Below, piece by piece: positions 1-64,000 of a stretch of 64,000 bases of DNA. A program made the translations under genes and the position numbers. The first letter of the stretch is position 1, and each line of letters opens with the position of its first letter. The stretch lies in assembly GCF_028728065.1 (NCBI RefSeq), contig NZ_CP117811.1:1984001-2048000 (forward strand). Reading direction: 5' to 3'. The notes under the pieces were generated by a model. The model had not been told where the DNA came from. It saw only the letters and a list, made by a program, of their open reading frames with translations, and ran no database searches. Source of the DNA: Lentisphaera profundi. Its GTDB lineage: Bacteria; Verrucomicrobiota; Lentisphaeria; Lentisphaerales; Lentisphaeraceae.

Positions 1-155
1 TTTCGAAAAAAGTCATAAGTCAATGTGGACCAAAGATCAAGACAATTGATAAATGTAGCTCACGGATTCAGAACATCAATAAATGAATACTTTTGTGTAC
101 TTATGCGCTTAATCTGACTGGCAGAAAAACAATTTCGGTTTATTATCTACCCGTC

Positions 156-228
156 GCCAGCATAGCTCAGTTGATAGAGCAGCTGACTTGTAATCAGCAG
201 GTCGTCGGTTTGAGTCCGACTGCTGGCT
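156..228 (+). tRNA. tRNA-Thr (anticodon TGT)
   Basis: The sequence folds as a full cloverleaf: 7 bp acceptor stem GCCAGCA/TGCTGGC, D arm GCTC/GAGC, anticodon stem GCTGA/TCAGC around loop CTTGTAA, and T arm GTCGG/CCGAC. The anticodon at 189-191 is TGT, which reads ACA (Thr). The discriminator is T228 and no CCA is encoded (the next bases are CTC), so CCA must be added after transcription, unlike the tRNA-Asn pair further along. Confidence 0.97.
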
Positions 229-232
229 CTCT

Positions 233-264
233 AAAGCACTTACATTCATGTAAGTGCTTTTTTA
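233..264 (+). terminator. Rho-independent terminator after tRNA-Thr
   Basis: The inverted repeat AAAGCACTTAC / GTAAGTGCTTT with a short loop (ATTCAT) is followed by a T run. It starts five bases after the tRNA end, so it very probably ends the tRNA-Thr transcript. Confidence 0.85.
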
Positions 265-396
265 TTTTCATCCTCCAGTATTATTTCTGTTAATTTTAAG
301 TGAAATTAGCTCACCATCCCTTCCCTACAAAGAATAATAGTGCTAATACACAAGTACATTAATCGAATATTCGTAGATCTAACTGGATTGCACCAC

Positions 397-2304
397 ATGA
401 AAAGCTTTAAATTAATCATCAGCATACTACTGCTAAATTGCATATTACTTGCAAATGAGCTCGATGATAATTTAAGCTTAGAAGACTTAATGAATATTGA
501 AGTAACGAGTATCTCTAAAAAAGAAGAAAGTGCTTTCACTGCCTCATCAGCTATATACGTCATTTCACAGGCAGAAATGAAAAGCAAAGGCGCAAGCAAC
601 TTAGCCGAAGCACTCAGAGGAACTCCAGGCGTACAAGTCTCCAGAAGAACGAATAACTCCTGGGAAGTGAGCATCAGGGGCTTTGATAGCCTTTATTCAA
701 ACAAGCTTCTCGTTCTCATCGATGGACGCACTGTTTACACCCCTATCTTTTCAGGAACCTATTGGAATTTCACCAATTACCCAATCGCAGACATCGAGCG
801 AATTGAAGTCATCCGAGGTCCCGGTGCATCGATGTGGGGATCCAATGCCGTCAATGGCGTCATAAATATCACCACCAAACACAGCAAAGACACCCTAGGC
901 GGCTTAAGTAAACTTGAATATGGCGAAGATTTCCAACAAGCTTACTTACGCATTGGCGAAACTTTAGATGAAGAAGGAAAATTAAATCTCCGTGCTTATG
1001 GCCAATTCCAAAAGTACGACACCTTAAATCCTGGGAGTAAAAACAAGCACGATCAACAAAATGATGACTGGGACCATGCCCAAGGCGGATTTAGACTAGA
1101 TTACGACGTAACACCCAAAGATACAATAAAAATATCCGGCGACGCCTACAGCGTCGATCAAGTCACTTTTAACTCCATAAATAGTAACAGTTTTTACGAA
1201 GATAGTGATGCTACTGGCTATAACCTTAGCCTTGATTACACCAAGCAAATTTCTACGGACGAAAAGTTTCACGCTTTGATCTATTATGATTTCTATGATT
1301 TCAACCAAGAATTCACTACCAATACCTATGTTCAATCGTGGAATTTTGAATTTGACTACCACTTTAGCCCCATTAAAAATCATGACGTCACCATTGGAGC
1401 AGGAACTCGTCTCTATCGCTCTCAAGTCAAAGACCCTAGTGGCCAACTACGCATGTTCCCTGTTAATGAAAACACAACTAACTACAATTTTTTCATCCAA
1501 GACAAAATCACCCTACAGCCTAATCGTTGGACACTTACATTAGGCTCCAAGTTCGAAGAACATGATTACTCTGGCTTTGATTACCAACCCTCTGCACGAC
1601 TCGCCTATACACCCAATCGTAAGAACACCCTATGGCTTGCTGCTTCTCGTGCTGTTAGAACCCCAAACCGCTATGAACACAACTCCAATTTATTTTTCGG
1701 GGCAGTGGTAGGCAATCACGACGTCGATTCAGAAACTGTCAAAACCTACGAAGCTGGCTACAGAGTTTTAGCGACAGAGAAACTCTCTTTTGATTTCACC
1801 GTATTCTATAACGATTACTCTGATTTAACGACAACAAAGGTTACTACCGGTGATAACCTTATCGTTAACGATGCCAGCGCTGATAGCTATGGCTTTGAAG
1901 TATCATCAAACTACCTGGCGACCAATGACTGGCAACTCAAATTATCCTACAGCTATTTTGATATTGATACGGACCAAGAAAAAGACAATGCTAGCTACTT
2001 CCCTACAGATAATGTTACCGCTCAACACCAAGCCTCCGTCTATTCGTTTTATAGAATATCGAAAGAATTACAATGGGATCTAACCGCTTACTATCAAGAC
2101 ACAAAAGACCCCAGTATAAATGATGTGAAGAACACCAGCAACCAGGCCTTCATAAAACTAGACACAAAATTCACTTGGACCTGTAGCCCTAAACTAGAAA
2201 TCTATGTAGCGGGACAGAATCTCTTAGAAGATTCCACTTCAGAAACCTTATATTACGTAGAAGCACCACGAACCTTCCTAATGGGCTTAAACTATCGTTT
2301 CTAG
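397..2304 (+). CDS. TonB-dependent outer membrane receptor (copy 1)
   Basis: Predicted 635-residue outer-membrane active transporter. The ATG at 397 is preferred over an upstream in-frame ATG at 340 because it opens directly onto a signal peptide (MKSFKLII, hydrophobic core, cut near LANE). The plug domain follows at about residues 35-160, with the family motifs LRGTPGVQVSRR, SIRGFD, LVLIDGR, IERIEVIRGPG and WGSNAVNGVINI. The rest is rich in alternating aromatic beta-strand sequence and ends in Phe, as outer-membrane barrels do. It is strongly similar along its whole length to the next gene (2430-4352). The substrate is unknown; siderophore, haem, cobalamin or glycan are all possible and no riboswitch or Fur box is evident upstream. 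No TonB/ExbBD genes are nearby. Confidence 0.92.
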   Translation: MKSFKLIISILLLNCILLANELDDNLSLEDLMNIEVTSISKKEESAFTASSAIYVISQAEMKSKGASNLAEALRGTPGVQVSRRTNNSWEVSIRGFDSLYSNKLLVLIDGRTVYTPIFSGTYWNFTNYPIADIERIEVIRGPGASMWGSNAVNGVINITTKHSKDTLGGLSKLEYGEDFQQAYLRIGETLDEEGKLNLRAYGQFQKYDTLNPGSKNKHDQQNDDWDHAQGGFRLDYDVTPKDTIKISGDAYSVDQVTFNSINSNSFYEDSDATGYNLSLDYTKQISTDEKFHALIYYDFYDFNQEFTTNTYVQSWNFEFDYHFSPIKNHDVTIGAGTRLYRSQVKDPSGQLRMFPVNENTTNYNFFIQDKITLQPNRWTLTLGSKFEEHDYSGFDYQPSARLAYTPNRKNTLWLAASRAVRTPNRYEHNSNLFFGAVVGNHDVDSETVKTYEAGYRVLATEKLSFDFTVFYNDYSDLTTTKVTTGDNLIVNDASADSYGFEVSSNYLATNDWQLKLSYSYFDIDTDQEKDNASYFPTDNVTAQHQASVYSFYRISKELQWDLTAYYQDTKDPSINDVKNTSNQAFIKLDTKFTWTCSPKLEIYVAGQNLLEDSTSETLYYVEAPRTFLMGLNYRF

Positions 2305-2429
2305 AGCTTTACTTGATATATATATTAAATATAGATTAAAAACAAATATATTAGATCTCCTGCTCAAACTCAGCTATTCCCAAAGCTTACTTCATTAGCT
2401 ATCATAGTTTAAAGGGCTTAAACTAAACA

Positions 2430-4352
2430 TTGGGATTTATTGATTTGAGATTAATTATTACAGCGTCGCTTATCTTCATATTTATGGCTAGTGCATATTC
2501 TAATGAAGACCTTGATGAATTAGATTTAGAGTCCTTAATGAATATAGAAGTTACTTCTGTCTCAAAAACAGCAGAAAATTCTTTCACCGCCGCTTCTGCC
2601 ATCTATGTTATCACTCAACAAGAAATTGCTCGCAAAGGCGCCCTCAATATTGCAGAGGCCTTAAGAGGCACCCCTGGCGTACAGGTCTCAAGACGCACCA
2701 ACAATACTTGGGAAGTCAGTATTCGAGGTTTTGATAATCTCTACTCAAACAAACTTTTAGTCCTTATTGATGGGCGCAGTGTTTATTCACCCATTTTTTC
2801 GGGAACCTACTGGGAATTCACCAATTATCCCGTCGCAGACATCGAGCGCATCGAAGTCATTCGTGGACCTGGCGCCACAGTATGGGGTTCCAATGCAGTT
2901 AACGGCGTTATTAATATCACCACTAAATCTGCCAAAGACACAAAAGGCGGATTGGCTAAAGTCGATTATGGGGAATACAACGAATCATATTACCTCCGCT
3001 ATGGCGAAGCACTTGATGAAGACGAGAAACTCCACCTACGCATCTATGGCCAATTGCAAAAATACCAAGAATTAGAACCAGGCATCCATTTAAAAAACAC
3101 CCACGAGAATGATGACTGGGACCACTTACAAGGTGGTTTCCATTTGGATTTCGATGTGACTTCCAAGGATACACTGACAGTGAGTTCCGATATTTATCAT
3201 TCTGACTTCACTAACTATAATGCACTTGTCATTAATGACTTCTATGAAGACGGGGGAGCAACAGGCTACAATCTAACCTTAAAGCATACTCGCGAATTTA
3301 ACTCAAAGGAAAAATGGAACACTCTACTTTATTATGATTACCACAACATTGAACAGGATGTCACACTAGACTCAACCGTTCACGCCTGGAACTTCGAAAC
3401 TGATTATCACTTTTCCCCATGGAAAAATCACGAAATGACTATTGGCGCTGGCGTAAGAGCCTACCGCTCGAAAGCAAAAGATAAGACAGGACAACTTGTT
3501 TTTTTCCCCGAAGATGAGACAACGATAAATTACACTCTTTTTGTTCAAGATAAAATCACACTTCAGCCTGATCGCTGGACTTTAACCTTGGGTTCAAAAT
3601 TTGAAAAAAATGACTACACCGATTATGAGTACCAACCTTCAGCACGAATAGCGTTCACCCCAAATAGAAAAAATACTTATTGGGCTGCTGTCAGCCACGC
3701 CGTACGCACCCCCTCACGATATGAGCATGGATCAAATATTTTTTACGGCGCCGCGATAGGCAACAATGACGTCGACTCCGAAAACCTCACTGCCTATGAA
3801 CTCGGTCACAGAATCCTCATAAATGAAAAACTTTCCTTTGACACTACAGTTTTTTATAATGATTATAGCGACCTTGTCACCACCAACACGAATGCAGGTC
3901 CCGATCCCATCACAAATGACTTCAGCGCCAATAGCTACGGCATCGAGATTTCATCCAATTATTTCATCACACCAGACTGGCAACTTAAACTCTCCTATTC
4001 TTATTTTAAAATTGACACCAACTACAAGGATAATATTGCAGACACCATCCCTACTGAAGATGTCGCCGCCACTAACAAAGCATCCTTTTACTCATTTTAT
4101 AACATCACTAAAGACGTGAAATGGGATCTCATGCTCTATTATCAAGACAGTAAGAATCCGAGCTACAACTACGACCCCCAAGATGGCACTCCCGCCTTTA
4201 TTAAACTGGACTCACGCATTTCATGGTCTCCCCGAGAGGATCTCGAAATATACCTCGTCGGCCAAAATTTATGGGAGCAATCTACGCGTGAGACCCTCTA
4301 TTATGCTGAAACTCCGAGAACTTTTTATCTAGGCCTCAATTATAAATTCTAA
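2430..4352 (+). CDS. TonB-dependent outer membrane receptor (copy 2)
   Basis: 640-residue paralogue of the preceding receptor, 125 bp downstream on the same strand. The first usable start is TTG at 2430 (a second TTG at 2445 is possible); AAAGGG at 2411-2416 is a distant Shine-Dalgarno candidate. A hydrophobic signal segment (LIITASLIFIFMASAYS) precedes the mature start. The plug motifs match copy 1 (ALRGTPGVQVSRR, SIRGFDNLYSNK, VIRGPGATVWGSN) and the C-terminus is again aromatic (NYKF). The two differ mainly in loop regions of the barrel. Tandem paralogues suggest related but distinct ligands; that is inference. Confidence 0.92.
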   Translation: MGFIDLRLIITASLIFIFMASAYSNEDLDELDLESLMNIEVTSVSKTAENSFTAASAIYVITQQEIARKGALNIAEALRGTPGVQVSRRTNNTWEVSIRGFDNLYSNKLLVLIDGRSVYSPIFSGTYWEFTNYPVADIERIEVIRGPGATVWGSNAVNGVINITTKSAKDTKGGLAKVDYGEYNESYYLRYGEALDEDEKLHLRIYGQLQKYQELEPGIHLKNTHENDDWDHLQGGFHLDFDVTSKDTLTVSSDIYHSDFTNYNALVINDFYEDGGATGYNLTLKHTREFNSKEKWNTLLYYDYHNIEQDVTLDSTVHAWNFETDYHFSPWKNHEMTIGAGVRAYRSKAKDKTGQLVFFPEDETTINYTLFVQDKITLQPDRWTLTLGSKFEKNDYTDYEYQPSARIAFTPNRKNTYWAAVSHAVRTPSRYEHGSNIFYGAAIGNNDVDSENLTAYELGHRILINEKLSFDTTVFYNDYSDLVTTNTNAGPDPITNDFSANSYGIEISSNYFITPDWQLKLSYSYFKIDTNYKDNIADTIPTEDVAATNKASFYSFYNITKDVKWDLMLYYQDSKNPSYNYDPQDGTPAFIKLDSRISWSPREDLEIYLVGQNLWEQSTRETLYYAETPRTFYLGLNYKF

Positions 4353-4434
4353 TTATTCGCCCTTCCTGCCTAATTCACTGCTCATTCCTCATGAATCCAC
4401 TTGATTTTAGCCCTTAATTCCGTATCTTGAAGCA

Positions 4435-6264
4435 GTGAATTTGGGAATCAATACTTTTATGTTAAACAACTTTATTTTTGCTGCGGATAAACCTGCCTTA
4501 CTTCATGGTGCTTCCGGAGAACTTCTTGTATCAATAATATTAATTATTGGCATGCTTGCGGGTGTCACCGCAAGAAAACTCAAACTACCTGTACTTACTG
4601 GACAGATTATTGCCGGCATCCTAATTGGACCCTATGTCCTTAACGTCATCGGCCATACTGAAGAGAAGAATCTCGCTTCAGTTACAAGCTTTGCTATCGG
4701 ACTCATCGCGCTCACGGTAGGCAGCCACTTAAACTTCCAAAAGCTCCACAATTCCTTTAATCGAAATTTACTTATAGCAGTTGGTGAATCGAGCTGTGCC
4801 TTCATTGCCGTTTTCTTTGCTCTTGAACACTTCAATCCCATGGAATTCTCGGACCATACTCGCTTAGCTGCTCACCTTCTCATATCTTCTCTGGCCTGCA
4901 GTACTTCACCTGCAACAGTCCTACACGTAGTCAAAGAAAAAAATGCCAAAGGCAATCTCGTTAAAACATTGCTGATTGTCGTTGCCTTAGACAATATCAT
5001 CTGCCTCATCGTCTTTGAAAGCGTCCGCGCCGTAGCACGCCAAAAACTATCCGGCGCAAGCCTTCTCACTACTGCGATACCCGGCCTCGTCAGCTTTTTC
5101 AGCTCTGTTGTCGTTGGTTTTTTAGTCGCCAAATGCTTTGAGTTTTGTTTGCGCTACGTTCAAAAAAAGAAAGGTGCATCACAATTTCGTCGTACTTCAA
5201 ACACTTTAGTTTTTACGCTTTTAGTCGCCTCAATTATGATCACCAATGGACTTTGTGACTATATAGCTCAAAGCACTTCCGCGCTCCCGACAAAACTGAC
5301 TCCTCTACCTATAATGGCCAATCTTATCCTCGGCTTATGCCTCAGTAACTTTGCCATTTTCAAAGATGAAATGTTGGAACAATTCGAAGTTCTTGAACAA
5401 TTTATTTTCACTGTCTTTTTTACTCTGGCGGGTATGCATCTAGATTTAAACACGATCAACTTCCAAACGATTAGTTCTGCACTTATATATCTAGTCGCAA
5501 TGGCAACCGGTAAAATTTTTGGTGCCACCGTAGGATCCTTACTAGGAAGAAATACCACTCGCACAACCCTAAATATTGGCTCTATGCTACTCGTTCAGGC
5601 GGGCATGACCATTGCTTTACTCGTTGTTATTTATTCTGAAAAAGACTTCGCCCCTCTCCACGCTAAAATAACGGCCATGATCCTTCTCGTTGTAGTTTTT
5701 ACCGAACTAGTAGGAACAATCCTCATTACAAAAACTTTAGACCGCGTCAAAGAAACGGGCAAGAAACGTACCCGCCTCATCGACTTCTTGGACGAAGAAC
5801 ATATCATCACAGGTCTCAACGCGAAAGATAAATGGGAAGCCATTCGCGAGATGTCTTACTTCCTTGTGAAAACTAATGATATCGACATCGATCCAGAAGA
5901 ACTCAATAAACGCATGGTTGAACGCGAAAAAGACTTCACTACCGGCTTTGGTCAAGGTATCGCCATCCCTCATGCGACGGTAAGCGAAGACGAAATTCAC
6001 GATGGCAAAATCCGTGGCCTTTTAGCCGTCGCCACTCCTCCGGTCGAATTTGAAGCCATGGATGATGCTCCAGTAGAAATCATTGTTATGTTAGCTACTC
6101 CTGACTCACAACGCGAAATTCACCTCGAAATCCTCAGTGTCCTCGCACGTATGCTAGGTGATGAAAAAATTCGCGAACAAATTTTAAAGGCTAACTCAGC
6201 CGCTTCCATTTATGAAATCATTCACTCCGAAGAAGCTGAGACTTTCAACTATTTCTTAAAATAA
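4435..6264 (+). CDS. Cation:proton antiporter (CPA2-like) fused to a PTS EIIA domain
   Basis: 609 residues in two parts. Residues about 20-435 form a polytopic membrane domain of the Na+/H+ exchanger (CPA2/KefB) family: about 12 hydrophobic segments, with the family signatures LPVLTGQIIAGILIGP, STSPATVLHVVKE and the ion-binding region ALDNI (Asp186-Asn187). Residues about 455-605 match a PTS IIA domain of the fructose/nitrogen (EIIA-Ntr) class, with the phosphorylatable His in GIAIPHA at residue 513. Such fusions imply that antiport is controlled by phosphorylation. No EI or HPr is visible here. The start is GTG at 4435; ATG at 4459 is an alternative. polA begins 9 bp downstream, so the two may be cotranscribed. 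Confidence 0.9.
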   Translation: MNLGINTFMLNNFIFAADKPALLHGASGELLVSIILIIGMLAGVTARKLKLPVLTGQIIAGILIGPYVLNVIGHTEEKNLASVTSFAIGLIALTVGSHLNFQKLHNSFNRNLLIAVGESSCAFIAVFFALEHFNPMEFSDHTRLAAHLLISSLACSTSPATVLHVVKEKNAKGNLVKTLLIVVALDNIICLIVFESVRAVARQKLSGASLLTTAIPGLVSFFSSVVVGFLVAKCFEFCLRYVQKKKGASQFRRTSNTLVFTLLVASIMITNGLCDYIAQSTSALPTKLTPLPIMANLILGLCLSNFAIFKDEMLEQFEVLEQFIFTVFFTLAGMHLDLNTINFQTISSALIYLVAMATGKIFGATVGSLLGRNTTRTTLNIGSMLLVQAGMTIALLVVIYSEKDFAPLHAKITAMILLVVVFTELVGTILITKTLDRVKETGKKRTRLIDFLDEEHIITGLNAKDKWEAIREMSYFLVKTNDIDIDPEELNKRMVEREKDFTTGFGQGIAIPHATVSEDEIHDGKIRGLLAVATPPVEFEAMDDAPVEIIVMLATPDSQREIHLEILSVLARMLGDEKIREQILKANSAASIYEIIHSEEAETFNYFLK

Positions 6265-6273
6265 AGGTTTTTT

Positions 6274-9200
6274 ATGTCTGAGCAACCCTCCATTTTCGTC
6301 ATTGATTCAATGGCCTATATCTTCCGTGCCTTCTATGGTATTCGCGCCAATATGCATTCTCAAGATGGCCTCCCCACAAATGCCCTCTTTGGTTTTATTA
6401 ATTCTTTTGAAAATATTATTCGCGATTTTAATCCCAGTCAAATCGTGGCAGTATTTGATGCTGGTTCAGAAACTTTCCGAAATGAAATGTACGCTGAATA
6501 CAAAGCTAACCGCAAAGAATGCCCCGAAGAACTAAAACCTCAATTCGACTTAGTCAAAGAATATATTGCTCTACGCGGCATCCCCTTACTTATCCAAAAA
6601 GGTTTTGAGGCCGATGATATTATTGCGACTGTCGCAACACAGGCGACTGGTGCTCATATTAAAACTGTCATTTGCTCAGGTGATAAAGATTTGATGCAGC
6701 TCGTCAATGATCACACATATATCTGCCACACCCACAAAGATAACTTAATGATTGACGCCGAAAAGGTTTTTAAAATCATGGGCGTCCGTCCGGATCAAAT
6801 TGTCGATTATCTCTCTATATGTGGGGATAGCGCCGATAATATCCCAGGCCTACCTGGCATCGGCCCAAAAGGCGCATCAAAATTACTCGCGGAATTTAAT
6901 GACCTCGAAACAATCCTAGCTAGTCACGATAAGATCAAAGGAAAAAAACAATCCGAAACCATTCGCGAAAAAGCTGATCTCGCGCACTTATCTAAATCAC
7001 TTGTCATCCTCAAAGATGAAATGACTCTAGAAAAAACCTATGATGAACTCATACCTACTCAGCCCGATTTCGAGGGTTTAGCAGATTTTTACGAACGCAT
7101 GGGATTTTCGCGTTTTTTGCGTGATCTTCCGAAGATCCAATCCGCTTATGAAGGGAATAGTAAGCCCAATCTAAAACAGTCCCTTAAATCCGGAGGCCCT
7201 GTCACTCTTCGAGTTGAGACCTTTGCACCCCGCCCCTTTCAGCACGAAATCCTCAAACTGAAGGCCGAATTTGAAAATGGCTTAGAATTTGATGTATTAG
7301 AAGAATCCACTCATTTAGGAAAGACCACCGAAGAAATTTTCTTTGCTCTCAAAAATACTTTTATTGACTGTGAGCTCACCCTTGTTAGTGAGAACCACAC
7401 TATTATTCCCGAAGATCTAAAAAGTAAAAGGAAGTGCATTCTCACATGGGAATGGCTTGCTGCTTCATGGTTACATGATATTGAAATTGGCATAGAGCAA
7501 ATCTCTTCACATCACCTTCCTTTGATTCAAGAACACCTTTATTTGAATGCGCAATTCGCAGACTTATTAGCTACTGCCACAGTAGAATATAATTCGCAAC
7601 GCCATGACTACAATATTATTCAGTCTATCACTGAGCTCCAGCAAATTCTAAAGAAAATCAGCGATAGCGGCCAAGCAATTTCCTTTGATACTGAAACGAC
7701 CGGATTGGATGTACGTACGGCTCAAATCGTCGGTCTAGGTTTAGCCATTCAAGATCATCACGCTTGGTATATACCCTTTAATAGCTCGCTAGATAAAGAT
7801 ACCATCATTACCGAACTCAAGCCATTTTTCGCCAATTCAGAGCTCAGATTTTTTGCGCAAAACGCAAAGTTTGATTTACAAATGTTGCACTATGCAGGCA
7901 TCCAAGTCAACAACATTGATTTTGATACTTTAGTGGCTTCTTTCATCTGTAATCCATCACGCCAATTTCACGACCTCGATTCGCTTGCCCTGCACTATCT
8001 TAATTACCGCAAGATCTCTACTGTATCACTTATTGGTAAAGGCAAAAAACAAATCACCATGGCTGAGCTGCCCATAGAAAAGGTCGCTACTTATTGTTGC
8101 GAGGATGTGGATATCACCCTACGCCTTAGAACTGAACTAGAAGCTGAACTTCATCGCCGTGGCTTACGAGATCTATTTGATAGCATGGACATCCCTCTCG
8201 TTCCTGTTTTATCCGAAATGGAAAATCATGGTATCTCAGTTAATCTTTCTCGCTTAGAAACAATCTCCACTGAATTCAGCCAAGAACGTCTAAAATGTGA
8301 AGAACAAATCTACGCTTTAGCCGGTCATGAATTCAATATTAATTCCCCCAAACAAGTCGGAACTGTGCTCTTTGAAGAAATGGGACTTAAAGCCGGCAAA
8401 AAAACAGCTACAGGTTACTCCACAAGTGCGGACGTTCTCGAAAACCTTGCTCCTGACTCGGAGATCGTGCGCGTCATCCTCCGTCACCGTACTCTGAGTA
8501 AACTTATTTCTACTTATGCAGATGCCCTGCCCAAAGAAGTTTCGCCCTTAGACGACAGAATACACACACGTTTCTCACAAACTACTGCTGCAACGGGACG
8601 CCTCGCATCAACACAACCCAATTTGCAGAATATCCCCACTCGTACTGAGGAAGGCAAAAGTATTCGTTCTGCATTCATCGCTGCAGAAGGCCACAACTTT
8701 CTCTCTTGCGATTATTCTCAGATCGAATTACGCATCATGGCTGAATTAAGCCAAGATCCAGGCTTACTCGAAGCCTTTAGCAAAGACTTAGATGTCCATA
8801 GCTACACAGCTTCACTCGTGTTCGATACTGATCTTAATGAAATCACAAAACAACAACGTTATGCTGCCAAAGCCGTGAATTTTGGAATTATGTTTGGCCA
8901 AGGCCCCTATGGTCTTGCAAAAGAAATCGGCGTCTCTGCTGATGAAGCCAAGCAATTCATCTCCAATTATTTTAAACGCTACCCCGATGTACAAAAATTC
9001 ATGTCACAATGCGTAGAAGACGCTCGCGAAAAAGGCTATTCTGAAACCTCTTTTGGACGTCGTCGCTACCTACCTGAAATGCTCTCTTCTAATGGACGTA
9101 TCCGTTCAGGAGCCGAGCGTATTTCAGTCAACTCCCCCATACAGGGTACGGCTGCAGACATTATTAAAATTGCGATGATTAATGTTTCTAAGGAACTCCA

Positions 9201-9384
9201 TAAACGTCAATTGAAATCTAAAATGCTTCTTCAAATTCACGATGAATTGCTCTTTGAAGTACCTGATGACGAACTTGATATAATGAAAGAACTGATTCCA
9301 AAAATTATGACCGATATCCCCTCAATCAAAGTCCCTTTAAAAGTAGACTCTGCCATTGCTAAATCTTGGGATCAATGCGATTAA
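6274..9384 (+). CDS. polA: DNA polymerase I
   Basis: 1036-residue family A polymerase, longer than the 928 residues of E. coli because of extra sequence between the nuclease domains. The 5'-3' exonuclease comes first (residues about 1-300: FVIDSMAYIFRAFYG, EADDIIAT, GLPGIGPKGASKLL). The 3'-5' exonuclease has an intact Exo I motif DTETTG (Asp472, Glu474), so proofreading is probably active. Polymerase motif A is DYSQIELR (Asp813) and motif C is IHDELLFEV (Asp990). In the O helix (KAVNFGIMFGQ) the position of E. coli Tyr766 is Phe. AAAGG at 6263-6267 is a well-placed ribosome binding site. Role: Okazaki fragment maturation and repair. Confidence 0.98.
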   Translation: MSEQPSIFVIDSMAYIFRAFYGIRANMHSQDGLPTNALFGFINSFENIIRDFNPSQIVAVFDAGSETFRNEMYAEYKANRKECPEELKPQFDLVKEYIALRGIPLLIQKGFEADDIIATVATQATGAHIKTVICSGDKDLMQLVNDHTYICHTHKDNLMIDAEKVFKIMGVRPDQIVDYLSICGDSADNIPGLPGIGPKGASKLLAEFNDLETILASHDKIKGKKQSETIREKADLAHLSKSLVILKDEMTLEKTYDELIPTQPDFEGLADFYERMGFSRFLRDLPKIQSAYEGNSKPNLKQSLKSGGPVTLRVETFAPRPFQHEILKLKAEFENGLEFDVLEESTHLGKTTEEIFFALKNTFIDCELTLVSENHTIIPEDLKSKRKCILTWEWLAASWLHDIEIGIEQISSHHLPLIQEHLYLNAQFADLLATATVEYNSQRHDYNIIQSITELQQILKKISDSGQAISFDTETTGLDVRTAQIVGLGLAIQDHHAWYIPFNSSLDKDTIITELKPFFANSELRFFAQNAKFDLQMLHYAGIQVNNIDFDTLVASFICNPSRQFHDLDSLALHYLNYRKISTVSLIGKGKKQITMAELPIEKVATYCCEDVDITLRLRTELEAELHRRGLRDLFDSMDIPLVPVLSEMENHGISVNLSRLETISTEFSQERLKCEEQIYALAGHEFNINSPKQVGTVLFEEMGLKAGKKTATGYSTSADVLENLAPDSEIVRVILRHRTLSKLISTYADALPKEVSPLDDRIHTRFSQTTAATGRLASTQPNLQNIPTRTEEGKSIRSAFIAAEGHNFLSCDYSQIELRIMAELSQDPGLLEAFSKDLDVHSYTASLVFDTDLNEITKQQRYAAKAVNFGIMFGQGPYGLAKEIGVSADEAKQFISNYFKRYPDVQKFMSQCVEDAREKGYSETSFGRRRYLPEMLSSNGRIRSGAERISVNSPIQGTAADIIKIAMINVSKELHKRQLKSKMLLQIHDELLFEVPDDELDIMKELIPKIMTDIPSIKVPLKVDSAIAKSWDQCD

Positions 9385-9387
9385 GGC

Positions 9388-9424
9388 AATAAAGCTACTC
9401 AGTCATTTAACTGAATAGCTTTAT
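9388..9424. terminator. Hairpin terminator downstream of polA
   Basis: AATAAAGCTA..TCAGT pairs with ACTGA..TAGCTTTATT around loop CATTTA, with one bulge. It sits directly after the polA stop and is A/T-flanked on both sides, so it could serve polA and the convergent mutarotase gene. Confidence 0.7.
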
Positions 9425-9434
9425 TTACCATACT

Positions 9435-9458
9435 CTAAGGTGGACGCGCTCCACTTAG
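9435..9458. terminator. Second hairpin between convergent polA and mutarotase genes
   Basis: CTAAGGTGGA / TCCACTTAG is a near-perfect inverted repeat around CGCGC. It lies seven bases beyond the stop codon of the minus-strand mutarotase gene. No long T run follows on that strand, so the terminator role is only likely. Confidence 0.45.
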
Positions 9459-9464
9459 GAGATT

Positions 9465-9857
9465 TTATGCTTGAAAAAACACTCTTTCTAAGCCTAACCA
9501 TTGCTCTCCTTCTGGAGTGCCTTCCATGCTTTTTTGGCAAGGATCCGTTTCTTTCCACCAACGCAAAGTTTCTTCGTCCTGAGGGAATTTTCCCATGTCA
9601 GCTTCTAAGTCTGTGCCAATGTACTCAAAGAAGCTAAACAAATATTTTTTGCCCGCAATTGGCGCTACGAAAATATTATAGTTACGCATATTACATTCAT
9701 GAATCTTAGCCTGCACTCCTGCCCAAACATTAGCGTGTAATTCGCGGTAGTAAGCTTCCTTCTCTAAGTCCAACTCAATAACTGAACCAAAACGCTGAAT
9801 TTTATCTTTATCATAACCAGCTCCTGGATTCGTTTCACCAATAATTGCTTCACTCAT
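9465..9857 (-). CDS. rhaM: L-rhamnose mutarotase family protein
   Basis: 130 residues; family RhaM/DUF718, a small dimeric alpha/beta-barrel enzyme that interconverts the alpha and beta anomers of L-rhamnose. Family signatures are YRELHANVWAGV near residue 40, NYNIF, LFSFFEYIG and RWWKETDPCQ. The Tyr and His expected in the active site are present. The second ATG (MSEAI) is chosen because AGGAAA lies six bases before it; a start five codons upstream would place that sequence inside the gene. The gene is divergent from a GPH-type sugar symporter, which suggests a deoxysugar uptake and use pair; no rhamnose isomerase or kinase is in the window. Confidence 0.88.
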   Translation of the reverse strand: MSEAIIGETNPGAGYDKDKIQRFGSVIELDLEKEAYYRELHANVWAGVQAKIHECNMRNYNIFVAPIAGKKYLFSFFEYIGTDLEADMGKFPQDEETLRWWKETDPCQKSMEGTPEGEQWLGLERVFFQA

Positions 9858-10052
9858 AGAGTCTTTCCTCATTTAATTATTTTAATAGCTTCATACTCTC
9901 GTAGTGGGAGCTGAAATATACAAGTAAGACAGAGCTTTGCCCTAGACTAAAAAAGCCTTTGTCAAAAATCCGATCAGCAAAAAATATAAAAAGCTTAAAC
10001 TGTCAAAAAAACTTGTAGCGTGGCGTATTAAACCATAAAGCCCACGGAATCC

Positions 10053-11777
10053 ATGAACTCAGAATCAAGTAACAAAACTCCTTTCGATCAAGTCCTTGCC
10101 TTTGGAGCAGGTGGTATCATCCCCATTGCTTTATTTAATATTGCAGGACAACTCATGGGACTTATCGGCAATATAAGCCTCGGCTTAAGTGCCTTTTTAC
10201 TTGGAACAATTATGATTATCCCCCGCTTATGGGATGCCGTATCCGACCCCATCATGGGGAATATCACCGATAATACTCGAAGTCGTTGGGGACGTCGACG
10301 TCCCTATATCTTAATTGGTGGCTGTATGGTTGCCGTCAGCTTTATCTTGATGTGGTGGATACCTCAGGGCGAATGGATCAGATCCATATTCCCCGAAGAA
10401 TCCGCGTACCAATGGTTCCAACTCGCTTACATCCTTTTCTGGCTTATCGTATTTTTCACCTCATGTACTGTTTTTGAAATCCCCCACGGGGCGCTAGGAA
10501 TGGAGATGTCGAGCGATTCTCACGAACGCACGCGCTTGTTCTCAGCAAAAAGCTTCATGGGCAATCTCTTTGCCATGGGCACACCTTGGCTTTTTGCTCT
10601 CGCTAACATGGAGTTCTTTAAGGGCGTTGGTGGCAACGAAGCCGATGGCATGCGCTATGTTTCCATTTTAGTTGCAGTCGTACTCATCCCACTTTGCGTA
10701 TGGTCCTTTCTCAAACTTCGTGAGCCTGGCTTTGAAATCGCCAAAAAACAAAAGAAACTACCCTTTTGGAAAGAATTTCGTCATACCATGAAAAATAAAA
10801 ATTTCCTCATTCTCATTATGATAATTTTCACTTTAGCCATGGGCTTTAATTTTGTCGGCCTGCTCGGTTATTACATTCCTATTTTTTATATATTTGAAGG
10901 TAACAAAGACGCTGCTGGACCATTACTGGGCTTCAATGGTACGATCTGGGCTTTAACTGGATTACTGGCTGTTTTTCCTCTCAATTACCTTGCCAAACGA
11001 TCGGGAAAGAAAACAACCCTCATCATTGCCATATCACTTATGGTTTGTGCGCAATTATCAAAAATCGTCTGCTATAACCCCAGCTATCCCTACCTCATCG
11101 TCATCCCCACTATTCTCCTCTCAATTGGCATGCTCTTTTTCTTTACCTTGGGCTCATCTATGGTGGGTGATATTTGCGATGAAGATGATTTAAAAAGCGG
11201 CCAACGTGCCGAGGGAAGCTACTACTCAATTTTTTGGTGGTTCATTAAGATGGGCACTGCTTTTGCTAGCTTTGTTACTGGACTGCTCATTACCTTCGTA
11301 GACTTTAATGAAGTTCAGGTCAAATCATCCGATATAATCAGCGGTAAACTCAAAGAGAGCCTAAGCCTTGTTGAAAGTAAAGATAAATACAATCAGGATA
11401 CTTTGAAAACTCAAGTAACTGCCACGATCGCTGAACTCGATCATTTCATACTTTCACTTAATGAAAAAGAAGTAGACGAGCATAATACGCAACTCTTAGT
11501 CGTCTGCCAGGCTATTCGACAAGAGCTTAAATCTATCGATCTCACTAAAGATGATATACCATCCATTCAATCAGACTTAAGTTCCAGTCTCTGGCAGAGT
11601 CAGTCCCTCACTTTGCAAAGTCCGCAAACTCTTTTCTGGATGCGTGCGGTCGAAATTGTACTGCCTTTACTACTCTGTGCTATTTCCTTACTCTTCACCC
11701 TCTACTACCCACTAGATGAAGAACGTTGCTTAGAAATCCAAGCCGCACTTGCAGAACGCAATAAGAAACTGGACTAA
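10053..11777 (+). CDS. GPH-family sugar:cation symporter with a hydrophilic insert
   Basis: 574-residue inner-membrane transporter of the glycoside-pentoside-hexuronide (MelB-like) branch of the MFS. Evidence is the N-terminal signature IPRLWDAVSDPIMGNITDNT followed by RSRWGRRRPYI, and about 12 membrane segments. Unusually, a hydrophilic, helix-forming stretch of about 100 residues (roughly 424-530) separates the last two membrane segments. The C-terminus is cytoplasmic-looking (EERCLEIQAALAERNKKLD). The 3' end of this gene and its downstream flank occur a second time as a broken copy at 14947-15264. Substrate unknown; the divergent mutarotase hints at rhamnose or another deoxysugar. Confidence 0.9.
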   Translation: MNSESSNKTPFDQVLAFGAGGIIPIALFNIAGQLMGLIGNISLGLSAFLLGTIMIIPRLWDAVSDPIMGNITDNTRSRWGRRRPYILIGGCMVAVSFILMWWIPQGEWIRSIFPEESAYQWFQLAYILFWLIVFFTSCTVFEIPHGALGMEMSSDSHERTRLFSAKSFMGNLFAMGTPWLFALANMEFFKGVGGNEADGMRYVSILVAVVLIPLCVWSFLKLREPGFEIAKKQKKLPFWKEFRHTMKNKNFLILIMIIFTLAMGFNFVGLLGYYIPIFYIFEGNKDAAGPLLGFNGTIWALTGLLAVFPLNYLAKRSGKKTTLIIAISLMVCAQLSKIVCYNPSYPYLIVIPTILLSIGMLFFFTLGSSMVGDICDEDDLKSGQRAEGSYYSIFWWFIKMGTAFASFVTGLLITFVDFNEVQVKSSDIISGKLKESLSLVESKDKYNQDTLKTQVTATIAELDHFILSLNEKEVDEHNTQLLVVCQAIRQELKSIDLTKDDIPSIQSDLSSSLWQSQSLTLQSPQTLFWMRAVEIVLPLLLCAISLLFTLYYPLDEERCLEIQAALAERNKKLD

Positions 11778-11883
11778 TAATCGACTTAGATTAACTCATC
11801 TCATAAATCATCAAAGTAAAACCCAGTCCTATCCTTTATTTTTAGTGTTTTTTTGCTTTCTAGAGTGAGCTGTTTTATATTGC

Positions 11884-11917
11884 TTGTACTTTGGAAAGGA
11901 GTAAATACAATATTTAC
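11884..11917 (+). promoter_or_regulatory. Candidate promoter with palindrome upstream of the hybrid kinase
   Basis: TTGTAC (11884-11889), a 16 bp spacer and TACAAT (11906-11911) fit a sigma-70 promoter. The perfect inverted repeat GTAAATA-CAA-TATTTAC (11901-11917) overlaps the -10 and could be an operator. The leader to the kinase start is about 110 nt. Confidence 0.45.
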
Positions 11918-12024
11918 ATCTTCCCAAGTAATGGACAAATTCATCGGAAAATAACATTAAACACTCGTTTTAATTTCTTTTACAAGATAGAGTTAATTAG
12001 TGCCAGAATAAATTCGAGAAATAA

Positions 12025-14823
12025 TTGGGAATAAGGGCTATCACAACTCAAATTAACAAAAAAATGCTCTACCCTAATTTGGCTATAGTTATACTCTATA
12101 TCTGTTTAGCTAAATTTGCCTTACTATTCGCTATCGGACCAGGATTCTCTACCCCCATTTGGCCGGCTTCAGGATTAGCACTAGCAGTGGTTTTAAAATG
12201 GGGCAAACAGATTCTTCCTGCCATCTTCTTGGGCTCCTTTCTTACGAACACTATGCAACAAGGGATCGATAATCCTAATACCTTATACATCAATGCTTTT
12301 ATTGGCTTAGGAGCCTGCCTTCAAGCTTTTACAGGGGCGTATTTAATTCGGCGTTTCTCCAAGGCTCATACACCACTAGATAGCATCACTGAAATCAGTA
12401 AGTTTTTTTTCTGGGGTGGAATCATTTCTTGTCTCATTGGAGCGAGTATCGGGAATTTCACTCTACTGAAATTTAACATCATCACGACCCATGATTTTTT
12501 TCATAGTTTTCTTACCTGGTGGTTCGGAGACCTTTTGGGAATTGTATCGGTGAGTATATTATTTTTATCATGGATATCTAAAGAAAATATTTCATGGCAA
12601 AAACGGCGTTTAGCCATCACTGTAACCGCTCTAATCAGCTATGCCCTTATGATCTTTATTTTATTGCTGGCTGATCATGTGAAAACGAGAGAATCTCAGT
12701 ATATATTTGAGCAAAAATCGGCACTTATTTCAGAGAAATTCACTGATCACATGCATCAACATTTAGCCATTGGTCATTATGTAGAAGGTCTTTTCCAAAG
12801 TAGCCAAGAAGTGACACATGATGAGTTCAAGATTTTTACTAACACTACATTTATAAACGAAGCTGATTCTCCATTCATTGAATGGCACGAACGTATACCT
12901 CACCATAAACGCCCCCTCTACGAGCAACAACAGGGTATCTCTACTATCTTAGCACTAGATAGTTCTGACAACTTTGTGAGAGCCAAAAAAAATAACGAGT
13001 ATGTAGTGACTACTTATACTAAACATAAACAAGACTTCGGGATTGCCCTAGGTCTAGATATTAACTCCATCAAAAGTAATCAATACTCACTCAAGCAAGC
13101 CCGTGACTCAGGGAAATACGTCATTACTGCTTCAAAAATGTGCCACCATAAGCAATCTTGCATGACTATATTTTATCCTATTTACGATAAAAAGGTCGAA
13201 AATAGTATTCTCAGTCGACAAACTCATTTAATTGGTTACATCTCAAGTCATCTTCATATAAAAACTTTTATGACTCACCTGCTTACGGATTTAGATGTGA
13301 ATGACCTTAATCTAGAAATTGTAGATATTACTGACAGCAAGCAGACGCAAGTGATTTTCAGTCTCGTCGGCAAGAATTATCAGCCAAGGAATAAGCTTCT
13401 AAGATATTCTTTACTTGCTCCTCTCTCTTTCCATAAATGGCAGATTAACATTACGGCTAACAAGTCATTTTGGGCGGCTTCTCAAATTGAACAGCTACTT
13501 TTTATGCTGCTTACGGTTTTAATCATATCGACCTTATTAAATGGTATCACTTTAATTGTCACTGCCCAATACGCCGAAGCCGATAAAATGTACTCGCTCA
13601 AAATGAACTTATTAAAACAAGAAACTTTAGCTAAAGTTGCTGCTGATGACGCCAACCATGCCAAAAGCTCTTTTCTCGCTAATATGAGTCACGAAATTAG
13701 AACACCCATGAATGCCATCTTAGGTTTTTCTGAGCTACTCAATAAAATGGACCTACCTAAAACCCCAAAAAAATTCATTAACAATATTCATGATAATGGC
13801 AAGGCATTATTGAATTTAATTAATGATATCCTTGATATATCTAAAGTGGAATCAGGTAAAATGGAACTTAGCTACGAAGCAAGCTCTATTCATGAATTTA
13901 TATCGAATCTTGAAGCATTATTTTTACTCAAAATGGATGAGAAAAATCTTCAATTTAATATATCAATTGATGAGCAATCACCCGACTACCTTATGCTTGA
14001 TCTAAGTAAGCTTCGCCAAGTGCTAATCAATCTCATTAACAATTCTATTAAGTTCACTCCAAAAAACGGGCGTATTAGTTTGAGCGTCTCCACCCATGAG
14101 TCAGCTGTGTCCAACTGTACTAATTTAATTATTTCACTTGAGGATACAGGCATTGGTATTCCCTCCGATCAAATAGAGACAATTTTTCAGCCCTTCCAAC
14201 AACGTGTAGGACAGTCACAGGAACAATATGGAGGCACTGGACTAGGATTGGCTATCAGTCTTGATTTTATTCACTTAATGAAGGGGGATATCAAGTTGAA
14301 AAGTACCGTCAATAAAGGTTCCTTATTCACTATTACTCTTCCCGATGTTCCCATCGCTGATATCACTCAATCGGGACCATCTAAATTAGAACTCGCTACA
14401 ACAATAGCGTTTGATCCCGCAGTTATCTTAGTCTGTGATGATTCCCCTATCAACCTAGAGTTAATACGTCATATGCTCGAAAACTTCCCTTTTACACTAG
14501 TTGAATGTCAGAATGGCAAAGAAGCCTTGGAACATTTAAAAATAACTTCATGTGATCTCATTTTACTCGATGTGATGATGCCTGTAATGAATGGTTACGA
14601 ACTTGCGAAAGAATTGAAAAATGATATAAAACTACAAAACATCCCGAGAATTGCTTTAACCGCAATAGCACTGAAATCTGAACAAGTAGAGATTCGTTCT
14701 CTGTGTCAAGAATTACTAAGTAAACCCCTTACACAAGATCAACTCCTGCAAAAACTAGCTCTATTTTTACCCCATAAAATCAACACACACACACACACAC
14801 ATCTGATACTCACCATTAAGTAA
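12025..14823 (+). CDS. Hybrid sensor histidine kinase (MASE1-CHASE-HisKA-HATPase-REC)
   Basis: 932 residues. Residues about 10-220 are a MASE1-type membrane sensor ([12 protein letters not shown], several helices). Residues about 235-480 resemble an extracytoplasmic CHASE domain (FIEWHERIP) closed by another membrane helix near 490-515. The transmitter has His[20 protein letters not shown] with His556, N box [17 protein letters not shown] and [12 protein letters not shown]-terminal receiver domain carries CDDSP and the phospho-acceptor Asp849 in [10 protein letters not shown]. The start is uncertain: TTG at 12025 or ATG at 12064. The ligand is unknown. The last codons run through an AC dinucleotide repeat. 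The gene is bracketed by two copies of the 3' end of the sugar symporter gene. Confidence 0.92.
14783..14800. repeat. AC dinucleotide microsatellite (nine units)
   Basis: Nine consecutive AC units lie within the last codons of the kinase gene and encode the THTHTH tail. A slip of one unit would shift the frame but only alter the residues after the receiver domain. Confidence 0.95.
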
Positions 14824-14837
14824 AACCTTAATTTGGC
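14822..14837 (+). repeat. 16 bp direct repeat, left copy
   Basis: AAAACCTTAATTTGGC occurs here, at the stop of the kinase gene, and again at 17315-17330, at the stop of the M56 peptidase gene. The two copies bracket the transporter fragment and the BlaI/M56 pair. Confidence 0.85.
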
Positions 14838-14946
14838 AAAAGCGTATCTCCTCAAAATATGAACTTACCCAAAAACTTAACAGCAAATAACCAACCACAT
14901 TCCTACCCAATGCATATAATGTGAATGTTAGTGAGAAACAAATCAA

Positions 14947-15264
14947 GAAAAAGAAGTAGATGAGCATAATACGCAGCTATTAGTCTTCAGTCAGACTATT
15001 CGACAAGAGCTTAAATCTATTGATCTCACTAAAGATGATAGACCATCCATTCAATCAGACTTAAGCTCCAGCCTCTGGCACAGTCAGTCCCTCACTTTGC
15101 AAAGTCCGCAAACTCTTTTCTGGATGCGTGCGGTCGAAATTGCATTGCCTTTACTACTCTGCGCTATTTCCTTAATCTTCACCCTCTACTACCCACTAGA
15201 TGAAGAACGTTGTTTAGAAATCCAAGCCGCGCTTGCAGAACGTAACAAGAAAATGGATTCATAA
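14947..15264 (+). pseudogene. Truncated duplicate of the 3' end of the GPH symporter gene
   Basis: This stretch aligns without frame-breaking gaps to 11463-11777 of the symporter gene; one extra codon (TCA) precedes the stop at 15262-15264. It covers roughly the last 105 codons, including the hydrophilic insert and the final membrane segment. The similarity continues into the 3' flank (AATCGACTTA). There is no start codon or upstream part, so it cannot make a transporter. Substitutions, some non-synonymous (VVCQAI versus VFSQTI), show that the copy is not brand new. Confidence 0.9.
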
Positions 15265-15339
15265 TCGACTTACACATCTCACGGATTCAGGATATATAGT
15301 AAAACCAAGACCTGCTCTTCGTTTTTTTTTGAATATTGC

Positions 15340-15389
15340 TTGACCACTGAGATTACAGATGTAGTCTTATTGGACTACAAGAGTAATCC
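15340..15389 (+). promoter_or_regulatory. Promoter and BlaI-type operator of the blaI/M56 operon
   Basis: A -35 TTGACC (15340-15345) is followed by TACAGATGTA (15354-15363), which has the TACA-N2-TGTA core of BlaI/MecI boxes. A second, looser half (GACTACAAGAGTAAT, 15373-15387) is the inverted complement of the first (ATTACAGATGTAGTC, 15352-15366) apart from a few bases. The -10 is poor (TCTTAT, 15365-15370). Autorepression by the BlaI-like product is the usual arrangement for this family. Confidence 0.65.
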
Positions 15390-15402
15390 AATAAGGTTGA
15401 AT

Positions 15403-15768
15403 ATGAATATATCCGATGCAGAATTTGAAGTGATGCGTGTCATTTGGGCAAGTAAAGAACCCCTAGCATCCAAAATGATCATTTCAGAACTAACTGAAAG
15501 AACAGACTGGAAACCTAAGACAATGCAAACTTTGATAAGCCGCCTCGTAAAAAAGCAGGCACTAGATTTTACACAAGAAGGACGCACTTATACTTATTTC
15601 GCCAAGGTGAGTGAAGAACAATGTTTAGCGGAAGTGAGTGAAGGTTTTTTAGAGCAATTTTTTGGTGGATCCTTGATGCCGATGCTCTCGCATTTTGCGG
15701 GAAGTAAAAAGATCAGTAAAGAAGAAGCTGATTTATTGCGCAAACTACTCGATGAGAATCAATCGTGA
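15403..15768 (+). CDS. blaI: BlaI/MecI-family transcriptional repressor
   Basis: 121 residues, a usual size for BlaI. An N-terminal winged helix is evident (ISDAEFEVMRVIWA, then TERTDWKPKTMQTLISRLVKKQAL, given here in parts: TDWKPKTMQTLISRL is the recognition region), followed by the dimerisation helices. ATG 15403 is chosen because AAGG lies just before it; the longer frame from 15340 would translate its own promoter. It overlaps the next gene by four bases (GTGA). In this family a membrane M56 peptidase inactivates the repressor. The target may be more than its own operon and need not be a beta-lactamase, as none is nearby. Confidence 0.9.
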   Translation: MNISDAEFEVMRVIWASKEPLASKMIISELTERTDWKPKTMQTLISRLVKKQALDFTQEGRTYTYFAKVSEEQCLAEVSEGFLEQFFGGSLMPMLSHFAGSKKISKEEADLLRKLLDENQS

Positions 15769-17324
15769 ATTATCTCAGTGAGGCACTGATTCAAGGTAGT
15801 TTATTACTCCTAGGTCTGACCTTTACTTTAGTTATCTTGAGACCTTATCTAAGCCCTGGATCAAAATTACTGTTGCATAAATTAGTTTTCTTGAGGTTTT
15901 TATTACCCGGGCTCTTTTTAGCTAGCCTAAGCTTAAGTCACTTTTCTAAAGATGTTCCCATACTTACTCAGTCCGTAAGCCCTTTGTCGATTAAATCGGA
16001 GCCATCCATAAAACCAGAGCAAGTGAATCCGATAAATAATTTAACGATTGTCAGTATCTCAAAAAAATCTCAATGGCCCCTTTTCAAAATCTGGTTGAGT
16101 GGTGTCCTCCTGTGTTTAGGACTTTCTGCTTATTTTAGCCTCAAGCAACATAAGAAATTAAATTCGCGGGTACCTCTTTTGCAGGAATCAACTACAACGC
16201 TGCTCAATGACTGCCGAAAACGCGTTGGAGTCAATCGATTCCTTGGACTAAGTGAATGTACTCATCTAGCCAGTCCGGCACTTTACGGATTACTTGAGCC
16301 AGAAATCATTCTACCGCTTGGCTTGGTAAATGAACTAAGTAACGAAGAACTTGAACATGTCTTTTTACACGAATTAACCCATCTCAAAAATGCTGATAAT
16401 TGGTGGGATTATTTCTTTTTGACAATTCAAATCCTCAATTGGTATAACCCTCTAGTCTGGTGGTTTCGAGCCCGTACACAGGAATTACAGGAGCAAGCTT
16501 GTGATGCACAGGCGATCTCTTACCTAAATGAACCTAAAGCCTATGCATCTACTTTAATCAAGGTTTTAGAGTTCCCCAATTTACCGATGTGGCCTCGAAG
16601 CCAGGGCATCACCTACCTAAGTCAAAATAAAAAGCAATTAAAACGGAGAATAACAATGATTGGCAAAAAATACAATAACTTTAGTTACATTGCGGCAGTA
16701 GTTTTATTATTAGGCTTGTTAAGTACAGGCTTTGCAACTTCAGAATCCATCGCAACTGAGACTGCGCAAAACGCTAAACATCTAGTTAAGGATATAGACC
16801 AAAAACAAATCGTAATTAAGAGCCAAATTATTGAGGGAGTAGATATCCTAACTGCTCCGGCAGTCATTACCAAGGAAGATCAGACAGCTACAATTAGAAT
16901 TGTACAAGAGCGCTATCTTCCCAAAAGCTGGCAGAAACCTAAGGCAATAGAAAAAGGAAAGGGCCTTGAAGTCGTTTCTAGTAAACCAGTATTTGGTGAG
17001 CCGACTGAGCTTGGCATTTCCTTGGAAGTCACACCTTCCTTAGTACGACTTCCTAAATTTGCGGGACAAGTTCACCTAAGTGGTAAAGTGCTGATAACTA
17101 AAATGGCGGATTCAAAAATCTCTCAACATGAGTTAAAAGTGGATGGCCAGTCCATTGGAAATCATATTCTGGCTATCGAGTCTAGCGAAGCTAGCTTCTC
17201 TTTAGTCACCGAGAACGGTAAAAATTCTGAAATTAATATAACTTTTAATGGTAAGCCGATTATAATTAAAATCGAGGCAGAAGTTCTAGATTCGAATGGT
17301 CTTTCTCTCTTCAAAAAACCTTAA
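15765..17324 (+). CDS. BlaR1-like M56 family membrane metallopeptidase
   Basis: 519 residues. Three or four membrane segments precede and follow a zinc peptidase domain with HELTH (zinc ligands and catalytic Glu) and a downstream QEQACDAQA that supplies the third ligand. After a further membrane segment near residues 305-325 (YIAAVVLLLGLLSTGFA) comes a domain of about 190 residues facing the periplasm. This domain has no penicillin-binding SxxK/KTG motifs, so the signal is not expected to be a beta-lactam sensed as in BlaR1. The start is GTG 15765, translationally coupled to blaI. Likely role: cleave or inactivate the BlaI-type repressor on a signal. Confidence 0.88.
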   Translation: MNYLSEALIQGSLLLLGLTFTLVILRPYLSPGSKLLLHKLVFLRFLLPGLFLASLSLSHFSKDVPILTQSVSPLSIKSEPSIKPEQVNPINNLTIVSISKKSQWPLFKIWLSGVLLCLGLSAYFSLKQHKKLNSRVPLLQESTTTLLNDCRKRVGVNRFLGLSECTHLASPALYGLLEPEIILPLGLVNELSNEELEHVFLHELTHLKNADNWWDYFFLTIQILNWYNPLVWWFRARTQELQEQACDAQAISYLNEPKAYASTLIKVLEFPNLPMWPRSQGITYLSQNKKQLKRRITMIGKKYNNFSYIAAVVLLLGLLSTGFATSESIATETAQNAKHLVKDIDQKQIVIKSQIIEGVDILTAPAVITKEDQTATIRIVQERYLPKSWQKPKAIEKGKGLEVVSSKPVFGEPTELGISLEVTPSLVRLPKFAGQVHLSGKVLITKMADSKISQHELKVDGQSIGNHILAIESSEASFSLVTENGKNSEINITFNGKPIIIKIEAEVLDSNGLSLFKKP

Positions 17325-17330
17325 TTTGGC
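17315..17330 (+). repeat. 16 bp direct repeat, right copy
   Basis: Identical to 14822-14837 (AAAACCTTAATTTGGC). It overlaps the stop codon of the M56 peptidase gene. Confidence 0.85.
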
Positions 17331-17358
17331 GTAATAGCTAATTTAGAGTATTTCCGAT

Positions 17359-17374
17359 GCGGGCGTATGCCCGC
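17359..17374. terminator. Small GC-rich hairpin after the M56 gene
   Basis: GCGGGC-GTAT-GCCCGC is a perfect 6 bp stem 35 bp after the stop. There is no T run (TAATAAAAAAC follows), so it is only a possible terminator. The rest of the 308 bp gap to the MerC gene holds the promoter and palindrome listed separately and nothing else recognisable. Confidence 0.4.
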
Positions 17375-17553
17375 TAATAAAAAACACATGGGACAGCTCT
17401 TACATTAATTTCCGTCGCAGCTTAAAGTGAAAGTGAATTTTTTACCTTCCTTTTGACTCCTTAAAAACAGAAAAAGAAAAACTATTTGAGACACTTTTGA
17501 ATTATCCCTTTTCTATAACCAGTCTTTGATTTTTTTTGGCTTAAAAATTCATC

Positions 17554-17602
17554 TTGAATAGAGAGTAAACACAAGCTATAGTTATTGATAATGAATTATC
17601 AA
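17554..17602 (+). promoter_or_regulatory. Promoter with Fur-like palindrome upstream of the MerC-like gene
   Basis: TTGAAT (17554-17559), a 17 bp spacer and TATAGT (17577-17582) form a good sigma-70 promoter. The perfect inverted repeat TTGATAAT-GA-ATTATCAA (17585-17602) covers the expected start of transcription. It resembles the Fur 7-1-7 box TGATAATnATTATCA but has two central bases instead of one. A metal-responsive repressor of the Fur family is the natural candidate. Confidence 0.6.
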
Positions 17603-17632
17603 TATCAATATAAATGAATCGGAACTCTAACT

Positions 17633-18154
17633 ATGCTAAAAAAACTTAATGCCGACCTTATCGGTAGTATTGCCTCAATAATCTGTCTTATACACTGCCT
17701 CTTCATGCCATGGATTCTCATGTTTTCAGGAGTTTGGTTAAGTCAATATTTTAGTCACCCACTCTTTCATCACTTAATGCTTATCGTCGCTTTGATAATA
17801 GGTATTCCTGTCTTTCTAAGATCTTACTTTAAATACAATTCAAAACTTGTATTATTTTTGGGCATCATAGGACTTAGTTTAACTAGCTATGGCACTTTTA
17901 GACAAGAACCATGCTGTCCTCATGATTTAAAACAAAATATTACTCTAGTAGAATGCAGTGATTGTGACTTAATAGTAACACAGCCTGAAACTAAGACTGA
18001 TTTACCGTCTTTTAATCTAAGTTCTACTCAAGAAAATATAGAGTTAGAAGATAATTTTCGATCAGTACCTTTGGGAGTCGCTTTTATTTTATTAGCCCAT
18101 ATTTTGAACTTCAAACATAGAAAAAAGTGTAAAATCCAGTGCTGTACAAACTGA
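17633..18154 (+). CDS. MerC-domain inner membrane protein
   Basis: 173 residues. The N-terminal region has the MerC-type motif CLIHCLFMPW (Cys18, His21, Cys22) within the first of about four membrane segments, and the C-terminal segment ends in LLAHILNFKHRKKC, also typical. A soluble loop holds EPCCPH and ECSDCD, and the tail is IQCCTN, so the protein carries several cysteine pairs suited to binding soft metals. MerC is classically a mercuric ion carrier, but marine relatives without mer operons are often linked to Fur-type control and may move or sense another metal. No mer genes are nearby. Confidence 0.75.
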   Translation: MLKKLNADLIGSIASIICLIHCLFMPWILMFSGVWLSQYFSHPLFHHLMLIVALIIGIPVFLRSYFKYNSKLVLFLGIIGLSLTSYGTFRQEPCCPHDLKQNITLVECSDCDLIVTQPETKTDLPSFNLSSTQENIELEDNFRSVPLGVAFILLAHILNFKHRKKCKIQCCTN

Positions 18155-18250
18155 AAAAAAATCTTGGATGTTAGTACTTCAAAATCACCTGCCCCCTTAT
18201 TTTCCTCAGTATACAAGAGTTACACAAGATATTTTATATCATAAAGCCAT

Positions 18251-18285
18251 TTGATATTACCATGCTAATGTATTACTATGTAATA
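18251..18285 (+). promoter_or_regulatory. Promoter/operator of the toxin-antitoxin operon
   Basis: TTGATA (18251-18256), a 17 bp spacer and TACTAT (18274-18279) suggest a promoter. The perfect inverted repeat TATTAC-TAT-GTAATA (18271-18285) covers the -10, as expected for autorepression by a ribbon-helix-helix antitoxin. Confidence 0.6.
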
Positions 18286-18309
18286 TATAACAATACATCA
18301 GGTTACATT

Positions 18310-18585
18310 ATGAAAACGGAATTGATTAGTACTAGAATCGAACATGACTTAAAAGTTGAGTTCACCAACATCTGTGATGATTTAGGTTTAAGTCCATCAC
18401 AAGCTATTAAACTGTTTGCTAAAGCTGTTATCAACTATGGCGGTATTCCCTTCCAGTTAAAAGTTAAGCAACCTAACGCTGTAACTCGTCAAGCTATGGA
18501 AGAGTTAGAAAGTGGCAAGGGAACTAGAGTCAAGGATGCCACAGAACTATTCAGTGACTTGGGTGTAGATATTCAGGATGCTTGA
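18310..18585 (+). CDS. dinJ: RelB/DinJ-family antitoxin
   Basis: 91 residues. The N-terminus (ISTRIEHDLKVEFTNICDDLGLSPSQAIKL, seen here as a ribbon-helix-helix with strand ISTRIE and helices after it) is characteristic of DinJ. The C-terminal half, ending EELESGKGTR...ELFSDLGVDIQDA, would wrap the toxin. ATG 18310 is used because of CAGG nearby and because homologues start there; an upstream ATG at 18262 lies within the operator. It overlaps the toxin gene by eight bases, the usual arrangement. Confidence 0.9.
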   Translation: MKTELISTRIEHDLKVEFTNICDDLGLSPSQAIKLFAKAVINYGGIPFQLKVKQPNAVTRQAMEELESGKGTRVKDATELFSDLGVDIQDA

Positions 18586-18847
18586 ACTCGTATATGGTAG
18601 TCAATTCAAAAAGGATTTTAAGAAAGCTCGTAAGCTTCCGATTGAAGATTTAAGCAACATTTTCAAAATCATATCGACACTTCAAAGTCAAACGCCTTTA
18701 GACCAAAAGTACAAAGACCATGATCTAACTGGAAACTATAAAGCTTATCGGGAATGTCATATTAAACCCGACCTACTTTTAATTTATACAGTCGATGGTA
18801 AAGATTTATCATTGGTTAGAATCGGGTCTCATTCAGAATTATTTTGA
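18578..18847 (+). CDS. yafQ: YafQ-family mRNA interferase toxin
   Basis: 89 residues, RelE superfamily. The YafQ pattern is clear: YKDHDLTGNYKAYRECHIKP then D, LLLIY, RIGSHSELF. This supplies the residues equivalent to E. coli YafQ His50, His63, Asp67 and His87 as His48, His61, Asp65 and His85. The residue equivalent to Trp68 is Leu66. YafQ cuts mRNA on the ribosome at in-frame lysine codons and is neutralised by DinJ. The catalytic set looks intact. Confidence 0.92.
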   Translation: MLELVYGSQFKKDFKKARKLPIEDLSNIFKIISTLQSQTPLDQKYKDHDLTGNYKAYRECHIKPDLLLIYTVDGKDLSLVRIGSHSELF

Positions 18848-19098
18848 CTCGATAATATTGCTTAGTACTTTACGGACTTTTACATGATATAAAAACTTCC
18901 AGTAATCTCAGTTTCATATAAGCAATTAGAAGAATTCTAACACGCATCAAGGAGCTACTACTTTGTCCTAATTTACCCATTTCCTAAAAAAGTCTCCTTA
19001 TTTTCCTGTACCCATACCTCCCCCCATGACCCCATTAAGAGAAAAAGGCCAAATGTCTAATTTCCGCTGAAACCGCATAATCTAAATAGATTAATGAG
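18848..19098. other. Intergenic region without recognised genes
   Basis: About 300 bp separate the toxin gene from the lectin gene. Apart from the promoter at 19099-19126, no ORF, hairpin terminator or RNA gene could be recognised. A pyrimidine-rich stretch (around 18980-19030) is present. Confidence 0.6.
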
Positions 19099-19126
19099 TT
19101 GAGAAATCGCCATATTACTCTATTTT
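19099..19126 (+). promoter_or_regulatory. Candidate promoter of the lectin-domain gene
   Basis: TTGAGA (19099-19104), a 16 bp spacer and TATTTT (19121-19126) lie 24 bp before the ATG, which is preceded by AGAGGGA. Confidence 0.5.
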
Positions 19127-19150
19127 GAAGCAATTAATTATAGAGGGAAT

Positions 19151-20188
19151 ATGAAAACAATTCTAATGGCATTAATGCTTAGCCTAACGACAGCTACTTG
19201 GGCTCAAGGCACACTCGATGAATTAAAGCAGACTCACGAACTCAAGACAAAGGTTTTGGGCAAAAAGTACAATAGTAGTTGTGAAAGCTTGAAGACAAAG
19301 CTTTGTGAGCTTGAAATTAAACTACAAAATAAATTCATGGAATCGGCAAACTTAGATAGCGCTACTTATATGGATGATATTATCAGAGATAATAAACCCA
19401 CAACGGCAACACCACCCGAGTACAAAAAGCTTTTAGCCGCTTTTAAGAAGCGTATGGATAAAATTGAAGTCGGATACCAAAAACAGCTTCAAGAACAAAT
19501 AGAGAAAACTAAAGTCGATGCGAAAGAACTTATTAGGTCTTATATGCGTAAAAAAGATCTTGCCTCTGCTAAAGACACAAACGCTTACATGCTCAGTCTG
19601 AAAATCGACAAACCCGCTACCCTTGCTAAAACTGAAACAGTTGAGCTGCCTACGGTTGTTGCTGGAGTTACTAATGACAAGATGCTTAAAGTGAATGAAA
19701 ATGACGAGAAGCATAAAAGCATTACGATTGAAAAAATCGAAAAAGGTCTTGGATACAAGACCTCTGCTTTGATAAGAAAAACAAATCATAAGCTGGCTTC
19801 ATTCTGTAAAAGCACGGGTAATTATTATAAGTTTTTTCCTACAGGCATAGATGTGACTTGGGAGCAAGCACAGCAGCAATGCCGTGAAATGGGTGGGCAT
19901 TTAGTTACCATTACCAATGAAAATGAAATGTCTCATGTTTTATCCCTCCCAAACTTACCTGAAGGACAATTAGCTTTCATAGGAAAGTCTGACATGAATT
20001 TATCGGGTAATTGGGAATGGATTACTAAAGAAAAAATGACATATATTAATTGGTACCCAGGGCAACCTGATGGTCCGAAAGGTGGTTCAAAAGGACAATA
20101 TTATGGCTTGCTTTATAAAAATCATTTTAGCGATGTCAATAACAATTGGCAAAGTCTAAATGGTTTTATTTGTGAATGGCCTAAGTAG
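19151..20188 (+). CDS. Secreted protein with coiled coil and C-type lectin domain
   Basis: 345 residues. A signal peptide (MKTILMALMLSLTTATWAQG) is followed by a charged, helical region of about 140 residues likely to form a coiled coil (DELKQTHELKTKVLGKKY; ELEIKLQNKF). The C-terminal 125 residues are a C-type lectin fold: WEQAQQQCREMGGHLVTI, then WEWIT, INWYPGQPDGP and NGFICEWPK. QPD at the carbohydrate site is the galactose-type version (EPN is mannose-type), although the usual WND strand is only NNNW. It is probably exported to the periplasm or cell surface. No partner gene is evident and the ligand is unknown. Confidence 0.85.
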   Translation: MKTILMALMLSLTTATWAQGTLDELKQTHELKTKVLGKKYNSSCESLKTKLCELEIKLQNKFMESANLDSATYMDDIIRDNKPTTATPPEYKKLLAAFKKRMDKIEVGYQKQLQEQIEKTKVDAKELIRSYMRKKDLASAKDTNAYMLSLKIDKPATLAKTETVELPTVVAGVTNDKMLKVNENDEKHKSITIEKIEKGLGYKTSALIRKTNHKLASFCKSTGNYYKFFPTGIDVTWEQAQQQCREMGGHLVTITNENEMSHVLSLPNLPEGQLAFIGKSDMNLSGNWEWITKEKMTYINWYPGQPDGPKGGSKGQYYGLLYKNHFSDVNNNWQSLNGFICEWPK

Positions 20189-20397
20189 TCATAAAGCTCC
20201 TCGGGCACGCCCTATCACCTAGGCAAGTCTTCGCCTTAACCCACTGAGCTGAAACCTTTTGAGACCATGATAGTTTTCAGCTTTGAAATAGTCGCTTCAG
20301 AGAGTGATCGTATATTATCGGCAGGTTGGGCTCGCTAATTTAAATATTAAAAAGCGCAACTATGAAGAGGAACATCGGGGACAGGAGAACATCGGGG
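20189..20397. other. Non-coding flank left of the IS110 region
   Basis: No convincing gene is seen. The right end carries GAACATCGGGGACAGG twice (20369-20400), a short motif that recurs on the other side of the transposase at 22509-22523. Confidence 0.6.
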
Positions 20398-20400
20398 ACA
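20383..20400 (+). repeat. 18 bp direct repeat, left copy
   Basis: AGGAGAACATCGGGGACA is identical to 22505-22522. The pair brackets the IS110 transposase and its downstream repeats. Confidence 0.85.
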
Positions 20401-20777
20401 TCCATTTAGCCAAATTTGTCAAGTAGACAATAAATCTTTGTATCCGTTTTTTTGATTTTCAAAACGACTTGTGCTTAAAAATGTTTAGTTCAGCTCATCT
20501 TTGTTTCTTCTTTTCGGGTACGGGTCTTTCACTTAATGTGAAGTCCCTCCAGACATCCATATAAGGTCAAAGGCTTTAAAGGAGCCCTGTCGATCTATTC
20601 AGCTTTTCTTTTTAGCTGCTAACCGACGCCTTAGAAACTACTTGCGGTCAATCCCTCGCTGTCCTATTCAGGTGTAAATCAAGGCTCAATTCTATCATGT
20701 GGAATCGTCCAGTACATAGCGGGCTCAGTAAGGGGTGAGTCATCATCTAAACTTCTTTTGATTTAAAGAAATCTTTT
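20398..20777. repeat. 380 bp repeat, copy 1
   Basis: This non-coding unit begins ACATCCATTTAGCC and recurs directly next to itself at 20778. It contains no open frame of note. A hairpin-forming segment (GGGTCTTTCAC / GTGAAGTCCC, about 20519-20545) is present in each copy. It lies on the downstream side of the IS110-type transposase gene. Confidence 0.9.
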
Positions 20778-21214
20778 ACATCCATTTAGCCAAATTTGTC
20801 AAGTAGACAATAAATCTTTGTATCCGTTTTTTTGATTTTCAAAACGACTTGTGCTTAAAAATGTTTAGTTCAGCTCATCTTTGTTTCTTCTTTTCGGGTA
20901 CGGGTCTTTCACTTAATGTGAAGTCCCTCCAGACATCCATATAAGGTCAAAGGCTTTAAAGGAGCCCTGTCGATCTATTCAGCTTTTCTTTTTAGCTGCT
21001 AACCGACGCCTTAGAAACTACTTGCGGTCAATCCCTCGCTGTCCTATTCAGGTGTAAATCAAGGCTCAATTCTATCATGTGGAATCGTCCAGTACATAGC
21101 GGGCTCAGGTGTAAATCAAGGCTCAATTCTATCATGTGGAATCGTCCAGTACATAGCGGGCTCAGTAAGGGGTGAGTCATCATCTAAACTTCTTTTGATT
21201 TAAAGAAATCTTTT
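20778..21214. repeat. 380 bp repeat, copy 2, with an internal duplication (437 bp)
   Basis: Identical by eye to copy 1 throughout, apart from a 57 bp unit that is present twice in this copy (21051-21164). Such identity indicates a very recent duplication or ongoing homogenisation. Confidence 0.9.
21051..21164. repeat. 57 bp tandem duplication inside copy 2
   Basis: The unit starting GGTGTAAATCAAGGCTCAAT occurs at 21051-21107 and again at 21108-21164. Copy 1 has it once (from 20671). Confidence 0.92.
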
Positions 21215-21292
21215 ACAGCGATCTAATCAGGTGATAGAGGCTCAAAGTCCAAGTCCCCAATGACGGCTTCACTGCAAAAGACTCCAGATTTT

Positions 21293-22390
21293 TTAATTAT
21301 TGAGTCTTTGTAAACGTTCATATTTTTGTCTTCCAAAAAAATCAATGGGATCAAATTTTTGTTTTCTCTGGAGCATGAAATAAATGGATCGACAAATCTT
21401 ATGAGTGTAAATAGCTCTAGCTTTACGTTCGCCGTGTTGCCTTATTAGGTCATGTGAAAAAGCTTTCATCAAAGGGTTTCTTTTTGATAGTACGGCAGCC
21501 TGACTATAGGCCCATTTTAAAAATGGATTACCTATTTTTGCTCCACTATAACCATAACTTTTACCCGCACTTTCTTTTTTACATTTAATCACTCGACAAT
21601 AACTTGAATACTTACCTGGGCTTTTAAACCTTTTGATGTCGTGAGTTTCATAGATAATGACCATACCAAGGGTATCGCCTACTCCAGGCATTGACTTTAC
21701 TATTTCAAATTCTTCATTGTAGGCACTATTTAAAGTTAATTCTTTGAGATCTTTATCCACTGCGATCAACTCTTTTGTATAAGCCATCAATAGATTTGTG
21801 TTGAGCTGATAGTTCCGTTCCATCGCGATGCCACCTATCCCAGAAAAGTCCTGATATTCTACTAGATTTTCTAGTTTATCTGGTTTTGACCTCATGTATA
21901 AAGTACTTTCTTTTAGCTCGTTTTGTTGCTCAAAAATATTCATGTAGACTGATATTCCAGACTTGGACTGCACTAACTTTATACGCCTTCGTAAGAGGTC
22001 TCTATGAGAGCGGTATTCTGCTGGGCAAGCATAGGCGTGAGGCAATAAATTCGTGCGTAATAAATCAGTGATTTTTTTGCTATCAATTTTATCGTTTTTA
22101 GCTTTTCCTCCGTGAATAGATTTCATATAGAGCGCATGACCAAGAGTGAATTCAATATTCTCTGAACGACAAAAATCTGCAAGAGGGTACCAATTATAAG
22201 TGCTCTCACAAGCAATAGTGAGGTCATCGACATAAGGCGCCAAGACCTTCTTCATATAGACAAAATTATTATCTCGGATGTTTTTATGCAGCATTATATT
22301 TCCTTCCTTGTCCATGACACAAATATGAGCAGATGACTTGTGAAGGTCAATTCCACAATGATATTTCGTTTTTGAGTTATACATTTCCAT
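21293..22390 (-). CDS. IS110-family transposase (DEDD recombinase)
   Basis: 365 residues, full length for IS110. The N-terminal RuvC-like DEDD domain shows GIDLHK (Asp15), ACEST (Glu62) and KNDKID (Asp100/Asp103). The C-terminal Tnp20-type domain shows SMPGVGDTLG, the candidate nucleophile Ser274 in ESAGKS, and IGNPFLKWAYSQAA. The ATG at 22390 has AGGAAA just upstream. IS110 enzymes act with a bridge RNA made from a non-coding end of the element. Here the transposase has only about 115 bp of non-repeat sequence upstream but about 900 bp of repeat-rich, gene-free DNA downstream. The frame is intact, so the element may be active. Confidence 0.93.
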   Translation of the reverse strand: MEMYNSKTKYHCGIDLHKSSAHICVMDKEGNIMLHKNIRDNNFVYMKKVLAPYVDDLTIACESTYNWYPLADFCRSENIEFTLGHALYMKSIHGGKAKNDKIDSKKITDLLRTNLLPHAYACPAEYRSHRDLLRRRIKLVQSKSGISVYMNIFEQQNELKESTLYMRSKPDKLENLVEYQDFSGIGGIAMERNYQLNTNLLMAYTKELIAVDKDLKELTLNSAYNEEFEIVKSMPGVGDTLGMVIIYETHDIKRFKSPGKYSSYCRVIKCKKESAGKSYGYSGAKIGNPFLKWAYSQAAVLSKRNPLMKAFSHDLIRQHGERKARAIYTHKICRSIYFMLQRKQKFDPIDFFGRQKYERLQRLNN

Positions 22391-22504
22391 GAGGTAATTT
22401 CCTTTTTTTGTTTGTGTGAAACTTCAATAAAGGTCATTGCCTCGTTCTTTGCCAAATTTCCACGCTGATATTATTCAGTGCGGTACTTGGCTAAGCGTAC
22501 TATC
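22391..22504 (-). other. Upstream non-coding end of the IS110 element
   Basis: This short gene-free segment, read on the minus strand, can form a stem between GCACTGA and TCAGCGT (plus 22462-22482 region). In IS110-group elements this side encodes the bridge RNA, but here it is short and the assignment is speculative. Confidence 0.35.
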
Positions 22505-22522
22505 AGGAGAACATCGGGGACA
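22505..22522 (+). repeat. 18 bp direct repeat, right copy
   Basis: Identical to 20383-20400 (AGGAGAACATCGGGGACA). Confidence 0.85.
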
Positions 22523-22627
22523 GGTGTTCTGTGAGTAACAAGGAAAGGTAGCCTTAGACAGACGACAAGGAAAATCGGAGACAGGTGTTCTGTGAGTAAC
22601 AAGGAAAAGTAGCCTTAGACAGACGAT
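22511..22627. repeat. 61 bp period tandem repeat (two copies)
   Basis: A segment with core ACAGGTGTTCTGTGAGTAAC and AGCCTTAGACAGACGA occurs at 22511-22566 and 22572-22627, with few differences. It is not coding. Together with the GGGGC-GGT-GCCCC hairpin at 22664-22676 it fills the gap before the helicase gene. Confidence 0.88.
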
Positions 22628-22687
22628 AGGCCTGTGATCTAAACATCCTAATTAGACGACTAAGGGGCGGTGCCCCGTTTAAGGATA

Positions 22688-22722
22688 AACAAAAAAGCCT
22701 CATTTCGCTAGAAATGAGGCTT
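22688..22722 (-). terminator. Terminator of the DEAD-box helicase gene
   Basis: On the minus strand, AAGCCTCATTTC-TAGC-GAAATGAGGCTT is a perfect 12 bp stem followed by TTTTT. It lies 21 bp after the helicase stop. Confidence 0.92.
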
Positions 22723-22743
22723 ACAGAAAGAACTTAAAAACTT

Positions 22744-24423
22744 TTAGCGACGCTTATTGCGATGATGTCCGCCACTGCGTTCTTGATGACGAGATCCACC
22801 GCCACCGCGATTGCCACCATGCTTATTTCCACTACGTTTTTGAACAAATTTACTATTGCCGTGCATTTTCTCATGAGCATCAGTCATTCCTTCTGCAGGA
22901 ACTTCTGCAGGGAGCTGCATTTCGATGTAGCATTCAATTTCTGGCAATTCAAAACCACTATTCTCATCGGCAAAACTAATCGCCTTGCCCGTAGCTGAGG
23001 CTCGACCTGTACGACCTACACGGTGAACATAATCTTCTGGCTCATAAGGAAGTTCATAATTGACAACGTGACTTACATCATCAACGTGAATACCACGACC
23101 AGCAACATCAGTTGCTACTAAGACCTGTACAGTACCTGCACGAAACTCTTCAAGAATACGCATACGTTTTTTCTGTGGTATATCACCTGTAAGCAATTCG
23201 AGTTTATCGATGCCATATTGATAAAGTTTATCCGCTAAACGTTCACAATCGAATTTCCTATTAGCAAAAATAATCATTCTACTCACAGGCTCATTCTTGA
23301 GGTGCCATAAGATGACATTTTCTTTTTGATTTGCGGTAACAGTGAAAACTTTTTGAGTGACATTTTTCGAAACTATAGTCTCGGGATTAATCTCGATTTT
23401 TACATAGTCATCACTGAGCCAGCTCGATGCCAAATCCAAAACAGATTGACTGAGGGTGGCAGAATATAGTTGAGTAATTCTCTTCTCGCGACCAGGTAAA
23501 TAACCAACGATTCTACGAACATCAGGAATAAAACCCATATCAAGCATGCGGTCAGCTTCGTCAATACAAAGGAACTCAACTTCACTAAGGTTAATCATTT
23601 TGCGACGGTGATAGTCCATTAAACGACCTGGAGTTGCAACCGCAATATCAACACGTCCGCGTAAAACCTGAGCTTGCTTATCAAAATCCATACCGCCAAA
23701 GAAAGTTTCGACGCGAATATCGCAATACTTACCTAAGCCGATAGCATCTTGACCAATCTGTAAGGCTAATTCACGTGTAGGAGCTAAAATCAGTGCACGA
23801 GGTGTACCGGCTTTAACTTCTGTCTGTGGATTATTGACAAAATGGTTATACATGGAAATCAAAAATGCCGCTGTTTTACCGGTACCCGTCTGCGCTTTTG
23901 CCGCTACATCTTGGCTCTTTAAAGAAATGGGTAAAACGCCTTCTTGTACGGGAGTACAGAATTTGAAATCCATATCGTAAATGGCACGTTGTACTGCCGG
24001 ACATAAATCCATTGACAAAAAGGCTGTCTTAGATTCTTCTTGAGGAATTTCGCCGGGATTAATCCATGAGTTATCCGCTTTAGCCGGAGTTAATGGCGTC
24101 ACGTTTACATTATTGTGTCTGGGGCTGTGTGAAGGTTTATCAGAACCCTGCTTTTGATGCTTGCCCATGTTATTATTGTTCTGATTATGGCGTGGCTTCC
24201 GTGATTGTGACGAGCCGTTTTCTTGTGATTGGCCAGAGTCTTTTTTATGTGACTGCGAAGACGTATTTTTTGGCGCTTGTGACGCTGTGTTTCTCTGTGG
24301 TTTTTGGTGCTCGTTTTTTTTCTTATTTTGAGTCGAGTCTTGTTGAGCCTGGGGCTTTTTTGCCTCTGCTGCTTTCACTGGGGCTTCACTAGCTCCAAAT
24401 ATCTTTTTCAAAAAGCCTAACAA
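22744..24423 (-). CDS. DEAD-box ATP-dependent RNA helicase (RhlB/RhlE-like)
   Basis: 559 residues. An N-terminal low-complexity region of about 125 residues (rich in K, Q, N, S) precedes the two RecA domains. Motifs in order: Q motif FCTPVQ, motif I AQTGTGKT, PTRELALQ, motif II DEAD in CIDEADRMLDMGF, motif III SAT, and motif VI HRVGRTGRA. The C-terminus is a basic, Gly-rich tail (GGHHRNKRR). The FCTPVQ and AQTGTGKT context is closest to RhlB. The start is TTG at 24423, well placed after GGAG (7 nt spacing). Likely role: RNA unwinding in ribosome assembly or mRNA decay. It is transcribed in the same direction as the dcw genes but separated by about 170 bp. Confidence 0.93.
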   Translation of the reverse strand: MLGFLKKIFGASEAPVKAAEAKKPQAQQDSTQNKKKNEHQKPQRNTASQAPKNTSSQSHKKDSGQSQENGSSQSRKPRHNQNNNNMGKHQKQGSDKPSHSPRHNNVNVTPLTPAKADNSWINPGEIPQEESKTAFLSMDLCPAVQRAIYDMDFKFCTPVQEGVLPISLKSQDVAAKAQTGTGKTAAFLISMYNHFVNNPQTEVKAGTPRALILAPTRELALQIGQDAIGLGKYCDIRVETFFGGMDFDKQAQVLRGRVDIAVATPGRLMDYHRRKMINLSEVEFLCIDEADRMLDMGFIPDVRRIVGYLPGREKRITQLYSATLSQSVLDLASSWLSDDYVKIEINPETIVSKNVTQKVFTVTANQKENVILWHLKNEPVSRMIIFANRKFDCERLADKLYQYGIDKLELLTGDIPQKKRMRILEEFRAGTVQVLVATDVAGRGIHVDDVSHVVNYELPYEPEDYVHRVGRTGRASATGKAISFADENSGFELPEIECYIEMQLPAEVPAEGMTDAHEKMHGNSKFVQKRSGNKHGGNRGGGGSRHQERSGGHHRNKRR

Positions 24424-24591
24424 TATGTTTCTCCAATTATAATTAATTCGCTGAATCTAGGGGGAGTACAGCTATTCTACAAGCCCCTATATCGCTCAAG
24501 GCTCTAGCACTTGACTTTATTCATTCAATTAAAAAGTCATAGCGCTCTATCTTACATTAAGTTAATGATATTTCGTCTGCTTCCACAAAAA

Positions 24592-24942
24592 CTATTGACG
24601 TGGATAAATCGCTCCTGCACCTCGTTTCACCAAGCCGCCTTTAGTCATTTTTACTTCATAGTAAACAATTAAGGCCCCTTCGTGAACCACGGCAGTCGCC
24701 TCTAATTCATACTCCCAACCATCCACTTCGCCAGTGGTCTCTAAAGGTTTATTTAAACGCAAACCAGTCGCCGGAAACTCGACGCGCTCAGTCGCACTTA
24801 ATTTGTAATAGCATTCTAAGCTATATGCCCCATCGTAAATTTCGTAAGCTGTCAAACGCCATTTCGGGTCGCTCTCAACAGGAGCCAAGAAACCACATGA
24901 AACTAAAGAGATCAAACTAATGATAAGAAGTATTTTTTTCAT
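24592..24942 (-). CDS. Small lipoprotein of unknown function
   Basis: 116 residues. The N-terminus (MKKILLIISLISLVSCG) is a lipoprotein signal peptide with lipobox LVSC, so the mature protein would start at Cys16. The remainder is predicted mostly beta (WRLTAYEIYDGAYSLECYY; IVYYEVKM) and matches no family I recognise. It starts 3 bp after the mraY stop, so it is almost certainly the last gene of the dcw operon. Its place suggests a periplasmic envelope role, but that is inference only. Confidence 0.8.
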   Translation of the reverse strand: MKKILLIISLISLVSCGFLAPVESDPKWRLTAYEIYDGAYSLECYYKLSATERVEFPATGLRLNKPLETTGEVDGWEYELEATAVVHEGALIVYYEVKMTKGGLVKRGAGAIYPRQ

Positions 24943-24945
24943 TTT

Positions 24946-26049
24946 TTACCTTATTTTTAAAGTTGCTAAACCTACTGCAGCACAGATGGCTCCAATAATC
25001 CAAAAGCGCGTGACAATCTGGGTCTCAGACCAACCCTTTTTTTGAAAGTGGTGATGAACTGGTGCCATCAGAAAAATTCTTTTGCCGCCAGTCGCTTTGT
25101 AGTACAGAGTTTGTAAGAGTGATGAGCCCGCTTCCATGACAAAGACGCCACCAATAATAGGCAAGATCATTTCTTGCTTCACAATAATAGCCATAATCCC
25201 TAGAGATCCACCTAGAGCTAAGCTACCCGTATCTCCCATAAACATTGCTGCGGGCTTACTATTATACCATAAAAAACCCATGCACGCTCCGACAATGGCT
25301 GCACCAAACACCGCAGCTTCACCGCAACCTTTGATATAAGGCGTACTCAAATATTCAGAATAAGTCATATTACCACAGAGATAGGCAATTATCATATAGC
25401 TCATCATCGAAATAATCATCGCACCTGTCGCTAAGCCATCCATACCATCACTTATATTGACGCCATTGCCCGTTCCCCAGAGTACAAAAACTCCATAAAT
25501 CATAGCTACCCACATGGGCATATATAACAAGGCTTCTTTCATGAAAGGTATCGTTAAGAGAGGTGCACTATCCCGAGTATCAGGCGCGCGAAACAAAATA
25601 AAAATTGCGGCAATCGCAATAATCATTTCGGCAAATAACCGTAGCTTACCAGAGACACCATCATTGCCTAAAGGTCCTTTCATCCTACGTACTTTTCGAA
25701 AGTCATCCCAAAAGCCCAACAAGCCAAAACTCAGCATCACCATCAAGCACAAGCGCGTCACCATTAGGTCCAAGCGTGCCCATAACAAAGTCGACACCAA
25801 GACTGCAAGGATAATGAGAATCCCTCCCATCGCAGGAGTTTTACCTTTGATTTCACATAACTCTTCTTCGGAGACAAAACCCGCCAAACGCTGAGGCGCA
25901 ATAGCAAACTCTTTCAAAAAGCGAATCATTGCCGGCGCAAAGATCACCACAATTAAAAAAGCTAATGCCGCAGCACCCGCAGAACGAAATGTTAAATATT
26001 TAAAAATTCGCAGTGGCGAATTCTCGTATTCACTTAACCAATAAAGCAT
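24946..26049 (-). CDS. mraY: Phospho-N-acetylmuramoyl-pentapeptide transferase
   Basis: 367 residues with about ten membrane helices. MraY makes lipid I by transferring phospho-MurNAc-pentapeptide to undecaprenyl phosphate at the inner membrane. Diagnostic motifs are present: the Asp pair in GFWDDFRKV, NGVNISDGMDGLATG, MGDTGSLALGG, and the triple His in APVHHHFQKKGW. The gene follows murF with a 3 bp gap. Confidence 0.97.
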   Translation of the reverse strand: MLYWLSEYENSPLRIFKYLTFRSAGAAALAFLIVVIFAPAMIRFLKEFAIAPQRLAGFVSEEELCEIKGKTPAMGGILIILAVLVSTLLWARLDLMVTRLCLMVMLSFGLLGFWDDFRKVRRMKGPLGNDGVSGKLRLFAEMIIAIAAIFILFRAPDTRDSAPLLTIPFMKEALLYMPMWVAMIYGVFVLWGTGNGVNISDGMDGLATGAMIISMMSYMIIAYLCGNMTYSEYLSTPYIKGCGEAAVFGAAIVGACMGFLWYNSKPAAMFMGDTGSLALGGSLGIMAIIVKQEMILPIIGGVFVMEAGSSLLQTLYYKATGGKRIFLMAPVHHHFQKKGWSETQIVTRFWIIGAICAAVGLATLKIR

Positions 26050-26052
26050 TTA

Positions 26053-27420
26053 TTAATCCCTGAATTTATGATAGATTTTTTCCAACTGTATACCCCTCGA
26101 GGCCTTAAAAAACAAGGTCTCATCTGCTTTTATGTTTGCCTTTAAATACTCCCCTGCCTCATCACTATTTAAAAAAGCTTTTCCTTCTGAATTCACTTTA
26201 CTAAAACATTCACCGACTGTCAACAAATCAAAGCCTTTCATTGCCTTCGCTTGATTAAAAATAGCCTGATGATAGCTCATCGCCTTATCTCCCAACTCAA
26301 GCATATCTCCCAAAACTAAAGTTCCTGAAGAATAAAGTTCTTTTACCCACTTCAAAAAAGCTGCTGTACTCTGGGGGTTAGCATTATAACAATCCAAAAC
26401 AAAGGTCTTGTCCCCAACTTGCTCTGTTTTCATGCGCATCCCTGGTAAATCAAGATTACGGATAACCGGCACTAAATCTTCTATTTTGAAGGACCATTGC
26501 TTTTGAAAAAGCTCCAGCAAGGCCAAGCAAGCACAAATATTTAAGAGCTGATGCTCGCCACTAAGATTTGTTTCTAATTCTAATTGCTCGCCACTGTGCA
26601 ATTCAACAGTAAATAAACTTTTCCCCATGAGTAATTCATAGTTCAACAAACGCACATCGGCTTTTTCACTTTTCCCAAATGATATCACTCGGATATCTTG
26701 GCGATCACTTAAGGCTTTCTTGACTTTCTCGGAAAAAATTTCTGGAACGACAGCAACGCCCTCTTCCTCCATATAACGGAAAATATCTATTTTCTCCTCA
26801 AAAATCGCCTCTTCATCGGTGAAATTACCAATATGTGACGCTCCTACTGAAGTTAATATAGCTCCATGTGCTTTGACAATCTTGGCGAGATCCCCGATCT
26901 CACCAGGATGGTTAGTTCCCAGCTCTAAACTAAAACACTCTTCTTCGCCTTTGAGACGAACGATATTTTGCGTTACACCAATATGATTATTTGTATTGCC
27001 TAAGGTGCTTAATACTTTCTTGGGAAAAATGCTTTCAAGTAACTGGGATAGTACTGCATTGGTACTCGTCTTACCTGAACTACCCGTCACCGCAAAACGC
27101 TTGGCTTTCCTTTGCTTCATCAACAAATAATGCCCAAGTTGCTGCCATGCTTTTACCGTATCTTGTACCTTTATCATCGCAACAGAATCTTGAGCCAACA
27201 ACTCGACCTCTTTGGAGACAATCAAAAGCCTCGAACCCTTTTCCACTGCAAGATCTAAATAATTATGCCCATCAAAGTTATCGCCATCAAAAGCAAAAAA
27301 AACCGCGCCAGTCAAATCTTTTCGGGTATCACTCTCGTAAGTCGTATAATCATCAAAATTTCTATCTTTTACCAAGACCTCTCCACTTATTGCTTGGCAC
27401 AAGTCATTAAAATCTAACAT
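26053..27420 (-). CDS. murF: UDP-MurNAc-tripeptide:D-Ala-D-Ala ligase
   Basis: 455 residues, Mur ligase family. The nucleotide loop reads VTGSSGKTSTNAVL; the central domain has SLELGTNHPGEIGDLAKI and the C-terminal domain FVLDCYNANPQSTAAFL, the latter being typical of MurF. It adds D-Ala-D-Ala to the muropeptide in the cytoplasm. The start overlaps the end of murE by seven bases. Confidence 0.96.
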   Translation of the reverse strand: MLDFNDLCQAISGEVLVKDRNFDDYTTYESDTRKDLTGAVFFAFDGDNFDGHNYLDLAVEKGSRLLIVSKEVELLAQDSVAMIKVQDTVKAWQQLGHYLLMKQRKAKRFAVTGSSGKTSTNAVLSQLLESIFPKKVLSTLGNTNNHIGVTQNIVRLKGEEECFSLELGTNHPGEIGDLAKIVKAHGAILTSVGASHIGNFTDEEAIFEEKIDIFRYMEEEGVAVVPEIFSEKVKKALSDRQDIRVISFGKSEKADVRLLNYELLMGKSLFTVELHSGEQLELETNLSGEHQLLNICACLALLELFQKQWSFKIEDLVPVIRNLDLPGMRMKTEQVGDKTFVLDCYNANPQSTAAFLKWVKELYSSGTLVLGDMLELGDKAMSYHQAIFNQAKAMKGFDLLTVGECFSKVNSEGKAFLNSDEAGEYLKANIKADETLFFKASRGIQLEKIYHKFRD

Positions 27421-28832
27421 GCTTTCTCTTCCTCAATAATTTTTCTACACAAATCTCTATCACAAAAATCCACTGTATGATCCTTATATATCTGCGTCTG
27501 TTCATGCCCTTTGCCGGCGATGATCAAACAATCTCCTGGACCCAAGGCACTACTTGCTGTTCTTATGGCTTGCTCCCGACCCAAGATAATCTCTGCGGAT
27601 CTTTGTTTAGTTGATAAGATATCTTCTATGATTTTCGAGGGCTCTTCACTTCGTGGATTATCATTTGTTAAAGTCACCTCATCGGCCAAATCTGATGCAA
27701 GTCCCATTCCATACCTACGGCTGCGATCGCGATCTCCCCCACAACCAAAAACCAAAAATAATTTGTCTAGACAAATTTTACGGACTTCGCCTATCACTTT
27801 CTCTAAGGCTTCTTGTGAATGAGCAAAATCCACTATGAGCTTTGCACCATTCGCTTTCTCAAAAACCTCTAAACGACCAGGTACTCCCGGAAAGCCTAGC
27901 ATAATATTTTTTATCTTGTGTATTGAAGACTTACCCAATAACTCTGTCGCCAAAAGGATTGCGCCCGCAGCATTATATAAATTATAATCTCCAAGGAGCT
28001 TTGGCATGACGACTTCAGTCTCATTGAAGATCACGCCCTGCTCTGTTATCACACAGTCCGCACCTATGGATTCAGAAAAAGTTTTTGTGGCTGGATCGAG
28101 TAAACGCGTACCATAAGTATCATCGGCATTCACTACTTTGATTTTTGAATAATAATCCTCAAACAAAGATTTTTTTACGTCAAAATACTCTTCCATTGAA
28201 CCATGATACTGAAGGTGATCTTCACTAAGATTAGTAAATAAAACGGCCTCAAAAGCTAAGCCATATAAACGCATTTGATCTAGCCCATGACTTGAGGCTT
28301 CCAAGACTACATATTTAGCACCTTTTTGATGAACCTCTTCAAAAAATGAATGGAGTTCTTCCGCTCCCGGAGTGGTCAAAGCACTGGGGTTTATTTCTGT
28401 ACTAAGACCTTGACCCAAAGTCCCCATAATAGCGGCTTTCTCACCCATGCCATTAAGGATATATTGGAGGATATAAGCCGTACTGGATTTGCCATTGGTC
28501 CCTGTTATTGCAATAATCTTCAATTTATCACAAACATCATCATGAAAAAATCGCGCAAGTTTAGCATTGGCTTTCCTGAGGTCTTTCACACAAACCTGAG
28601 GTATAGCCACATCGAGGAACTCTTCGCAAAGCAGCACTCGAGCGCCTTTAGCTAAAGCTTCGGCAATAAATTTACTGCCATCGAGGGAGTGGCCTTTCAG
28701 AACGGAAAAGACATAGTTTTTCTTAATCTTTCTTGAGTCTGAACTAAATCCTTCAACAAATTCTGGCAAGCCTGAACTTACCTTAGGCTCCAAAGCCTCT
28801 AAGCATTTGAGTAGTTCTTTACTTGACTTCAT
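27414..28832 (-). CDS. murE: UDP-MurNAc-L-Ala-D-Glu:meso-DAP ligase
   Basis: 472 residues. ATP loop ITGTNGKSST, TTPGAEELHSFF, EASSHGLDQMRL and the specificity motif DNPR (in TNDNPRSEEP), which in characterised MurE enzymes binds meso-diaminopimelate rather than lysine. The organism is therefore predicted to make DAP-type peptidoglycan. The gene overlaps ftsI by 14 bases and murF by 7, so translation is coupled. Confidence 0.96.
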   Translation of the reverse strand: MKSSKELLKCLEALEPKVSSGLPEFVEGFSSDSRKIKKNYVFSVLKGHSLDGSKFIAEALAKGARVLLCEEFLDVAIPQVCVKDLRKANAKLARFFHDDVCDKLKIIAITGTNGKSSTAYILQYILNGMGEKAAIMGTLGQGLSTEINPSALTTPGAEELHSFFEEVHQKGAKYVVLEASSHGLDQMRLYGLAFEAVLFTNLSEDHLQYHGSMEEYFDVKKSLFEDYYSKIKVVNADDTYGTRLLDPATKTFSESIGADCVITEQGVIFNETEVVMPKLLGDYNLYNAAGAILLATELLGKSSIHKIKNIMLGFPGVPGRLEVFEKANGAKLIVDFAHSQEALEKVIGEVRKICLDKLFLVFGCGGDRDRSRRYGMGLASDLADEVTLTNDNPRSEEPSKIIEDILSTKQRSAEIILGREQAIRTASSALGPGDCLIIAGKGHEQTQIYKDHTVDFCDRDLCRKIIEEEKAC

Positions 28833-30543
28833 CGGAGATTTCTTCTGGCAAGTCAGGTTTTACATTTAAATAGCGCAAAGTTTTTTCTGCTATACGTCTA
28901 AAAGTTGGTGCTGCGGCAGTACCACCATAACGGTACTTATAGGCAGGCTCATCCACTACAACCATTAATACAAAAGCTGGGTTATCTGCAGGGGCGTAAC
29001 CGACAAAGGAAGCTACGTGAATTGTATTTGAATACGCGTTATTGACCCATTTTTGTGAAGTCCCTGTCTTTCCTGCTACATAATAGCCTGGCACATGAGC
29101 CTTAGGTGCGGTACCCCCATCTCGTGTTACTGTTTTTAAAGCGTTTGTCATTCCTTGAGTGACGCGCAAAGGTAAAACTCTTCGCTTAAGAAGTGGTGGA
29201 TATTCAATGACTTCCTCTGTACCAGCTTTCTTCACTTTATCCACAACACGTAACTGCATCATATTGCCATCATTGGCTAGAGCGCCCCACGCCTGCATCA
29301 TTTGCGGTACTGTAACAGCAATACCCTGCCCAATAGGCATGCGACTAATTGATAAACCATCCCATTTATTAGCCGAACGAAAAATCCCTCGTGACTCAGT
29401 CCCTAAATTAAGTCCTGTTCTTTCTCCAAAACCAAAGCGCCTCAAGCCTGCATACATGGCATTTTTACCAACGCTAATTGCCAGTTTTGCGGTTCCAATA
29501 TTACTCGATTTTTGAATTACCTGCCAAATGGGGATCGTTCCATAATGGTGTCCCGCATCTCGCAAAGGCTTACCCGAATGAAACCACATGCCATCTTCAC
29601 AATCAATACGGTCATTAAATGAAATATTTCTCAAACTCATTACCACGGCAATACTACAGGCCTTCATAATCGACCCTGGCTCAAATACATCTTCTAAAAG
29701 GCGATTGGCATACTTATCTCGAGTCATGGTCGAACGTTGATTCGGATTGAAGGTGGGTCGCTGGGCCATGGCTAAAATTCCACCCGTTCTCGGGTCTGTC
29801 ATCATTGCATAGACTGACTTACAAGGAATCTCTGAAACTAGGCGATCTAACTCTTCTTCCATAAAAGACTGAATAGGCTCGGAAATTGTTAGATACACAT
29901 CCCAGCCATCCTTAGGATTGATGCTTTTTAGCGTATGCAGTTCTTTATTCCTGCGAGAGCGCTCAATAACCACTTCACCACTAGTTGGTGTCATTTCCTT
30001 ATCATATTTAGATTCGATGCCCATGACCCCATTTCCCTTATGGCCCATAAAGCCCAAAACATTAGATGCTAAGGTATTTTTCGGATAGAAACGACTTTGG
30101 GATTCTTCATAATGTAAGCCAGGTAATTTCATTTCGCGAAGCTTCATCACTTTATCAATAGTAACACCCTTCGCTACCACTAACTGAACAAGTTTTTCAT
30201 TCTCAAAACGAGGGCGAAGTAAGGCATCACTCACCCCTGTTTCTTTTTTGAGAATTTCAAAAACTTCCCATTTCCTGGAACCCATATGCCTCGGTTCAGC
30301 AAAGACCTCGTAAGTCACTCTGGTCATCGCTAAGATATTGGGGGCAGGTGAACGCGTGGAATCAAAAATCATTCCACGTCGACCTTTAGATAGACGCTTG
30401 GCGGTATATTTTTTTTGAGCTTTACTTAAAAGTTCATCATGACGATGAACTTGGACATAATAAAAACGCGCCAAAAGCACCGAAAAGAATAGTACGGCAA
30501 AAGTCGTAACTAAAACTAGGCGTGCTTTAAAGCCATCACGCAT
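28819..30543 (-). CDS. ftsI: Septal peptidoglycan transpeptidase FtsI (PBP3)
   Basis: 574 residues, class B penicillin-binding protein. A short cytoplasmic N-terminus and one membrane helix (LVLVTTFAVLFFSVLLARFYY) precede the dimerisation domain. The transpeptidase has SIMK (Ser291, Lys294), SSN (346-348) and KTGT (492-495), all intact. No PASTA domain follows. It cross-links septal peptidoglycan during division. Located between the ftsL-like gene and murE, the usual order. Confidence 0.96.
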   Translation of the reverse strand: MRDGFKARLVLVTTFAVLFFSVLLARFYYVQVHRHDELLSKAQKKYTAKRLSKGRRGMIFDSTRSPAPNILAMTRVTYEVFAEPRHMGSRKWEVFEILKKETGVSDALLRPRFENEKLVQLVVAKGVTIDKVMKLREMKLPGLHYEESQSRFYPKNTLASNVLGFMGHKGNGVMGIESKYDKEMTPTSGEVVIERSRRNKELHTLKSINPKDGWDVYLTISEPIQSFMEEELDRLVSEIPCKSVYAMMTDPRTGGILAMAQRPTFNPNQRSTMTRDKYANRLLEDVFEPGSIMKACSIAVVMSLRNISFNDRIDCEDGMWFHSGKPLRDAGHHYGTIPIWQVIQKSSNIGTAKLAISVGKNAMYAGLRRFGFGERTGLNLGTESRGIFRSANKWDGLSISRMPIGQGIAVTVPQMMQAWGALANDGNMMQLRVVDKVKKAGTEEVIEYPPLLKRRVLPLRVTQGMTNALKTVTRDGGTAPKAHVPGYYVAGKTGTSQKWVNNAYSNTIHVASFVGYAPADNPAFVLMVVVDEPAYKYRYGGTAAAPTFRRIAEKTLRYLNVKPDLPEEISDEVK

Positions 30544-30549
30544 TAAGAA

Positions 30550-30918
30550 TTATGGCTGAACTGTAGTTACAGCAAGTTGCCCTTCTGAACCCAATTGTTT
30601 TCCGACATCATCAAGTGGAGCCTGAATATGATAAAGCTCCATCACATAACTGGGGTTCGGCGAATGTAAATTTAATTTATATTCACGTACTTTTCTGAAA
30701 ATGTAACTGCTCTGAGTCTTCTCTTCTAACTGAGCTTTTAAGTTGATACGACGCACTTGAGCTTCATGAAGAAGTTTCTTTTGTAAGGACAATTCAGACT
30801 GGATTTTATCCTGGTGCGTTTCCATATATAAATAGCCTAGTGCCAACACCAAGACTAATAATGCATCAAAGATCAAGATCCAGCTTCCGCCGCGCTTTGC
30901 GTCCTTATTGTTTTTCAT
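30550..30918 (-). CDS. FtsL-like divisome protein
   Basis: 122 residues. A basic N-terminus, one membrane helix (WILIFDALLVLVLALGYLYM) and a periplasmic coiled-coil stretch (SELSLQKKLLHEAQVRRI) match the plan of FtsL, which recruits FtsW/FtsI. Sequence similarity in FtsL is always weak, so the call depends on topology and on the position between rsmH and ftsI (6 bp gap to ftsI). Confidence 0.75.
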   Translation of the reverse strand: MKNNKDAKRGGSWILIFDALLVLVLALGYLYMETHQDKIQSELSLQKKLLHEAQVRRINLKAQLEEKTQSSYIFRKVREYKLNLHSPNPSYVMELYHIQAPLDDVGKQLGSEGQLAVTTVQP

Positions 30919-30936
30919 TTTCCTATCCTTATCTTA

Positions 30937-31872
30937 TTAAATTTTTTCGGCCACACGCAGCTTTGCACATGCGGATCTTGTATTTTCTTCAAGCTCACCT
31001 GACTCAGCGGTCAAGGGCTTACGTGTTATGATTTTCATTTGTGGTGAACGTCCACAGACACACACAGGGATATCTGGAGGGCAATCACAGGCTACTGCTT
31101 TCTCTTTGAAAAACTCTTTCACCATTCGGTCTTCGAGCGAATGAAAACTTATGACCGCCAAACGCCCTCCTGGCTTCAGAAGATCAAAGGCAGCTGCCAT
31201 GCCGGACTCAAGTGCTCCAAGTTCATCATTGACGGCAATTCGCAAGGCTTGAAAAGCTAGTGTTGGCGCTGGATTTCGTTTACGGCGATTGCGATTAACA
31301 CACACTCGATCAGCTAAACCAGCTAATTGCTCTGTATGTGTAAAGAGCTCCTTATCACGATCTGCCACAATGGCTTTTGCCAAGCGATAAGCTTCTTTCA
31401 TTTCCCCATAATCTCTAAAGATTTTCGTGAGGCCTTCTAAACTTTCTTTATTGAGAATCATAGATGCCGTAACTTTTAGGCGGCGATCCATACGCATATC
31501 TAATGGGCCATTTTCTCGATAAGTGAAACCACGACTCGCTTCATCTAAATGATGAGAACTCACACCGATATCCATTAAAATACCATCGACCTGATTCCAG
31601 CATTCATCTTTTTTGAGATCTTTTAAATCACGAAAATTCAATCGCTTTGACTGGAAATTTTCACCATACTTACTCAAGCGTTCTTTCGCAGCCCGCAAAG
31701 CCTTGTCATCACAATCAAGCCCTAAAAGCTGGATATCCTTAGCGCTTTCAAGGATAAGCGAACTATGTCCACCTCCACCTAAAGTACAATCAATATATTT
31801 GCCTCCTGCATGAGGCTGTAATCCATGAATAACTTGTTCAGCTAAAACGGGTATGTGGTAAAAATCTTTCAT
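30937..31872 (-). CDS. rsmH: 16S rRNA (cytosine-1402 N4) methyltransferase
   Basis: 311 residues. SAM-binding motif DCTLGGGGHSSLIL, with IPVLAEQVIHGL at the N-terminus, DGILMDIGVSSHHLDEASRGF, and LAVISFHSLEDRMVKEFF. It methylates C1402 of 16S rRNA. The start codon overlaps the mraZ stop by one base. Confidence 0.97.
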   Translation of the reverse strand: MKDFYHIPVLAEQVIHGLQPHAGGKYIDCTLGGGGHSSLILESAKDIQLLGLDCDDKALRAAKERLSKYGENFQSKRLNFRDLKDLKKDECWNQVDGILMDIGVSSHHLDEASRGFTYRENGPLDMRMDRRLKVTASMILNKESLEGLTKIFRDYGEMKEAYRLAKAIVADRDKELFTHTEQLAGLADRVCVNRNRRKRNPAPTLAFQALRIAVNDELGALESGMAAAFDLLKPGGRLAVISFHSLEDRMVKEFFKEKAVACDCPPDIPVCVCGRSPQMKIITRKPLTAESGELEENTRSACAKLRVAEKI

Positions 31873-32348
31873 TAACTATTTGCTCCAAATAAATCATCCA
31901 GGCTTACATCTTGGTTCATTAAGCCATCTAACATTGCGTAAGGGTCCATTTCATCTTCTTGACTGGCTTCCCATTCATCTTTTGCCCAAATCTGTGCGGT
32001 TGTAACAGCGCCGACTAATACGGCATCACTTTTTATCCCTGCATGTGCCTTCATCTTTGCGGGCAAGGGAACTCGCCCCTGCTTATCACATTGCACTTCT
32101 TGAATTTTCGCACCGAAGGCCGCTAAGGCTCTCGCCATTTTTGGATTCGTAAAGGAAACTTTTTTCAATCGCTCCCTCAAAACGGCAAACATGTATTCAG
32201 GAATAATTTGAATCATCTTATCTTTTCCAGGCAATAGGTACATACGAGATCCCTCTCCCCCTCTCCAAGAGCGGGGGATCGCAAGCCGGCGTTGTGTATC
32301 GACAGAATGTTCGAACTCGCCGGTGAATATGATCTCGTCAGACGACAT
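31872..32348 (-). CDS. mraZ: MraZ transcriptional regulator of the dcw operon
   Basis: 158 residues with two SpoVT/AbrB-like repeats: FTGEFEHSVDTQRRLAIPRSW in the first (shown in part; the DxxRRxxIP core is visible) and CDKQGRVPLPAKM in the second. MraZ binds repeats upstream of its own operon and regulates it. Four such repeats lie directly upstream (32363-32397). The C-terminal 40 residues are acidic. Confidence 0.96.
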   Translation of the reverse strand: MSSDEIIFTGEFEHSVDTQRRLAIPRSWRGGEGSRMYLLPGKDKMIQIIPEYMFAVLRERLKKVSFTNPKMARALAAFGAKIQEVQCDKQGRVPLPAKMKAHAGIKSDAVLVGAVTTAQIWAKDEWEASQEDEMDPYAMLDGLMNQDVSLDDLFGANS

Positions 32349-32362
32349 GCTAAACTTCTCTC

Positions 32363-32397
32363 ACCTATTTTTACCTAATTGCACCTATTTTACCCTA
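32363..32397 (-). promoter_or_regulatory. MraZ box array (four repeats, 10 bp period)
   Basis: Read on the minus strand, TAGGG, TAGGT, TAGGT and TAGGT start every ten bases (plus-strand ACCTA at 32363, 32373 and 32383, CCCTA at 32393). Known MraZ operators are GGG/GGT-type pentamers at 10 bp spacing, typically three or four. The array ends 15 bp before the mraZ start codon and overlaps the promoter -10. Confidence 0.85.
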
Positions 32398-32415
32398 TCA
32401 AGCACAATAAAGCAA
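32387..32415 (-). promoter_or_regulatory. mraZ (dcw operon) promoter
   Basis: Minus strand: TTGCTT (32410-32415), a 17 bp spacer, TAAAAT (32387-32392). The -10 falls within the MraZ box array, so MraZ binding would block RNA polymerase. Confidence 0.7.
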
Positions 32416-32795
32416 CTAGCGTCCACTAAAAAAATAAGTTTTATTTGAAGAAAAATTTTGACCGAAAAATACACAAAGTCTTTAAAAAGAGCGCTTTTCA
32501 AAAGCATAAAGAGTCATCTAAGAGCGAAATATAACGCGGCCCCTATCCTCCCCTGAGACCGTATAAAAAGCCACATTAAGTTTTTTAGCTCGATACAAAA
32601 AAAAAATGCCCGCATATAGCGAGCTCATTGAGAAGGTATAAAAATAAGGTGAGTTTTCGGAATTAATTAAGACAAGGAGAACTACACGGGATACCCAATA
32701 GAAAAACTATCTTAAGGAAACTACAGGTCAGCCATACAGACTGATGGACTTTAAATAACTATGTGTGTATGGGGGGGGATTAAAGTAAAAACAGA
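32416..32795. other. Intergenic region between the dcw promoter and tRNA-Asn
   Basis: About 380 bp without a recognisable gene. It has several A runs and a G8 run near 32771-32778; no clear terminator for the tRNA-Asn transcript was found. Confidence 0.55.
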
Positions 32796-32871
32796 TGGCT
32801 CCGCGAATAGGACTCGAACCTATGACAAAGAGATTAACAGTCTCCTGCTCTACCAACTGAGCTATCGCGGA
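32796..32871 (-). tRNA. tRNA-Asn (anticodon GTT), copy 1
   Basis: Minus strand: acceptor stem TCCGCGA/TCGCGGA, D arm, anticodon loop CTGTTAA (GTT, Asn), T arm, G discriminator and an encoded CCA. Flanking bases CAGAT / ATCTG can extend the acceptor helix in the precursor. Confidence 0.96.
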
Positions 32872-32887
32872 ACATCTGGGTTACTAA

Positions 32888-32963
32888 TGGCTCCGCGAAT
32901 AGGACTCGAACCTATGACAAAGAGATTAACAGTCTCCTGCTCTACCAACTGAGCTATCGCGGA
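32888..32963 (-). tRNA. tRNA-Asn (anticodon GTT), copy 2
   Basis: Identical to copy 1, 16 bp away, with CCA encoded. Its flanks GTTACTAA / TTAGTAAC are also complementary. The two were probably made by tandem duplication and are cotranscribed, this copy first. Confidence 0.96.
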
Positions 32964-32978
32964 TTAGTAACGGGCACA

Positions 32979-33006
32979 ACCATAACTTAATGAGAATTTT
33001 TTTCAA
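32979..33006 (-). promoter_or_regulatory. Promoter of the tRNA-Asn pair
   Basis: Minus strand: TTGAAA (33001-33006), a 16 bp spacer and TATGGT (32979-32984), ending 15 bp before the first tRNA. An upstream hairpin CGAAAAAT / ATTTTTCG (33010-33040) may be the terminator of the gene before it. Confidence 0.55.
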
Positions 33007-33084
33007 GCTCGAAAAATGAACTTTCTAGGGTGATTTTTCGCTTTTTTTTGAAACTAGCTTTTTAAGTGAATTCCTATTCAAAAC

Positions 33085-34803
33085 TTAAAGCTTCGATGAC
33101 ACCATCATTTCAAAATAGATTTCTCTTTCGTAATCATTCTTTTGTCGGTGTTCAAAAGAACCCTCAAGTGATATAAACAACTGCTCCAGTGCCTTTATCT
33201 CAAAAGATTTAACTTGTTTATCTTCATGTTTTTGCAGCGCTAATTCTAACAATGGGCCACAGGGATAAATAAAACTAAACTTCAAGCGTTTCTCCAAACC
33301 AACAGATGCTACTGTATAGCTGCAGCGAAGTTTTTTCGCATTAGATTCCTGCTCCAGTAACGAGGTCAACAAGGAAAATAATTGAGACCAAAAAACTTTG
33401 GAACTTAATATCAAACAATCACTTTTTGGTAAATCTAAGTCTACTTTAGTCAAGCCATCAACATTTTCCTTAGATTGAAAATGTCTTAAGCAGATTGTTT
33501 TGACGTCAAGTTCATCGCTTGCCATGGCCCGCTCTCTAAAAAGATCTCTCAAAAACAGATAGTTCTTTAACTTCACTGCGTACTCAGCACTCAGTTTTTT
33601 ATCTTGATCCGTATTTTCTATGAGTTTAATTAACATTTCTTCTATGAATTCACACTGCTTCTCTATCAACAAGTGCCGTTCAGAAGATTCTTTGTTTTCA
33701 CATCCTAGTATACGCTTCAATTCCCCTTGTGTTTTCTTCGCACTCTCTTGAACTTGAGCTAACTGACCCTCTAGGCTCTCTAGTTGGTAGTATTCTTTAG
33801 TTGTATCAGTTGCTATTATTACCCAACCCGATTCATTTTCTGCGACTCGAGTATGTTTGTTTATGTGTAATTTTAAAACAATATCCTGCCCATTCCGCTC
33901 TCGAATAATCTGTACTCTTTTCCCGAAATCACTTTCAACTACTTCTGGAATCAATTCTTGAAGTGAATGTCTTGTATCGCTCTGATACTGACCTGCCACG
34001 TCCAAAGAGAACATCCGTAGCGCCACGGGGTTCAAATCAGTAACTTCTTCTTTGGAATTCACAATCAAAACCCCCTGTTCAGAAGATTGAAAAAGCTCAT
34101 AAAGTAAACTCCCAAAAGAAAACGGTAACATATAATACTTAGATATGGCCAAGTGCATACAATAAGCCATGATAGCAACCGTTGAACCGGCTGCCTGAAT
34201 GGTCGCTCCTTCACCCATGAAGTGCGGAGCCACCAAATCTGTGTACATCCCCACATACAGAACAAAGCAACAGCCGGCAACCATAAGTTTTCGCTGAGAT
34301 CTCTCATTTTTATCTTTGGCTGTTTTAAAATTCAATAAAATACACAAGGCATACTGAGCAGGTGCAAAAATACAAATAATCGCAGCTGGAATGAATAAAA
34401 CTCCCGGCTCATGCCTCAAGCCCCACCAAACGGGAGTATAGGAATACACCATATAGGGTGTAAAAACACCGATAAAAGACACCGTCAGAGGAATGACGTA
34501 AAAACTTTTATAAAACCAATCTTCTGCTTTGCCCACTAAAGAGTAGATAAAACGCATGAAAAAGTATGCCAAAAATATATATGAAGGCACCTGCAAGCGA
34601 TAGATCGTCATCGTGAATTCGTGTGGCATCTGAGACCAATTCCAATTTATGAAATCACCAAAAGTCCACACCGTTACACAGGCCATGAAATACACATAGT
34701 CCCGATGAACTCGTTTCGTCATTCCACGATGCAAGCCCACACCTAATAAAACGGCATTACTTAAAAAGGCCACAAATGGCAAAAATGAATATATATTAGA
34801 CAT
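33085..34803 (-). CDS. Membrane sensor with PAS-like domain and degenerate kinase end
   Basis: 572 residues. Residues 1-230 form seven or eight hydrophobic helices like the 7TM N-terminal region found in some sensor kinases. A PAS-like domain follows (about 240-345: SSEQGVLIVNSKEEVTDLNP ... GWVIIATDTT), then a coiled coil (LEGQLAQVQESAKKTQGEL). The last 170 residues have the layout of a HATPase region, but the His box and the N and G boxes are absent; YPCGPLLELAL stands where DxGxG would be. It is probably not a kinase; it may act as a scaffold or sensor. No response regulator is adjacent. Confidence 0.75.
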   Translation of the reverse strand: MSNIYSFLPFVAFLSNAVLLGVGLHRGMTKRVHRDYVYFMACVTVWTFGDFINWNWSQMPHEFTMTIYRLQVPSYIFLAYFFMRFIYSLVGKAEDWFYKSFYVIPLTVSFIGVFTPYMVYSYTPVWWGLRHEPGVLFIPAAIICIFAPAQYALCILLNFKTAKDKNERSQRKLMVAGCCFVLYVGMYTDLVAPHFMGEGATIQAAGSTVAIMAYCMHLAISKYYMLPFSFGSLLYELFQSSEQGVLIVNSKEEVTDLNPVALRMFSLDVAGQYQSDTRHSLQELIPEVVESDFGKRVQIIRERNGQDIVLKLHINKHTRVAENESGWVIIATDTTKEYYQLESLEGQLAQVQESAKKTQGELKRILGCENKESSERHLLIEKQCEFIEEMLIKLIENTDQDKKLSAEYAVKLKNYLFLRDLFRERAMASDELDVKTICLRHFQSKENVDGLTKVDLDLPKSDCLILSSKVFWSQLFSLLTSLLEQESNAKKLRCSYTVASVGLEKRLKFSFIYPCGPLLELALQKHEDKQVKSFEIKALEQLFISLEGSFEHRQKNDYEREIYFEMMVSSKL

Positions 34804-34860
34804 TAACTCATATTCTCCCTACTCCATAAAATGACGCTATCATCACATTTATTCAAGACA

Positions 34861-34889
34861 AAAAAAAGCCTTCCTAATCAAGGAAGGCT
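34861..34889 (-). terminator. Terminator of clpP
   Basis: Minus strand: GAGCCTTCCTT / AAGGAAGGCT stem around GATT, followed by TTTTTTTT. It lies 25 bp after the clpP stop. Confidence 0.92.
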
Positions 34890-34913
34890 CAAAAATGGGT
34901 ATTTTAAAATAAA

Positions 34914-35510
34914 CTACTTAAGCTGGGCAAAAGATGTAATCACTTTGGATACCATGCCATAAGTTTTTGCTTCTGCAGGACTCATCCAAAAATCACGATC
35001 CGCATCCTTGCTTACTACTTCTAATGTTTTTTTACATATGTCGGCTACAATCTGATTATAGCGCACACGGGTTTTATTAATTTCGTCAGCGGTAATCTCG
35101 ATATCAGAAGCCGTACCTCTCACACCAGTACTTGGCTGATGAAGCATAAAGCGTGAATTAGGTAAAGAGAAATTCTTACCTTTTTTAGCCGCTAAGAAAA
35201 TCAAAATCGCCGCGCTTGCACACATACCACTGCAAACTGTATAAACTGGAGCTTTGAAGAACTGGAGCATATCATATATAGTAAAACCTGAATCAGCGCA
35301 ACCGCCACCAGAATTTATATAAACGTAGATAGGTTCTTTTTCAGAACGTTTATTCAATAGGATCAACTGACTTAGAACCCGTCTAGATAGTTCTGGTGAT
35401 ATCTCTTCCGCAATAATAATTGTACGCGTATCGAGCATCTCTTTCATCATTCCCGCTGGTTCTTTCTCAGTCTTCTTTTCTTCTTCTTCATCTTCTAAAC
35501 GAAAATACAT
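34914..35510 (-). CDS. clpP: ClpP-like ATP-dependent protease proteolytic subunit
   Basis: 198 residues, the usual ClpP length. The nucleophile is Ser99 in SGMCASAA, with His124 in FMLHQP and Asp169 in SKDADRDFW. INSGGG forms the oxyanion region. An unusual acidic/Lys-rich N-terminus (LEDEEEEKKTEKEP) replaces the common start. A strong AGGAG precedes the ATG. No ClpX/ClpA gene is adjacent; chromosomes of this group often have more than one clpP, so this may be an accessory copy. Confidence 0.93.
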   Translation of the reverse strand: MYFRLEDEEEEKKTEKEPAGMMKEMLDTRTIIIAEEISPELSRRVLSQLILLNKRSEKEPIYVYINSGGGCADSGFTIYDMLQFFKAPVYTVCSGMCASAAILIFLAAKKGKNFSLPNSRFMLHQPSTGVRGTASDIEITADEINKTRVRYNQIVADICKKTLEVVSKDADRDFWMSPAEAKTYGMVSKVITSFAQLK

Positions 35511-35586
35511 TTTAACTCCTTAAATTTTCAACATAGGCAACAATAGGCTTAGTTTTATTTTTTCCAATAGTACCACGCGTCTAGGA

Positions 35587-35619
35587 AGAAAAAAAACTCC
35601 TCCGCATTACTGGGTAATG
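35587..35619 (-). terminator. Possible terminator of the six-gene operon
   Basis: Minus strand: CATTAC-CCA-GTAATG stem, then CGGAGGAG and a run of eight T or more. The gap between stem and T run makes this only a moderate candidate. Confidence 0.5.
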
Positions 35620-35624
35620 ATATA

Positions 35625-37352
35625 TTATCTGATAGGGCGATCAATCATTCTTGTAGACAAAGTCTTACTATAAAAATAGCTTTTATCCATTTCTTTCCCA
35701 ATTAACATCGCCTCAGCCATATCTACAACCTGATCGAAACTATCGCGATATTCCTCACCGACCTCTTTTTGCCATTCCACAAATTCTTTACTTTCTTTAA
35801 ACATGCGCTTCGCTTCGCTTGAACCTTGCTTTGCCCAATGCGCTAAACAAAGGTAAGCATTTTCACGGACATAAGAAGGATCAAAAGTATTTTCACTCAG
35901 TGGAACTTTAACCAACTTTTCCGTAATCAACTTTTTAAGTTCGAATAAACTCCTGTTGTTAACATGGTCACTATTGGTCATTGCCCAAATCATATAAGCC
36001 CGCACAGCAGAACTTGGCTGAGTATTTTTCTTTTGATCTTTTCTCGACTTGAGTCCTGGCTGTATCAATTTAGAAAAATCAGTCTTAGGGTTGTGGGCTA
36101 CTCCATCAAAAAACGCCTGACGTATAGTCATATCTTTCGTTTGAGTATATTTAACCAAGCCTTTTATATCAGAATCTTTTGCTACCGCCGCTAAGTAAAA
36201 GATAAGCCCTTGCTGAAAGGCAGCTTGACGTTTCTTCTCAAGTCCTTTCAAGGACTTACTATCCACGCGATATTTCATCACTCCAAGGTAACGCAAGCAG
36301 GCTTTCGTAACATCGGGGTTTGTACTATGCTTTAAAATGTTTAAAACTGAGTCTTTGCCCTCTTCCATTGCTTGATCTTCCATCACCGCTAGTTTCGCTA
36401 AGTTAATGGCATCCGCACCTTTTTCGAGAGTACAAAAATCACTATGCAGCGAAGCAGGGATTGCCTCTGCCGAAAACACTTCTATCGCTAATACCCCGGC
36501 CGCGATAGGCAACTTATAAACTCTTGATAATAAAAACTCTCTATTATCACTTTTTTCCACTAAGACACTACAGGCGGCTAATTTGATATCATCATTAGCA
36601 TTGAGAACGGCTCTTTTCGCCTCATCATTAAAGGACTTATTCCATTCGAGTTCACTCATCCTCAAAAAAGCAGAAACCGCGAACTGCTTAAGCCGACTTT
36701 GTTTCACTAAAAAATCAGATGAATGACTTGAGGCAATGAATTTACTCCTCTGAAAATCATTTTCGCATTTCTTGTAAGCTGCATTTTCATTAATTCGTGC
36801 CAGCTGTTTTAGCAACAACTCTTTTTTATACTCCGCCTTAGTTCGGCTCAAAACCTTCATCAACAAACGAGCGTCATCCACTTTCCCCGATAAGCATGCC
36901 ACAATCACATACTCATCCGACTTGTTCAAATAAGGTTTTAAGACTTCCGCAGATGAATTTTTAGCAAGTACCGTGAAGGCATCTAATGAAAAAGTTTTAT
37001 CCTTCACCAGCTTCTCCAAACTTTTTAAGCTTGAAGCACTCTGCTCCATATAGACTAGGGTAGATAAAATTTGACTTTTGACTTTAAGACTTTTTTCTAA
37101 GTGAAAAATCTTAAGTAAGGCTTCGCTTAAGTGTGCACTTCCCGTCACTTTACTGAGTCGACTAATCAACACCTGCTTTTCATTGACACTATAATGAGGC
37201 CATTGCCTAAGAGCTAAACTCAAGACATCCTCGCTAACCTTGTAAGAAGTGTAATGACTTGGATAATCCCCTGACAAAAGCGGGCGATCATCGACTATGT
37301 TTTGATAATTGGCTACCTGAAGCTGAACTCCCGCCATTAAGATCGCAATCAT
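35625..37352 (-). CDS. Helical-repeat (HEAT-like) protein of unknown function
   Basis: 575 residues, almost entirely predicted alpha helix in pairs of about 35 residues, for example SEALLKIFHLEKSLKVKSQI then LSTLVYMEQSASSLKSLEKL. This is the pattern of HEAT/TPR-type solenoids, but no named family is recognised. The N-terminus has a short hydrophobic stretch (MIAILMAGVQLQV) that may be a weak export signal. It is the last gene of the operon and its start overlaps the permease stop by one base, so it is very likely a partner of the ABC system; a protein-binding scaffold is the simplest idea. Confidence 0.65.
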   Translation of the reverse strand: MIAILMAGVQLQVANYQNIVDDRPLLSGDYPSHYTSYKVSEDVLSLALRQWPHYSVNEKQVLISRLSKVTGSAHLSEALLKIFHLEKSLKVKSQILSTLVYMEQSASSLKSLEKLVKDKTFSLDAFTVLAKNSSAEVLKPYLNKSDEYVIVACLSGKVDDARLLMKVLSRTKAEYKKELLLKQLARINENAAYKKCENDFQRSKFIASSHSSDFLVKQSRLKQFAVSAFLRMSELEWNKSFNDEAKRAVLNANDDIKLAACSVLVEKSDNREFLLSRVYKLPIAAGVLAIEVFSAEAIPASLHSDFCTLEKGADAINLAKLAVMEDQAMEEGKDSVLNILKHSTNPDVTKACLRYLGVMKYRVDSKSLKGLEKKRQAAFQQGLIFYLAAVAKDSDIKGLVKYTQTKDMTIRQAFFDGVAHNPKTDFSKLIQPGLKSRKDQKKNTQPSSAVRAYMIWAMTNSDHVNNRSLFELKKLITEKLVKVPLSENTFDPSYVRENAYLCLAHWAKQGSSEAKRMFKESKEFVEWQKEVGEEYRDSFDQVVDMAEAMLIGKEMDKSYFYSKTLSTRMIDRPIR

Positions 37353-38992
37353 TATCCTTTTCTCCTACTCATCATTTGTCTTACCTTTATTGCACCCAAA
37401 ATAGAAAAAATTGCTGCGGTAATAATTAAAAACAATACGTTAATTTGCCAGAAGTCTCCTTCTAGAAAATCTGTAAAAACTCTATCCGTATTTCTCAGAC
37501 CACCAGCAACAGGATTGATCATTAAAATCTTACGCATCAATTCCTCTCCTAATTTATCACTAAAAAGAAGAACTGAGAGACTCCCCACTGTTACTGTAAA
37601 GGCAAAAATATAAGATGCCGCCGTTGCACCTGCGCTGGTTTTTGAAACTGCCGAGAAAAACAAGCCCGCACAAATAAAGCACAAAGCCGCACTCGCTAAG
37701 AGCCAAATCATTGGCAATAAATTTCCACCGCGCCCGTCCTGTAAAAAGTTCAGACTAAAAATCACTGGGATACTACAAGCCATTATAAAAAAGATATAGA
37801 TAAACCCTGCATACAATTTACCCAGTACATAGCGAAAAGCTCCAATCTGACTCATGCGTACAAACAGTAAATTACCGGAGTTCACATCTTCTGAAATTGA
37901 ACTCGCACACACTCCCGGAGCAATCAAAACCGTTAAACCTAGCTGATAAATAACGGCGCCATACTCAACTGAATTCTGTCCTAAATGAGTCGAATAGCCA
38001 CTAGAAAGCACAATGAGTAAAACTATACTTATGGCATTACATGTGGAAAAGGTCCATAAAAGAAATCGTGGATTCCCAAGCATTTTACTTCTCAACTCCG
38101 CCATGAAAATCGGATTAATAAACATTGGCGTTAAACGCTTAGTGCCTGTCGTATCGAAAATAAACATCAATTTATAAAAAATGCTCTTCCCTTCTTTTAC
38201 ACGACTTTGACGTGCCTTTGTTTGATTTCTCGATAATAATTTGATTCGAAATACAAAACATGAAATAATAAAAATCAGTATATTAAAGGCCAAAAACTTT
38301 AAAATATTATCTCCCGAACCGCCTCCGAGCAAGGTCCTATGCTCACTATATATCAATTGATAAAGGGCATCAAATGGACTGAAAGAACGAATCAACTCGA
38401 GTAGAGGTTTAATATTCTGCTGACTTAGCAATAAATCGGGCAAGAATACCGCGCCACTCATCAACGCCACCAACAGGTAGGACTGAATCAGTGCTGAATT
38501 ACTACTACTAGCACTTGCTGAAACAGCTAAACAAACACCTCCATAACAAATTGCCGAGATAAGAATAATGAGCTGGCCCTGTATCAACACATCTATGTTC
38601 ACACCTCCCGAAAGTAGACATAATGCGCTAACAGGAAGAAAAAATAGCACCATAAATAATTGCATCGTTATAACGGCGAAGAGCTTACCAAACATTATAT
38701 CGCCCGGTTTTAGCATAGTTGTAATCAACATCACAAAACGATTTTTCTCTTTTTCATCCGAAACCGAACAAGCACATAAGGCCGGAACGAACGATAAAAT
38801 AATAGCTAGGTTCAGTAATAATATAATAGAGAATATATGTCGGCCTGAGGATCTAATAACCGAAAACACATCACTCTCCGGCCACAGTAAGCACAGAAAG
38901 CCCGCCATTGCCAAGAAGGCAAAAAAAACAAAACTCTGCAAGCGTACATCCCGCAAATACTGTTTCAGTTCATGTATAAATATAGTAAACAT
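37352..38992 (-). CDS. ABC-2 type transporter permease
   Basis: 546 residues with about 12 membrane segments in two halves, each starting with a short cytoplasmic helix (IHELKQYLRDVRLQSFVFF; FMAELRSKMLGNPRFLLW). VCASSISEDVNSGNLLFVRM is the amphipathic pattern seen in ABC-2 proteins of the gliding/export branch. The duplication suggests that one protein supplies both membrane halves. It lies 6 bp after the ABC ATPase gene, which should be its energising partner. Confidence 0.85.
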   Translation of the reverse strand: MFTIFIHELKQYLRDVRLQSFVFFAFLAMAGFLCLLWPESDVFSVIRSSGRHIFSIILLLNLAIILSFVPALCACSVSDEKEKNRFVMLITTMLKPGDIMFGKLFAVITMQLFMVLFFLPVSALCLLSGGVNIDVLIQGQLIILISAICYGGVCLAVSASASSSNSALIQSYLLVALMSGAVFLPDLLLSQQNIKPLLELIRSFSPFDALYQLIYSEHRTLLGGGSGDNILKFLAFNILIFIISCFVFRIKLLSRNQTKARQSRVKEGKSIFYKLMFIFDTTGTKRLTPMFINPIFMAELRSKMLGNPRFLLWTFSTCNAISIVLLIVLSSGYSTHLGQNSVEYGAVIYQLGLTVLIAPGVCASSISEDVNSGNLLFVRMSQIGAFRYVLGKLYAGFIYIFFIMACSIPVIFSLNFLQDGRGGNLLPMIWLLASAALCFICAGLFFSAVSKTSAGATAASYIFAFTVTVGSLSVLLFSDKLGEELMRKILMINPVAGGLRNTDRVFTDFLEGDFWQINVLFLIITAAIFSILGAIKVRQMMSRRKG

Positions 38993-38998
38993 ATTGAC

Positions 38999-39922
38999 CT
39001 ACTTAGCTGCCAATTGCATAAACATCTCTTCCAACTCTAGCTCATGGAGTTTAAAGGAATTAACTCGTATACTGTTTTCAATAAGGTACGCTAATACTTT
39101 CGCACCAATATCTTCATCTTTATTACATGAGAAGGAAACTTCTTGTTCACGAACTTGAATATCCTTAACTGATCCCATATTTGACAAAAATTCCTGCGTG
39201 CGACCTAAATCATCCACATGGACTTCGATATCATAAGTCTTTTTGTCTGTCAATGACTCCGTTATGTCCTCAAGCTTACCAAAAGCTTCCATCTTGCCCT
39301 TATTAATAATACCGACTAGATCACACATATTGCCCAAGTCAGGTAAAATGTGAGATGACAAAATAATTGTTTTCCCAAGATTTTTAAGTTCGCAAACAAC
39401 TTCACGCATTTCTATACGTGCCTGAGGATCTAAGCCACCAGCTGGTTCGTCCAATATCAGTACTTTGGGATCAGGTAAAATTGTTTTTGCCAGCCCAATT
39501 CTCTGACGCATCCCTCTGGATAAAGAGGCGACTTGATAATCCACCATATCTTCCGAACGAGTCAAGCTTAAGGCATGTACAATTCTTTCTTTACGAAGCT
39601 TACGGGGAATTCGATATGCGGCACCAAAAAAATCCAAATACTGCCAAACAGTCATACGATCATAGACGCCAAAAATATCGGGCATATAACCCACCGTCTG
39701 CTTGAGCTTCTTTAAATTTCGTGGCTTAACTTCAATACCATTAATTTTAGCACTTCCTGAGTCCGCATCCATCAAGCCTGTCAGAATTTTGAATGTAGTC
39801 GTTTTTCCTGCGCCATTGTGACCGACATAGCCCATTATAGAACCTTCAGGAACTGTAAAACTAAGATTATCAACACCACGTCCAGAGCCAAAGGACTTGC
39901 TTAATGAGTTTAATTCAATCAC
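38999..39922 (-). CDS. ABC transporter ATP-binding protein (ABC-2 type)
   Basis: 307 residues. Walker A GHNGAGKTTT, signature LSRGMRQRIGLA, Walker B VLILDEPAGGLD, and SSHILPDLGNMCD. The C-terminal extension of about 80 residues is common in ATPases that partner ABC-2 permeases. Its start overlaps the stop of the gene before it by four bases (ATGA). Together with 37352-38992 and 39919-42093 it forms a GldA/GldF/GldG-like set. Confidence 0.95.
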   Translation of the reverse strand: MIELNSLSKSFGSGRGVDNLSFTVPEGSIMGYVGHNGAGKTTTFKILTGLMDADSGSAKINGIEVKPRNLKKLKQTVGYMPDIFGVYDRMTVWQYLDFFGAAYRIPRKLRKERIVHALSLTRSEDMVDYQVASLSRGMRQRIGLAKTILPDPKVLILDEPAGGLDPQARIEMREVVCELKNLGKTIILSSHILPDLGNMCDLVGIINKGKMEAFGKLEDITESLTDKKTYDIEVHVDDLGRTQEFLSNMGSVKDIQVREQEVSFSCNKDEDIGAKVLAYLIENSIRVNSFKLHELELEEMFMQLAAK

Positions 39923-42093
39923 GGTAATTCTCCCTTGAGGCTAATTTTAAATTCTTTTGACTTAAATTCTTTCACTGTTTGGATCTGCGATTTATCTTCA
40001 AATATAATTTCGAGATCAAAATACAATTCATTTACATCCTTAGCTTTCGGCAATTTATAAGTAAGGTTCTTACCTGTAAAATCTTTACGCTTACTACCAT
40101 CAACTAATTTATATTTAACTGGATAAGCAGAATCCAAGTCAATCGCCACTTGAATTTCACTCACTTTCAAGCCCGATAATTCTACTGGAACTTGCACTCT
40201 AAAACCACAGCGATGACGCCCACCGACAGCTGTCTTGGTGTACATTTTTTTATTAATGTCCCACAGTCGTTGAAAATCGGTGAAATTAATCCCCACAAAT
40301 TCTTCAGGCACAAGTATTTTTTTATTTTTTGCTTTTAAGCGTACTGGATACACCAATAAACCCTCCGTGTCCTCATTATGCTCTCTCTTAAAGAGCATAA
40401 CTTGGCTTCGTCCTTGATCTTCTAGAAGTGGCTTAATAATCCCTGCATTGAAGTCATCCTCTTTCAATACGTACACACCATTCTTACCCAAGAGCATATC
40501 TCCTTCTATACTAGAGGCTATTCCAGATTCATCTAAAATAAGCTCTAGGTATTTATTGGATTCTAACTCAGGATTCATCGACCACTCAACAAAACTGCGC
40601 CAAGTCTCGGCTTCAACTTCGGTCCCATCCAAACTCAGAGTATTTTTATCTGCTGATATTTTTAAAAAATTAACATTGAGGCTTTCGATATCAACTTCTG
40701 ATTTTCTCGCTGTATCTTGTGTGATATTCAATCTAGATGATGCCATTTGCCCTGCGCTCTTAGGCTCTTCATATGTACTAACATTCACAATGCGATTCTT
40801 AGCCATATCTCTAGAAAAACTGAGCTTCCCTGCTTTTACTTCATAAAAGCTATGAACAATCTCTTTTATACCTGAATTAACTTGATGACTATATTCTACT
40901 TTTAATCTCTTGGATTCTTTTGGTACATTAATCATTTTATCTTTGCCCAAAATCAAATATGCGCTAAAACAGACTGAGACTAGGCCAACCACAAACCAAG
41001 AGTACTGAACTTTTTTGAAGACTCTCGCCAAGAGAAAGATAGTAAAGACAGTCAGGCCGTACACCAACAAAATCATAAATAGCTTACTACTATTAGGAGC
41101 AATCATACCACTTAAACTGGAAGTGTAACGCTCTAGACTGGGATCCCCGTTATCCGATGGCAGTACCAATCTCCGACTATAACTCAAGAAAAAATTCAAG
41201 AACTCTGAGATATCCTCCGAATGAGGTCCTAGTGATTTCTGCGCTAAAGGCACCGCATAAAAGAAACTTAAACCTAAGCCGACAGGTCGAGCTGCCACCA
41301 GCACATCTTTTTTATCTTTTAACATCACGTAACTGTCGTCAAATAACTTCACTCGCATAAAATCAAAACTTTGCGTCGTCTTCAAATCTTCAAAACCTTT
41401 CTTAAGCATCACGCGGCTGGCATTTCTCTGACTCAGTGAAAGGATTTTAGCAGGTAGTAAATAGCCATAACCCGTATCATACATATGCTCAATCGTATCT
41501 GGGTGACTAACTAGTAAGGAGCCTCCATTATTAACATATTGCGAAACAATATCTAATGCCGCTTTATTTAATTGAGATTTACTCGGCTTATTGATGATAA
41601 GTAAATCAACACTTTTTAAATCAGCCCAATTCATAGGTATCTGGTCAATTGTATTGACACTTCTCTGCGATGCCTTTAGGAAACTCGATTTTAAACCATT
41701 TTGATCAATAGGGTTATCTAAGATCACTACATTTACTATGTTTTTGACAAACACTTTCATGTTTGTTTGATTAATTAATTTCTTTCCCTGTTTAAATTGT
41801 AGCTTCATCTCTCTACAATCAGCATCAAGCTTAAAAGGAAAGTCGCGCGAAGAATGACTTTTTGCTGCCAGAGAAAATTTATACTCCCATGTATTTAACG
41901 GATAGGAGGAATTAAAAAACAGCAGTTCTACATCTTGCTGCTTATTCGTTTTATTTTCAAAATTGACATTCATCATCACCATTGACTGAGAACTGACTTT
42001 CAAAGCTCCATGCTGCTTGATAAATGCACTCGTCATTTTCAAGTCTTGCGCCATCACTACGCTCATAAACATTATGCACAATATATACTTCAC
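39919..42093 (-). CDS. GldG-like membrane-anchored periplasmic protein
   Basis: 724 residues. A signal peptide (MKYILCIMFMSVVMAQ) is followed by a beta-rich domain, then a flavodoxin/amidotransferase-like fold (VNVVILDNPIDQNGLKS; DLLIINKPSKSQLN; VNNGGSLLVSHPD) without a catalytic Cys-His-Glu set. Two membrane helices lie near residues 340-390 (LFMILLVYGLTVFTIFLLA). The C-terminal half is again beta-rich and probably periplasmic. The plan resembles GldG/DUF4350-type proteins that accompany ABC-2 transporters. The gene overlaps its neighbours by four bases on each side. Function unknown. Confidence 0.65.
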   Translation of the reverse strand: MKYILCIMFMSVVMAQDLKMTSAFIKQHGALKVSSQSMVMMNVNFENKTNKQQDVELLFFNSSYPLNTWEYKFSLAAKSHSSRDFPFKLDADCREMKLQFKQGKKLINQTNMKVFVKNIVNVVILDNPIDQNGLKSSFLKASQRSVNTIDQIPMNWADLKSVDLLIINKPSKSQLNKAALDIVSQYVNNGGSLLVSHPDTIEHMYDTGYGYLLPAKILSLSQRNASRVMLKKGFEDLKTTQSFDFMRVKLFDDSYVMLKDKKDVLVAARPVGLGLSFFYAVPLAQKSLGPHSEDISEFLNFFLSYSRRLVLPSDNGDPSLERYTSSLSGMIAPNSSKLFMILLVYGLTVFTIFLLARVFKKVQYSWFVVGLVSVCFSAYLILGKDKMINVPKESKRLKVEYSHQVNSGIKEIVHSFYEVKAGKLSFSRDMAKNRIVNVSTYEEPKSAGQMASSRLNITQDTARKSEVDIESLNVNFLKISADKNTLSLDGTEVEAETWRSFVEWSMNPELESNKYLELILDESGIASSIEGDMLLGKNGVYVLKEDDFNAGIIKPLLEDQGRSQVMLFKREHNEDTEGLLVYPVRLKAKNKKILVPEEFVGINFTDFQRLWDINKKMYTKTAVGGRHRCGFRVQVPVELSGLKVSEIQVAIDLDSAYPVKYKLVDGSKRKDFTGKNLTYKLPKAKDVNELYFDLEIIFEDKSQIQTVKEFKSKEFKISLKGELP

Positions 42094-44285
42094 ACTCTCT
42101 CCTTAAGTTGTTCGAGTAACGTTTTTACTTTTTCATATCTATTTAAAAGTTCTTTTTCATGTTGAAACTCTTTAACTAAAAATAAGCCCAGCTGCTTTAG
42201 TTTTCCTGAAAGATCTATCATATAAGCCTCTTGTTCTGAGCTATACTTTTTATTTTGGCGCTTGGACATGATCATTGGAGCAAGAGATATTTCCTGAAGC
42301 ATCAAATGGCTAATAATGAGATCTTTACGAAAATCTTTTCCCAACTTTCTATAATACTCACCATATTTGAGTAATAGATTATGACCTCGTCGACTATCTG
42401 GAGCTAGTTGAAGACCTTTTCTTAAACTAGCCATAACCTCGTCCGCTTGCTTATTGCGCTGAAATTGAAGTTCCGCCAAACTAATATAGTTCATTCCGTA
42501 CCGAGGCTCTGACGCAATCGCTTTGAACATCGATCGCTCGGCCTCTAACAAATACTGCTCCATCGAAATTGCGTTCACTGCCATCCCCTGACTTTGCAGT
42601 GTTTTCTGGCGATAATACATAAGTAGCAATTTTTTACTTGCCATCCTCCATATATCAGGTCTTTCCATGAGCTCATCTAGAACCTCACATTCGGCAACAA
42701 TTTGCTCTGCTGATAAATAGTTCGGATCTCCCAACACACCGCAGCTTACACAATAAGCTAAATCATCTTGCTCTAGCGTTTCTAAACAGTAGTCACAATT
42801 TCTTAAGTTGAGGTTCCCTATTTTGATAAAGCGATAATCAATCAATGATGAGCCAAAAAAACGATCATGGCTCAATGAAAAGCGATGCAAAGAATACATA
42901 TCTTTTACAAAAAGAAATACGCAGGCACACAAACATAATAAACTTATATTTATACCCACTGAGACTTTATTAGATAAATTTTCATACTCTTCGTCACATG
43001 GACGTTTAATCAAAGTCAGCATCACTGCAAATGTGAGTAATGTTCCAGGTATAAAGAAATTAAAATCTAACTGCGCATGGATAAACCAAGCGAGTAAACC
43101 CCAAAATATAAAATGATTATATGACCACTTATCCTTATCCAAAATCTTTACTAAGTAAATAAAAGACGCAATAAACAGCAAAGAGGCCAGCAAGCCAGAT
43201 ATACCACATTGCCCAATCATCGTATTTAACATATTATGAGGTAAAATAGTACCCTCAGCCCCAGGGATTTTATGCAGTAGATAGTCGTTGCGGAATTCTC
43301 CCATACCTGCGCCCATAGGATTATTTTTGAACATCTCAAAACCTACTCGAGCATACTCACTTCTAACAATAACCGATGGTATATTAAACAAGATTGGCGC
43401 GCTCAGTGCTACCACTAAAACCAGCAAGCCCAAAGTCATTAAGCATTTCTTACGCGAAAGACTTAAGGCATAGGTGATCACACTCGCTGCTACAAAAGCC
43501 ATTATACCACCGCGGCTCTTTGTCAGCAACAAACACGTACACAGAGGAATAATAGCAATCAAAGACCACAGCATTAAGCGTTTTTTATCTGCTACAAAAG
43601 ACTGTAAGATGTGTCGAGCCATATAGAGAAATAGGCCAAAGATCAAAATAAGGTGTGCTGCGTAACTATTAGAAAGTACAAAATCTGCATAGAGTAAGGT
43701 TTCTTGGGCACGACCTTTAAAGTCACCTAAATTAACATTATTACTCTGTTCAATCATTTGAACATTTTGGCTAAACCCATAAAAGTATTGGTACAGGCCA
43801 TTATAAATAGATTTACACGCACCAAAAAAGATGGCTCCCATAAAAATCAACCTTGTTCGGGGACGCTGATTAACGGCTATCCACGCTGATAAGGCCAATG
43901 CCAATACTCCTACTACATGGCTTATGTACTGATTTAGAAAAGCTTTCTCCGTTGTTTGTATCCCCCCTGGCAACAACGCCAAAAGCAAAACAAACCAAGG
44001 AACAAAGAAATAAACCTGTTTGAGTTCTTTCACTAATCTTTGAGGGTAGGTTACTATTGCTAACACTAAGCATAACAAGGCGCTAATTGTCAGAATTTGC
44101 GACGGCCACGCTGCCGCGTAAATCCACGAATATAAATCCAATGGACTCAATTCTACCGCATTTTGACCAAAATTTAAACCAAAGTAGAGCGGACTTAAAA
44201 AAAGCAGGATCGATACCCCAATAATGAGTGATTTCTCGGCTAACTTCAAGTTTTTAAAGGGTTCACTCAAAATTAGTCTCCGCAA
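42090..44285 (-). CDS. O-antigen ligase/polymerase family membrane protein with TPR tail
   Basis: 731 residues. About 12 membrane helices (residues 20-450) include the Wzy/WaaL family region: TKSRGGIMAFV, ARVGFEMFKNNPMGAGMGEF and ILPHNMLNTMIGQCGISG. The C-terminal 270 residues are soluble and mostly helical, with TPR-like stretches (AERSMFKAIASEPRYGMNYI). Between the two lies CDYC-x11-CVSC (about 42739-42800), a possible metal knuckle not usual in this family. The start overlaps the RicT stop by 13 bases. Expected role: joining or polymerising surface glycans on the periplasmic side of the inner membrane. Confidence 0.8.
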   Translation of the reverse strand: MRRLILSEPFKNLKLAEKSLIIGVSILLFLSPLYFGLNFGQNAVELSPLDLYSWIYAAAWPSQILTISALLCLVLAIVTYPQRLVKELKQVYFFVPWFVLLLALLPGGIQTTEKAFLNQYISHVVGVLALALSAWIAVNQRPRTRLIFMGAIFFGACKSIYNGLYQYFYGFSQNVQMIEQSNNVNLGDFKGRAQETLLYADFVLSNSYAAHLILIFGLFLYMARHILQSFVADKKRLMLWSLIAIIPLCTCLLLTKSRGGIMAFVAASVITYALSLSRKKCLMTLGLLVLVVALSAPILFNIPSVIVRSEYARVGFEMFKNNPMGAGMGEFRNDYLLHKIPGAEGTILPHNMLNTMIGQCGISGLLASLLFIASFIYLVKILDKDKWSYNHFIFWGLLAWFIHAQLDFNFFIPGTLLTFAVMLTLIKRPCDEEYENLSNKVSVGINISLLCLCACVFLFVKDMYSLHRFSLSHDRFFGSSLIDYRFIKIGNLNLRNCDYCLETLEQDDLAYCVSCGVLGDPNYLSAEQIVAECEVLDELMERPDIWRMASKKLLLMYYRQKTLQSQGMAVNAISMEQYLLEAERSMFKAIASEPRYGMNYISLAELQFQRNKQADEVMASLRKGLQLAPDSRRGHNLLLKYGEYYRKLGKDFRKDLIISHLMLQEISLAPMIMSKRQNKKYSSEQEAYMIDLSGKLKQLGLFLVKEFQHEKELLNRYEKVKTLLEQLKERV

Positions 44286-45166
44286 CTATCGCAATCATCT
44301 GTCGAACACGATTTATCTGAATCTGTTGTTGAGCAGTCATCACCGCAGGCACTTTCTTTTGTATCGACGAGTTCATCCAATTGTTCTCTAGATACATTCA
44401 TCACCCGCCCATCTTGTTTCACTCTCACTAAAACCGATCGATTCAGTAAAGTTGTATCCAAAACTCGAGCTTCTTGTCCACGGACCATTATTTGACTTCC
44501 ATGAAGTGGCATGTCTTTCGAAATTAATTGGTAGCCTTCATACTCGAAAGCTAGGCAACACTTCAAGCGACCACATTGTCCTGATATCATATTGGCCTTA
44601 AGTGATAAATGCTGCTCTTTTGCCATTCTTACATTCACACTCTGAAACTCATGTATCCAAGATGTGCAACATAAAACTCTGCCACAGGTCCCTATTCCAC
44701 CTCTCATCTTCGCTACGTCGCGAACTCCCACCTGTCTCATTTCAATCTTCATATTTAAGCTTGACGCCAATTCTCTGACAAGCTGCCTAAAATCAACACG
44801 TTTTGGGGATAAGAAACGAACCACTGCTCTTCTTCTATCAAAGGATATATGTGCGTCTACCATAGATATATCTAATTGTGAACGGGAAATAATGGCTTCA
44901 GCTTTTTGTCCTGAAATACGGTTAAATCGATGGTTTTCATTCGCTTTATTTTGATCTTGTAAGGTCGCTCTCCGTAAAATCTGAGGCATGCTCTCTGCGT
45001 CGGCTTCGATGGGCAGTTCACCACGGCAATGAACAACACGAGCGTATTCTTTATACGTCCCGAAGTCCAATATGACTGCATCGTTTTTCTTCAACTTCTT
45101 ATTCTCTAAACCAAGGCAATCCATCCGAATACCCGATTCTAGCCAAACTTCATATACTAACTTCAT
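44273..45166 (-). CDS. ricT: PSP1/RicT (YaaT)-like protein
   Basis: 297 residues. The PSP1 C-terminal domain is unmistakable: MRGGIGTCGRVLCCTSWIHEF, MAKEQHLSLKANMISGQCGR, LKCCLAFEYEGY, with the cysteine set of the family (shown in parts). In Bacillus, RicT with RicA and RicF binds FeS clusters and affects RNase Y maturation of mRNA. A Cys/Asp-rich tail of 25 residues (CGDDCSTTDSDKSCSTDD...) is added. It is the first gene of the operon; the link between RicT and an O-antigen ligase is unexplained. Confidence 0.92.
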   Translation of the reverse strand: MKLVYEVWLESGIRMDCLGLENKKLKKNDAVILDFGTYKEYARVVHCRGELPIEADAESMPQILRRATLQDQNKANENHRFNRISGQKAEAIISRSQLDISMVDAHISFDRRRAVVRFLSPKRVDFRQLVRELASSLNMKIEMRQVGVRDVAKMRGGIGTCGRVLCCTSWIHEFQSVNVRMAKEQHLSLKANMISGQCGRLKCCLAFEYEGYQLISKDMPLHGSQIMVRGQEARVLDTTLLNRSVLVRVKQDGRVMNVSREQLDELVDTKESACGDDCSTTDSDKSCSTDDCDSCGD

Positions 45167-45338
45167 TAAATACCCTAAATTGAGATCAAGTCATTAGCAT
45201 AAAACTTTTAGACTGAAAAGCAATACTCAGAAAAGGATTCAAGATCAAAGCTCTTCATTTATTTGTATTTTTTAAAAGATTTCATCACTCTAAATACAAA
45301 TACATTTATTTAAGCTTGCTTTTTCATAGGGAAATTTA

Positions 45339-45366
45339 TTGACAAGACAAAGTTCCGATTTATTTT
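45339..45366 (+). promoter_or_regulatory. Promoter of the diheme cytochrome gene
   Basis: TTGACA (45339-45344, perfect consensus), a 16 bp spacer and TATTTT (45361-45366). This promoter lies within the longer reading frame upstream of the cytochrome gene and argues for the ATG at 45417 as start. Confidence 0.6.
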
Positions 45367-45416
45367 CATATACATATTTTTTAATACTATATACACAAAC
45401 ACAAGGATATTACCTC

Positions 45417-46226
45417 ATGTCTAGCAAACCAAAAAACACTGGTGGACCTTTAGTTATCACATTTTCTTTCGTACTTATTGGCATGCTCGCTTTTGGATTC
45501 ACGGGCTTAGCTAAAACAGCCAAAGATAGCTACGCAAAAAACCAAAGTGAAATCACTAGACTACAAGACGCTCAAAAACTGGAACTCCAATCACGTTCCG
45601 AAAAAGCGAAAGCTGCTATCGCACAAAAAGCAGAGCTCAAAGCTCAAGCCGCATCACCTGTTGCTGGCGCAAATGTCGAAATTGGCAAAGCAAAGTATAT
45701 GCTTTGTGCAACTTGCCACGGGCCAAATGGCGAAGGCATGACGGCTCTAAAGTCTCCTGCTCTTGCTGGACAAAGCGCTGAGTACATCATTCGCCAACTT
45801 CAATACTTCAAACACGGCGTTCGCGGTGCAGACCCAGCCAAAGACATGCAAGGTTCTATGATGGCTCCGATGGCCAAAATGCTTTCAGATGATGACATGA
45901 CCAATGTTGCCGCCTATATCGGAACACTTACAGGTAAAGCTCAGCACACATTAACTGGTGATGCCAATGCTGGCAAAGCAAAATATATGCTTTGTGCAAC
46001 TTGCCACGGACCGAATGGCGAAGGCATGCCTGCCATGAAGTCTCCGGGTTTAACTAACCTTCCTGATTACTATATCGTATCACAGCTTCAGAATTTCAAA
46101 CACGGTGTTCGCGGCGCAGACCCTGCTAAAGATATGCAAGGTTCGATGATGGCTCCTATGGCCAAAATGCTTTCAGAAGAAGATATGAAGAATTTAGCAG
46201 CATACATCAAGACTTTAGCTAAATAA
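45417..46226 (+). CDS. Membrane-anchored diheme cytochrome c (c4-like)
   Basis: 269 residues. One N-terminal membrane helix (PLVITFSFVLIGMLAFGF) anchors it; an Ala/Lys/Gln-rich helix (34-78) spans to two nearly identical class I cytochrome domains of about 85 residues. Each has CATCH (C97-C100-H101; C193-C196-H197) and a distal MMAPMAKML segment for the Met ligand. AAGGA lies before ATG 45417. Likely role: electron transfer at the periplasmic face of the inner membrane, for example to an oxidase, which is not in the window. The strong similarity of the two halves indicates a recent internal duplication or gene conversion. Confidence 0.92.
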   Translation: MSSKPKNTGGPLVITFSFVLIGMLAFGFTGLAKTAKDSYAKNQSEITRLQDAQKLELQSRSEKAKAAIAQKAELKAQAASPVAGANVEIGKAKYMLCATCHGPNGEGMTALKSPALAGQSAEYIIRQLQYFKHGVRGADPAKDMQGSMMAPMAKMLSDDDMTNVAAYIGTLTGKAQHTLTGDANAGKAKYMLCATCHGPNGEGMPAMKSPGLTNLPDYYIVSQLQNFKHGVRGADPAKDMQGSMMAPMAKMLSEEDMKNLAAYIKTLAK

Positions 46227-46247
46227 TCTAAACTAGCTTATCATTTC

Positions 46248-46276
46248 AGGAGCACTTAGGTGCTCCTTTTTTTTTT
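46248..46276 (+). terminator. Terminator of the cytochrome gene
   Basis: AGGAGCAC-TTAG-GTGCTCCT, a perfect 8 bp stem, followed by nine T residues. Confidence 0.94.
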
Positions 46277-46299
46277 AATAAAAATCACCCAGGCTTATA

Positions 46300-46848
46300 A
46301 TGAGTAAACTATTTTGGATCGATATGGAAATGACGGGTCTTGAGCTCGAAACAAATCGCATACTCGAAGTTGCTATACTTATTACAGACCATAGGCTTGA
46401 TATTATCGATCGCTTTCAAGCCGTCATTCGTACACCTCAAAGTTTACTCGACTCAATGGATGAATGGAATACTCGCACTCACAAGGGAAATGGCTTAGCT
46501 AAAGAATCCCTCAATGGTCGCTTCATCCAAGAAGTAGAACTTGATCTACTTACATTAGTGGAAAAACACTTTCAAAGTAAGCAGGTTTTTCTCTGCGGCA
46601 GCTCACTGAGCCTAGATCGAATGTTTATCGACAAATATCTACCTAACTTTGCTAAAAAAGTCCATTATCGAATTGTGGACGTCTCTTCATGGAAAGCTAT
46701 CTTCCAAGACTTCTTAGACCTACGCTTTCACAAACAAGATTCTCACCGTGCTATGAGTGATATTGAAGAATCAATACGCGAACTCAAGCTCTATTTATCT
46801 TACATAGACTCAAAAAAACTCCCCGAAGTTCTAAATTTACATCTATAA
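46300..46848 (+). CDS. orn: Oligoribonuclease
   Basis: 182 residues, the usual length. DEDDh exonuclease motifs: IDMEMTGL (Asp8, Glu10), SLSLDRMFIDKYLP and HRAMSDIEESIREL. It degrades the 2-5 nt RNA and pGpG left by other nucleases. The gene starts 24 bp after the terminator of the cytochrome gene and may have its own promoter. Confidence 0.96.
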   Translation: MSKLFWIDMEMTGLELETNRILEVAILITDHRLDIIDRFQAVIRTPQSLLDSMDEWNTRTHKGNGLAKESLNGRFIQEVELDLLTLVEKHFQSKQVFLCGSSLSLDRMFIDKYLPNFAKKVHYRIVDVSSWKAIFQDFLDLRFHKQDSHRAMSDIEESIRELKLYLSYIDSKKLPEVLNLHL

Positions 46849-46923
46849 CATTCTTATAAGAAAAAATTATTTATCACCACAGGCAAAGGCAACTTGCTCT
46901 GAATAAAACACCGGGTATTCCTT

Positions 46924-47748
46924 ATGAACCTCCTTCCCTGCTTACATGGCACCTTTACGTATTACCATGACTCATGGCTACCAACTTTAACTGAACTTGG
47001 CATCACACCCACAGATCCGTGGACTACTATTCATCCTGGTATTTCAGTTAGTCGTAGTAAGCGCGTCAATTGTTTTTTAATTGAAGACAATCATAAAAAA
47101 TCATTTTATAAAACCTATCAACTTCACGATAAATTCTGGGAATTCTTCTTCCGGCCATCCAAATGCCTGACTGAAGTACGTAACTACGAGACCATGAAAA
47201 AAATCGGGATCCCATGCCCTACTGTACTTGCTTATGGTGAACGTAGATCTTTTGGAAGCCTTCATGAAAATTTCATTGTCACTGATGCTATCACTGATGC
47301 TCAAGACCTCAGTAATTTTGCCGAAGAATGGTTTCTTATTAAATGCTCCACAGAAAAGAACAGAATTTATCAAGAACTATCCCAAAAAGTACTCAAACAA
47401 ACCAAACTCGCTCATCGCAATAATTTTTTCCATTTCGACCTTCATTGGCGAAATATCTTAATCAAAAAAGATCTTAGTGGTAACTGGCAAAGCTTTTGGA
47501 TTGATAGTCCCCGTGGGTGTAAAATAAAATTCGACAGACGACGCGGATATCTTGTCGACCTATCATGCCTCGCAAGGTTTGCTGTATACTATCTCACTAG
47601 AACACAGCGCTACCGCTTTATTTGCGACTACCTCGACTTGCCTGGTGGCCCAAAAGTCAAAGCTCTATTCCGAGCAGTTGACGCACGTTTAGCTAGAAGA
47701 CCTCCCCCCATCCCTAGAAAAATAAGAGAAAGACCAAAAAATTCATAA
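46924..47748 (+). CDS. Lipopolysaccharide kinase (WaaP/KdkA-like)
   Basis: 274 residues. A protein-kinase-like fold is indicated by SFYKTY (nucleotide Lys), NNFFHFDLHWRNILI with catalytic Asp172, and WIDSPRG (metal-binding Asp). The spacing and the HFDLHWRN sequence match the Kdo/WaaP family that phosphorylates sugars of the LPS core. No clear Shine-Dalgarno precedes ATG 46924, so the start is slightly uncertain. The C-terminus is basic and proline-rich (ARRPPPIPRKIRERPKNS). The neighbouring Yej-type transporter follows by 63 bp. Confidence 0.85.
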   Translation: MNLLPCLHGTFTYYHDSWLPTLTELGITPTDPWTTIHPGISVSRSKRVNCFLIEDNHKKSFYKTYQLHDKFWEFFFRPSKCLTEVRNYETMKKIGIPCPTVLAYGERRSFGSLHENFIVTDAITDAQDLSNFAEEWFLIKCSTEKNRIYQELSQKVLKQTKLAHRNNFFHFDLHWRNILIKKDLSGNWQSFWIDSPRGCKIKFDRRRGYLVDLSCLARFAVYYLTRTQRYRFICDYLDLPGGPKVKALFRAVDARLARRPPPIPRKIRERPKNS

Positions 47749-47811
47749 TATTTTTAAGTCATAGCCCGTACTAGGACTTTAACTTATTGCGCATGGTTTA
47801 ACCTTAAGGTC

Positions 47812-48855
47812 ATGGGAACTTATATACTCAGAAGAATCTTGCTCATGATCCCCACTTTTTTGGTGATCACAATTTTGGTGTACTTTCTATGCCGTACCGT
47901 TCCTGGTGGACCCATCGAACGCGCCAAAGAGCGAATTATGATGGCTCAACTTGAAGAAGGCTCTCAATCCTCAGGCTCCTATAGCGATGAACTAGATAAA
48001 TTTGCTACAGGCGAACTCTCCGCGGAAGACAAAGCTGATTTAATGGCTCAATACAACATCACCGACAATCCCTGGAGTGACTACTTCTCTTGGCTCGGAC
48101 GAACTCTTAGTGGTGATCTTGGCATCTCCGCCACATATAATGAACCCGTAACTAAACTCATTATTAACCGCATGCCCATATCTATTTTTTATGGAATCAT
48201 CTCGATGTTTTTTATTTACGGAATCTGCGTCCCCCTAGGAGTTATAAAAGCACTCAAAAACGAAAGCCTCATTGATAATGCCAGTTCCTTTTTTGTATTT
48301 GTCGCCTACGCCATCCCTGGCTATGCCTTTGGTGCCATCCTCTTAGTTTATTTTGCTGGTCAATGGCAATGGCTCCCGCTAGGCGGCTTTGTTTCCGATC
48401 AATATGATTCTTTAAGTTTTTGGGGGAAAATCTCTGACCTATTACAACATGCAATCTTACCCATGAGCTGTTACCTCATTGGCTCTTTTGCTTTCATGAC
48501 CATGCTTGTCAAAAACACCATGTTAGATAATCTATCCTATGATTATATCCGTACCGCCTTAGCTAAAGGCGTGCCCTATAAGAAAGCAGTCTTTAAACAT
48601 GCCTTAGACAATAGTCTGATCCCCTTAGCAACTCATTTCGGTAATAGTATTTCGATCATTATTAGCGGATCTTTCCTCATTGAAAAGGTTTTTAACATAG
48701 AAGGTTTTGGACTCTTGGGTTTTAATTCCCTAGAAAGTCGGGACTACGAAGTTGTCATGGGTGTTTTAGCCATCTCTTGCGTATTGCAAATGGTCGGCAA
48801 TCTGCTTTCTGATATCTGTGTTGCTTATGTTGATCCTCGAGTGAAATTCGATTAA
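47812..48855 (+). CDS. yejB: Peptide ABC transporter permease, YejB-like
   Basis: 347 residues, six membrane helices of the DppB/OppB family. The N-terminus (YILRRILLMIPTF, then VPGGPIERAKER) is that of YejB rather than OppB. The inner-membrane EAA-type loop reads IRTALAKGVPYKKAVFKHAL. In E. coli YejABEF imports antimicrobial peptides including microcin C. It is the first of five consecutive genes of one importer. Confidence 0.9.
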   Translation: MGTYILRRILLMIPTFLVITILVYFLCRTVPGGPIERAKERIMMAQLEEGSQSSGSYSDELDKFATGELSAEDKADLMAQYNITDNPWSDYFSWLGRTLSGDLGISATYNEPVTKLIINRMPISIFYGIISMFFIYGICVPLGVIKALKNESLIDNASSFFVFVAYAIPGYAFGAILLVYFAGQWQWLPLGGFVSDQYDSLSFWGKISDLLQHAILPMSCYLIGSFAFMTMLVKNTMLDNLSYDYIRTALAKGVPYKKAVFKHALDNSLIPLATHFGNSISIIISGSFLIEKVFNIEGFGLLGFNSLESRDYEVVMGVLAISCVLQMVGNLLSDICVAYVDPRVKFD

Positions 48856-48856
48856 A

Positions 48857-50059
48857 ATGAACCCTATTAATCAACAGCGCTGGAAAAGATTCTCTAAAAA
48901 CAAAATGGCTATGATCAGCCTCAAAGTCTTTACCCTACTCACTTTAATATCACTCTGCTCAGAGCTTTTTTTCAATGACAAAGCTCTTGTTGTTTATTAC
49001 AAAGGCGAATTCCATTTTCCCTTTATTCAAAATGCGATCCCCGCAAAAACTTTTGGCCTAGAAACACAGAGCGAAGCTAATTACCTCGACTTACAAAAAC
49101 AATTCCGTCAAACACCGGAAGAAGGCAATTGGTTAATGATGCCTTTTATCCCTTACCATTATCGCAGTGTTAGTAAAGTTGATAGCACACCCATCGACTT
49201 GGAACTCAAAAATAAAGAAGATTTCTATAATACACAAATTGAACAGCTCCAACAAAACCTCGAAGCCAACAAGCACCAAATCTACGAACTCAAACTCACT
49301 CGAAACCATGCCTTAGGAAAAATTGATTCTCAGAAATATCATCCACTACCTCCCACTTTAGCGACAAAACATTTCCTCGGAACAGATAGTACCGGAAGAG
49401 ATATCTTAGCTCAACTTAGCTATGGATACCGCATTGCTATCACCTTTGCCCTCATCCTTTTATTGATCAATTATTTTATTGGTATTGCCATCGGCTGTGC
49501 GATGGGCTATTTGGGCTCTTGGTATGACCTGCTCATGCAAAGAATTATCGAAGTTTTATCCAACATCCCTTTCCTCTATATCATCATCATTATTGCTTCT
49601 ATTTTGCGTAGCAATGGCTTCACCATGGGCTTCTGGGCTTTAGTAGGGATATACGTCTCTCTAGGATGGATGGGCATGACTTGGTACATGCGAACGGCTA
49701 CACTCAAAGAAAAAGCTCGTGAATATGTACTCGCCGCACGTGCTGCTGGTGCCTCTAATACCCGCATCGTTTTCACCCACATATTGCCCAATGTTGTCTC
49801 CCTACTCGTAACCTTCGCACCCTTTTCAATTTCGGGTGCGATTGTTGGCCTCACATCCTTAGACTTCCTAGGTTATGGTTTGCCCAAAGATTATCCGAGC
49901 TGGGGCTCGCTCATCAAATTGGGTACGGATAACATTCAGTCACCATGGATCATTACATCTATTGTCTTCGCCATGGTCTTGATCCTTTTCCTCATTAATG
50001 CCGTAGGCGAAGGTATTCGCCAAGCTTTTGACCCTAAAAAAATCTCCCACTTCGAATGA
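48857..50059 (+). CDS. yejE: Peptide ABC transporter permease, YejE-like
   Basis: 400 residues, OppC/YejE family. RWKRFSKNKMAMISLKVF, LCSELFFNDKALVVYYKGEF and HFLGTDSTGRDILAQL follow the YejE pattern, with the large periplasmic loop between the first two helices. A Gln/Lys-rich helix (about 120-155: EDFYNTQIEQLQQNLEANKH) is inserted there. The permease loop is REYVLAARAAGASNTRIVFTH (in part). One base separates it from yejB, and its end overlaps the binding-protein gene by four bases. Confidence 0.9.
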   Translation: MNPINQQRWKRFSKNKMAMISLKVFTLLTLISLCSELFFNDKALVVYYKGEFHFPFIQNAIPAKTFGLETQSEANYLDLQKQFRQTPEEGNWLMMPFIPYHYRSVSKVDSTPIDLELKNKEDFYNTQIEQLQQNLEANKHQIYELKLTRNHALGKIDSQKYHPLPPTLATKHFLGTDSTGRDILAQLSYGYRIAITFALILLLINYFIGIAIGCAMGYLGSWYDLLMQRIIEVLSNIPFLYIIIIIASILRSNGFTMGFWALVGIYVSLGWMGMTWYMRTATLKEKAREYVLAARAAGASNTRIVFTHILPNVVSLLVTFAPFSISGAIVGLTSLDFLGYGLPKDYPSWGSLIKLGTDNIQSPWIITSIVFAMVLILFLINAVGEGIRQAFDPKKISHFE

Positions 50060-52116
50060 AAAAATATCTTACAGTTGTCATCTTCCTATTTTTTGCCTCT
50101 TGCCTAACTATCTTTTTTTTGGCCATGCGCAAAAATACCTTTTTAAAGGAACTTCGCATCATCCCTCAAAATATTTCTCTCCCTCCAAGCTTCCCTATCA
50201 GTAAAGAACAATGGCCCGAGAACTTAGTATGGGAAAATGGTAGTGATCAAGAAATCTTCTCGGACTCAAAGGCCACCAAAGGCGGAACTTGGAATAGCTC
50301 GATCTCTTCCTTCCCTCCTAATTTCCGTCAAGTTGGCCCCGAATCCAACTCAGGCTTTCGTGGCTTTCTAGATAATAATGATATGGGCCTCATTGAGATC
50401 CATCCCGTAACACAAAAAATCATCCCTGCCTTGGCCTCCGAATGGGCCGTCAATGAAGACCGCACCATGGTTTATTTTAAAATTGATCCCGATGCCAGTT
50501 GGGATGATGGCGTACCTGTAACCGCCGATGACTTTATTTTTCGACTTAAAGCCATGCGTTCACCAGGTATTATTGCGCCATGGTATAACCAATACTATTC
50601 CAGCATGATCAGTGATATACTCAAATTTGGCGACAAGCGCATTGCGATAAAACTCCCTTCTCCGATGGCCGACACTGTACTCAAAGCCGCCATGCGCCCC
50701 TTGCCTTACCATCATTATGGTGCTCTTCGCGAGATCCGCAAAACATACCCCCTTGCAAGAGCCATTTCTTATTTAGAGCGAGATCACAAAGAAATCCCTG
50801 AAAACATTTTAGCGATCCAAAAAAACCACGTGCAGGCTCTTGAGGCTCTAAGTACTGAAGAAGAAAAACCAAAAGAACCTTCAGTCGAAATCACCGTCGA
50901 AGACGTAGAAGCCAACTGGATAAAAAACCATAATTGGCAAATCCAACCGCGCACGGGTCCTTATAATATTGATTCATATATCAAAGGCAAAGAAGTCATC
51001 TTTAAGCGCAATCAAAATTGGTGGGCAAAAGATAAAAAATATTTCAAAAACCGCTATAATGTTGATTTCATTCGATACTCTGTCATTCGCGACAATAACC
51101 TAGCCTATGAAAAATTTAAACTTGGCTATCTCGATCAATTCCCCTTACTACTGCCGAATTACTGGCACTCAAAAGCCAAATACCTCGATCCTATTGATCG
51201 TGGTTATATGCAGAAAATCTGGTTTTATACTCAGAAACCAGAAGCCTCCTATCAAATAAGCTTCAACCTCGATAACCCTCGCCTCAAAGATCTGAACCTA
51301 CGCTTAGGAATCATCTATTCACTCAATATTCAAAACTTGTTAGACACCGTTTTATATGGTGATTATGAAAGGTCTGAAACCTTCCATGAAGGCTATGGTG
51401 ACTACTCTAACCCCAATATCAAGGCCCGGCGTTTTGACGCCAATAAAGCCGTAGAATACTTCAAAAAAGCAGGCTACACAAAAATTGGGCGAGATGGCAT
51501 TCGAGTCAATGATAAAGATGAAAAACTTCGTTTTAAAGTCCTCTATGCCGCGCCCCATCATACCGAACGAATTCTTGCACTCCAAAACGAAGCAAAGAAA
51601 CTTGGCTTACAATTAGACTTAGATAGCTTCGACTCAACTGCCGTCTTCAAGGCTATGCTCAATAAAGAGCATGAGATTGCATGGCATGGCTGGGGCGCCG
51701 GTTTTAGACCTCAATATCGTGGACAATTTCATCAAACTTATGCTCATAAGAAACAAAATAATAATTTATCCAATCTCGATAATACCGAAGTCAGTGAAAT
51801 GATTGATAAATATCGTTTTGCCCTCGATACTAAAACTCGTATTGAGCTCGCCCATCAAATCGAAAAAGCTCTTTTTGAATTGGCTCCAGCCGTCCCCACC
51901 TACAAAGTCCCTTACTTTCGTCAAGGCTTATGGCGTTGGGTTCGCTACCCCTCTTTTATCGCAACTCCGAGTAGCGAGATGATTATGGATGATCTCGGCC
52001 TCTTTTGGATTGATACAGAACTTAAAAAAGAAATCCAAGAAAAAATGGTTAAGAAAGAAATCATTTACGACATCCCACCCCTCATCAAAAACACTTTTTA
52101 TCGGGGTAAACTCTAA
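50056..52116 (+). CDS. yejA: Peptide-binding protein of the Yej-type ABC transporter
   Basis: 686 residues, solute-binding protein family 5. An N-terminal hydrophobic segment (YLTVVIFLFFASCLTIFFL) could be a lipoprotein signal (FASC) or an anchor. Family features are WAVNEDRTMVYFKIDPDASW, DGVPVTADDFIFRL, and the C-terminal HGWGAGFRP. It is longer than most OppA proteins owing to an insertion near residues 255-290 (EEEKPKEPSVEITVEDVEAN). Role: capture of peptides or peptide-like compounds in the periplasm for the YejBE channel. Confidence 0.88.
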   Translation: MKKYLTVVIFLFFASCLTIFFLAMRKNTFLKELRIIPQNISLPPSFPISKEQWPENLVWENGSDQEIFSDSKATKGGTWNSSISSFPPNFRQVGPESNSGFRGFLDNNDMGLIEIHPVTQKIIPALASEWAVNEDRTMVYFKIDPDASWDDGVPVTADDFIFRLKAMRSPGIIAPWYNQYYSSMISDILKFGDKRIAIKLPSPMADTVLKAAMRPLPYHHYGALREIRKTYPLARAISYLERDHKEIPENILAIQKNHVQALEALSTEEEKPKEPSVEITVEDVEANWIKNHNWQIQPRTGPYNIDSYIKGKEVIFKRNQNWWAKDKKYFKNRYNVDFIRYSVIRDNNLAYEKFKLGYLDQFPLLLPNYWHSKAKYLDPIDRGYMQKIWFYTQKPEASYQISFNLDNPRLKDLNLRLGIIYSLNIQNLLDTVLYGDYERSETFHEGYGDYSNPNIKARRFDANKAVEYFKKAGYTKIGRDGIRVNDKDEKLRFKVLYAAPHHTERILALQNEAKKLGLQLDLDSFDSTAVFKAMLNKEHEIAWHGWGAGFRPQYRGQFHQTYAHKKQNNNLSNLDNTEVSEMIDKYRFALDTKTRIELAHQIEKALFELAPAVPTYKVPYFRQGLWRWVRYPSFIATPSSEMIMDDLGLFWIDTELKKEIQEKMVKKEIIYDIPPLIKNTFYRGKL

Positions 52117-53102
52117 TGCTACAGCTAAAAAATCTCAGTACGACTTTTGACTTGGAAGATGAAACCATTTGCGCCGTCGATCAACTCTCCTTCGATTTGC
52201 CACAAGGAAAAACTCTTGGTATTGTTGGTGAATCTGGCTCGGGAAAAAGCGTCAGCGCACTTTCTATTCTTCGTCTCCTACCCAAACCCATGGGAAAATC
52301 CACTGGTAAGATCCTCCTTGATGGTCAAAATATCCTCGCCTTAAGTCCCAATGAGATGCTGAAGATTAGAGGCAATAAAATCTCTATGATTTTCCAAGAA
52401 CCCATGACCGCACTCAATCCCGTTCACTCCGTGAGCAAACAGCTCATGGAAACCTTCTTTCTTCATTTTCCAGGGATCAGTAAGAGTTCTGCTTGGGATC
52501 GCTCACTCGAAATGCTGACAAAAGTAGGCATCCCCGCGCCTGAAAAGCGCATGCATGAGTTCCCTCATCAATTATCTGGAGGCATGCGCCAACGCGTTAT
52601 GATTGCTATTGCACTCTCATGCGAACCCGACATCCTCATTGCTGATGAACCGACCACCGCTCTCGACGTTACTGTGCAGGCACAAATCATCGATCTCATG
52701 AAAGACCTACAGAAAAAAAATAATATGTCAATCATCTTCATAACTCATGACCTTGGTGTCGTGGCAGAAACCTGCGACGAAGTCCTGGTCATGTATGGCG
52801 GACGCATGGTTGAGCACGCCCCTGTGATCGAACTCTTTGAAAAACCTTCACATCCCTATACCAAAGCACTCATGGCCTCTCTTCCTCAACTGAGTCAAAA
52901 ACGCAAAACTGAACTCAAAACTATTCCCGGCTTAGTCCCCTCCCTCAAGGACTTAAATATAGGCTGCCGATTTGGACCTCGCTCAGGCTTCTCACATAGT
53001 GAAGAAAGCTTAAATACCAGACCTGAGATCCATCAAATCAGTCCCGACCATCGTATCGAGTGGTGCCCCGATTGTCAAAATGCTATGGGGAGATCGCTCT
53101 GA
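52116..53102 (+). CDS. Peptide ABC transporter ATP-binding protein (OppD-like)
   Basis: 328 residues. Walker A GESGSGKS, signature [12 protein letters not shown], Walker [12 protein letters not shown], and the C-terminal OppD/OppF extension ([30 protein letters not shown]). In E. coli the two ATPase halves are fused as YejF; here they are separate, this being the first half. The start overlaps the preceding stop by one base (TAATG). Confidence 0.94.
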
Positions 53103-54076
53103 TGCTAAAAGTTAATGATCTACAAATGCATTTCCCCGTTTATGGTGGTTTATTGCGCCGTCAAGTCGCTAAAGTTTTTGCTGTGGACAAAGTCGACCTC
53201 AGCGTTGCTCCAGGAGAGACATTAGGCTTGGTCGGTGAATCAGGCTGTGGAAAAAGCACTCTTGGAAGGGCTATTTTACAGCTCTATAAACCCACTGCGG
53301 GCTCCGTGAAATTCCAAGATAAAGAGCTAACTCAACTCAGTAAGAGTGAGATGCGCGAAGTTCGCAAAGATATTCAAATTATTTTACAAGATCCTGGGGA
53401 ATCACTCAATTCTCGTCATACCGTTGGTCGCATTATTGAAGAACCACTCATCATTCACAAAATTGGCAAAAATGCTGCTGAACGAAAAAAGCAAGTTCTT
53501 GAACTTCTCCAAAAAGTGGGCCTTCAAGAAGACTCCTATCACCGTTACCCACATGAATTTTCTGGTGGTCAAAGGCAGCGCATCAGCATTGCTCGAGCGA
53601 TTGCTCTCAAACCAAAATTGATCATTTGTGATGAAGCGGTATCGGCACTTGATGTCTCGATACAATCACAGATCCTCAATCTTTTAATGGATCTTCAAAA
53701 AGAAATGAATTTGGCCTATATCTTTATTTCTCATGACCTCTCTGTAGTCCGTCACGTATCCGACCGCATTGCCGTCATGTACTTAGGAAAAATTGTCGAA
53801 CTTACTGATACCGACGCCCTCTATAACAAGTCACTCCATCCTTACACACAAGCACTCATTTCTGCCATACCTCAGCCCGACCCACGTAGAAAGAAAACAT
53901 CGATAACTCTTCAGGGCGATGTCCCATCTCCGCTCAATCCGCCCTCTGGCTGTCATTTCCATACTCGTTGTCCACTAGCCACTGATTTATGTAAAACTCA
54001 GGTCCCCGAATTAAAGCAATATTCTACTTCAGAAAAAAGCCACCAAGCTTCCTGTCACCTTATATCAGAACCTTGA
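53102..54076 (+). CDS. Peptide ABC transporter ATP-binding protein (OppF-like)
   Basis: 324 residues. Walker A GESGCGKST, signature FSGGQRQRISIA, Walker B IICDEAVSALD, and the C-terminal peptide-transporter domain with GCHFHTRCPLATDLC. The ATG at 53102 overlaps the OppD stop by one base (TGATG), so the longer frame beginning at 53060 is not needed. Last gene of the importer operon; it converges on the AraC gene with a 4 bp gap. Confidence 0.94.
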   Translation: MLKVNDLQMHFPVYGGLLRRQVAKVFAVDKVDLSVAPGETLGLVGESGCGKSTLGRAILQLYKPTAGSVKFQDKELTQLSKSEMREVRKDIQIILQDPGESLNSRHTVGRIIEEPLIIHKIGKNAAERKKQVLELLQKVGLQEDSYHRYPHEFSGGQRQRISIARAIALKPKLIICDEAVSALDVSIQSQILNLLMDLQKEMNLAYIFISHDLSVVRHVSDRIAVMYLGKIVELTDTDALYNKSLHPYTQALISAIPQPDPRRKKTSITLQGDVPSPLNPPSGCHFHTRCPLATDLCKTQVPELKQYSTSEKSHQASCHLISEP

Positions 54077-54080
54077 GTTT

Positions 54081-54947
54081 TTAATTTTTATCCAAATATC
54101 TTTTACGAAATTCACGAGGAGTCATACCCTTGATTTCTTGAAATCTACGATTAAAATTAGACAGCGTATTGAAACCCGAATCATAACAAATATTTGATAC
54201 GCTATTTTTTGTCTCGATAAGTCGACGACAAGCCTGAGCAATACGAAGTTCATTAACATAATTCACAAAAGTCTTACCTGTATTTCTCTTAAAGAAACGT
54301 GAAAAAGACTTTGGACTCATCATACAGACATCTGCTGCCTCGGCCAAACTGATAGGCAGCTCTAGGTTATTACTAATATGACGTGTGATTTGATCGACTT
54401 TATTAACATTCTCTCGGTTCAAATTGGGTGAATAGAGTGGGCTTACCAGTTTTTTACGGTCTTCTCGACTTGCGCGTGTCATGACATCTAAAACCTCGAT
54501 GATTTGAGTGAAACGCTGGAGATCATTTAGTTCTTCCATTGCCAGTATCAGCTCATGGACTTCATCTCTAGTTTTTCCAGAAAATTCAAAAGAACGTTCT
54601 GCCTCTTTTAAAAATTCCCCGATGTGCATTGTCTCAGGCTTATCAAATAAACCTTTACCCATGGATTCTTCAGAAAATTGAATCACTGACATTGCTGGCT
54701 TTGTGGGATCGTTTTCATCCACTTCGACCGCATGAAATGCGTGGGGTAAATTAGGCCCCATAATTAGTAAGGTCCCCGGCTTAAGTTCACCAATGTAATC
54801 ACCATTAATGTAATGACCTGTATTCTTTCTTATCAAAAGAATATCATATTCAGGGTGATGATGCCATACCGGCCAAATGTTCGTATCTTCTTTATAATTA
54901 AACGATCGCGTCTGACAGTTACTGATGATTTCTAATTGCGCTTCCAT
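54081..54947 (-). CDS. AraC-family transcriptional regulator
   Basis: 288 residues. An N-terminal cupin domain (WPVWHHHPEYDILLI; LKPGTLLIMGPNLPHAF) probably binds a sugar. The C-terminal 100 residues are two helix-turn-helix motifs (ISLAEAADVCMMSPKSFSRFF and SNICYDSGFNTLSNFNRRF, given in part). It is divergent from the operon starting at 55195, and two 24 nt direct repeats lie in the space between, so it is the likely regulator of that operon. Confidence 0.93.
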   Translation of the reverse strand: MEAQLEIISNCQTRSFNYKEDTNIWPVWHHHPEYDILLIRKNTGHYINGDYIGELKPGTLLIMGPNLPHAFHAVEVDENDPTKPAMSVIQFSEESMGKGLFDKPETMHIGEFLKEAERSFEFSGKTRDEVHELILAMEELNDLQRFTQIIEVLDVMTRASREDRKKLVSPLYSPNLNRENVNKVDQITRHISNNLELPISLAEAADVCMMSPKSFSRFFKRNTGKTFVNYVNELRIAQACRRLIETKNSVSNICYDSGFNTLSNFNRRFQEIKGMTPREFRKRYLDKN

Positions 54948-55003
54948 ACAAGTCCTTAACTAAGATGAATTCTACATTGAAGTAGATCTAAATACATTAT
55001 CAT

Positions 55004-55027
55004 GTAGAAATAGTACTATTTATTGTC
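55004..55027 (+). promoter_or_regulatory. Direct repeat A, candidate AraC-type operator
   Basis: The 24 nt sequence starting GTAGAAATAGTA and ending TTATTGTC matches the repeat at 55100-55123 at most positions. AraC-type regulators bind direct repeats of this kind. Confidence 0.6.
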
Positions 55028-55099
55028 GAAATCAAGGAGTTTATCAAAAATAACTATGATACCATATCATCATTACAAATAGATTTAATTCTAATAATA

Positions 55100-55123
55100 G
55101 TGGAAATAGTATCACTTTTTGTC
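55100..55123 (+). promoter_or_regulatory. Direct repeat B, candidate AraC-type operator
   Basis: GTGGAAATAGTA...TTTTTGTC, the second copy, 72 bp before the ATG at 55195. The 96 bp between starts is close to nine helical turns, which would allow looping. Confidence 0.6.
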
Positions 55124-55194
55124 CTTATGAAGGTGTTGATTGTTTTCTAGAAGAATAGATTTAAATATCATTAAAGCTTTTAAACAGGATAAAT

Positions 55195-58100
55195 ATGAAT
55201 CGAATACTACTCACTTTTTTACTTAGCCTAGCTATCCAGGTACATTCTAAACAAATCAGTCCACAAGAGATGGAGTTTTTTGAGACGAAAATCAGACCTG
55301 TACTCGCCGACAATTGTTATAAGTGCCATGCTGTAGATTCTGAAAAATTAAAAGGTGGTTTATTGCTGGATTCAAAATGGGGCTGGGAAAAAGGCGGTGA
55401 TAGCGGAGCTGTAATTATTCCAGGTAAAGCCAATGATAGTCTTTTGATCAAAATGATTCACCACGACCCTGATGTTGAGGCAATGCCGCCAAAAAATAAA
55501 TTGAGTGCGGAACAAATTAAAGATTTTGAAAAGTGGGTCTCAATAGGTGCTCCTGACCCACGCCCTAAAAAAGAACGAACAAAAGTCGATGCGCATGCTT
55601 ATAATTTAGAAAAGCGTAAACAATGGTGGTCACTTCAGCCTATTAAGGACTATCCAGTCCCTCATATTAAACAAGAAACTTGGCCTCGTCAGGATATTGA
55701 TAATTTTATATTAGCAAACTTAGAAGCCAAAAACTGGCAGCCTGCAGCTACAGCAGAAAAACGAGATTTGTTGAAGCGAGTGTATTATGACCTCACAGGT
55801 TTACCTCCCACAGTGGCCGAGCAGGAAGCTTTTGAAAAAGACTTTTCGTCAGAAGCTTATGAAAAAGTCGTTGATCGCCTACTGGCATCACCGCGTTTTG
55901 GGGAGCATTGGGCACGCAAATGGATGGATCTCATGCGTTATGCGGAGACGAAGGCTTTTGAGCAAGACTATACCATGGCTCATGTAGACCGTTATCGCGA
56001 TTACCTTATCCGAGTTTTTAATGATGATATCACCTATGAGCAAATGGTGATGGAAGCATTTGCGGGGGATATCATTGAAGCTCGTTTGGATAAAGAAACA
56101 GGTGAGAATGAGTCGCTTAAAGGTCCCGGTTTCTTTTATCTTACTGACGGGCACCATGGTCCAGCAGATCTACATTTAGATGAAGTTCGTTTATTTGATA
56201 ATATGATTGATGTTATCGGCAAAACATTTCAGGCAACAACTATTTCCTGTGCGCGCTGCCATGATCACAAATTTGATGCAGTAGCCGAGAAAGATTTTTA
56301 TTCACTCTATGGAATTATTGCCAGTTCTCGTCGTGATATGCGCAATAGTATTAATCCTAACAAAATAACTCCACACTTTGTTGATTTAAGAAAGTCAAAA
56401 GAAGCTATTAAGCAAGCCATTATCCCAGTTTGGGAAAAGGATCTTCAAGTTCTTAAAAAGAAGCTACTAAGCATTGCTGCGGAAGGAGAAATCAATGGAG
56501 AGCAGAGAAAAATTAAAAAAATCATTGCCAATAAACATAGGAGTATAAATAGTGGTCTTTATCCTTTGCATATTGCACTGATTCAGAATGAGCGAGTAGC
56601 CAAGCAAAACTGGATTAAGGTCAATAGTGCAAACAAACTTGCAGAGAATACGATTGGTGAACTTAATACCGATTCCATAGGGAACTGGACGAGCAATGGC
56701 CTAGGCTTTGGAAATGTTCCTAAGAAGACGGGTGATTTTGTTGTATCTCAGTCCAAAGGTAAAATCATTCAGTCCTTTGTTGGCGATTCCATGGCAGCTG
56801 GTGAATTGGGTTCAAGGATGGATGGATCACTTCAGTCGGATAGATTTATACTGGATGGGAATCCGATATATTTCAAAGTGAAGGGGCGAAAGGCGACAGT
56901 AAGCCTAGTGGTGAATAACTACGAATTGGTAGGTTTTGGACCAACGACGAGTGTATTGAATAAAAATATAGATTCAGATGAATGGCAAGTTATTAACTTC
57001 CCGACGAGTCTATGGAAAGGAAGTCGCGCCTACATTGATGTCCGTTTAAATGGTCTTGCCAATCGTCCAATAAAATATAACTATACCTACCACCATCGCG
57101 ATGATTCTTACATAGCCTTTGAGAAAGCGACTTTTGGGAAAATTGAATTTAACACCCAGAAAGCATGGGGTAAATTTAAATCGCTAGAGAAGCGACAAGA
57201 AAGGATTGCCGAAATCATTAGTAAAGCTGACTTAGCGCTTAAGCATTGGGGAACGGGGACGCAAAATGAGGGTGAAGATCGTATTTTAGATTATTTACTT
57301 AATGCGGGTCTTCTGAAAAATACGATACAAGATGTGCCAGAAGCAAAAGTAGCATTGATGTCATTTAGAAAACAAATTGAGTCAATGCCTCTCCCTTCCT
57401 ATGTCAGAACTCTCTCTGATGGGAAAGGTTATGATGAACCTGTATATATCCGTGGCTTACATACCAATCTTAGTAAGGAGCCAAACCCTCGACATTTTAT
57501 TGATGGAATTGATGCCACGTCTTATAATGCAAAGGGTAGCGGTCGTTTAGAGTGGGCACTGAGTGTCGTGGATAAAAAAAATCCTTTAACAAGTCGTGTT
57601 ATGGCCAATCGCATCTGGTATCACATATTTGGTCGAGGAATTGTATCATCAGTGGACGACTTTGGTCAAATGGGATCATTACCAAGTCATCCAGAACTCC
57701 TAGACTTTCTTGCAAAAGATTTCGTGAAAAATAAGTGGTCAATAAAATCACTTATTCGAAAGTTAGTTCTGAGCTCAACTTACAGAATGTCGAGTGGGCC
57801 TTCATCAGAAGCTTTGTTAAATGATCCCACTAATATCTATCTACAACACATGCCAATTAGACGAATGGAAGCAGAGGCGGTGCGAGACACCATCCTCTCT
57901 ATAAGTGGTCGACTCAATAATGAACTTTATGGCAAGAGTATTGCCGTTAACTTACATGAAACACCTAATAGTCGTTCAAAGCCAAGAAAGAGTGGCCCCA
58001 TGGATGGCGAGGGTAGAAGATCGATTTACCTTGAACTTCGTCGCAACTTCCTGCCAGGATTTCTTACAGCCTTTGATATGCCTAATGCCACGGAACCATT

Positions 58101-58425
58101 TGGTAAACGCAATGTGACCAATGTACCAGCACAATCACTTACTTTGATGAATGATCCTTTTGTGACAGAACAAGCTCTAGTTTGGGCGAAAGCCTTAATG
58201 CTTCGTAAAGATTTAAGTTTCGATCAAAAAGTAAAGCAGATGCATAAGCAAGCTTTCTGTCGTCCTGCTTCAAATAAAGAGTTGGAATGGGCACAGAAAA
58301 CTTTTGCGGGAATCGCAAAAACTGAGTTTAATCAAAGTTTTGATCAAGCTTTAAATAATGAAAAAGTTTGGCAGCACTTCTGTCATGTAATGTTCAATCG
58401 CAAAGAAATGATCTTTAAATTTTAG
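55195..58425 (+). CDS. PSCyt1-DUF1549-DUF1553 (planctomycete-type cytochrome) protein
   Basis: 1076 residues. A signal peptide (MNRILLTFLLSLAIQVHS) precedes the PSCyt1 haem domain with CYKCH (Cys41-Cys44-His45) and AMPPK. The DUF1549 (PSCyt2) domain at about 160-370 has DLTGLPPT, ASPRFGEHWARKWMDLMRYA and a second CARCH (Cys352-Cys355-His356). A beta-rich insert follows, and DUF1553 (PSD1) occupies about 795-1050 (VMANRIWYHIFGRGIV; RRSIYLELRRNFLPGFL; FDMPNATEPFG). These proteins are characteristic of the PVC group and co-occur with DUF1501 proteins and polysaccharide or sulfated-glycan use, although their enzyme activity is not established. Confidence 0.94.
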   Translation: MNRILLTFLLSLAIQVHSKQISPQEMEFFETKIRPVLADNCYKCHAVDSEKLKGGLLLDSKWGWEKGGDSGAVIIPGKANDSLLIKMIHHDPDVEAMPPKNKLSAEQIKDFEKWVSIGAPDPRPKKERTKVDAHAYNLEKRKQWWSLQPIKDYPVPHIKQETWPRQDIDNFILANLEAKNWQPAATAEKRDLLKRVYYDLTGLPPTVAEQEAFEKDFSSEAYEKVVDRLLASPRFGEHWARKWMDLMRYAETKAFEQDYTMAHVDRYRDYLIRVFNDDITYEQMVMEAFAGDIIEARLDKETGENESLKGPGFFYLTDGHHGPADLHLDEVRLFDNMIDVIGKTFQATTISCARCHDHKFDAVAEKDFYSLYGIIASSRRDMRNSINPNKITPHFVDLRKSKEAIKQAIIPVWEKDLQVLKKKLLSIAAEGEINGEQRKIKKIIANKHRSINSGLYPLHIALIQNERVAKQNWIKVNSANKLAENTIGELNTDSIGNWTSNGLGFGNVPKKTGDFVVSQSKGKIIQSFVGDSMAAGELGSRMDGSLQSDRFILDGNPIYFKVKGRKATVSLVVNNYELVGFGPTTSVLNKNIDSDEWQVINFPTSLWKGSRAYIDVRLNGLANRPIKYNYTYHHRDDSYIAFEKATFGKIEFNTQKAWGKFKSLEKRQERIAEIISKADLALKHWGTGTQNEGEDRILDYLLNAGLLKNTIQDVPEAKVALMSFRKQIESMPLPSYVRTLSDGKGYDEPVYIRGLHTNLSKEPNPRHFIDGIDATSYNAKGSGRLEWALSVVDKKNPLTSRVMANRIWYHIFGRGIVSSVDDFGQMGSLPSHPELLDFLAKDFVKNKWSIKSLIRKLVLSSTYRMSSGPSSEALLNDPTNIYLQHMPIRRMEAEAVRDTILSISGRLNNELYGKSIAVNLHETPNSRSKPRKSGPMDGEGRRSIYLELRRNFLPGFLTAFDMPNATEPFGKRNVTNVPAQSLTLMNDPFVTEQALVWAKALMLRKDLSFDQKVKQMHKQAFCRPASNKELEWAQKTFAGIAKTEFNQSFDQALNNEKVWQHFCHVMFNRKEMIFKF

Positions 58426-58434
58426 GAGAGAGCT

Positions 58435-59850
58435 ATGAATCCATTTTCCCGTCGTGAACTTATTCGCCAAGCCTCTATGGGCTTTGGTGGTCTAGCTTTA
58501 GGCTCAATCCTTAATAGCGAATCACAAGCGGCATCTAAACTTAAGCCAGTTGATATGGGGCCTTTAGCCCCCAAGCCAGGTCATCATCGAGCTAAAGCAA
58601 AAAGTGTCATTTTTCTTTACATGGATGGTGGTGTTTCTCAAGTCGATAGCTTTGACCCCAAACCCTTGCTTAATAAGCTTAATGGAACGAAGCCAAAGTT
58701 TAAAGTAGATGCTACAGTTTTTAATAATAATGGCAATATTCTTGCAAGCCCATGGGATTTCAAAAACTATGGCAAGAGTGGGCTTCCCATAAGTGATCTT
58801 TTTCCTCATATTGGATCTTGCGCAGATGACCTTTGTGTGATTCGCTCTATGACGGCATTTTCTCCTAATCACCCCAATGCCAATTACGCTCTTCATTCAG
58901 GTCACCCCTTAGTGGGGCGCCCGAGTATGGGAGCCTGGTCGTCTTATGGCTTAGGAACTCTGAATAATAATTTACCAAGTTTTGTTGTTCTTCATGGTGG
59001 GCAAGTTCCGTCCGGTGGAATGATGACTAACTTTGGGTCGGGCTTTCTTCCTGCGAATCATTCAGCTTCTATATTTGGCAAAAAAAATCCTGCGATGCGT
59101 AATACTAAGCCCTTTGAGGCTGATCCCCTGCTCCAATCGCAAAAACTCCGTCAATCGGCAGCCATGGACAATGACCTTTTAGCGCGAATGGGCCATGCTA
59201 AAGAAGTTGAATCTAGTATTCGCAACTATGAGTTAGCCTACCGTATGCAAATGGAAGTACCCGAAGTCATGGATATTTCGGGGGAAACTGAAGCGACTAA
59301 ACAGCTCTATGGACTAGACTCTCCCTTTGTAAAAACAAGAGATTATGGAAAACAGTGTTTAACGGCTCGCCGCTTAGTTGAACGAGGTGTGCGCTTTGTC
59401 GAGTTAACTATCTCCAGGGGAGATGCACGTTGGGATCAGCATGGCAACCTTAAAGAAGACCATGAAAAAAATGCTTTCATGGTAGATCAACCTATTGCGG
59501 GGCTAATTAAAGATTTAAAATCACGTGGTTTATTAGATGAAACTTTATTAGTTTTTACAGGTGAATTTGGGCGCACGCCTTTTGCTCAAGGTACAAATGG
59601 TCGAGATCACAATCCCCAAGGCTTTAGCATGTGGATGGCCGGTGGTGGTGTTAAAGGTGGGACCACGTATGGTTCTACTGATGAATTTGGTTATCGCGCC
59701 ATTGAAAACAAAATGACCGTACATGATCTGCACGCCAATATGCTTCACTTGCTCGGTATAGATCACGAACGGCTCACTTTTCGCTTTAGTGGACGCGATG
59801 TTCGTCTCACTGATGTTCACGGAGAAATCATTCCGGAGATCATGGCATGA
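58435..59850 (+). CDS. DUF1501 protein (sulfatase/phosphatase-like fold) with Tat signal
   Basis: 471 residues. The N-terminus (MNPFSRRELIRQASMGFGG) is a twin-arginine signal, so it is exported folded. The DUF1501 core includes IFLYMDGGVSQVDSFDPKP, VIRSMTAF, HPSMGAW-like RPSMGAWSSYGLG, and FTGEFGRTPFAQG with GRDHNP, which fit the alkaline-phosphatase superfamily metal site. It follows the PSCyt gene by 9 bp and is the usual partner of it. Activity unknown. Confidence 0.92.
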   Translation: MNPFSRRELIRQASMGFGGLALGSILNSESQAASKLKPVDMGPLAPKPGHHRAKAKSVIFLYMDGGVSQVDSFDPKPLLNKLNGTKPKFKVDATVFNNNGNILASPWDFKNYGKSGLPISDLFPHIGSCADDLCVIRSMTAFSPNHPNANYALHSGHPLVGRPSMGAWSSYGLGTLNNNLPSFVVLHGGQVPSGGMMTNFGSGFLPANHSASIFGKKNPAMRNTKPFEADPLLQSQKLRQSAAMDNDLLARMGHAKEVESSIRNYELAYRMQMEVPEVMDISGETEATKQLYGLDSPFVKTRDYGKQCLTARRLVERGVRFVELTISRGDARWDQHGNLKEDHEKNAFMVDQPIAGLIKDLKSRGLLDETLLVFTGEFGRTPFAQGTNGRDHNPQGFSMWMAGGGVKGGTTYGSTDEFGYRAIENKMTVHDLHANMLHLLGIDHERLTFRFSGRDVRLTDVHGEIIPEIMA

Positions 59851-60005
59851 AAAAATTAAAAATATATTCAACAACAGATTTATCTGTTGCTTATATCACC
59901 AACAAGAAGTTTGCCTGCTTAAGGATTGGCAAATCCTTGCAGGGGAAGCTCGACGGGGGACAGAGTCCCTCTCGTATGCGAAGCATCAAACGATCTACAT
60001 GTGAT
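59851..60005 (+). other. Hairpin-rich leader segment upstream of the LRR protein gene
   Basis: Three perfect short stems follow one another: CAACAGA-TTTA-TCTGTTG (59872-59889), AAGGATT-GGCA-AATCCTT (59921-59938) and GGGAC-AGA-GTCCC (59957-59969). The stretch is open in the frame of the next gene from an ATG at 59847 (overlapping the DUF1501 stop as ATGA), but the peptide looks unlike a signal or domain. It may be an inserted structured element or an RNA control region. Confidence 0.5.
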
Positions 60006-61373
60006 ATGAAAACATTAAGTAAATCCTTACAGTTCATCTTTTTATTCTACGGGCTTTCACTTACTACACTCGCCTCATCAAAGAGTATTAATTTTGAAAA
60101 ACAACTTTGGCCAATTCTCGAACGCTCATGTTTAGACTGCCATAATAAAGAAAGAATTGTCGATGGCAAGCGCAAAAAACCAAAAGGTGGCTTGCGTATT
60201 GATTCCCCGAAAATGATTATGTATGGTGCTAAGGGCGACCCCATTATCACTTCTGGGGATGCGGGAGGAAGCTCCTTCTATCACCTCACCATTCTCGATA
60301 AAGATGATGATGACATCATGCCTGCAAAAGGAGACCTACTCACGAAAAGCGAAACCGACTTAATCAAAGACTGGATCAATCAAGGTGCACACTTTGGCTC
60401 TTGGACGGGTAGTGAACCCAAACTTAGTGAGCAACAAATCAATTTGATTAATGAACTCAACAAAGGTGACATAGTCATTTTACCCCTCGCTCAAGGATCG
60501 GTCGATCTTTATGTTGACTTATCTCGCCTAAGAGAGAGAGGCACTGATCAGGATTTGCAGAAACTCAGCTTAATCATGCCCAATATTATTGAACTCAATC
60601 TTTTGGGAACTCAGATCAAAGATTTAAGCCCACTTAGTACCGCCAAGAATTTAAAAAATCTCAATCTAAGTAAAACCGCAATTTCAGATGAAAGCCTTAT
60701 TCACTTAAGCCAAGCCACTAATTTGAAATCTCTCAATCTCTTTGGAACAAAAGTGGCCACGCTAAGTACGCTGCCTTCTTCCCTGAAAAAACTCTATCTT
60801 GCGAAAACCGCAATTTCAGCCAAGCAAATTAAAGCTCTGCAGTCAACTCAAGCCGACTTACTTATATTTTCGGAATGGGACCTAAGCGAGGCACAAGCTA
60901 TTACTGCAAAGGCAGAAAAAAACTCCGCTACCTTTAACGGAAAATCAGCCCCGAAGAAAGTGAGTCCAAAGAAAGCCAAGTCTAAAAAGCTGATGCGGAA
61001 ATCAGTTTTGGCCTCGGGCGACATTCTTTTTGATGATTTCGAAACCGGAACATATAAAAACTGGACTATTACTGGAACCGCCTTTGGTAAAAAACCTGTA
61101 CATATAAATAATGTCCCTAGCTACCAAGGTGATCTGAATGCTCAGGGGAAATATTTAGTCAATTCCCATGCATCCACAAAAAGCGATAAGGCACAGGGAA
61201 CGATGACTTCTATGGAATTTACTATCACGAAAAATTGGATCCGCTTTTTGATTGGCGGAGGCAAGCATCAAGATAAAACCTGTGTACAACTACTCGTAAC
61301 CAATAAAGTGATCGCTACTGCCCACGGCAAAAACAAGAATTCTATGCAGCTGCATTTTTTTGAAACTCAATAA
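60006..61373 (+). CDS. PSCyt1 cytochrome with leucine-rich repeats (stop before its conserved end)
   Basis: 455 residues from ATG 60006, chosen because a signal peptide follows (KSLQFIFLFYGLSLTTLASS). The haem domain has SCLDCHNKE (Cys42-Cys45-His46) and DIMPAKG. About residues 195-300 hold leucine-rich repeats (IELNLLGTQIKDLSPLS; LKNLNLSKTAIS; LKSLNLFGTKVATL). A C-terminal beta domain (DILFDDFETGTYKNWTITG, then FLIGGGKHQDKTCVQLLV) follows. It stops at TAA 61371-61373, although the same frame continues with the conserved end of this domain. Translation could instead start at 59847, coupled to the DUF1501 gene. Confidence 0.8.
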   Translation: MKTLSKSLQFIFLFYGLSLTTLASSKSINFEKQLWPILERSCLDCHNKERIVDGKRKKPKGGLRIDSPKMIMYGAKGDPIITSGDAGGSSFYHLTILDKDDDDIMPAKGDLLTKSETDLIKDWINQGAHFGSWTGSEPKLSEQQINLINELNKGDIVILPLAQGSVDLYVDLSRLRERGTDQDLQKLSLIMPNIIELNLLGTQIKDLSPLSTAKNLKNLNLSKTAISDESLIHLSQATNLKSLNLFGTKVATLSTLPSSLKKLYLAKTAISAKQIKALQSTQADLLIFSEWDLSEAQAITAKAEKNSATFNGKSAPKKVSPKKAKSKKLMRKSVLASGDILFDDFETGTYKNWTITGTAFGKKPVHINNVPSYQGDLNAQGKYLVNSHASTKSDKAQGTMTSMEFTITKNWIRFLIGGGKHQDKTCVQLLVTNKVIATAHGKNKNSMQLHFFETQ

Positions 61374-61478
61374 TATATGGGTAAAAAAGCTCAATTAAAA
61401 ATCATTGATCAAGCCTCCTCTGGATGGGGACATATCGGGGTGGATGAAATCATTTTCACCGATCGTAAAACGAATTAA
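61374..61478 (+). pseudogene. C-terminal continuation of the PSCyt1-LRR protein beyond the in-frame stop
   Basis: In the same frame, directly after TAA, the sequence encodes YMGKKAQLKIIDQASSGW followed by GHIGVDEIIFTDRKTN and a second TAA at 61476-61478. GKxAxxxIxDxxxxxWGHIxVDxI is the conserved end of the preceding domain in PVC proteins. The gene therefore has a single nonsense codon, is read through, or contains a sequencing error. Reinitiation at ATG 61377 would give a 33-residue fragment. Confidence 0.8.
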
Positions 61479-61536
61479 GTCCGCATTTTTTCAAAAAACT
61501 CTAAAATACATATTTAATAAAAACAAGGATAGCTCT

Positions 61537-62499
61537 ATGACCGCACTATACAAAAATTGGACAAAAACATGCACTTTAGTGTTATTTGTATCACTCACTA
61601 ATCTCGCTTTTTCAGCGACAAAAATAACTTTACCTAAGGGTGAACAAAGAAGTCAATCCGGTATCACTCACAGCTTTTTAGTCACGGGACCAAAAACTTG
61701 TATAGTCAACGAAAAAAGTGAAGTGACTTGGCAAATCAATAAACCTTCTCGCGATGGTTACGTTTTGCCCAACGGTAATATCCTCATTGCTTTCAAAAAT
61801 GAAGTCAATGAATACGATAAAGATCAAAAAATTGTATGGACGTATAAACTCTCCAAAGAAAACAAAGAAATGGGTACTGTACAACGCTTAGACAATGGTA
61901 ATACACTCATTCCCGAACTGGGCAATAAACCTCGTCTTTTAGAGGTTTCTCTCGAAGGAAAAATATCTGTAGAAATTGCTCTTCAGCCTGAAACCGATAA
62001 CGCTCACATGCAAACTCGCATGGCTCGTAAACTTCCCAATGGCAACTACATCGTGCCTCACCTGCTCGCATTCGCACTAAAAGAGTATGACTCCTCGGGA
62101 AAAGTTGTGAATGTCATCAAAACTGACTTAGAAGAGCTGGGTGGACGTAAAGCAAGAAACTGGCCTTTTACCGCCATCCTTTTACAAAACGGAAACTTCC
62201 TCATCAATTTAACTAATGGCAATAAAACAGTTGAAATGACTCCTAAAGGTGAAGTTGTTTGGAACGCTGATAATAAAACGAGCCAAGGAAAATTTGCTGA
62301 CCCCTGCGGTGGCCAAGAGTTAGACAATGGCAATCGCGTCATCTGTAGTTATGGGCAGCGCAAAGCGGATAAAGCTCGCATCTTTGAACTCGATAAAGAC
62401 AAAAATGTCGTCTGGGAATTTTATCACCCACAAATTAAAGCTCATGAAGTTCACATCATAAGCACCAATGGAAAAAACGAAAGCGGCAAATTGCGCTAA
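61537..62499 (+). CDS. Secreted beta-propeller (PQQ/WD40-like) protein
   Basis: 320 residues. A signal peptide (KTCTLVLFVSLTNLAFSA) precedes repeats with the pattern LPNGNxLI and EYDKDQKIVWTYKL, seen at least five times (VLPNGNILIAF, RLDNGNTLIPE, KLPNGNYIVPH, LLQNGNFLINL, ELDNGNRVICS). This is the blade pattern of a beta-propeller found in many PVC proteins. ATG 61537 is chosen because AAGGAT lies just before it; the longer frame from 61405 lacks a signal peptide. A binding or scaffold role is likely. No catalytic motif is seen. Confidence 0.82.
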   Translation: MTALYKNWTKTCTLVLFVSLTNLAFSATKITLPKGEQRSQSGITHSFLVTGPKTCIVNEKSEVTWQINKPSRDGYVLPNGNILIAFKNEVNEYDKDQKIVWTYKLSKENKEMGTVQRLDNGNTLIPELGNKPRLLEVSLEGKISVEIALQPETDNAHMQTRMARKLPNGNYIVPHLLAFALKEYDSSGKVVNVIKTDLEELGGRKARNWPFTAILLQNGNFLINLTNGNKTVEMTPKGEVVWNADNKTSQGKFADPCGGQELDNGNRVICSYGQRKADKARIFELDKDKNVVWEFYHPQIKAHEVHIISTNGKNESGKLR

Positions 62500-62511
62500 G
62501 AGGAGTTCAAT

Positions 62512-63267
62512 ATGTCATTTACACTTAAAAATAAAGTAGCGCTCGTCACGGGCAGCTCTAAAGGTCTAGGCAAAGCCATCAATAAAAAATTTGCCGAAGC
62601 TGGGGCTAAAGTTGTCGTCAATTTTTATAATGGCGAAGAAAAAGCACAGGAGACTTACGATGAACTCAAAGCTATGGGTGCGGAGGTACTGATGATTCGT
62701 GCTGATGCGACTGACGAAAAACAAGTTAATGCCTTAGTGGCGGAAGTGGAAGCCAAGCATGGTCCGATAGATATCCTCGTGCCTAATGCCACTCCTGATC
62801 AACCCCAAAAATCCATTGAGGATTATTCCTGGGATGATTATATGAGCATGATTAATTTCTTCGTTAAAAGCCCTTTCTTACTCACTCGTGCGGTACTGCC
62901 CAATATGAAAGAACGCCAAAGTGGTCGCATCATTAGCATTGCTTCCGAAGTTTATGAAAAAAGCGTCGGTAATTTTTCGGCTTATGTTGCCACAAAAGGA
63001 GCTCAATTGGGTTGGACGCGCAGCATGGCCACCGAGCTCGCGCCTTGGGGCATTACAGTTAATTCTGTTTGTCCTGGCTGGATCCCTGTAGAGCGACATG
63101 AACAAGACTGTCAAAAAGTCAAAGACGAATACCTCGCAGGCATCCCTCTCAATCGCTGGGGAAAACCCCAAGATGTAGCAAATACAATTCAATTTTTAGC
63201 AAGCGATGAAGCTTCGTTTATCACAGGAGAAAACATCATGATCTCCGGTGGAAACTCACACTTTTAA
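62512..63267 (+). CDS. Short-chain dehydrogenase/reductase
   Basis: 251 residues, classical SDR. Cofactor loop TGSSKGLGKA, NAT in the NNAG position (LVPNATPD), catalytic Tyr158 and Lys162 in SAYVATK, and CPGWIPVE. The C-terminus ITGENIMISGGNSHF is typical. AGGAG precedes the ATG by five bases. Its place between a beta-propeller gene and a sugar-binding protein gene suggests a sugar or polyol oxidoreductase rather than FabG; that is inference. Confidence 0.93.
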   Translation: MSFTLKNKVALVTGSSKGLGKAINKKFAEAGAKVVVNFYNGEEKAQETYDELKAMGAEVLMIRADATDEKQVNALVAEVEAKHGPIDILVPNATPDQPQKSIEDYSWDDYMSMINFFVKSPFLLTRAVLPNMKERQSGRIISIASEVYEKSVGNFSAYVATKGAQLGWTRSMATELAPWGITVNSVCPGWIPVERHEQDCQKVKDEYLAGIPLNRWGKPQDVANTIQFLASDEASFITGENIMISGGNSHF

Positions 63268-63282
63268 TTAAAGGAATTAACT

Positions 63283-64000
63283 ATGAGACACCTCATTATT
63301 TTATTATCCGCAGCACTATTATTTGCTAGTTGCAAAGTAGAAGAAAAACCAAACCAAAAACTTAAACTCGCCTTTGTTGCCAATGGTCCCGCAGATTTCT
63401 GGCTCTATGCCCAGGCTGGCGTACAAGACGCTGCTAAAGAATTGGATATTGATGTTCAATTTAAAGTCGGCGATCAAACTACAGCCAAACAAAAGCAAAT
63501 CATTGATGACCTCATTGTCAGCGGTGTATCCGGCGTGGCTGTCAGCCCCGCAAACCCCAAAAATCAGGTTCAGATGATCAAGGAATGGTCTGAATACATT
63601 CCCGTCATTTGTGCCGATAGCGATGCGCCTGGTAGTGCACGTCTCAGCTATCTCGGTACTGATAACGTAGCTGCTGGCCGCGAATGTGGCGAGTTGCTCA
63701 AAAAAGCTCTCCCCAATGGTGGAAAAGTTATGGCCTTTGTTGGTTTGCGAGATGCGCAAACAGCTATTGATCGTTACAAGGGACTCAAGCAAGCTGTCGA
63801 GGGTACAAAAATTGAAATTATTGACTTACGAACTGATAACGGTGATCGTGTCAAAGCTCGCCGGAATGCCGAAGATGCACTCATCGCTCACCCCGATTTA
63901 GCCGCTATGGTAGGACTCTGGGCCTACAATGCTCCCGCTATACTTGGGGCTCTAGAGAGTTCAAATCGCGCCGACCAAGTCAAAATCATTGCCTTTGACG
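63283..64000 (+). CDS. Sugar ABC transporter substrate-binding lipoprotein (cut by the window edge)
   Basis: 239 residues are visible and the frame is open at the right edge. The N-terminus MRHLIILLSAALLFASCKVE has a lipobox (FASC), so the mature protein would start at Cys17. The fold is the periplasmic-binding-protein type of ribose-like sugars: LAFVANGPADFWLYAQAGVQ, IDDLIVSGVSGVAVSPANP, ICADSDAPGSARLSYLGTDN and AMVGLWAYNAPAILGAL. AAAGGA lies 7 bases before ATG 63283. The permease and ATPase should follow beyond the window. It is the last visible gene of the AraC-linked operon. Confidence 0.92.
   Translation, partial: MRHLIILLSAALLFASCKVEEKPNQKLKLAFVANGPADFWLYAQAGVQDAAKELDIDVQFKVGDQTTAKQKQIIDDLIVSGVSGVAVSPANPKNQVQMIKEWSEYIPVICADSDAPGSARLSYLGTDNVAAGRECGELLKKALPNGGKVMAFVGLRDAQTAIDRYKGLKQAVEGTKIEIIDLRTDNGDRVKARRNAEDALIAHPDLAAMVGLWAYNAPAILGALESSNRADQVKIIAFD

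Follow-up and report, generated by a model that had tools for sequence, protein, structure and literature searches.

A ricT–ligase pair and a HEAT-bearing ABC gene set lie in one six-gene run in Lentisphaera profundi

Results

Layout of the six-gene run

The window analysed here, a stretch of 64,000 nucleotides from Lentisphaera profundi, contains six open reading frames on the minus strand between 45166 and 35625, and an ORF check placed all six at the coordinates given beforehand. In the 5' to 3' direction they encode RicT, a Wzy_C/TPR ligase, a GldG-like protein, a DrrA/GldA-type ATPase, a 12-TM fused ABC-2 permease and a HEAT solenoid. The initial annotation had described these genes as overlapping or lying within 6 bp of each other, which is borne out by their intergenic spacings of -13, -4, -4, +6 and -1 from ricT to the HEAT gene. 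The spacings are near-identical in two congeners (-1, -4, -4, +7 and -1 in the first; -13, -4 and -4, where measurable, in the second, whose permease gene carries a frameshift in the deposited sequence). Protein identity among congeners reaches 89-92% for RicT, the ATPase and the permease, against 57-68% for the ligase, the GldG-like protein and the HEAT protein; for the last two it is only 55-60% between the species whose spacings are compared here. Since these last two have diverged so far, the conservation of spacing exceeds what mere recency would give, and the presence of the run in five genomes of two genera excludes chance.

The spacings stand as annotated, with the exception of the 13-base overlap between ricT and the ligase gene. 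This overlap is based on a TTG start at 44285 that has no Shine-Dalgarno sequence, and an alternative TTG at 44270 lies two bases past the ricT stop with GGAG in front of it; the overlap is probably a start-codon artefact, and 44270 the real ligase start. At the same junction, TAATG/TGATG stop-start overlaps are found in a congener and in two other families of the class (f8 and f11). GGAG-like sites precede the gldG, ATPase and HEAT genes, all terminator-like scan matches within the unit fall in coding sequence, and a promoter scan returned 36 matches against 36.7 expected, with no signal above chance. Judged from the overlaps and spacings, the six genes would be co-transcribed and translationally coupled.

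A possible seventh member, restricted to the genus, is a clpP-like gene on the same strand (34914-35510; PF00574, 204.6 bits). In three congeners it follows the unit at a distance of 114, 114 and 109 nt, and the gap holds no clear terminator; in the sister genus it does not adjoin the unit. The only clear terminator-like site, a minus-strand hairpin of 10 pairs (5 of them G-C) followed by TTTTTT at 34890-34866, lies 3' of clpP, so clpP may share the transcript.

RicT and its partners

The first gene, ricT (44273-45166, minus strand), encodes a PSP1-family protein that scores 223.1 bits against NCBIfam NF041131 (cut-off 70) and 72.8 bits against PF04468. Its Fe-S motif, CX4CCX30CX4CC, is complete (C161, C166, C167, C198, C203 and C204) and matches the published RicT motif exactly (PMC6751060). 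The six cysteines are intact in 25 of the 26 RicT proteins checked, the remaining one carrying C167S, and only the window's family has an additional Cys-rich C-terminal tail.

RicA and RicF (PF06133) gave no match in the organism's own genome in a search whose control detects them in Bacillus. Across the class, PF06133 exceeds its cut-off in two of 79 genomes, of which one has no RicT match and the other carries the match inside an 899-aa frame. The genome encodes a single candidate RNase Y homologue (516 aa), whose 425.7 bits fall slightly short of the cut-off of 454; the search also matches genomes in which RNase Y is not known, more than half of them with scores below the cut-off. Compared with RicT (YaaT) of the Bacillus RicAFT/RNase Y system, the protein shares the passed NCBIfam cut-off and the exact cysteine motif, and its genome a candidate RNase Y homologue; it differs in that RicA and RicF were not found, in the Cys-rich tail of the window's family, and in the pairing of its gene with that of a glycan ligase. 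The absence of RicA and RicF makes control of the Bacillus type doubtful. RicT would be a single-cluster Fe-S protein of RNA processing that most likely works with the RNase Y-like protein in mRNA processing and metabolism at large, and not as a regulator dedicated to glycan.

The ligase behind ricT

The second gene (42090-44285, minus strand) encodes a Wzy_C membrane protein of the O-antigen ligase family with many TM segments, scoring 36 bits against PF04932 (gathering score 31.7), and its C-terminal region is assigned to TPR by matches of the family profile to TPR structures. S257-R258, R308 and H350 are invariant. A domain over its gathering score, many TM segments and the invariant SR, R and H are features shared with WaaL and PglL; the C-terminal TPR region, the near-universal occurrence in the class and the fact that the gene was not seen in a glycan cluster set the protein apart from them.

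At five loci where the ligase gene is apart from ricT, it lies in no evident glycan gene cluster, with neighbours largely judged by eye. This, together with its near-universality, favours a ligase over a glycan-specific polymerase, and suggests a housekeeping role of the WaaL/O-oligosaccharyltransferase type. Such an enzyme would probably transfer an undecaprenyl-linked glycan from its lipid-linked donor onto a periplasmic acceptor, and its TPR tail may bind a partner.

The four-gene ABC set

The third gene (39919-42093, minus strand) encodes a GldG-like protein composed of a beta domain, a GATase1-like (GIFT-type) domain at about residues 122-279, two TM helices at 335-387 and a C-terminal beta region. 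Its matches to PF24157, PF23355 and PF09822 are weak and sub-threshold, and the GldG, IFT52 and DUF7408 families are reached below cut-off only. The AF2 model (mean pLDDT 67.6) contains an alpha/beta domain, two TM helices and beta domains, and its Foldseek matches include the GATase1-like structures 2gk3 and 3soz, in agreement with the sequence evidence. A beta-glycosidase identity, also raised by Foldseek, was rejected on account of its low TM-score and a shared beta-sandwich. Relatives in the class are matched by hhalign with a probability of 99.8 (E 7e-30).

It is followed by the ATPase (38999-39922, minus strand; PF00005, 105 bits; PF13732), whose best NCBIfam model is GldA, TIGR03522, at 222.8 bits and below the cut-off of 402.6. 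The permease (37352-38992, minus strand) has 12 hydrophobic segments in a fused 6+6 TM arrangement and matches PF12698 in two stretches (53.5 bits); its best NCBIfam model is GldF, TIGR03518, at 29.7 bits and below the cut-off of 288.5.

The last gene (35625-37352, minus strand) encodes a HEAT-type alpha-solenoid protein, modelled by AF2 as an all-helical solenoid (mean pLDDT 75.6) with generic HEAT/ARM matches only in Foldseek. It reaches PF13646 below cut-off (E 0.0013), and its relatives score well over it. Single-sequence methods found no relatives of the window protein outside the genus, and hmmsearch with a single profile built on the three HEAT proteins of the genus missed the other families. 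Profile-profile comparison by hhalign did connect it to the proteins that occupy its place in other class families (probability 98.1, E 8e-14, 482 columns, colinear), against probabilities of 0.1-1.6 for shuffled and reversed controls, and its N-terminal and C-terminal parts each match these proteins alone. We infer that it is probably extracytoplasmic.

Profiles and models thus agree with the domain calls proposed at the outset: RicT, Wzy_C with TPR, ATPase, double-length permease, GldG-like protein and helical repeat.

Distribution in the class

We surveyed 149 genomes of the class; since many are fragmented MAGs, the numbers of adjacencies given here are minimum values. Of these genomes, 139 have a RicT, 147 match the ligase profile and 48 clearly encode a GldG-like protein (E < 1e-20). 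The best ligase match lies directly behind ricT on the same strand in at least 51 of the 139 RicT-bearing genomes, representing 32 of 71 genera and 15 of 22 families; the profile was built from ricT-adjacent copies and is biased toward these, although most of the adjacent genomes lie outside it. Families f5 and f9 possess both genes apart, with adjacency in 0 of 53 and 0 of 19. Among the sampled class loci, no ricT neighbour other than the ligase is widely kept.

A GldG-like gene behind the ligase gene occurs only in Lentisphaeraceae (f1), in five of the six genomes sampled and in two genera; in the draft genome of a third genus neither RicT nor a GldG-like gene was found. Elsewhere in the class, the ricT-ligase pair (module A) and the gldG-ATPase-permease-HEAT set (module B) are located at separate loci in every family where both were found. 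Families f3, f6, f7, f12, f16 and f22, as well as one genome outside the class, have module B by itself in the same order, and f8, f11, f20 and f23 have variants of it; f2 and f13 contain module A without module B. The prediction that relatives share the six-gene order therefore holds within Lentisphaeraceae and gives way to two modules elsewhere. Furthermore, with 147 of 149 genomes against a clear 48 for module B, the ligase does not need module B.

Discussion

A probable lineage-specific fusion of two older modules

The reading that we favour, with reasonable though far from complete confidence, is that two older modules, each maintained independently, have fused in this lineage to give the unit. 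The claim of an operon or functional unit survives as an operon-like order within the family; outside it, the same genes form two modules. The joining of A and B in Lentisphaeraceae would mainly provide shared transcription and translation. Tight overlaps kept across genera despite strong protein divergence suggest selection for joint expression, an observation that runs against a purely modular reading, so that A and B may be functionally tied within Lentisphaeraceae.

The initial annotation had proposed, as a reasonable hypothesis, a surface-glycan export and assembly machine controlled at the RNA level by RicT. In such a machine, the ABC set would export a glycan or the carrier of one, the ligase would attach the glycan, the GldG-like and HEAT proteins would serve as scaffold and RicT would control the mRNA. 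The six genes lie side by side and keep their overlaps across five genomes and two genera, and this, the Wzy_C enzyme in the middle of the unit, and the exopolymer production with which the genus Lentisphaera is associated all speak for such a machine. Against it stand the split distribution of A and B, which are separate in all other class families having both, with A found without B in two, and the disparity between ligase and module B counts; the six-gene unit moreover holds no glycosyltransferase or flippase. We consider a single machine unlikely, and its control by RicT is not supported, given the A/B distribution and the absence of RicA and RicF. A variant would have RicT, without RicA/RicF and perhaps with the tail cysteines forming a second Fe-S cluster in Lentisphaeraceae, control the class-wide ligase, through its RNA or its translation, and within the family the HEAT/GldG-like ABC complex as well; this we regard as improbable.

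Origin of the ricT-ligase pair

Outside the class, representative loci with checked domains place ricT in the string tmk-holB-ricT-aroQ, some with accB-accC behind, and this string, having no ligase gene, implies that the ligase was apparently inserted in a housekeeping string. One genome outside the class (G151), the sole such case, has tmk-holB-ricT-ligase-aroQ-folE; within the class, ricT-ligase-aroQ remains in f22 and ricT-ligase-accB-accC in f6. In the RicT tree the sampled class members group together (98/98), and the placement of G151 is not settled. On these gene orders, the simplest account would have the ligase inserted behind ricT in one or two events, most other neighbours subsequently disappear, and the ABC set come to lie behind the ligase gene in the lineage leading to Lentisphaeraceae.

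The adjacency of ricT and the ligase gene might then be neutral, an old insertion that persists with no functional tie. This explanation bears on module A alone, does not conflict with the fusion of two modules and deserves serious if tentative consideration. It accords with the partial preservation of the ancestral string tmk-holB-ricT-aroQ-accB-accC around the pair and with f5 and f9, where the two genes are never adjacent. It fits less well with the loss of most other ancestral neighbours in the class while ricT and the ligase were kept together, and with the stop-start overlaps in f1, f8 and f11, which suggest coupled translation.

Module B and known transporters

Module B resembles GldA/GldF/GldG of gliding Bacteroidota in its DrrA-type ATPase, its ABC-2 permease and a membrane protein with an extracytoplasmic GATase1/GIFT-type domain. 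The likeness noted in the initial annotation is thus real at this level; by every curated cut-off, however, module B is not GldAFG. That it is nonetheless a true gliding-motility transporter is very improbable in our estimation: the best NCBIfam models for ATPase and permease are indeed GldA and GldF, and three of 11 GldG-like relatives weakly match the GldG model TIGR03521 (best E 0.0016), but the GldA and GldF cut-offs are missed by far and the window protein has no GldG match. No GldM match was found in the genome, in a search that matched no control genome either. The fused, double-length 12-TM permease, the added HEAT protein, and the two central TM helices and long C-terminal beta region of the GldG-like protein are further differences, as is the position of gldG first in the operon, since the published order is gldF-gldG with gldA elsewhere (PMC9127263, PMC5682007).

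Functions may be proposed from the gene orders and domains observed. Module B would form an ATP-driven envelope complex with a conserved motor and fast-evolving outer parts, in which two GldA/DrrA-type ATPases drive one fused permease. The two-TM GldG-like protein would place its GATase1-like and beta domains in the periplasm, where the HEAT solenoid may dock, and the power stroke passed to these outer parts could extract or assemble a cell-surface substrate, as in GldAFG or NosFYD. In NosFYD, a DrrA-type ATPase and an ABC-2 permease work with a large periplasmic repeat protein, the NosD beta-helix. Module B appears analogous in combining such an ATPase and permease with a large repeat partner; it has instead a HEAT solenoid and a GldG-like subunit, its permease is fused, and no copper genes were seen adjoining it.

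Significance

The individual parts are all from known superfamilies, while the ricT-ligase linkage and the HEAT-bearing four-gene ABC set appear undescribed: a literature search limited to non-subscription papers found no PSP1 domain/RicT together with an O-antigen ligase and nothing relevant on a RicT-gldH link. What seemed a one-off six-gene curiosity becomes two reproducible gene neighbourhoods, a RicT-ligase link in 15 of the 22 RicT-bearing families sampled and a HEAT-bearing ABC set that would be a recurrent envelope system. RicT outside RicAFT offers a good case for studying its stand-alone role, and, should it control the ligase and the ABC complex after all, surface glycan would be tied to iron or redox state. 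Both neighbourhoods are clear targets for genetic work in Lentisphaera or Victivallis relatives that are in culture.

Genes flanking the unit

Downstream of the six-gene unit lies a clpP-like gene (34914-35510), which is separated from the unit by a gap of 109-114 nt in three congeners, with no clear terminator in the gap. In the sister genus, the place after the unit is without a clpP-like gene. On the other side, a tandem cytochrome c protein gene (45339-46226) is divergent from ricT, and its product is composed of two repeated, closely similar halves. A gene for a WaaP/Kdo-kinase-like protein (46924-47748) lies close to the unit, on the strand opposite to it, and is followed by an oligopeptide-type ABC transporter. 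Elsewhere, the window carries a cell-wall/division gene cluster (24946-31872; mraW, an ftsI-like transpeptidase, two Mur ligases and an mraY-like gene) and an IS110-type transposase (21293-22390).

Features of individual proteins

In the congener genome G002, the permease gene (locus L017, 5357-6996) is broken in two by a frameshift, genuine or an error of assembly, as the deposited sequence reads. Ligases of the genus have an additional stretch that contains two CxxC pairs (NCDYC...CVSC) and is situated in the window at about 42740-42810, on the N-terminal side of the TPR region; this stretch is not present in the ligases of other families.

The C-terminal end of ricT (44276-44350) encodes a Cys-rich tail, ACGDDCSTTDSDKSCSTDDCDSCGD. 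Such a tail, in some form, was observed in all five RicTs of the family Lentisphaeraceae, and in none of the 21 other RicTs checked. The tail might be a source of the cluster ligands that are provided by RicA and RicF, the partners of RicT, in Bacillus.
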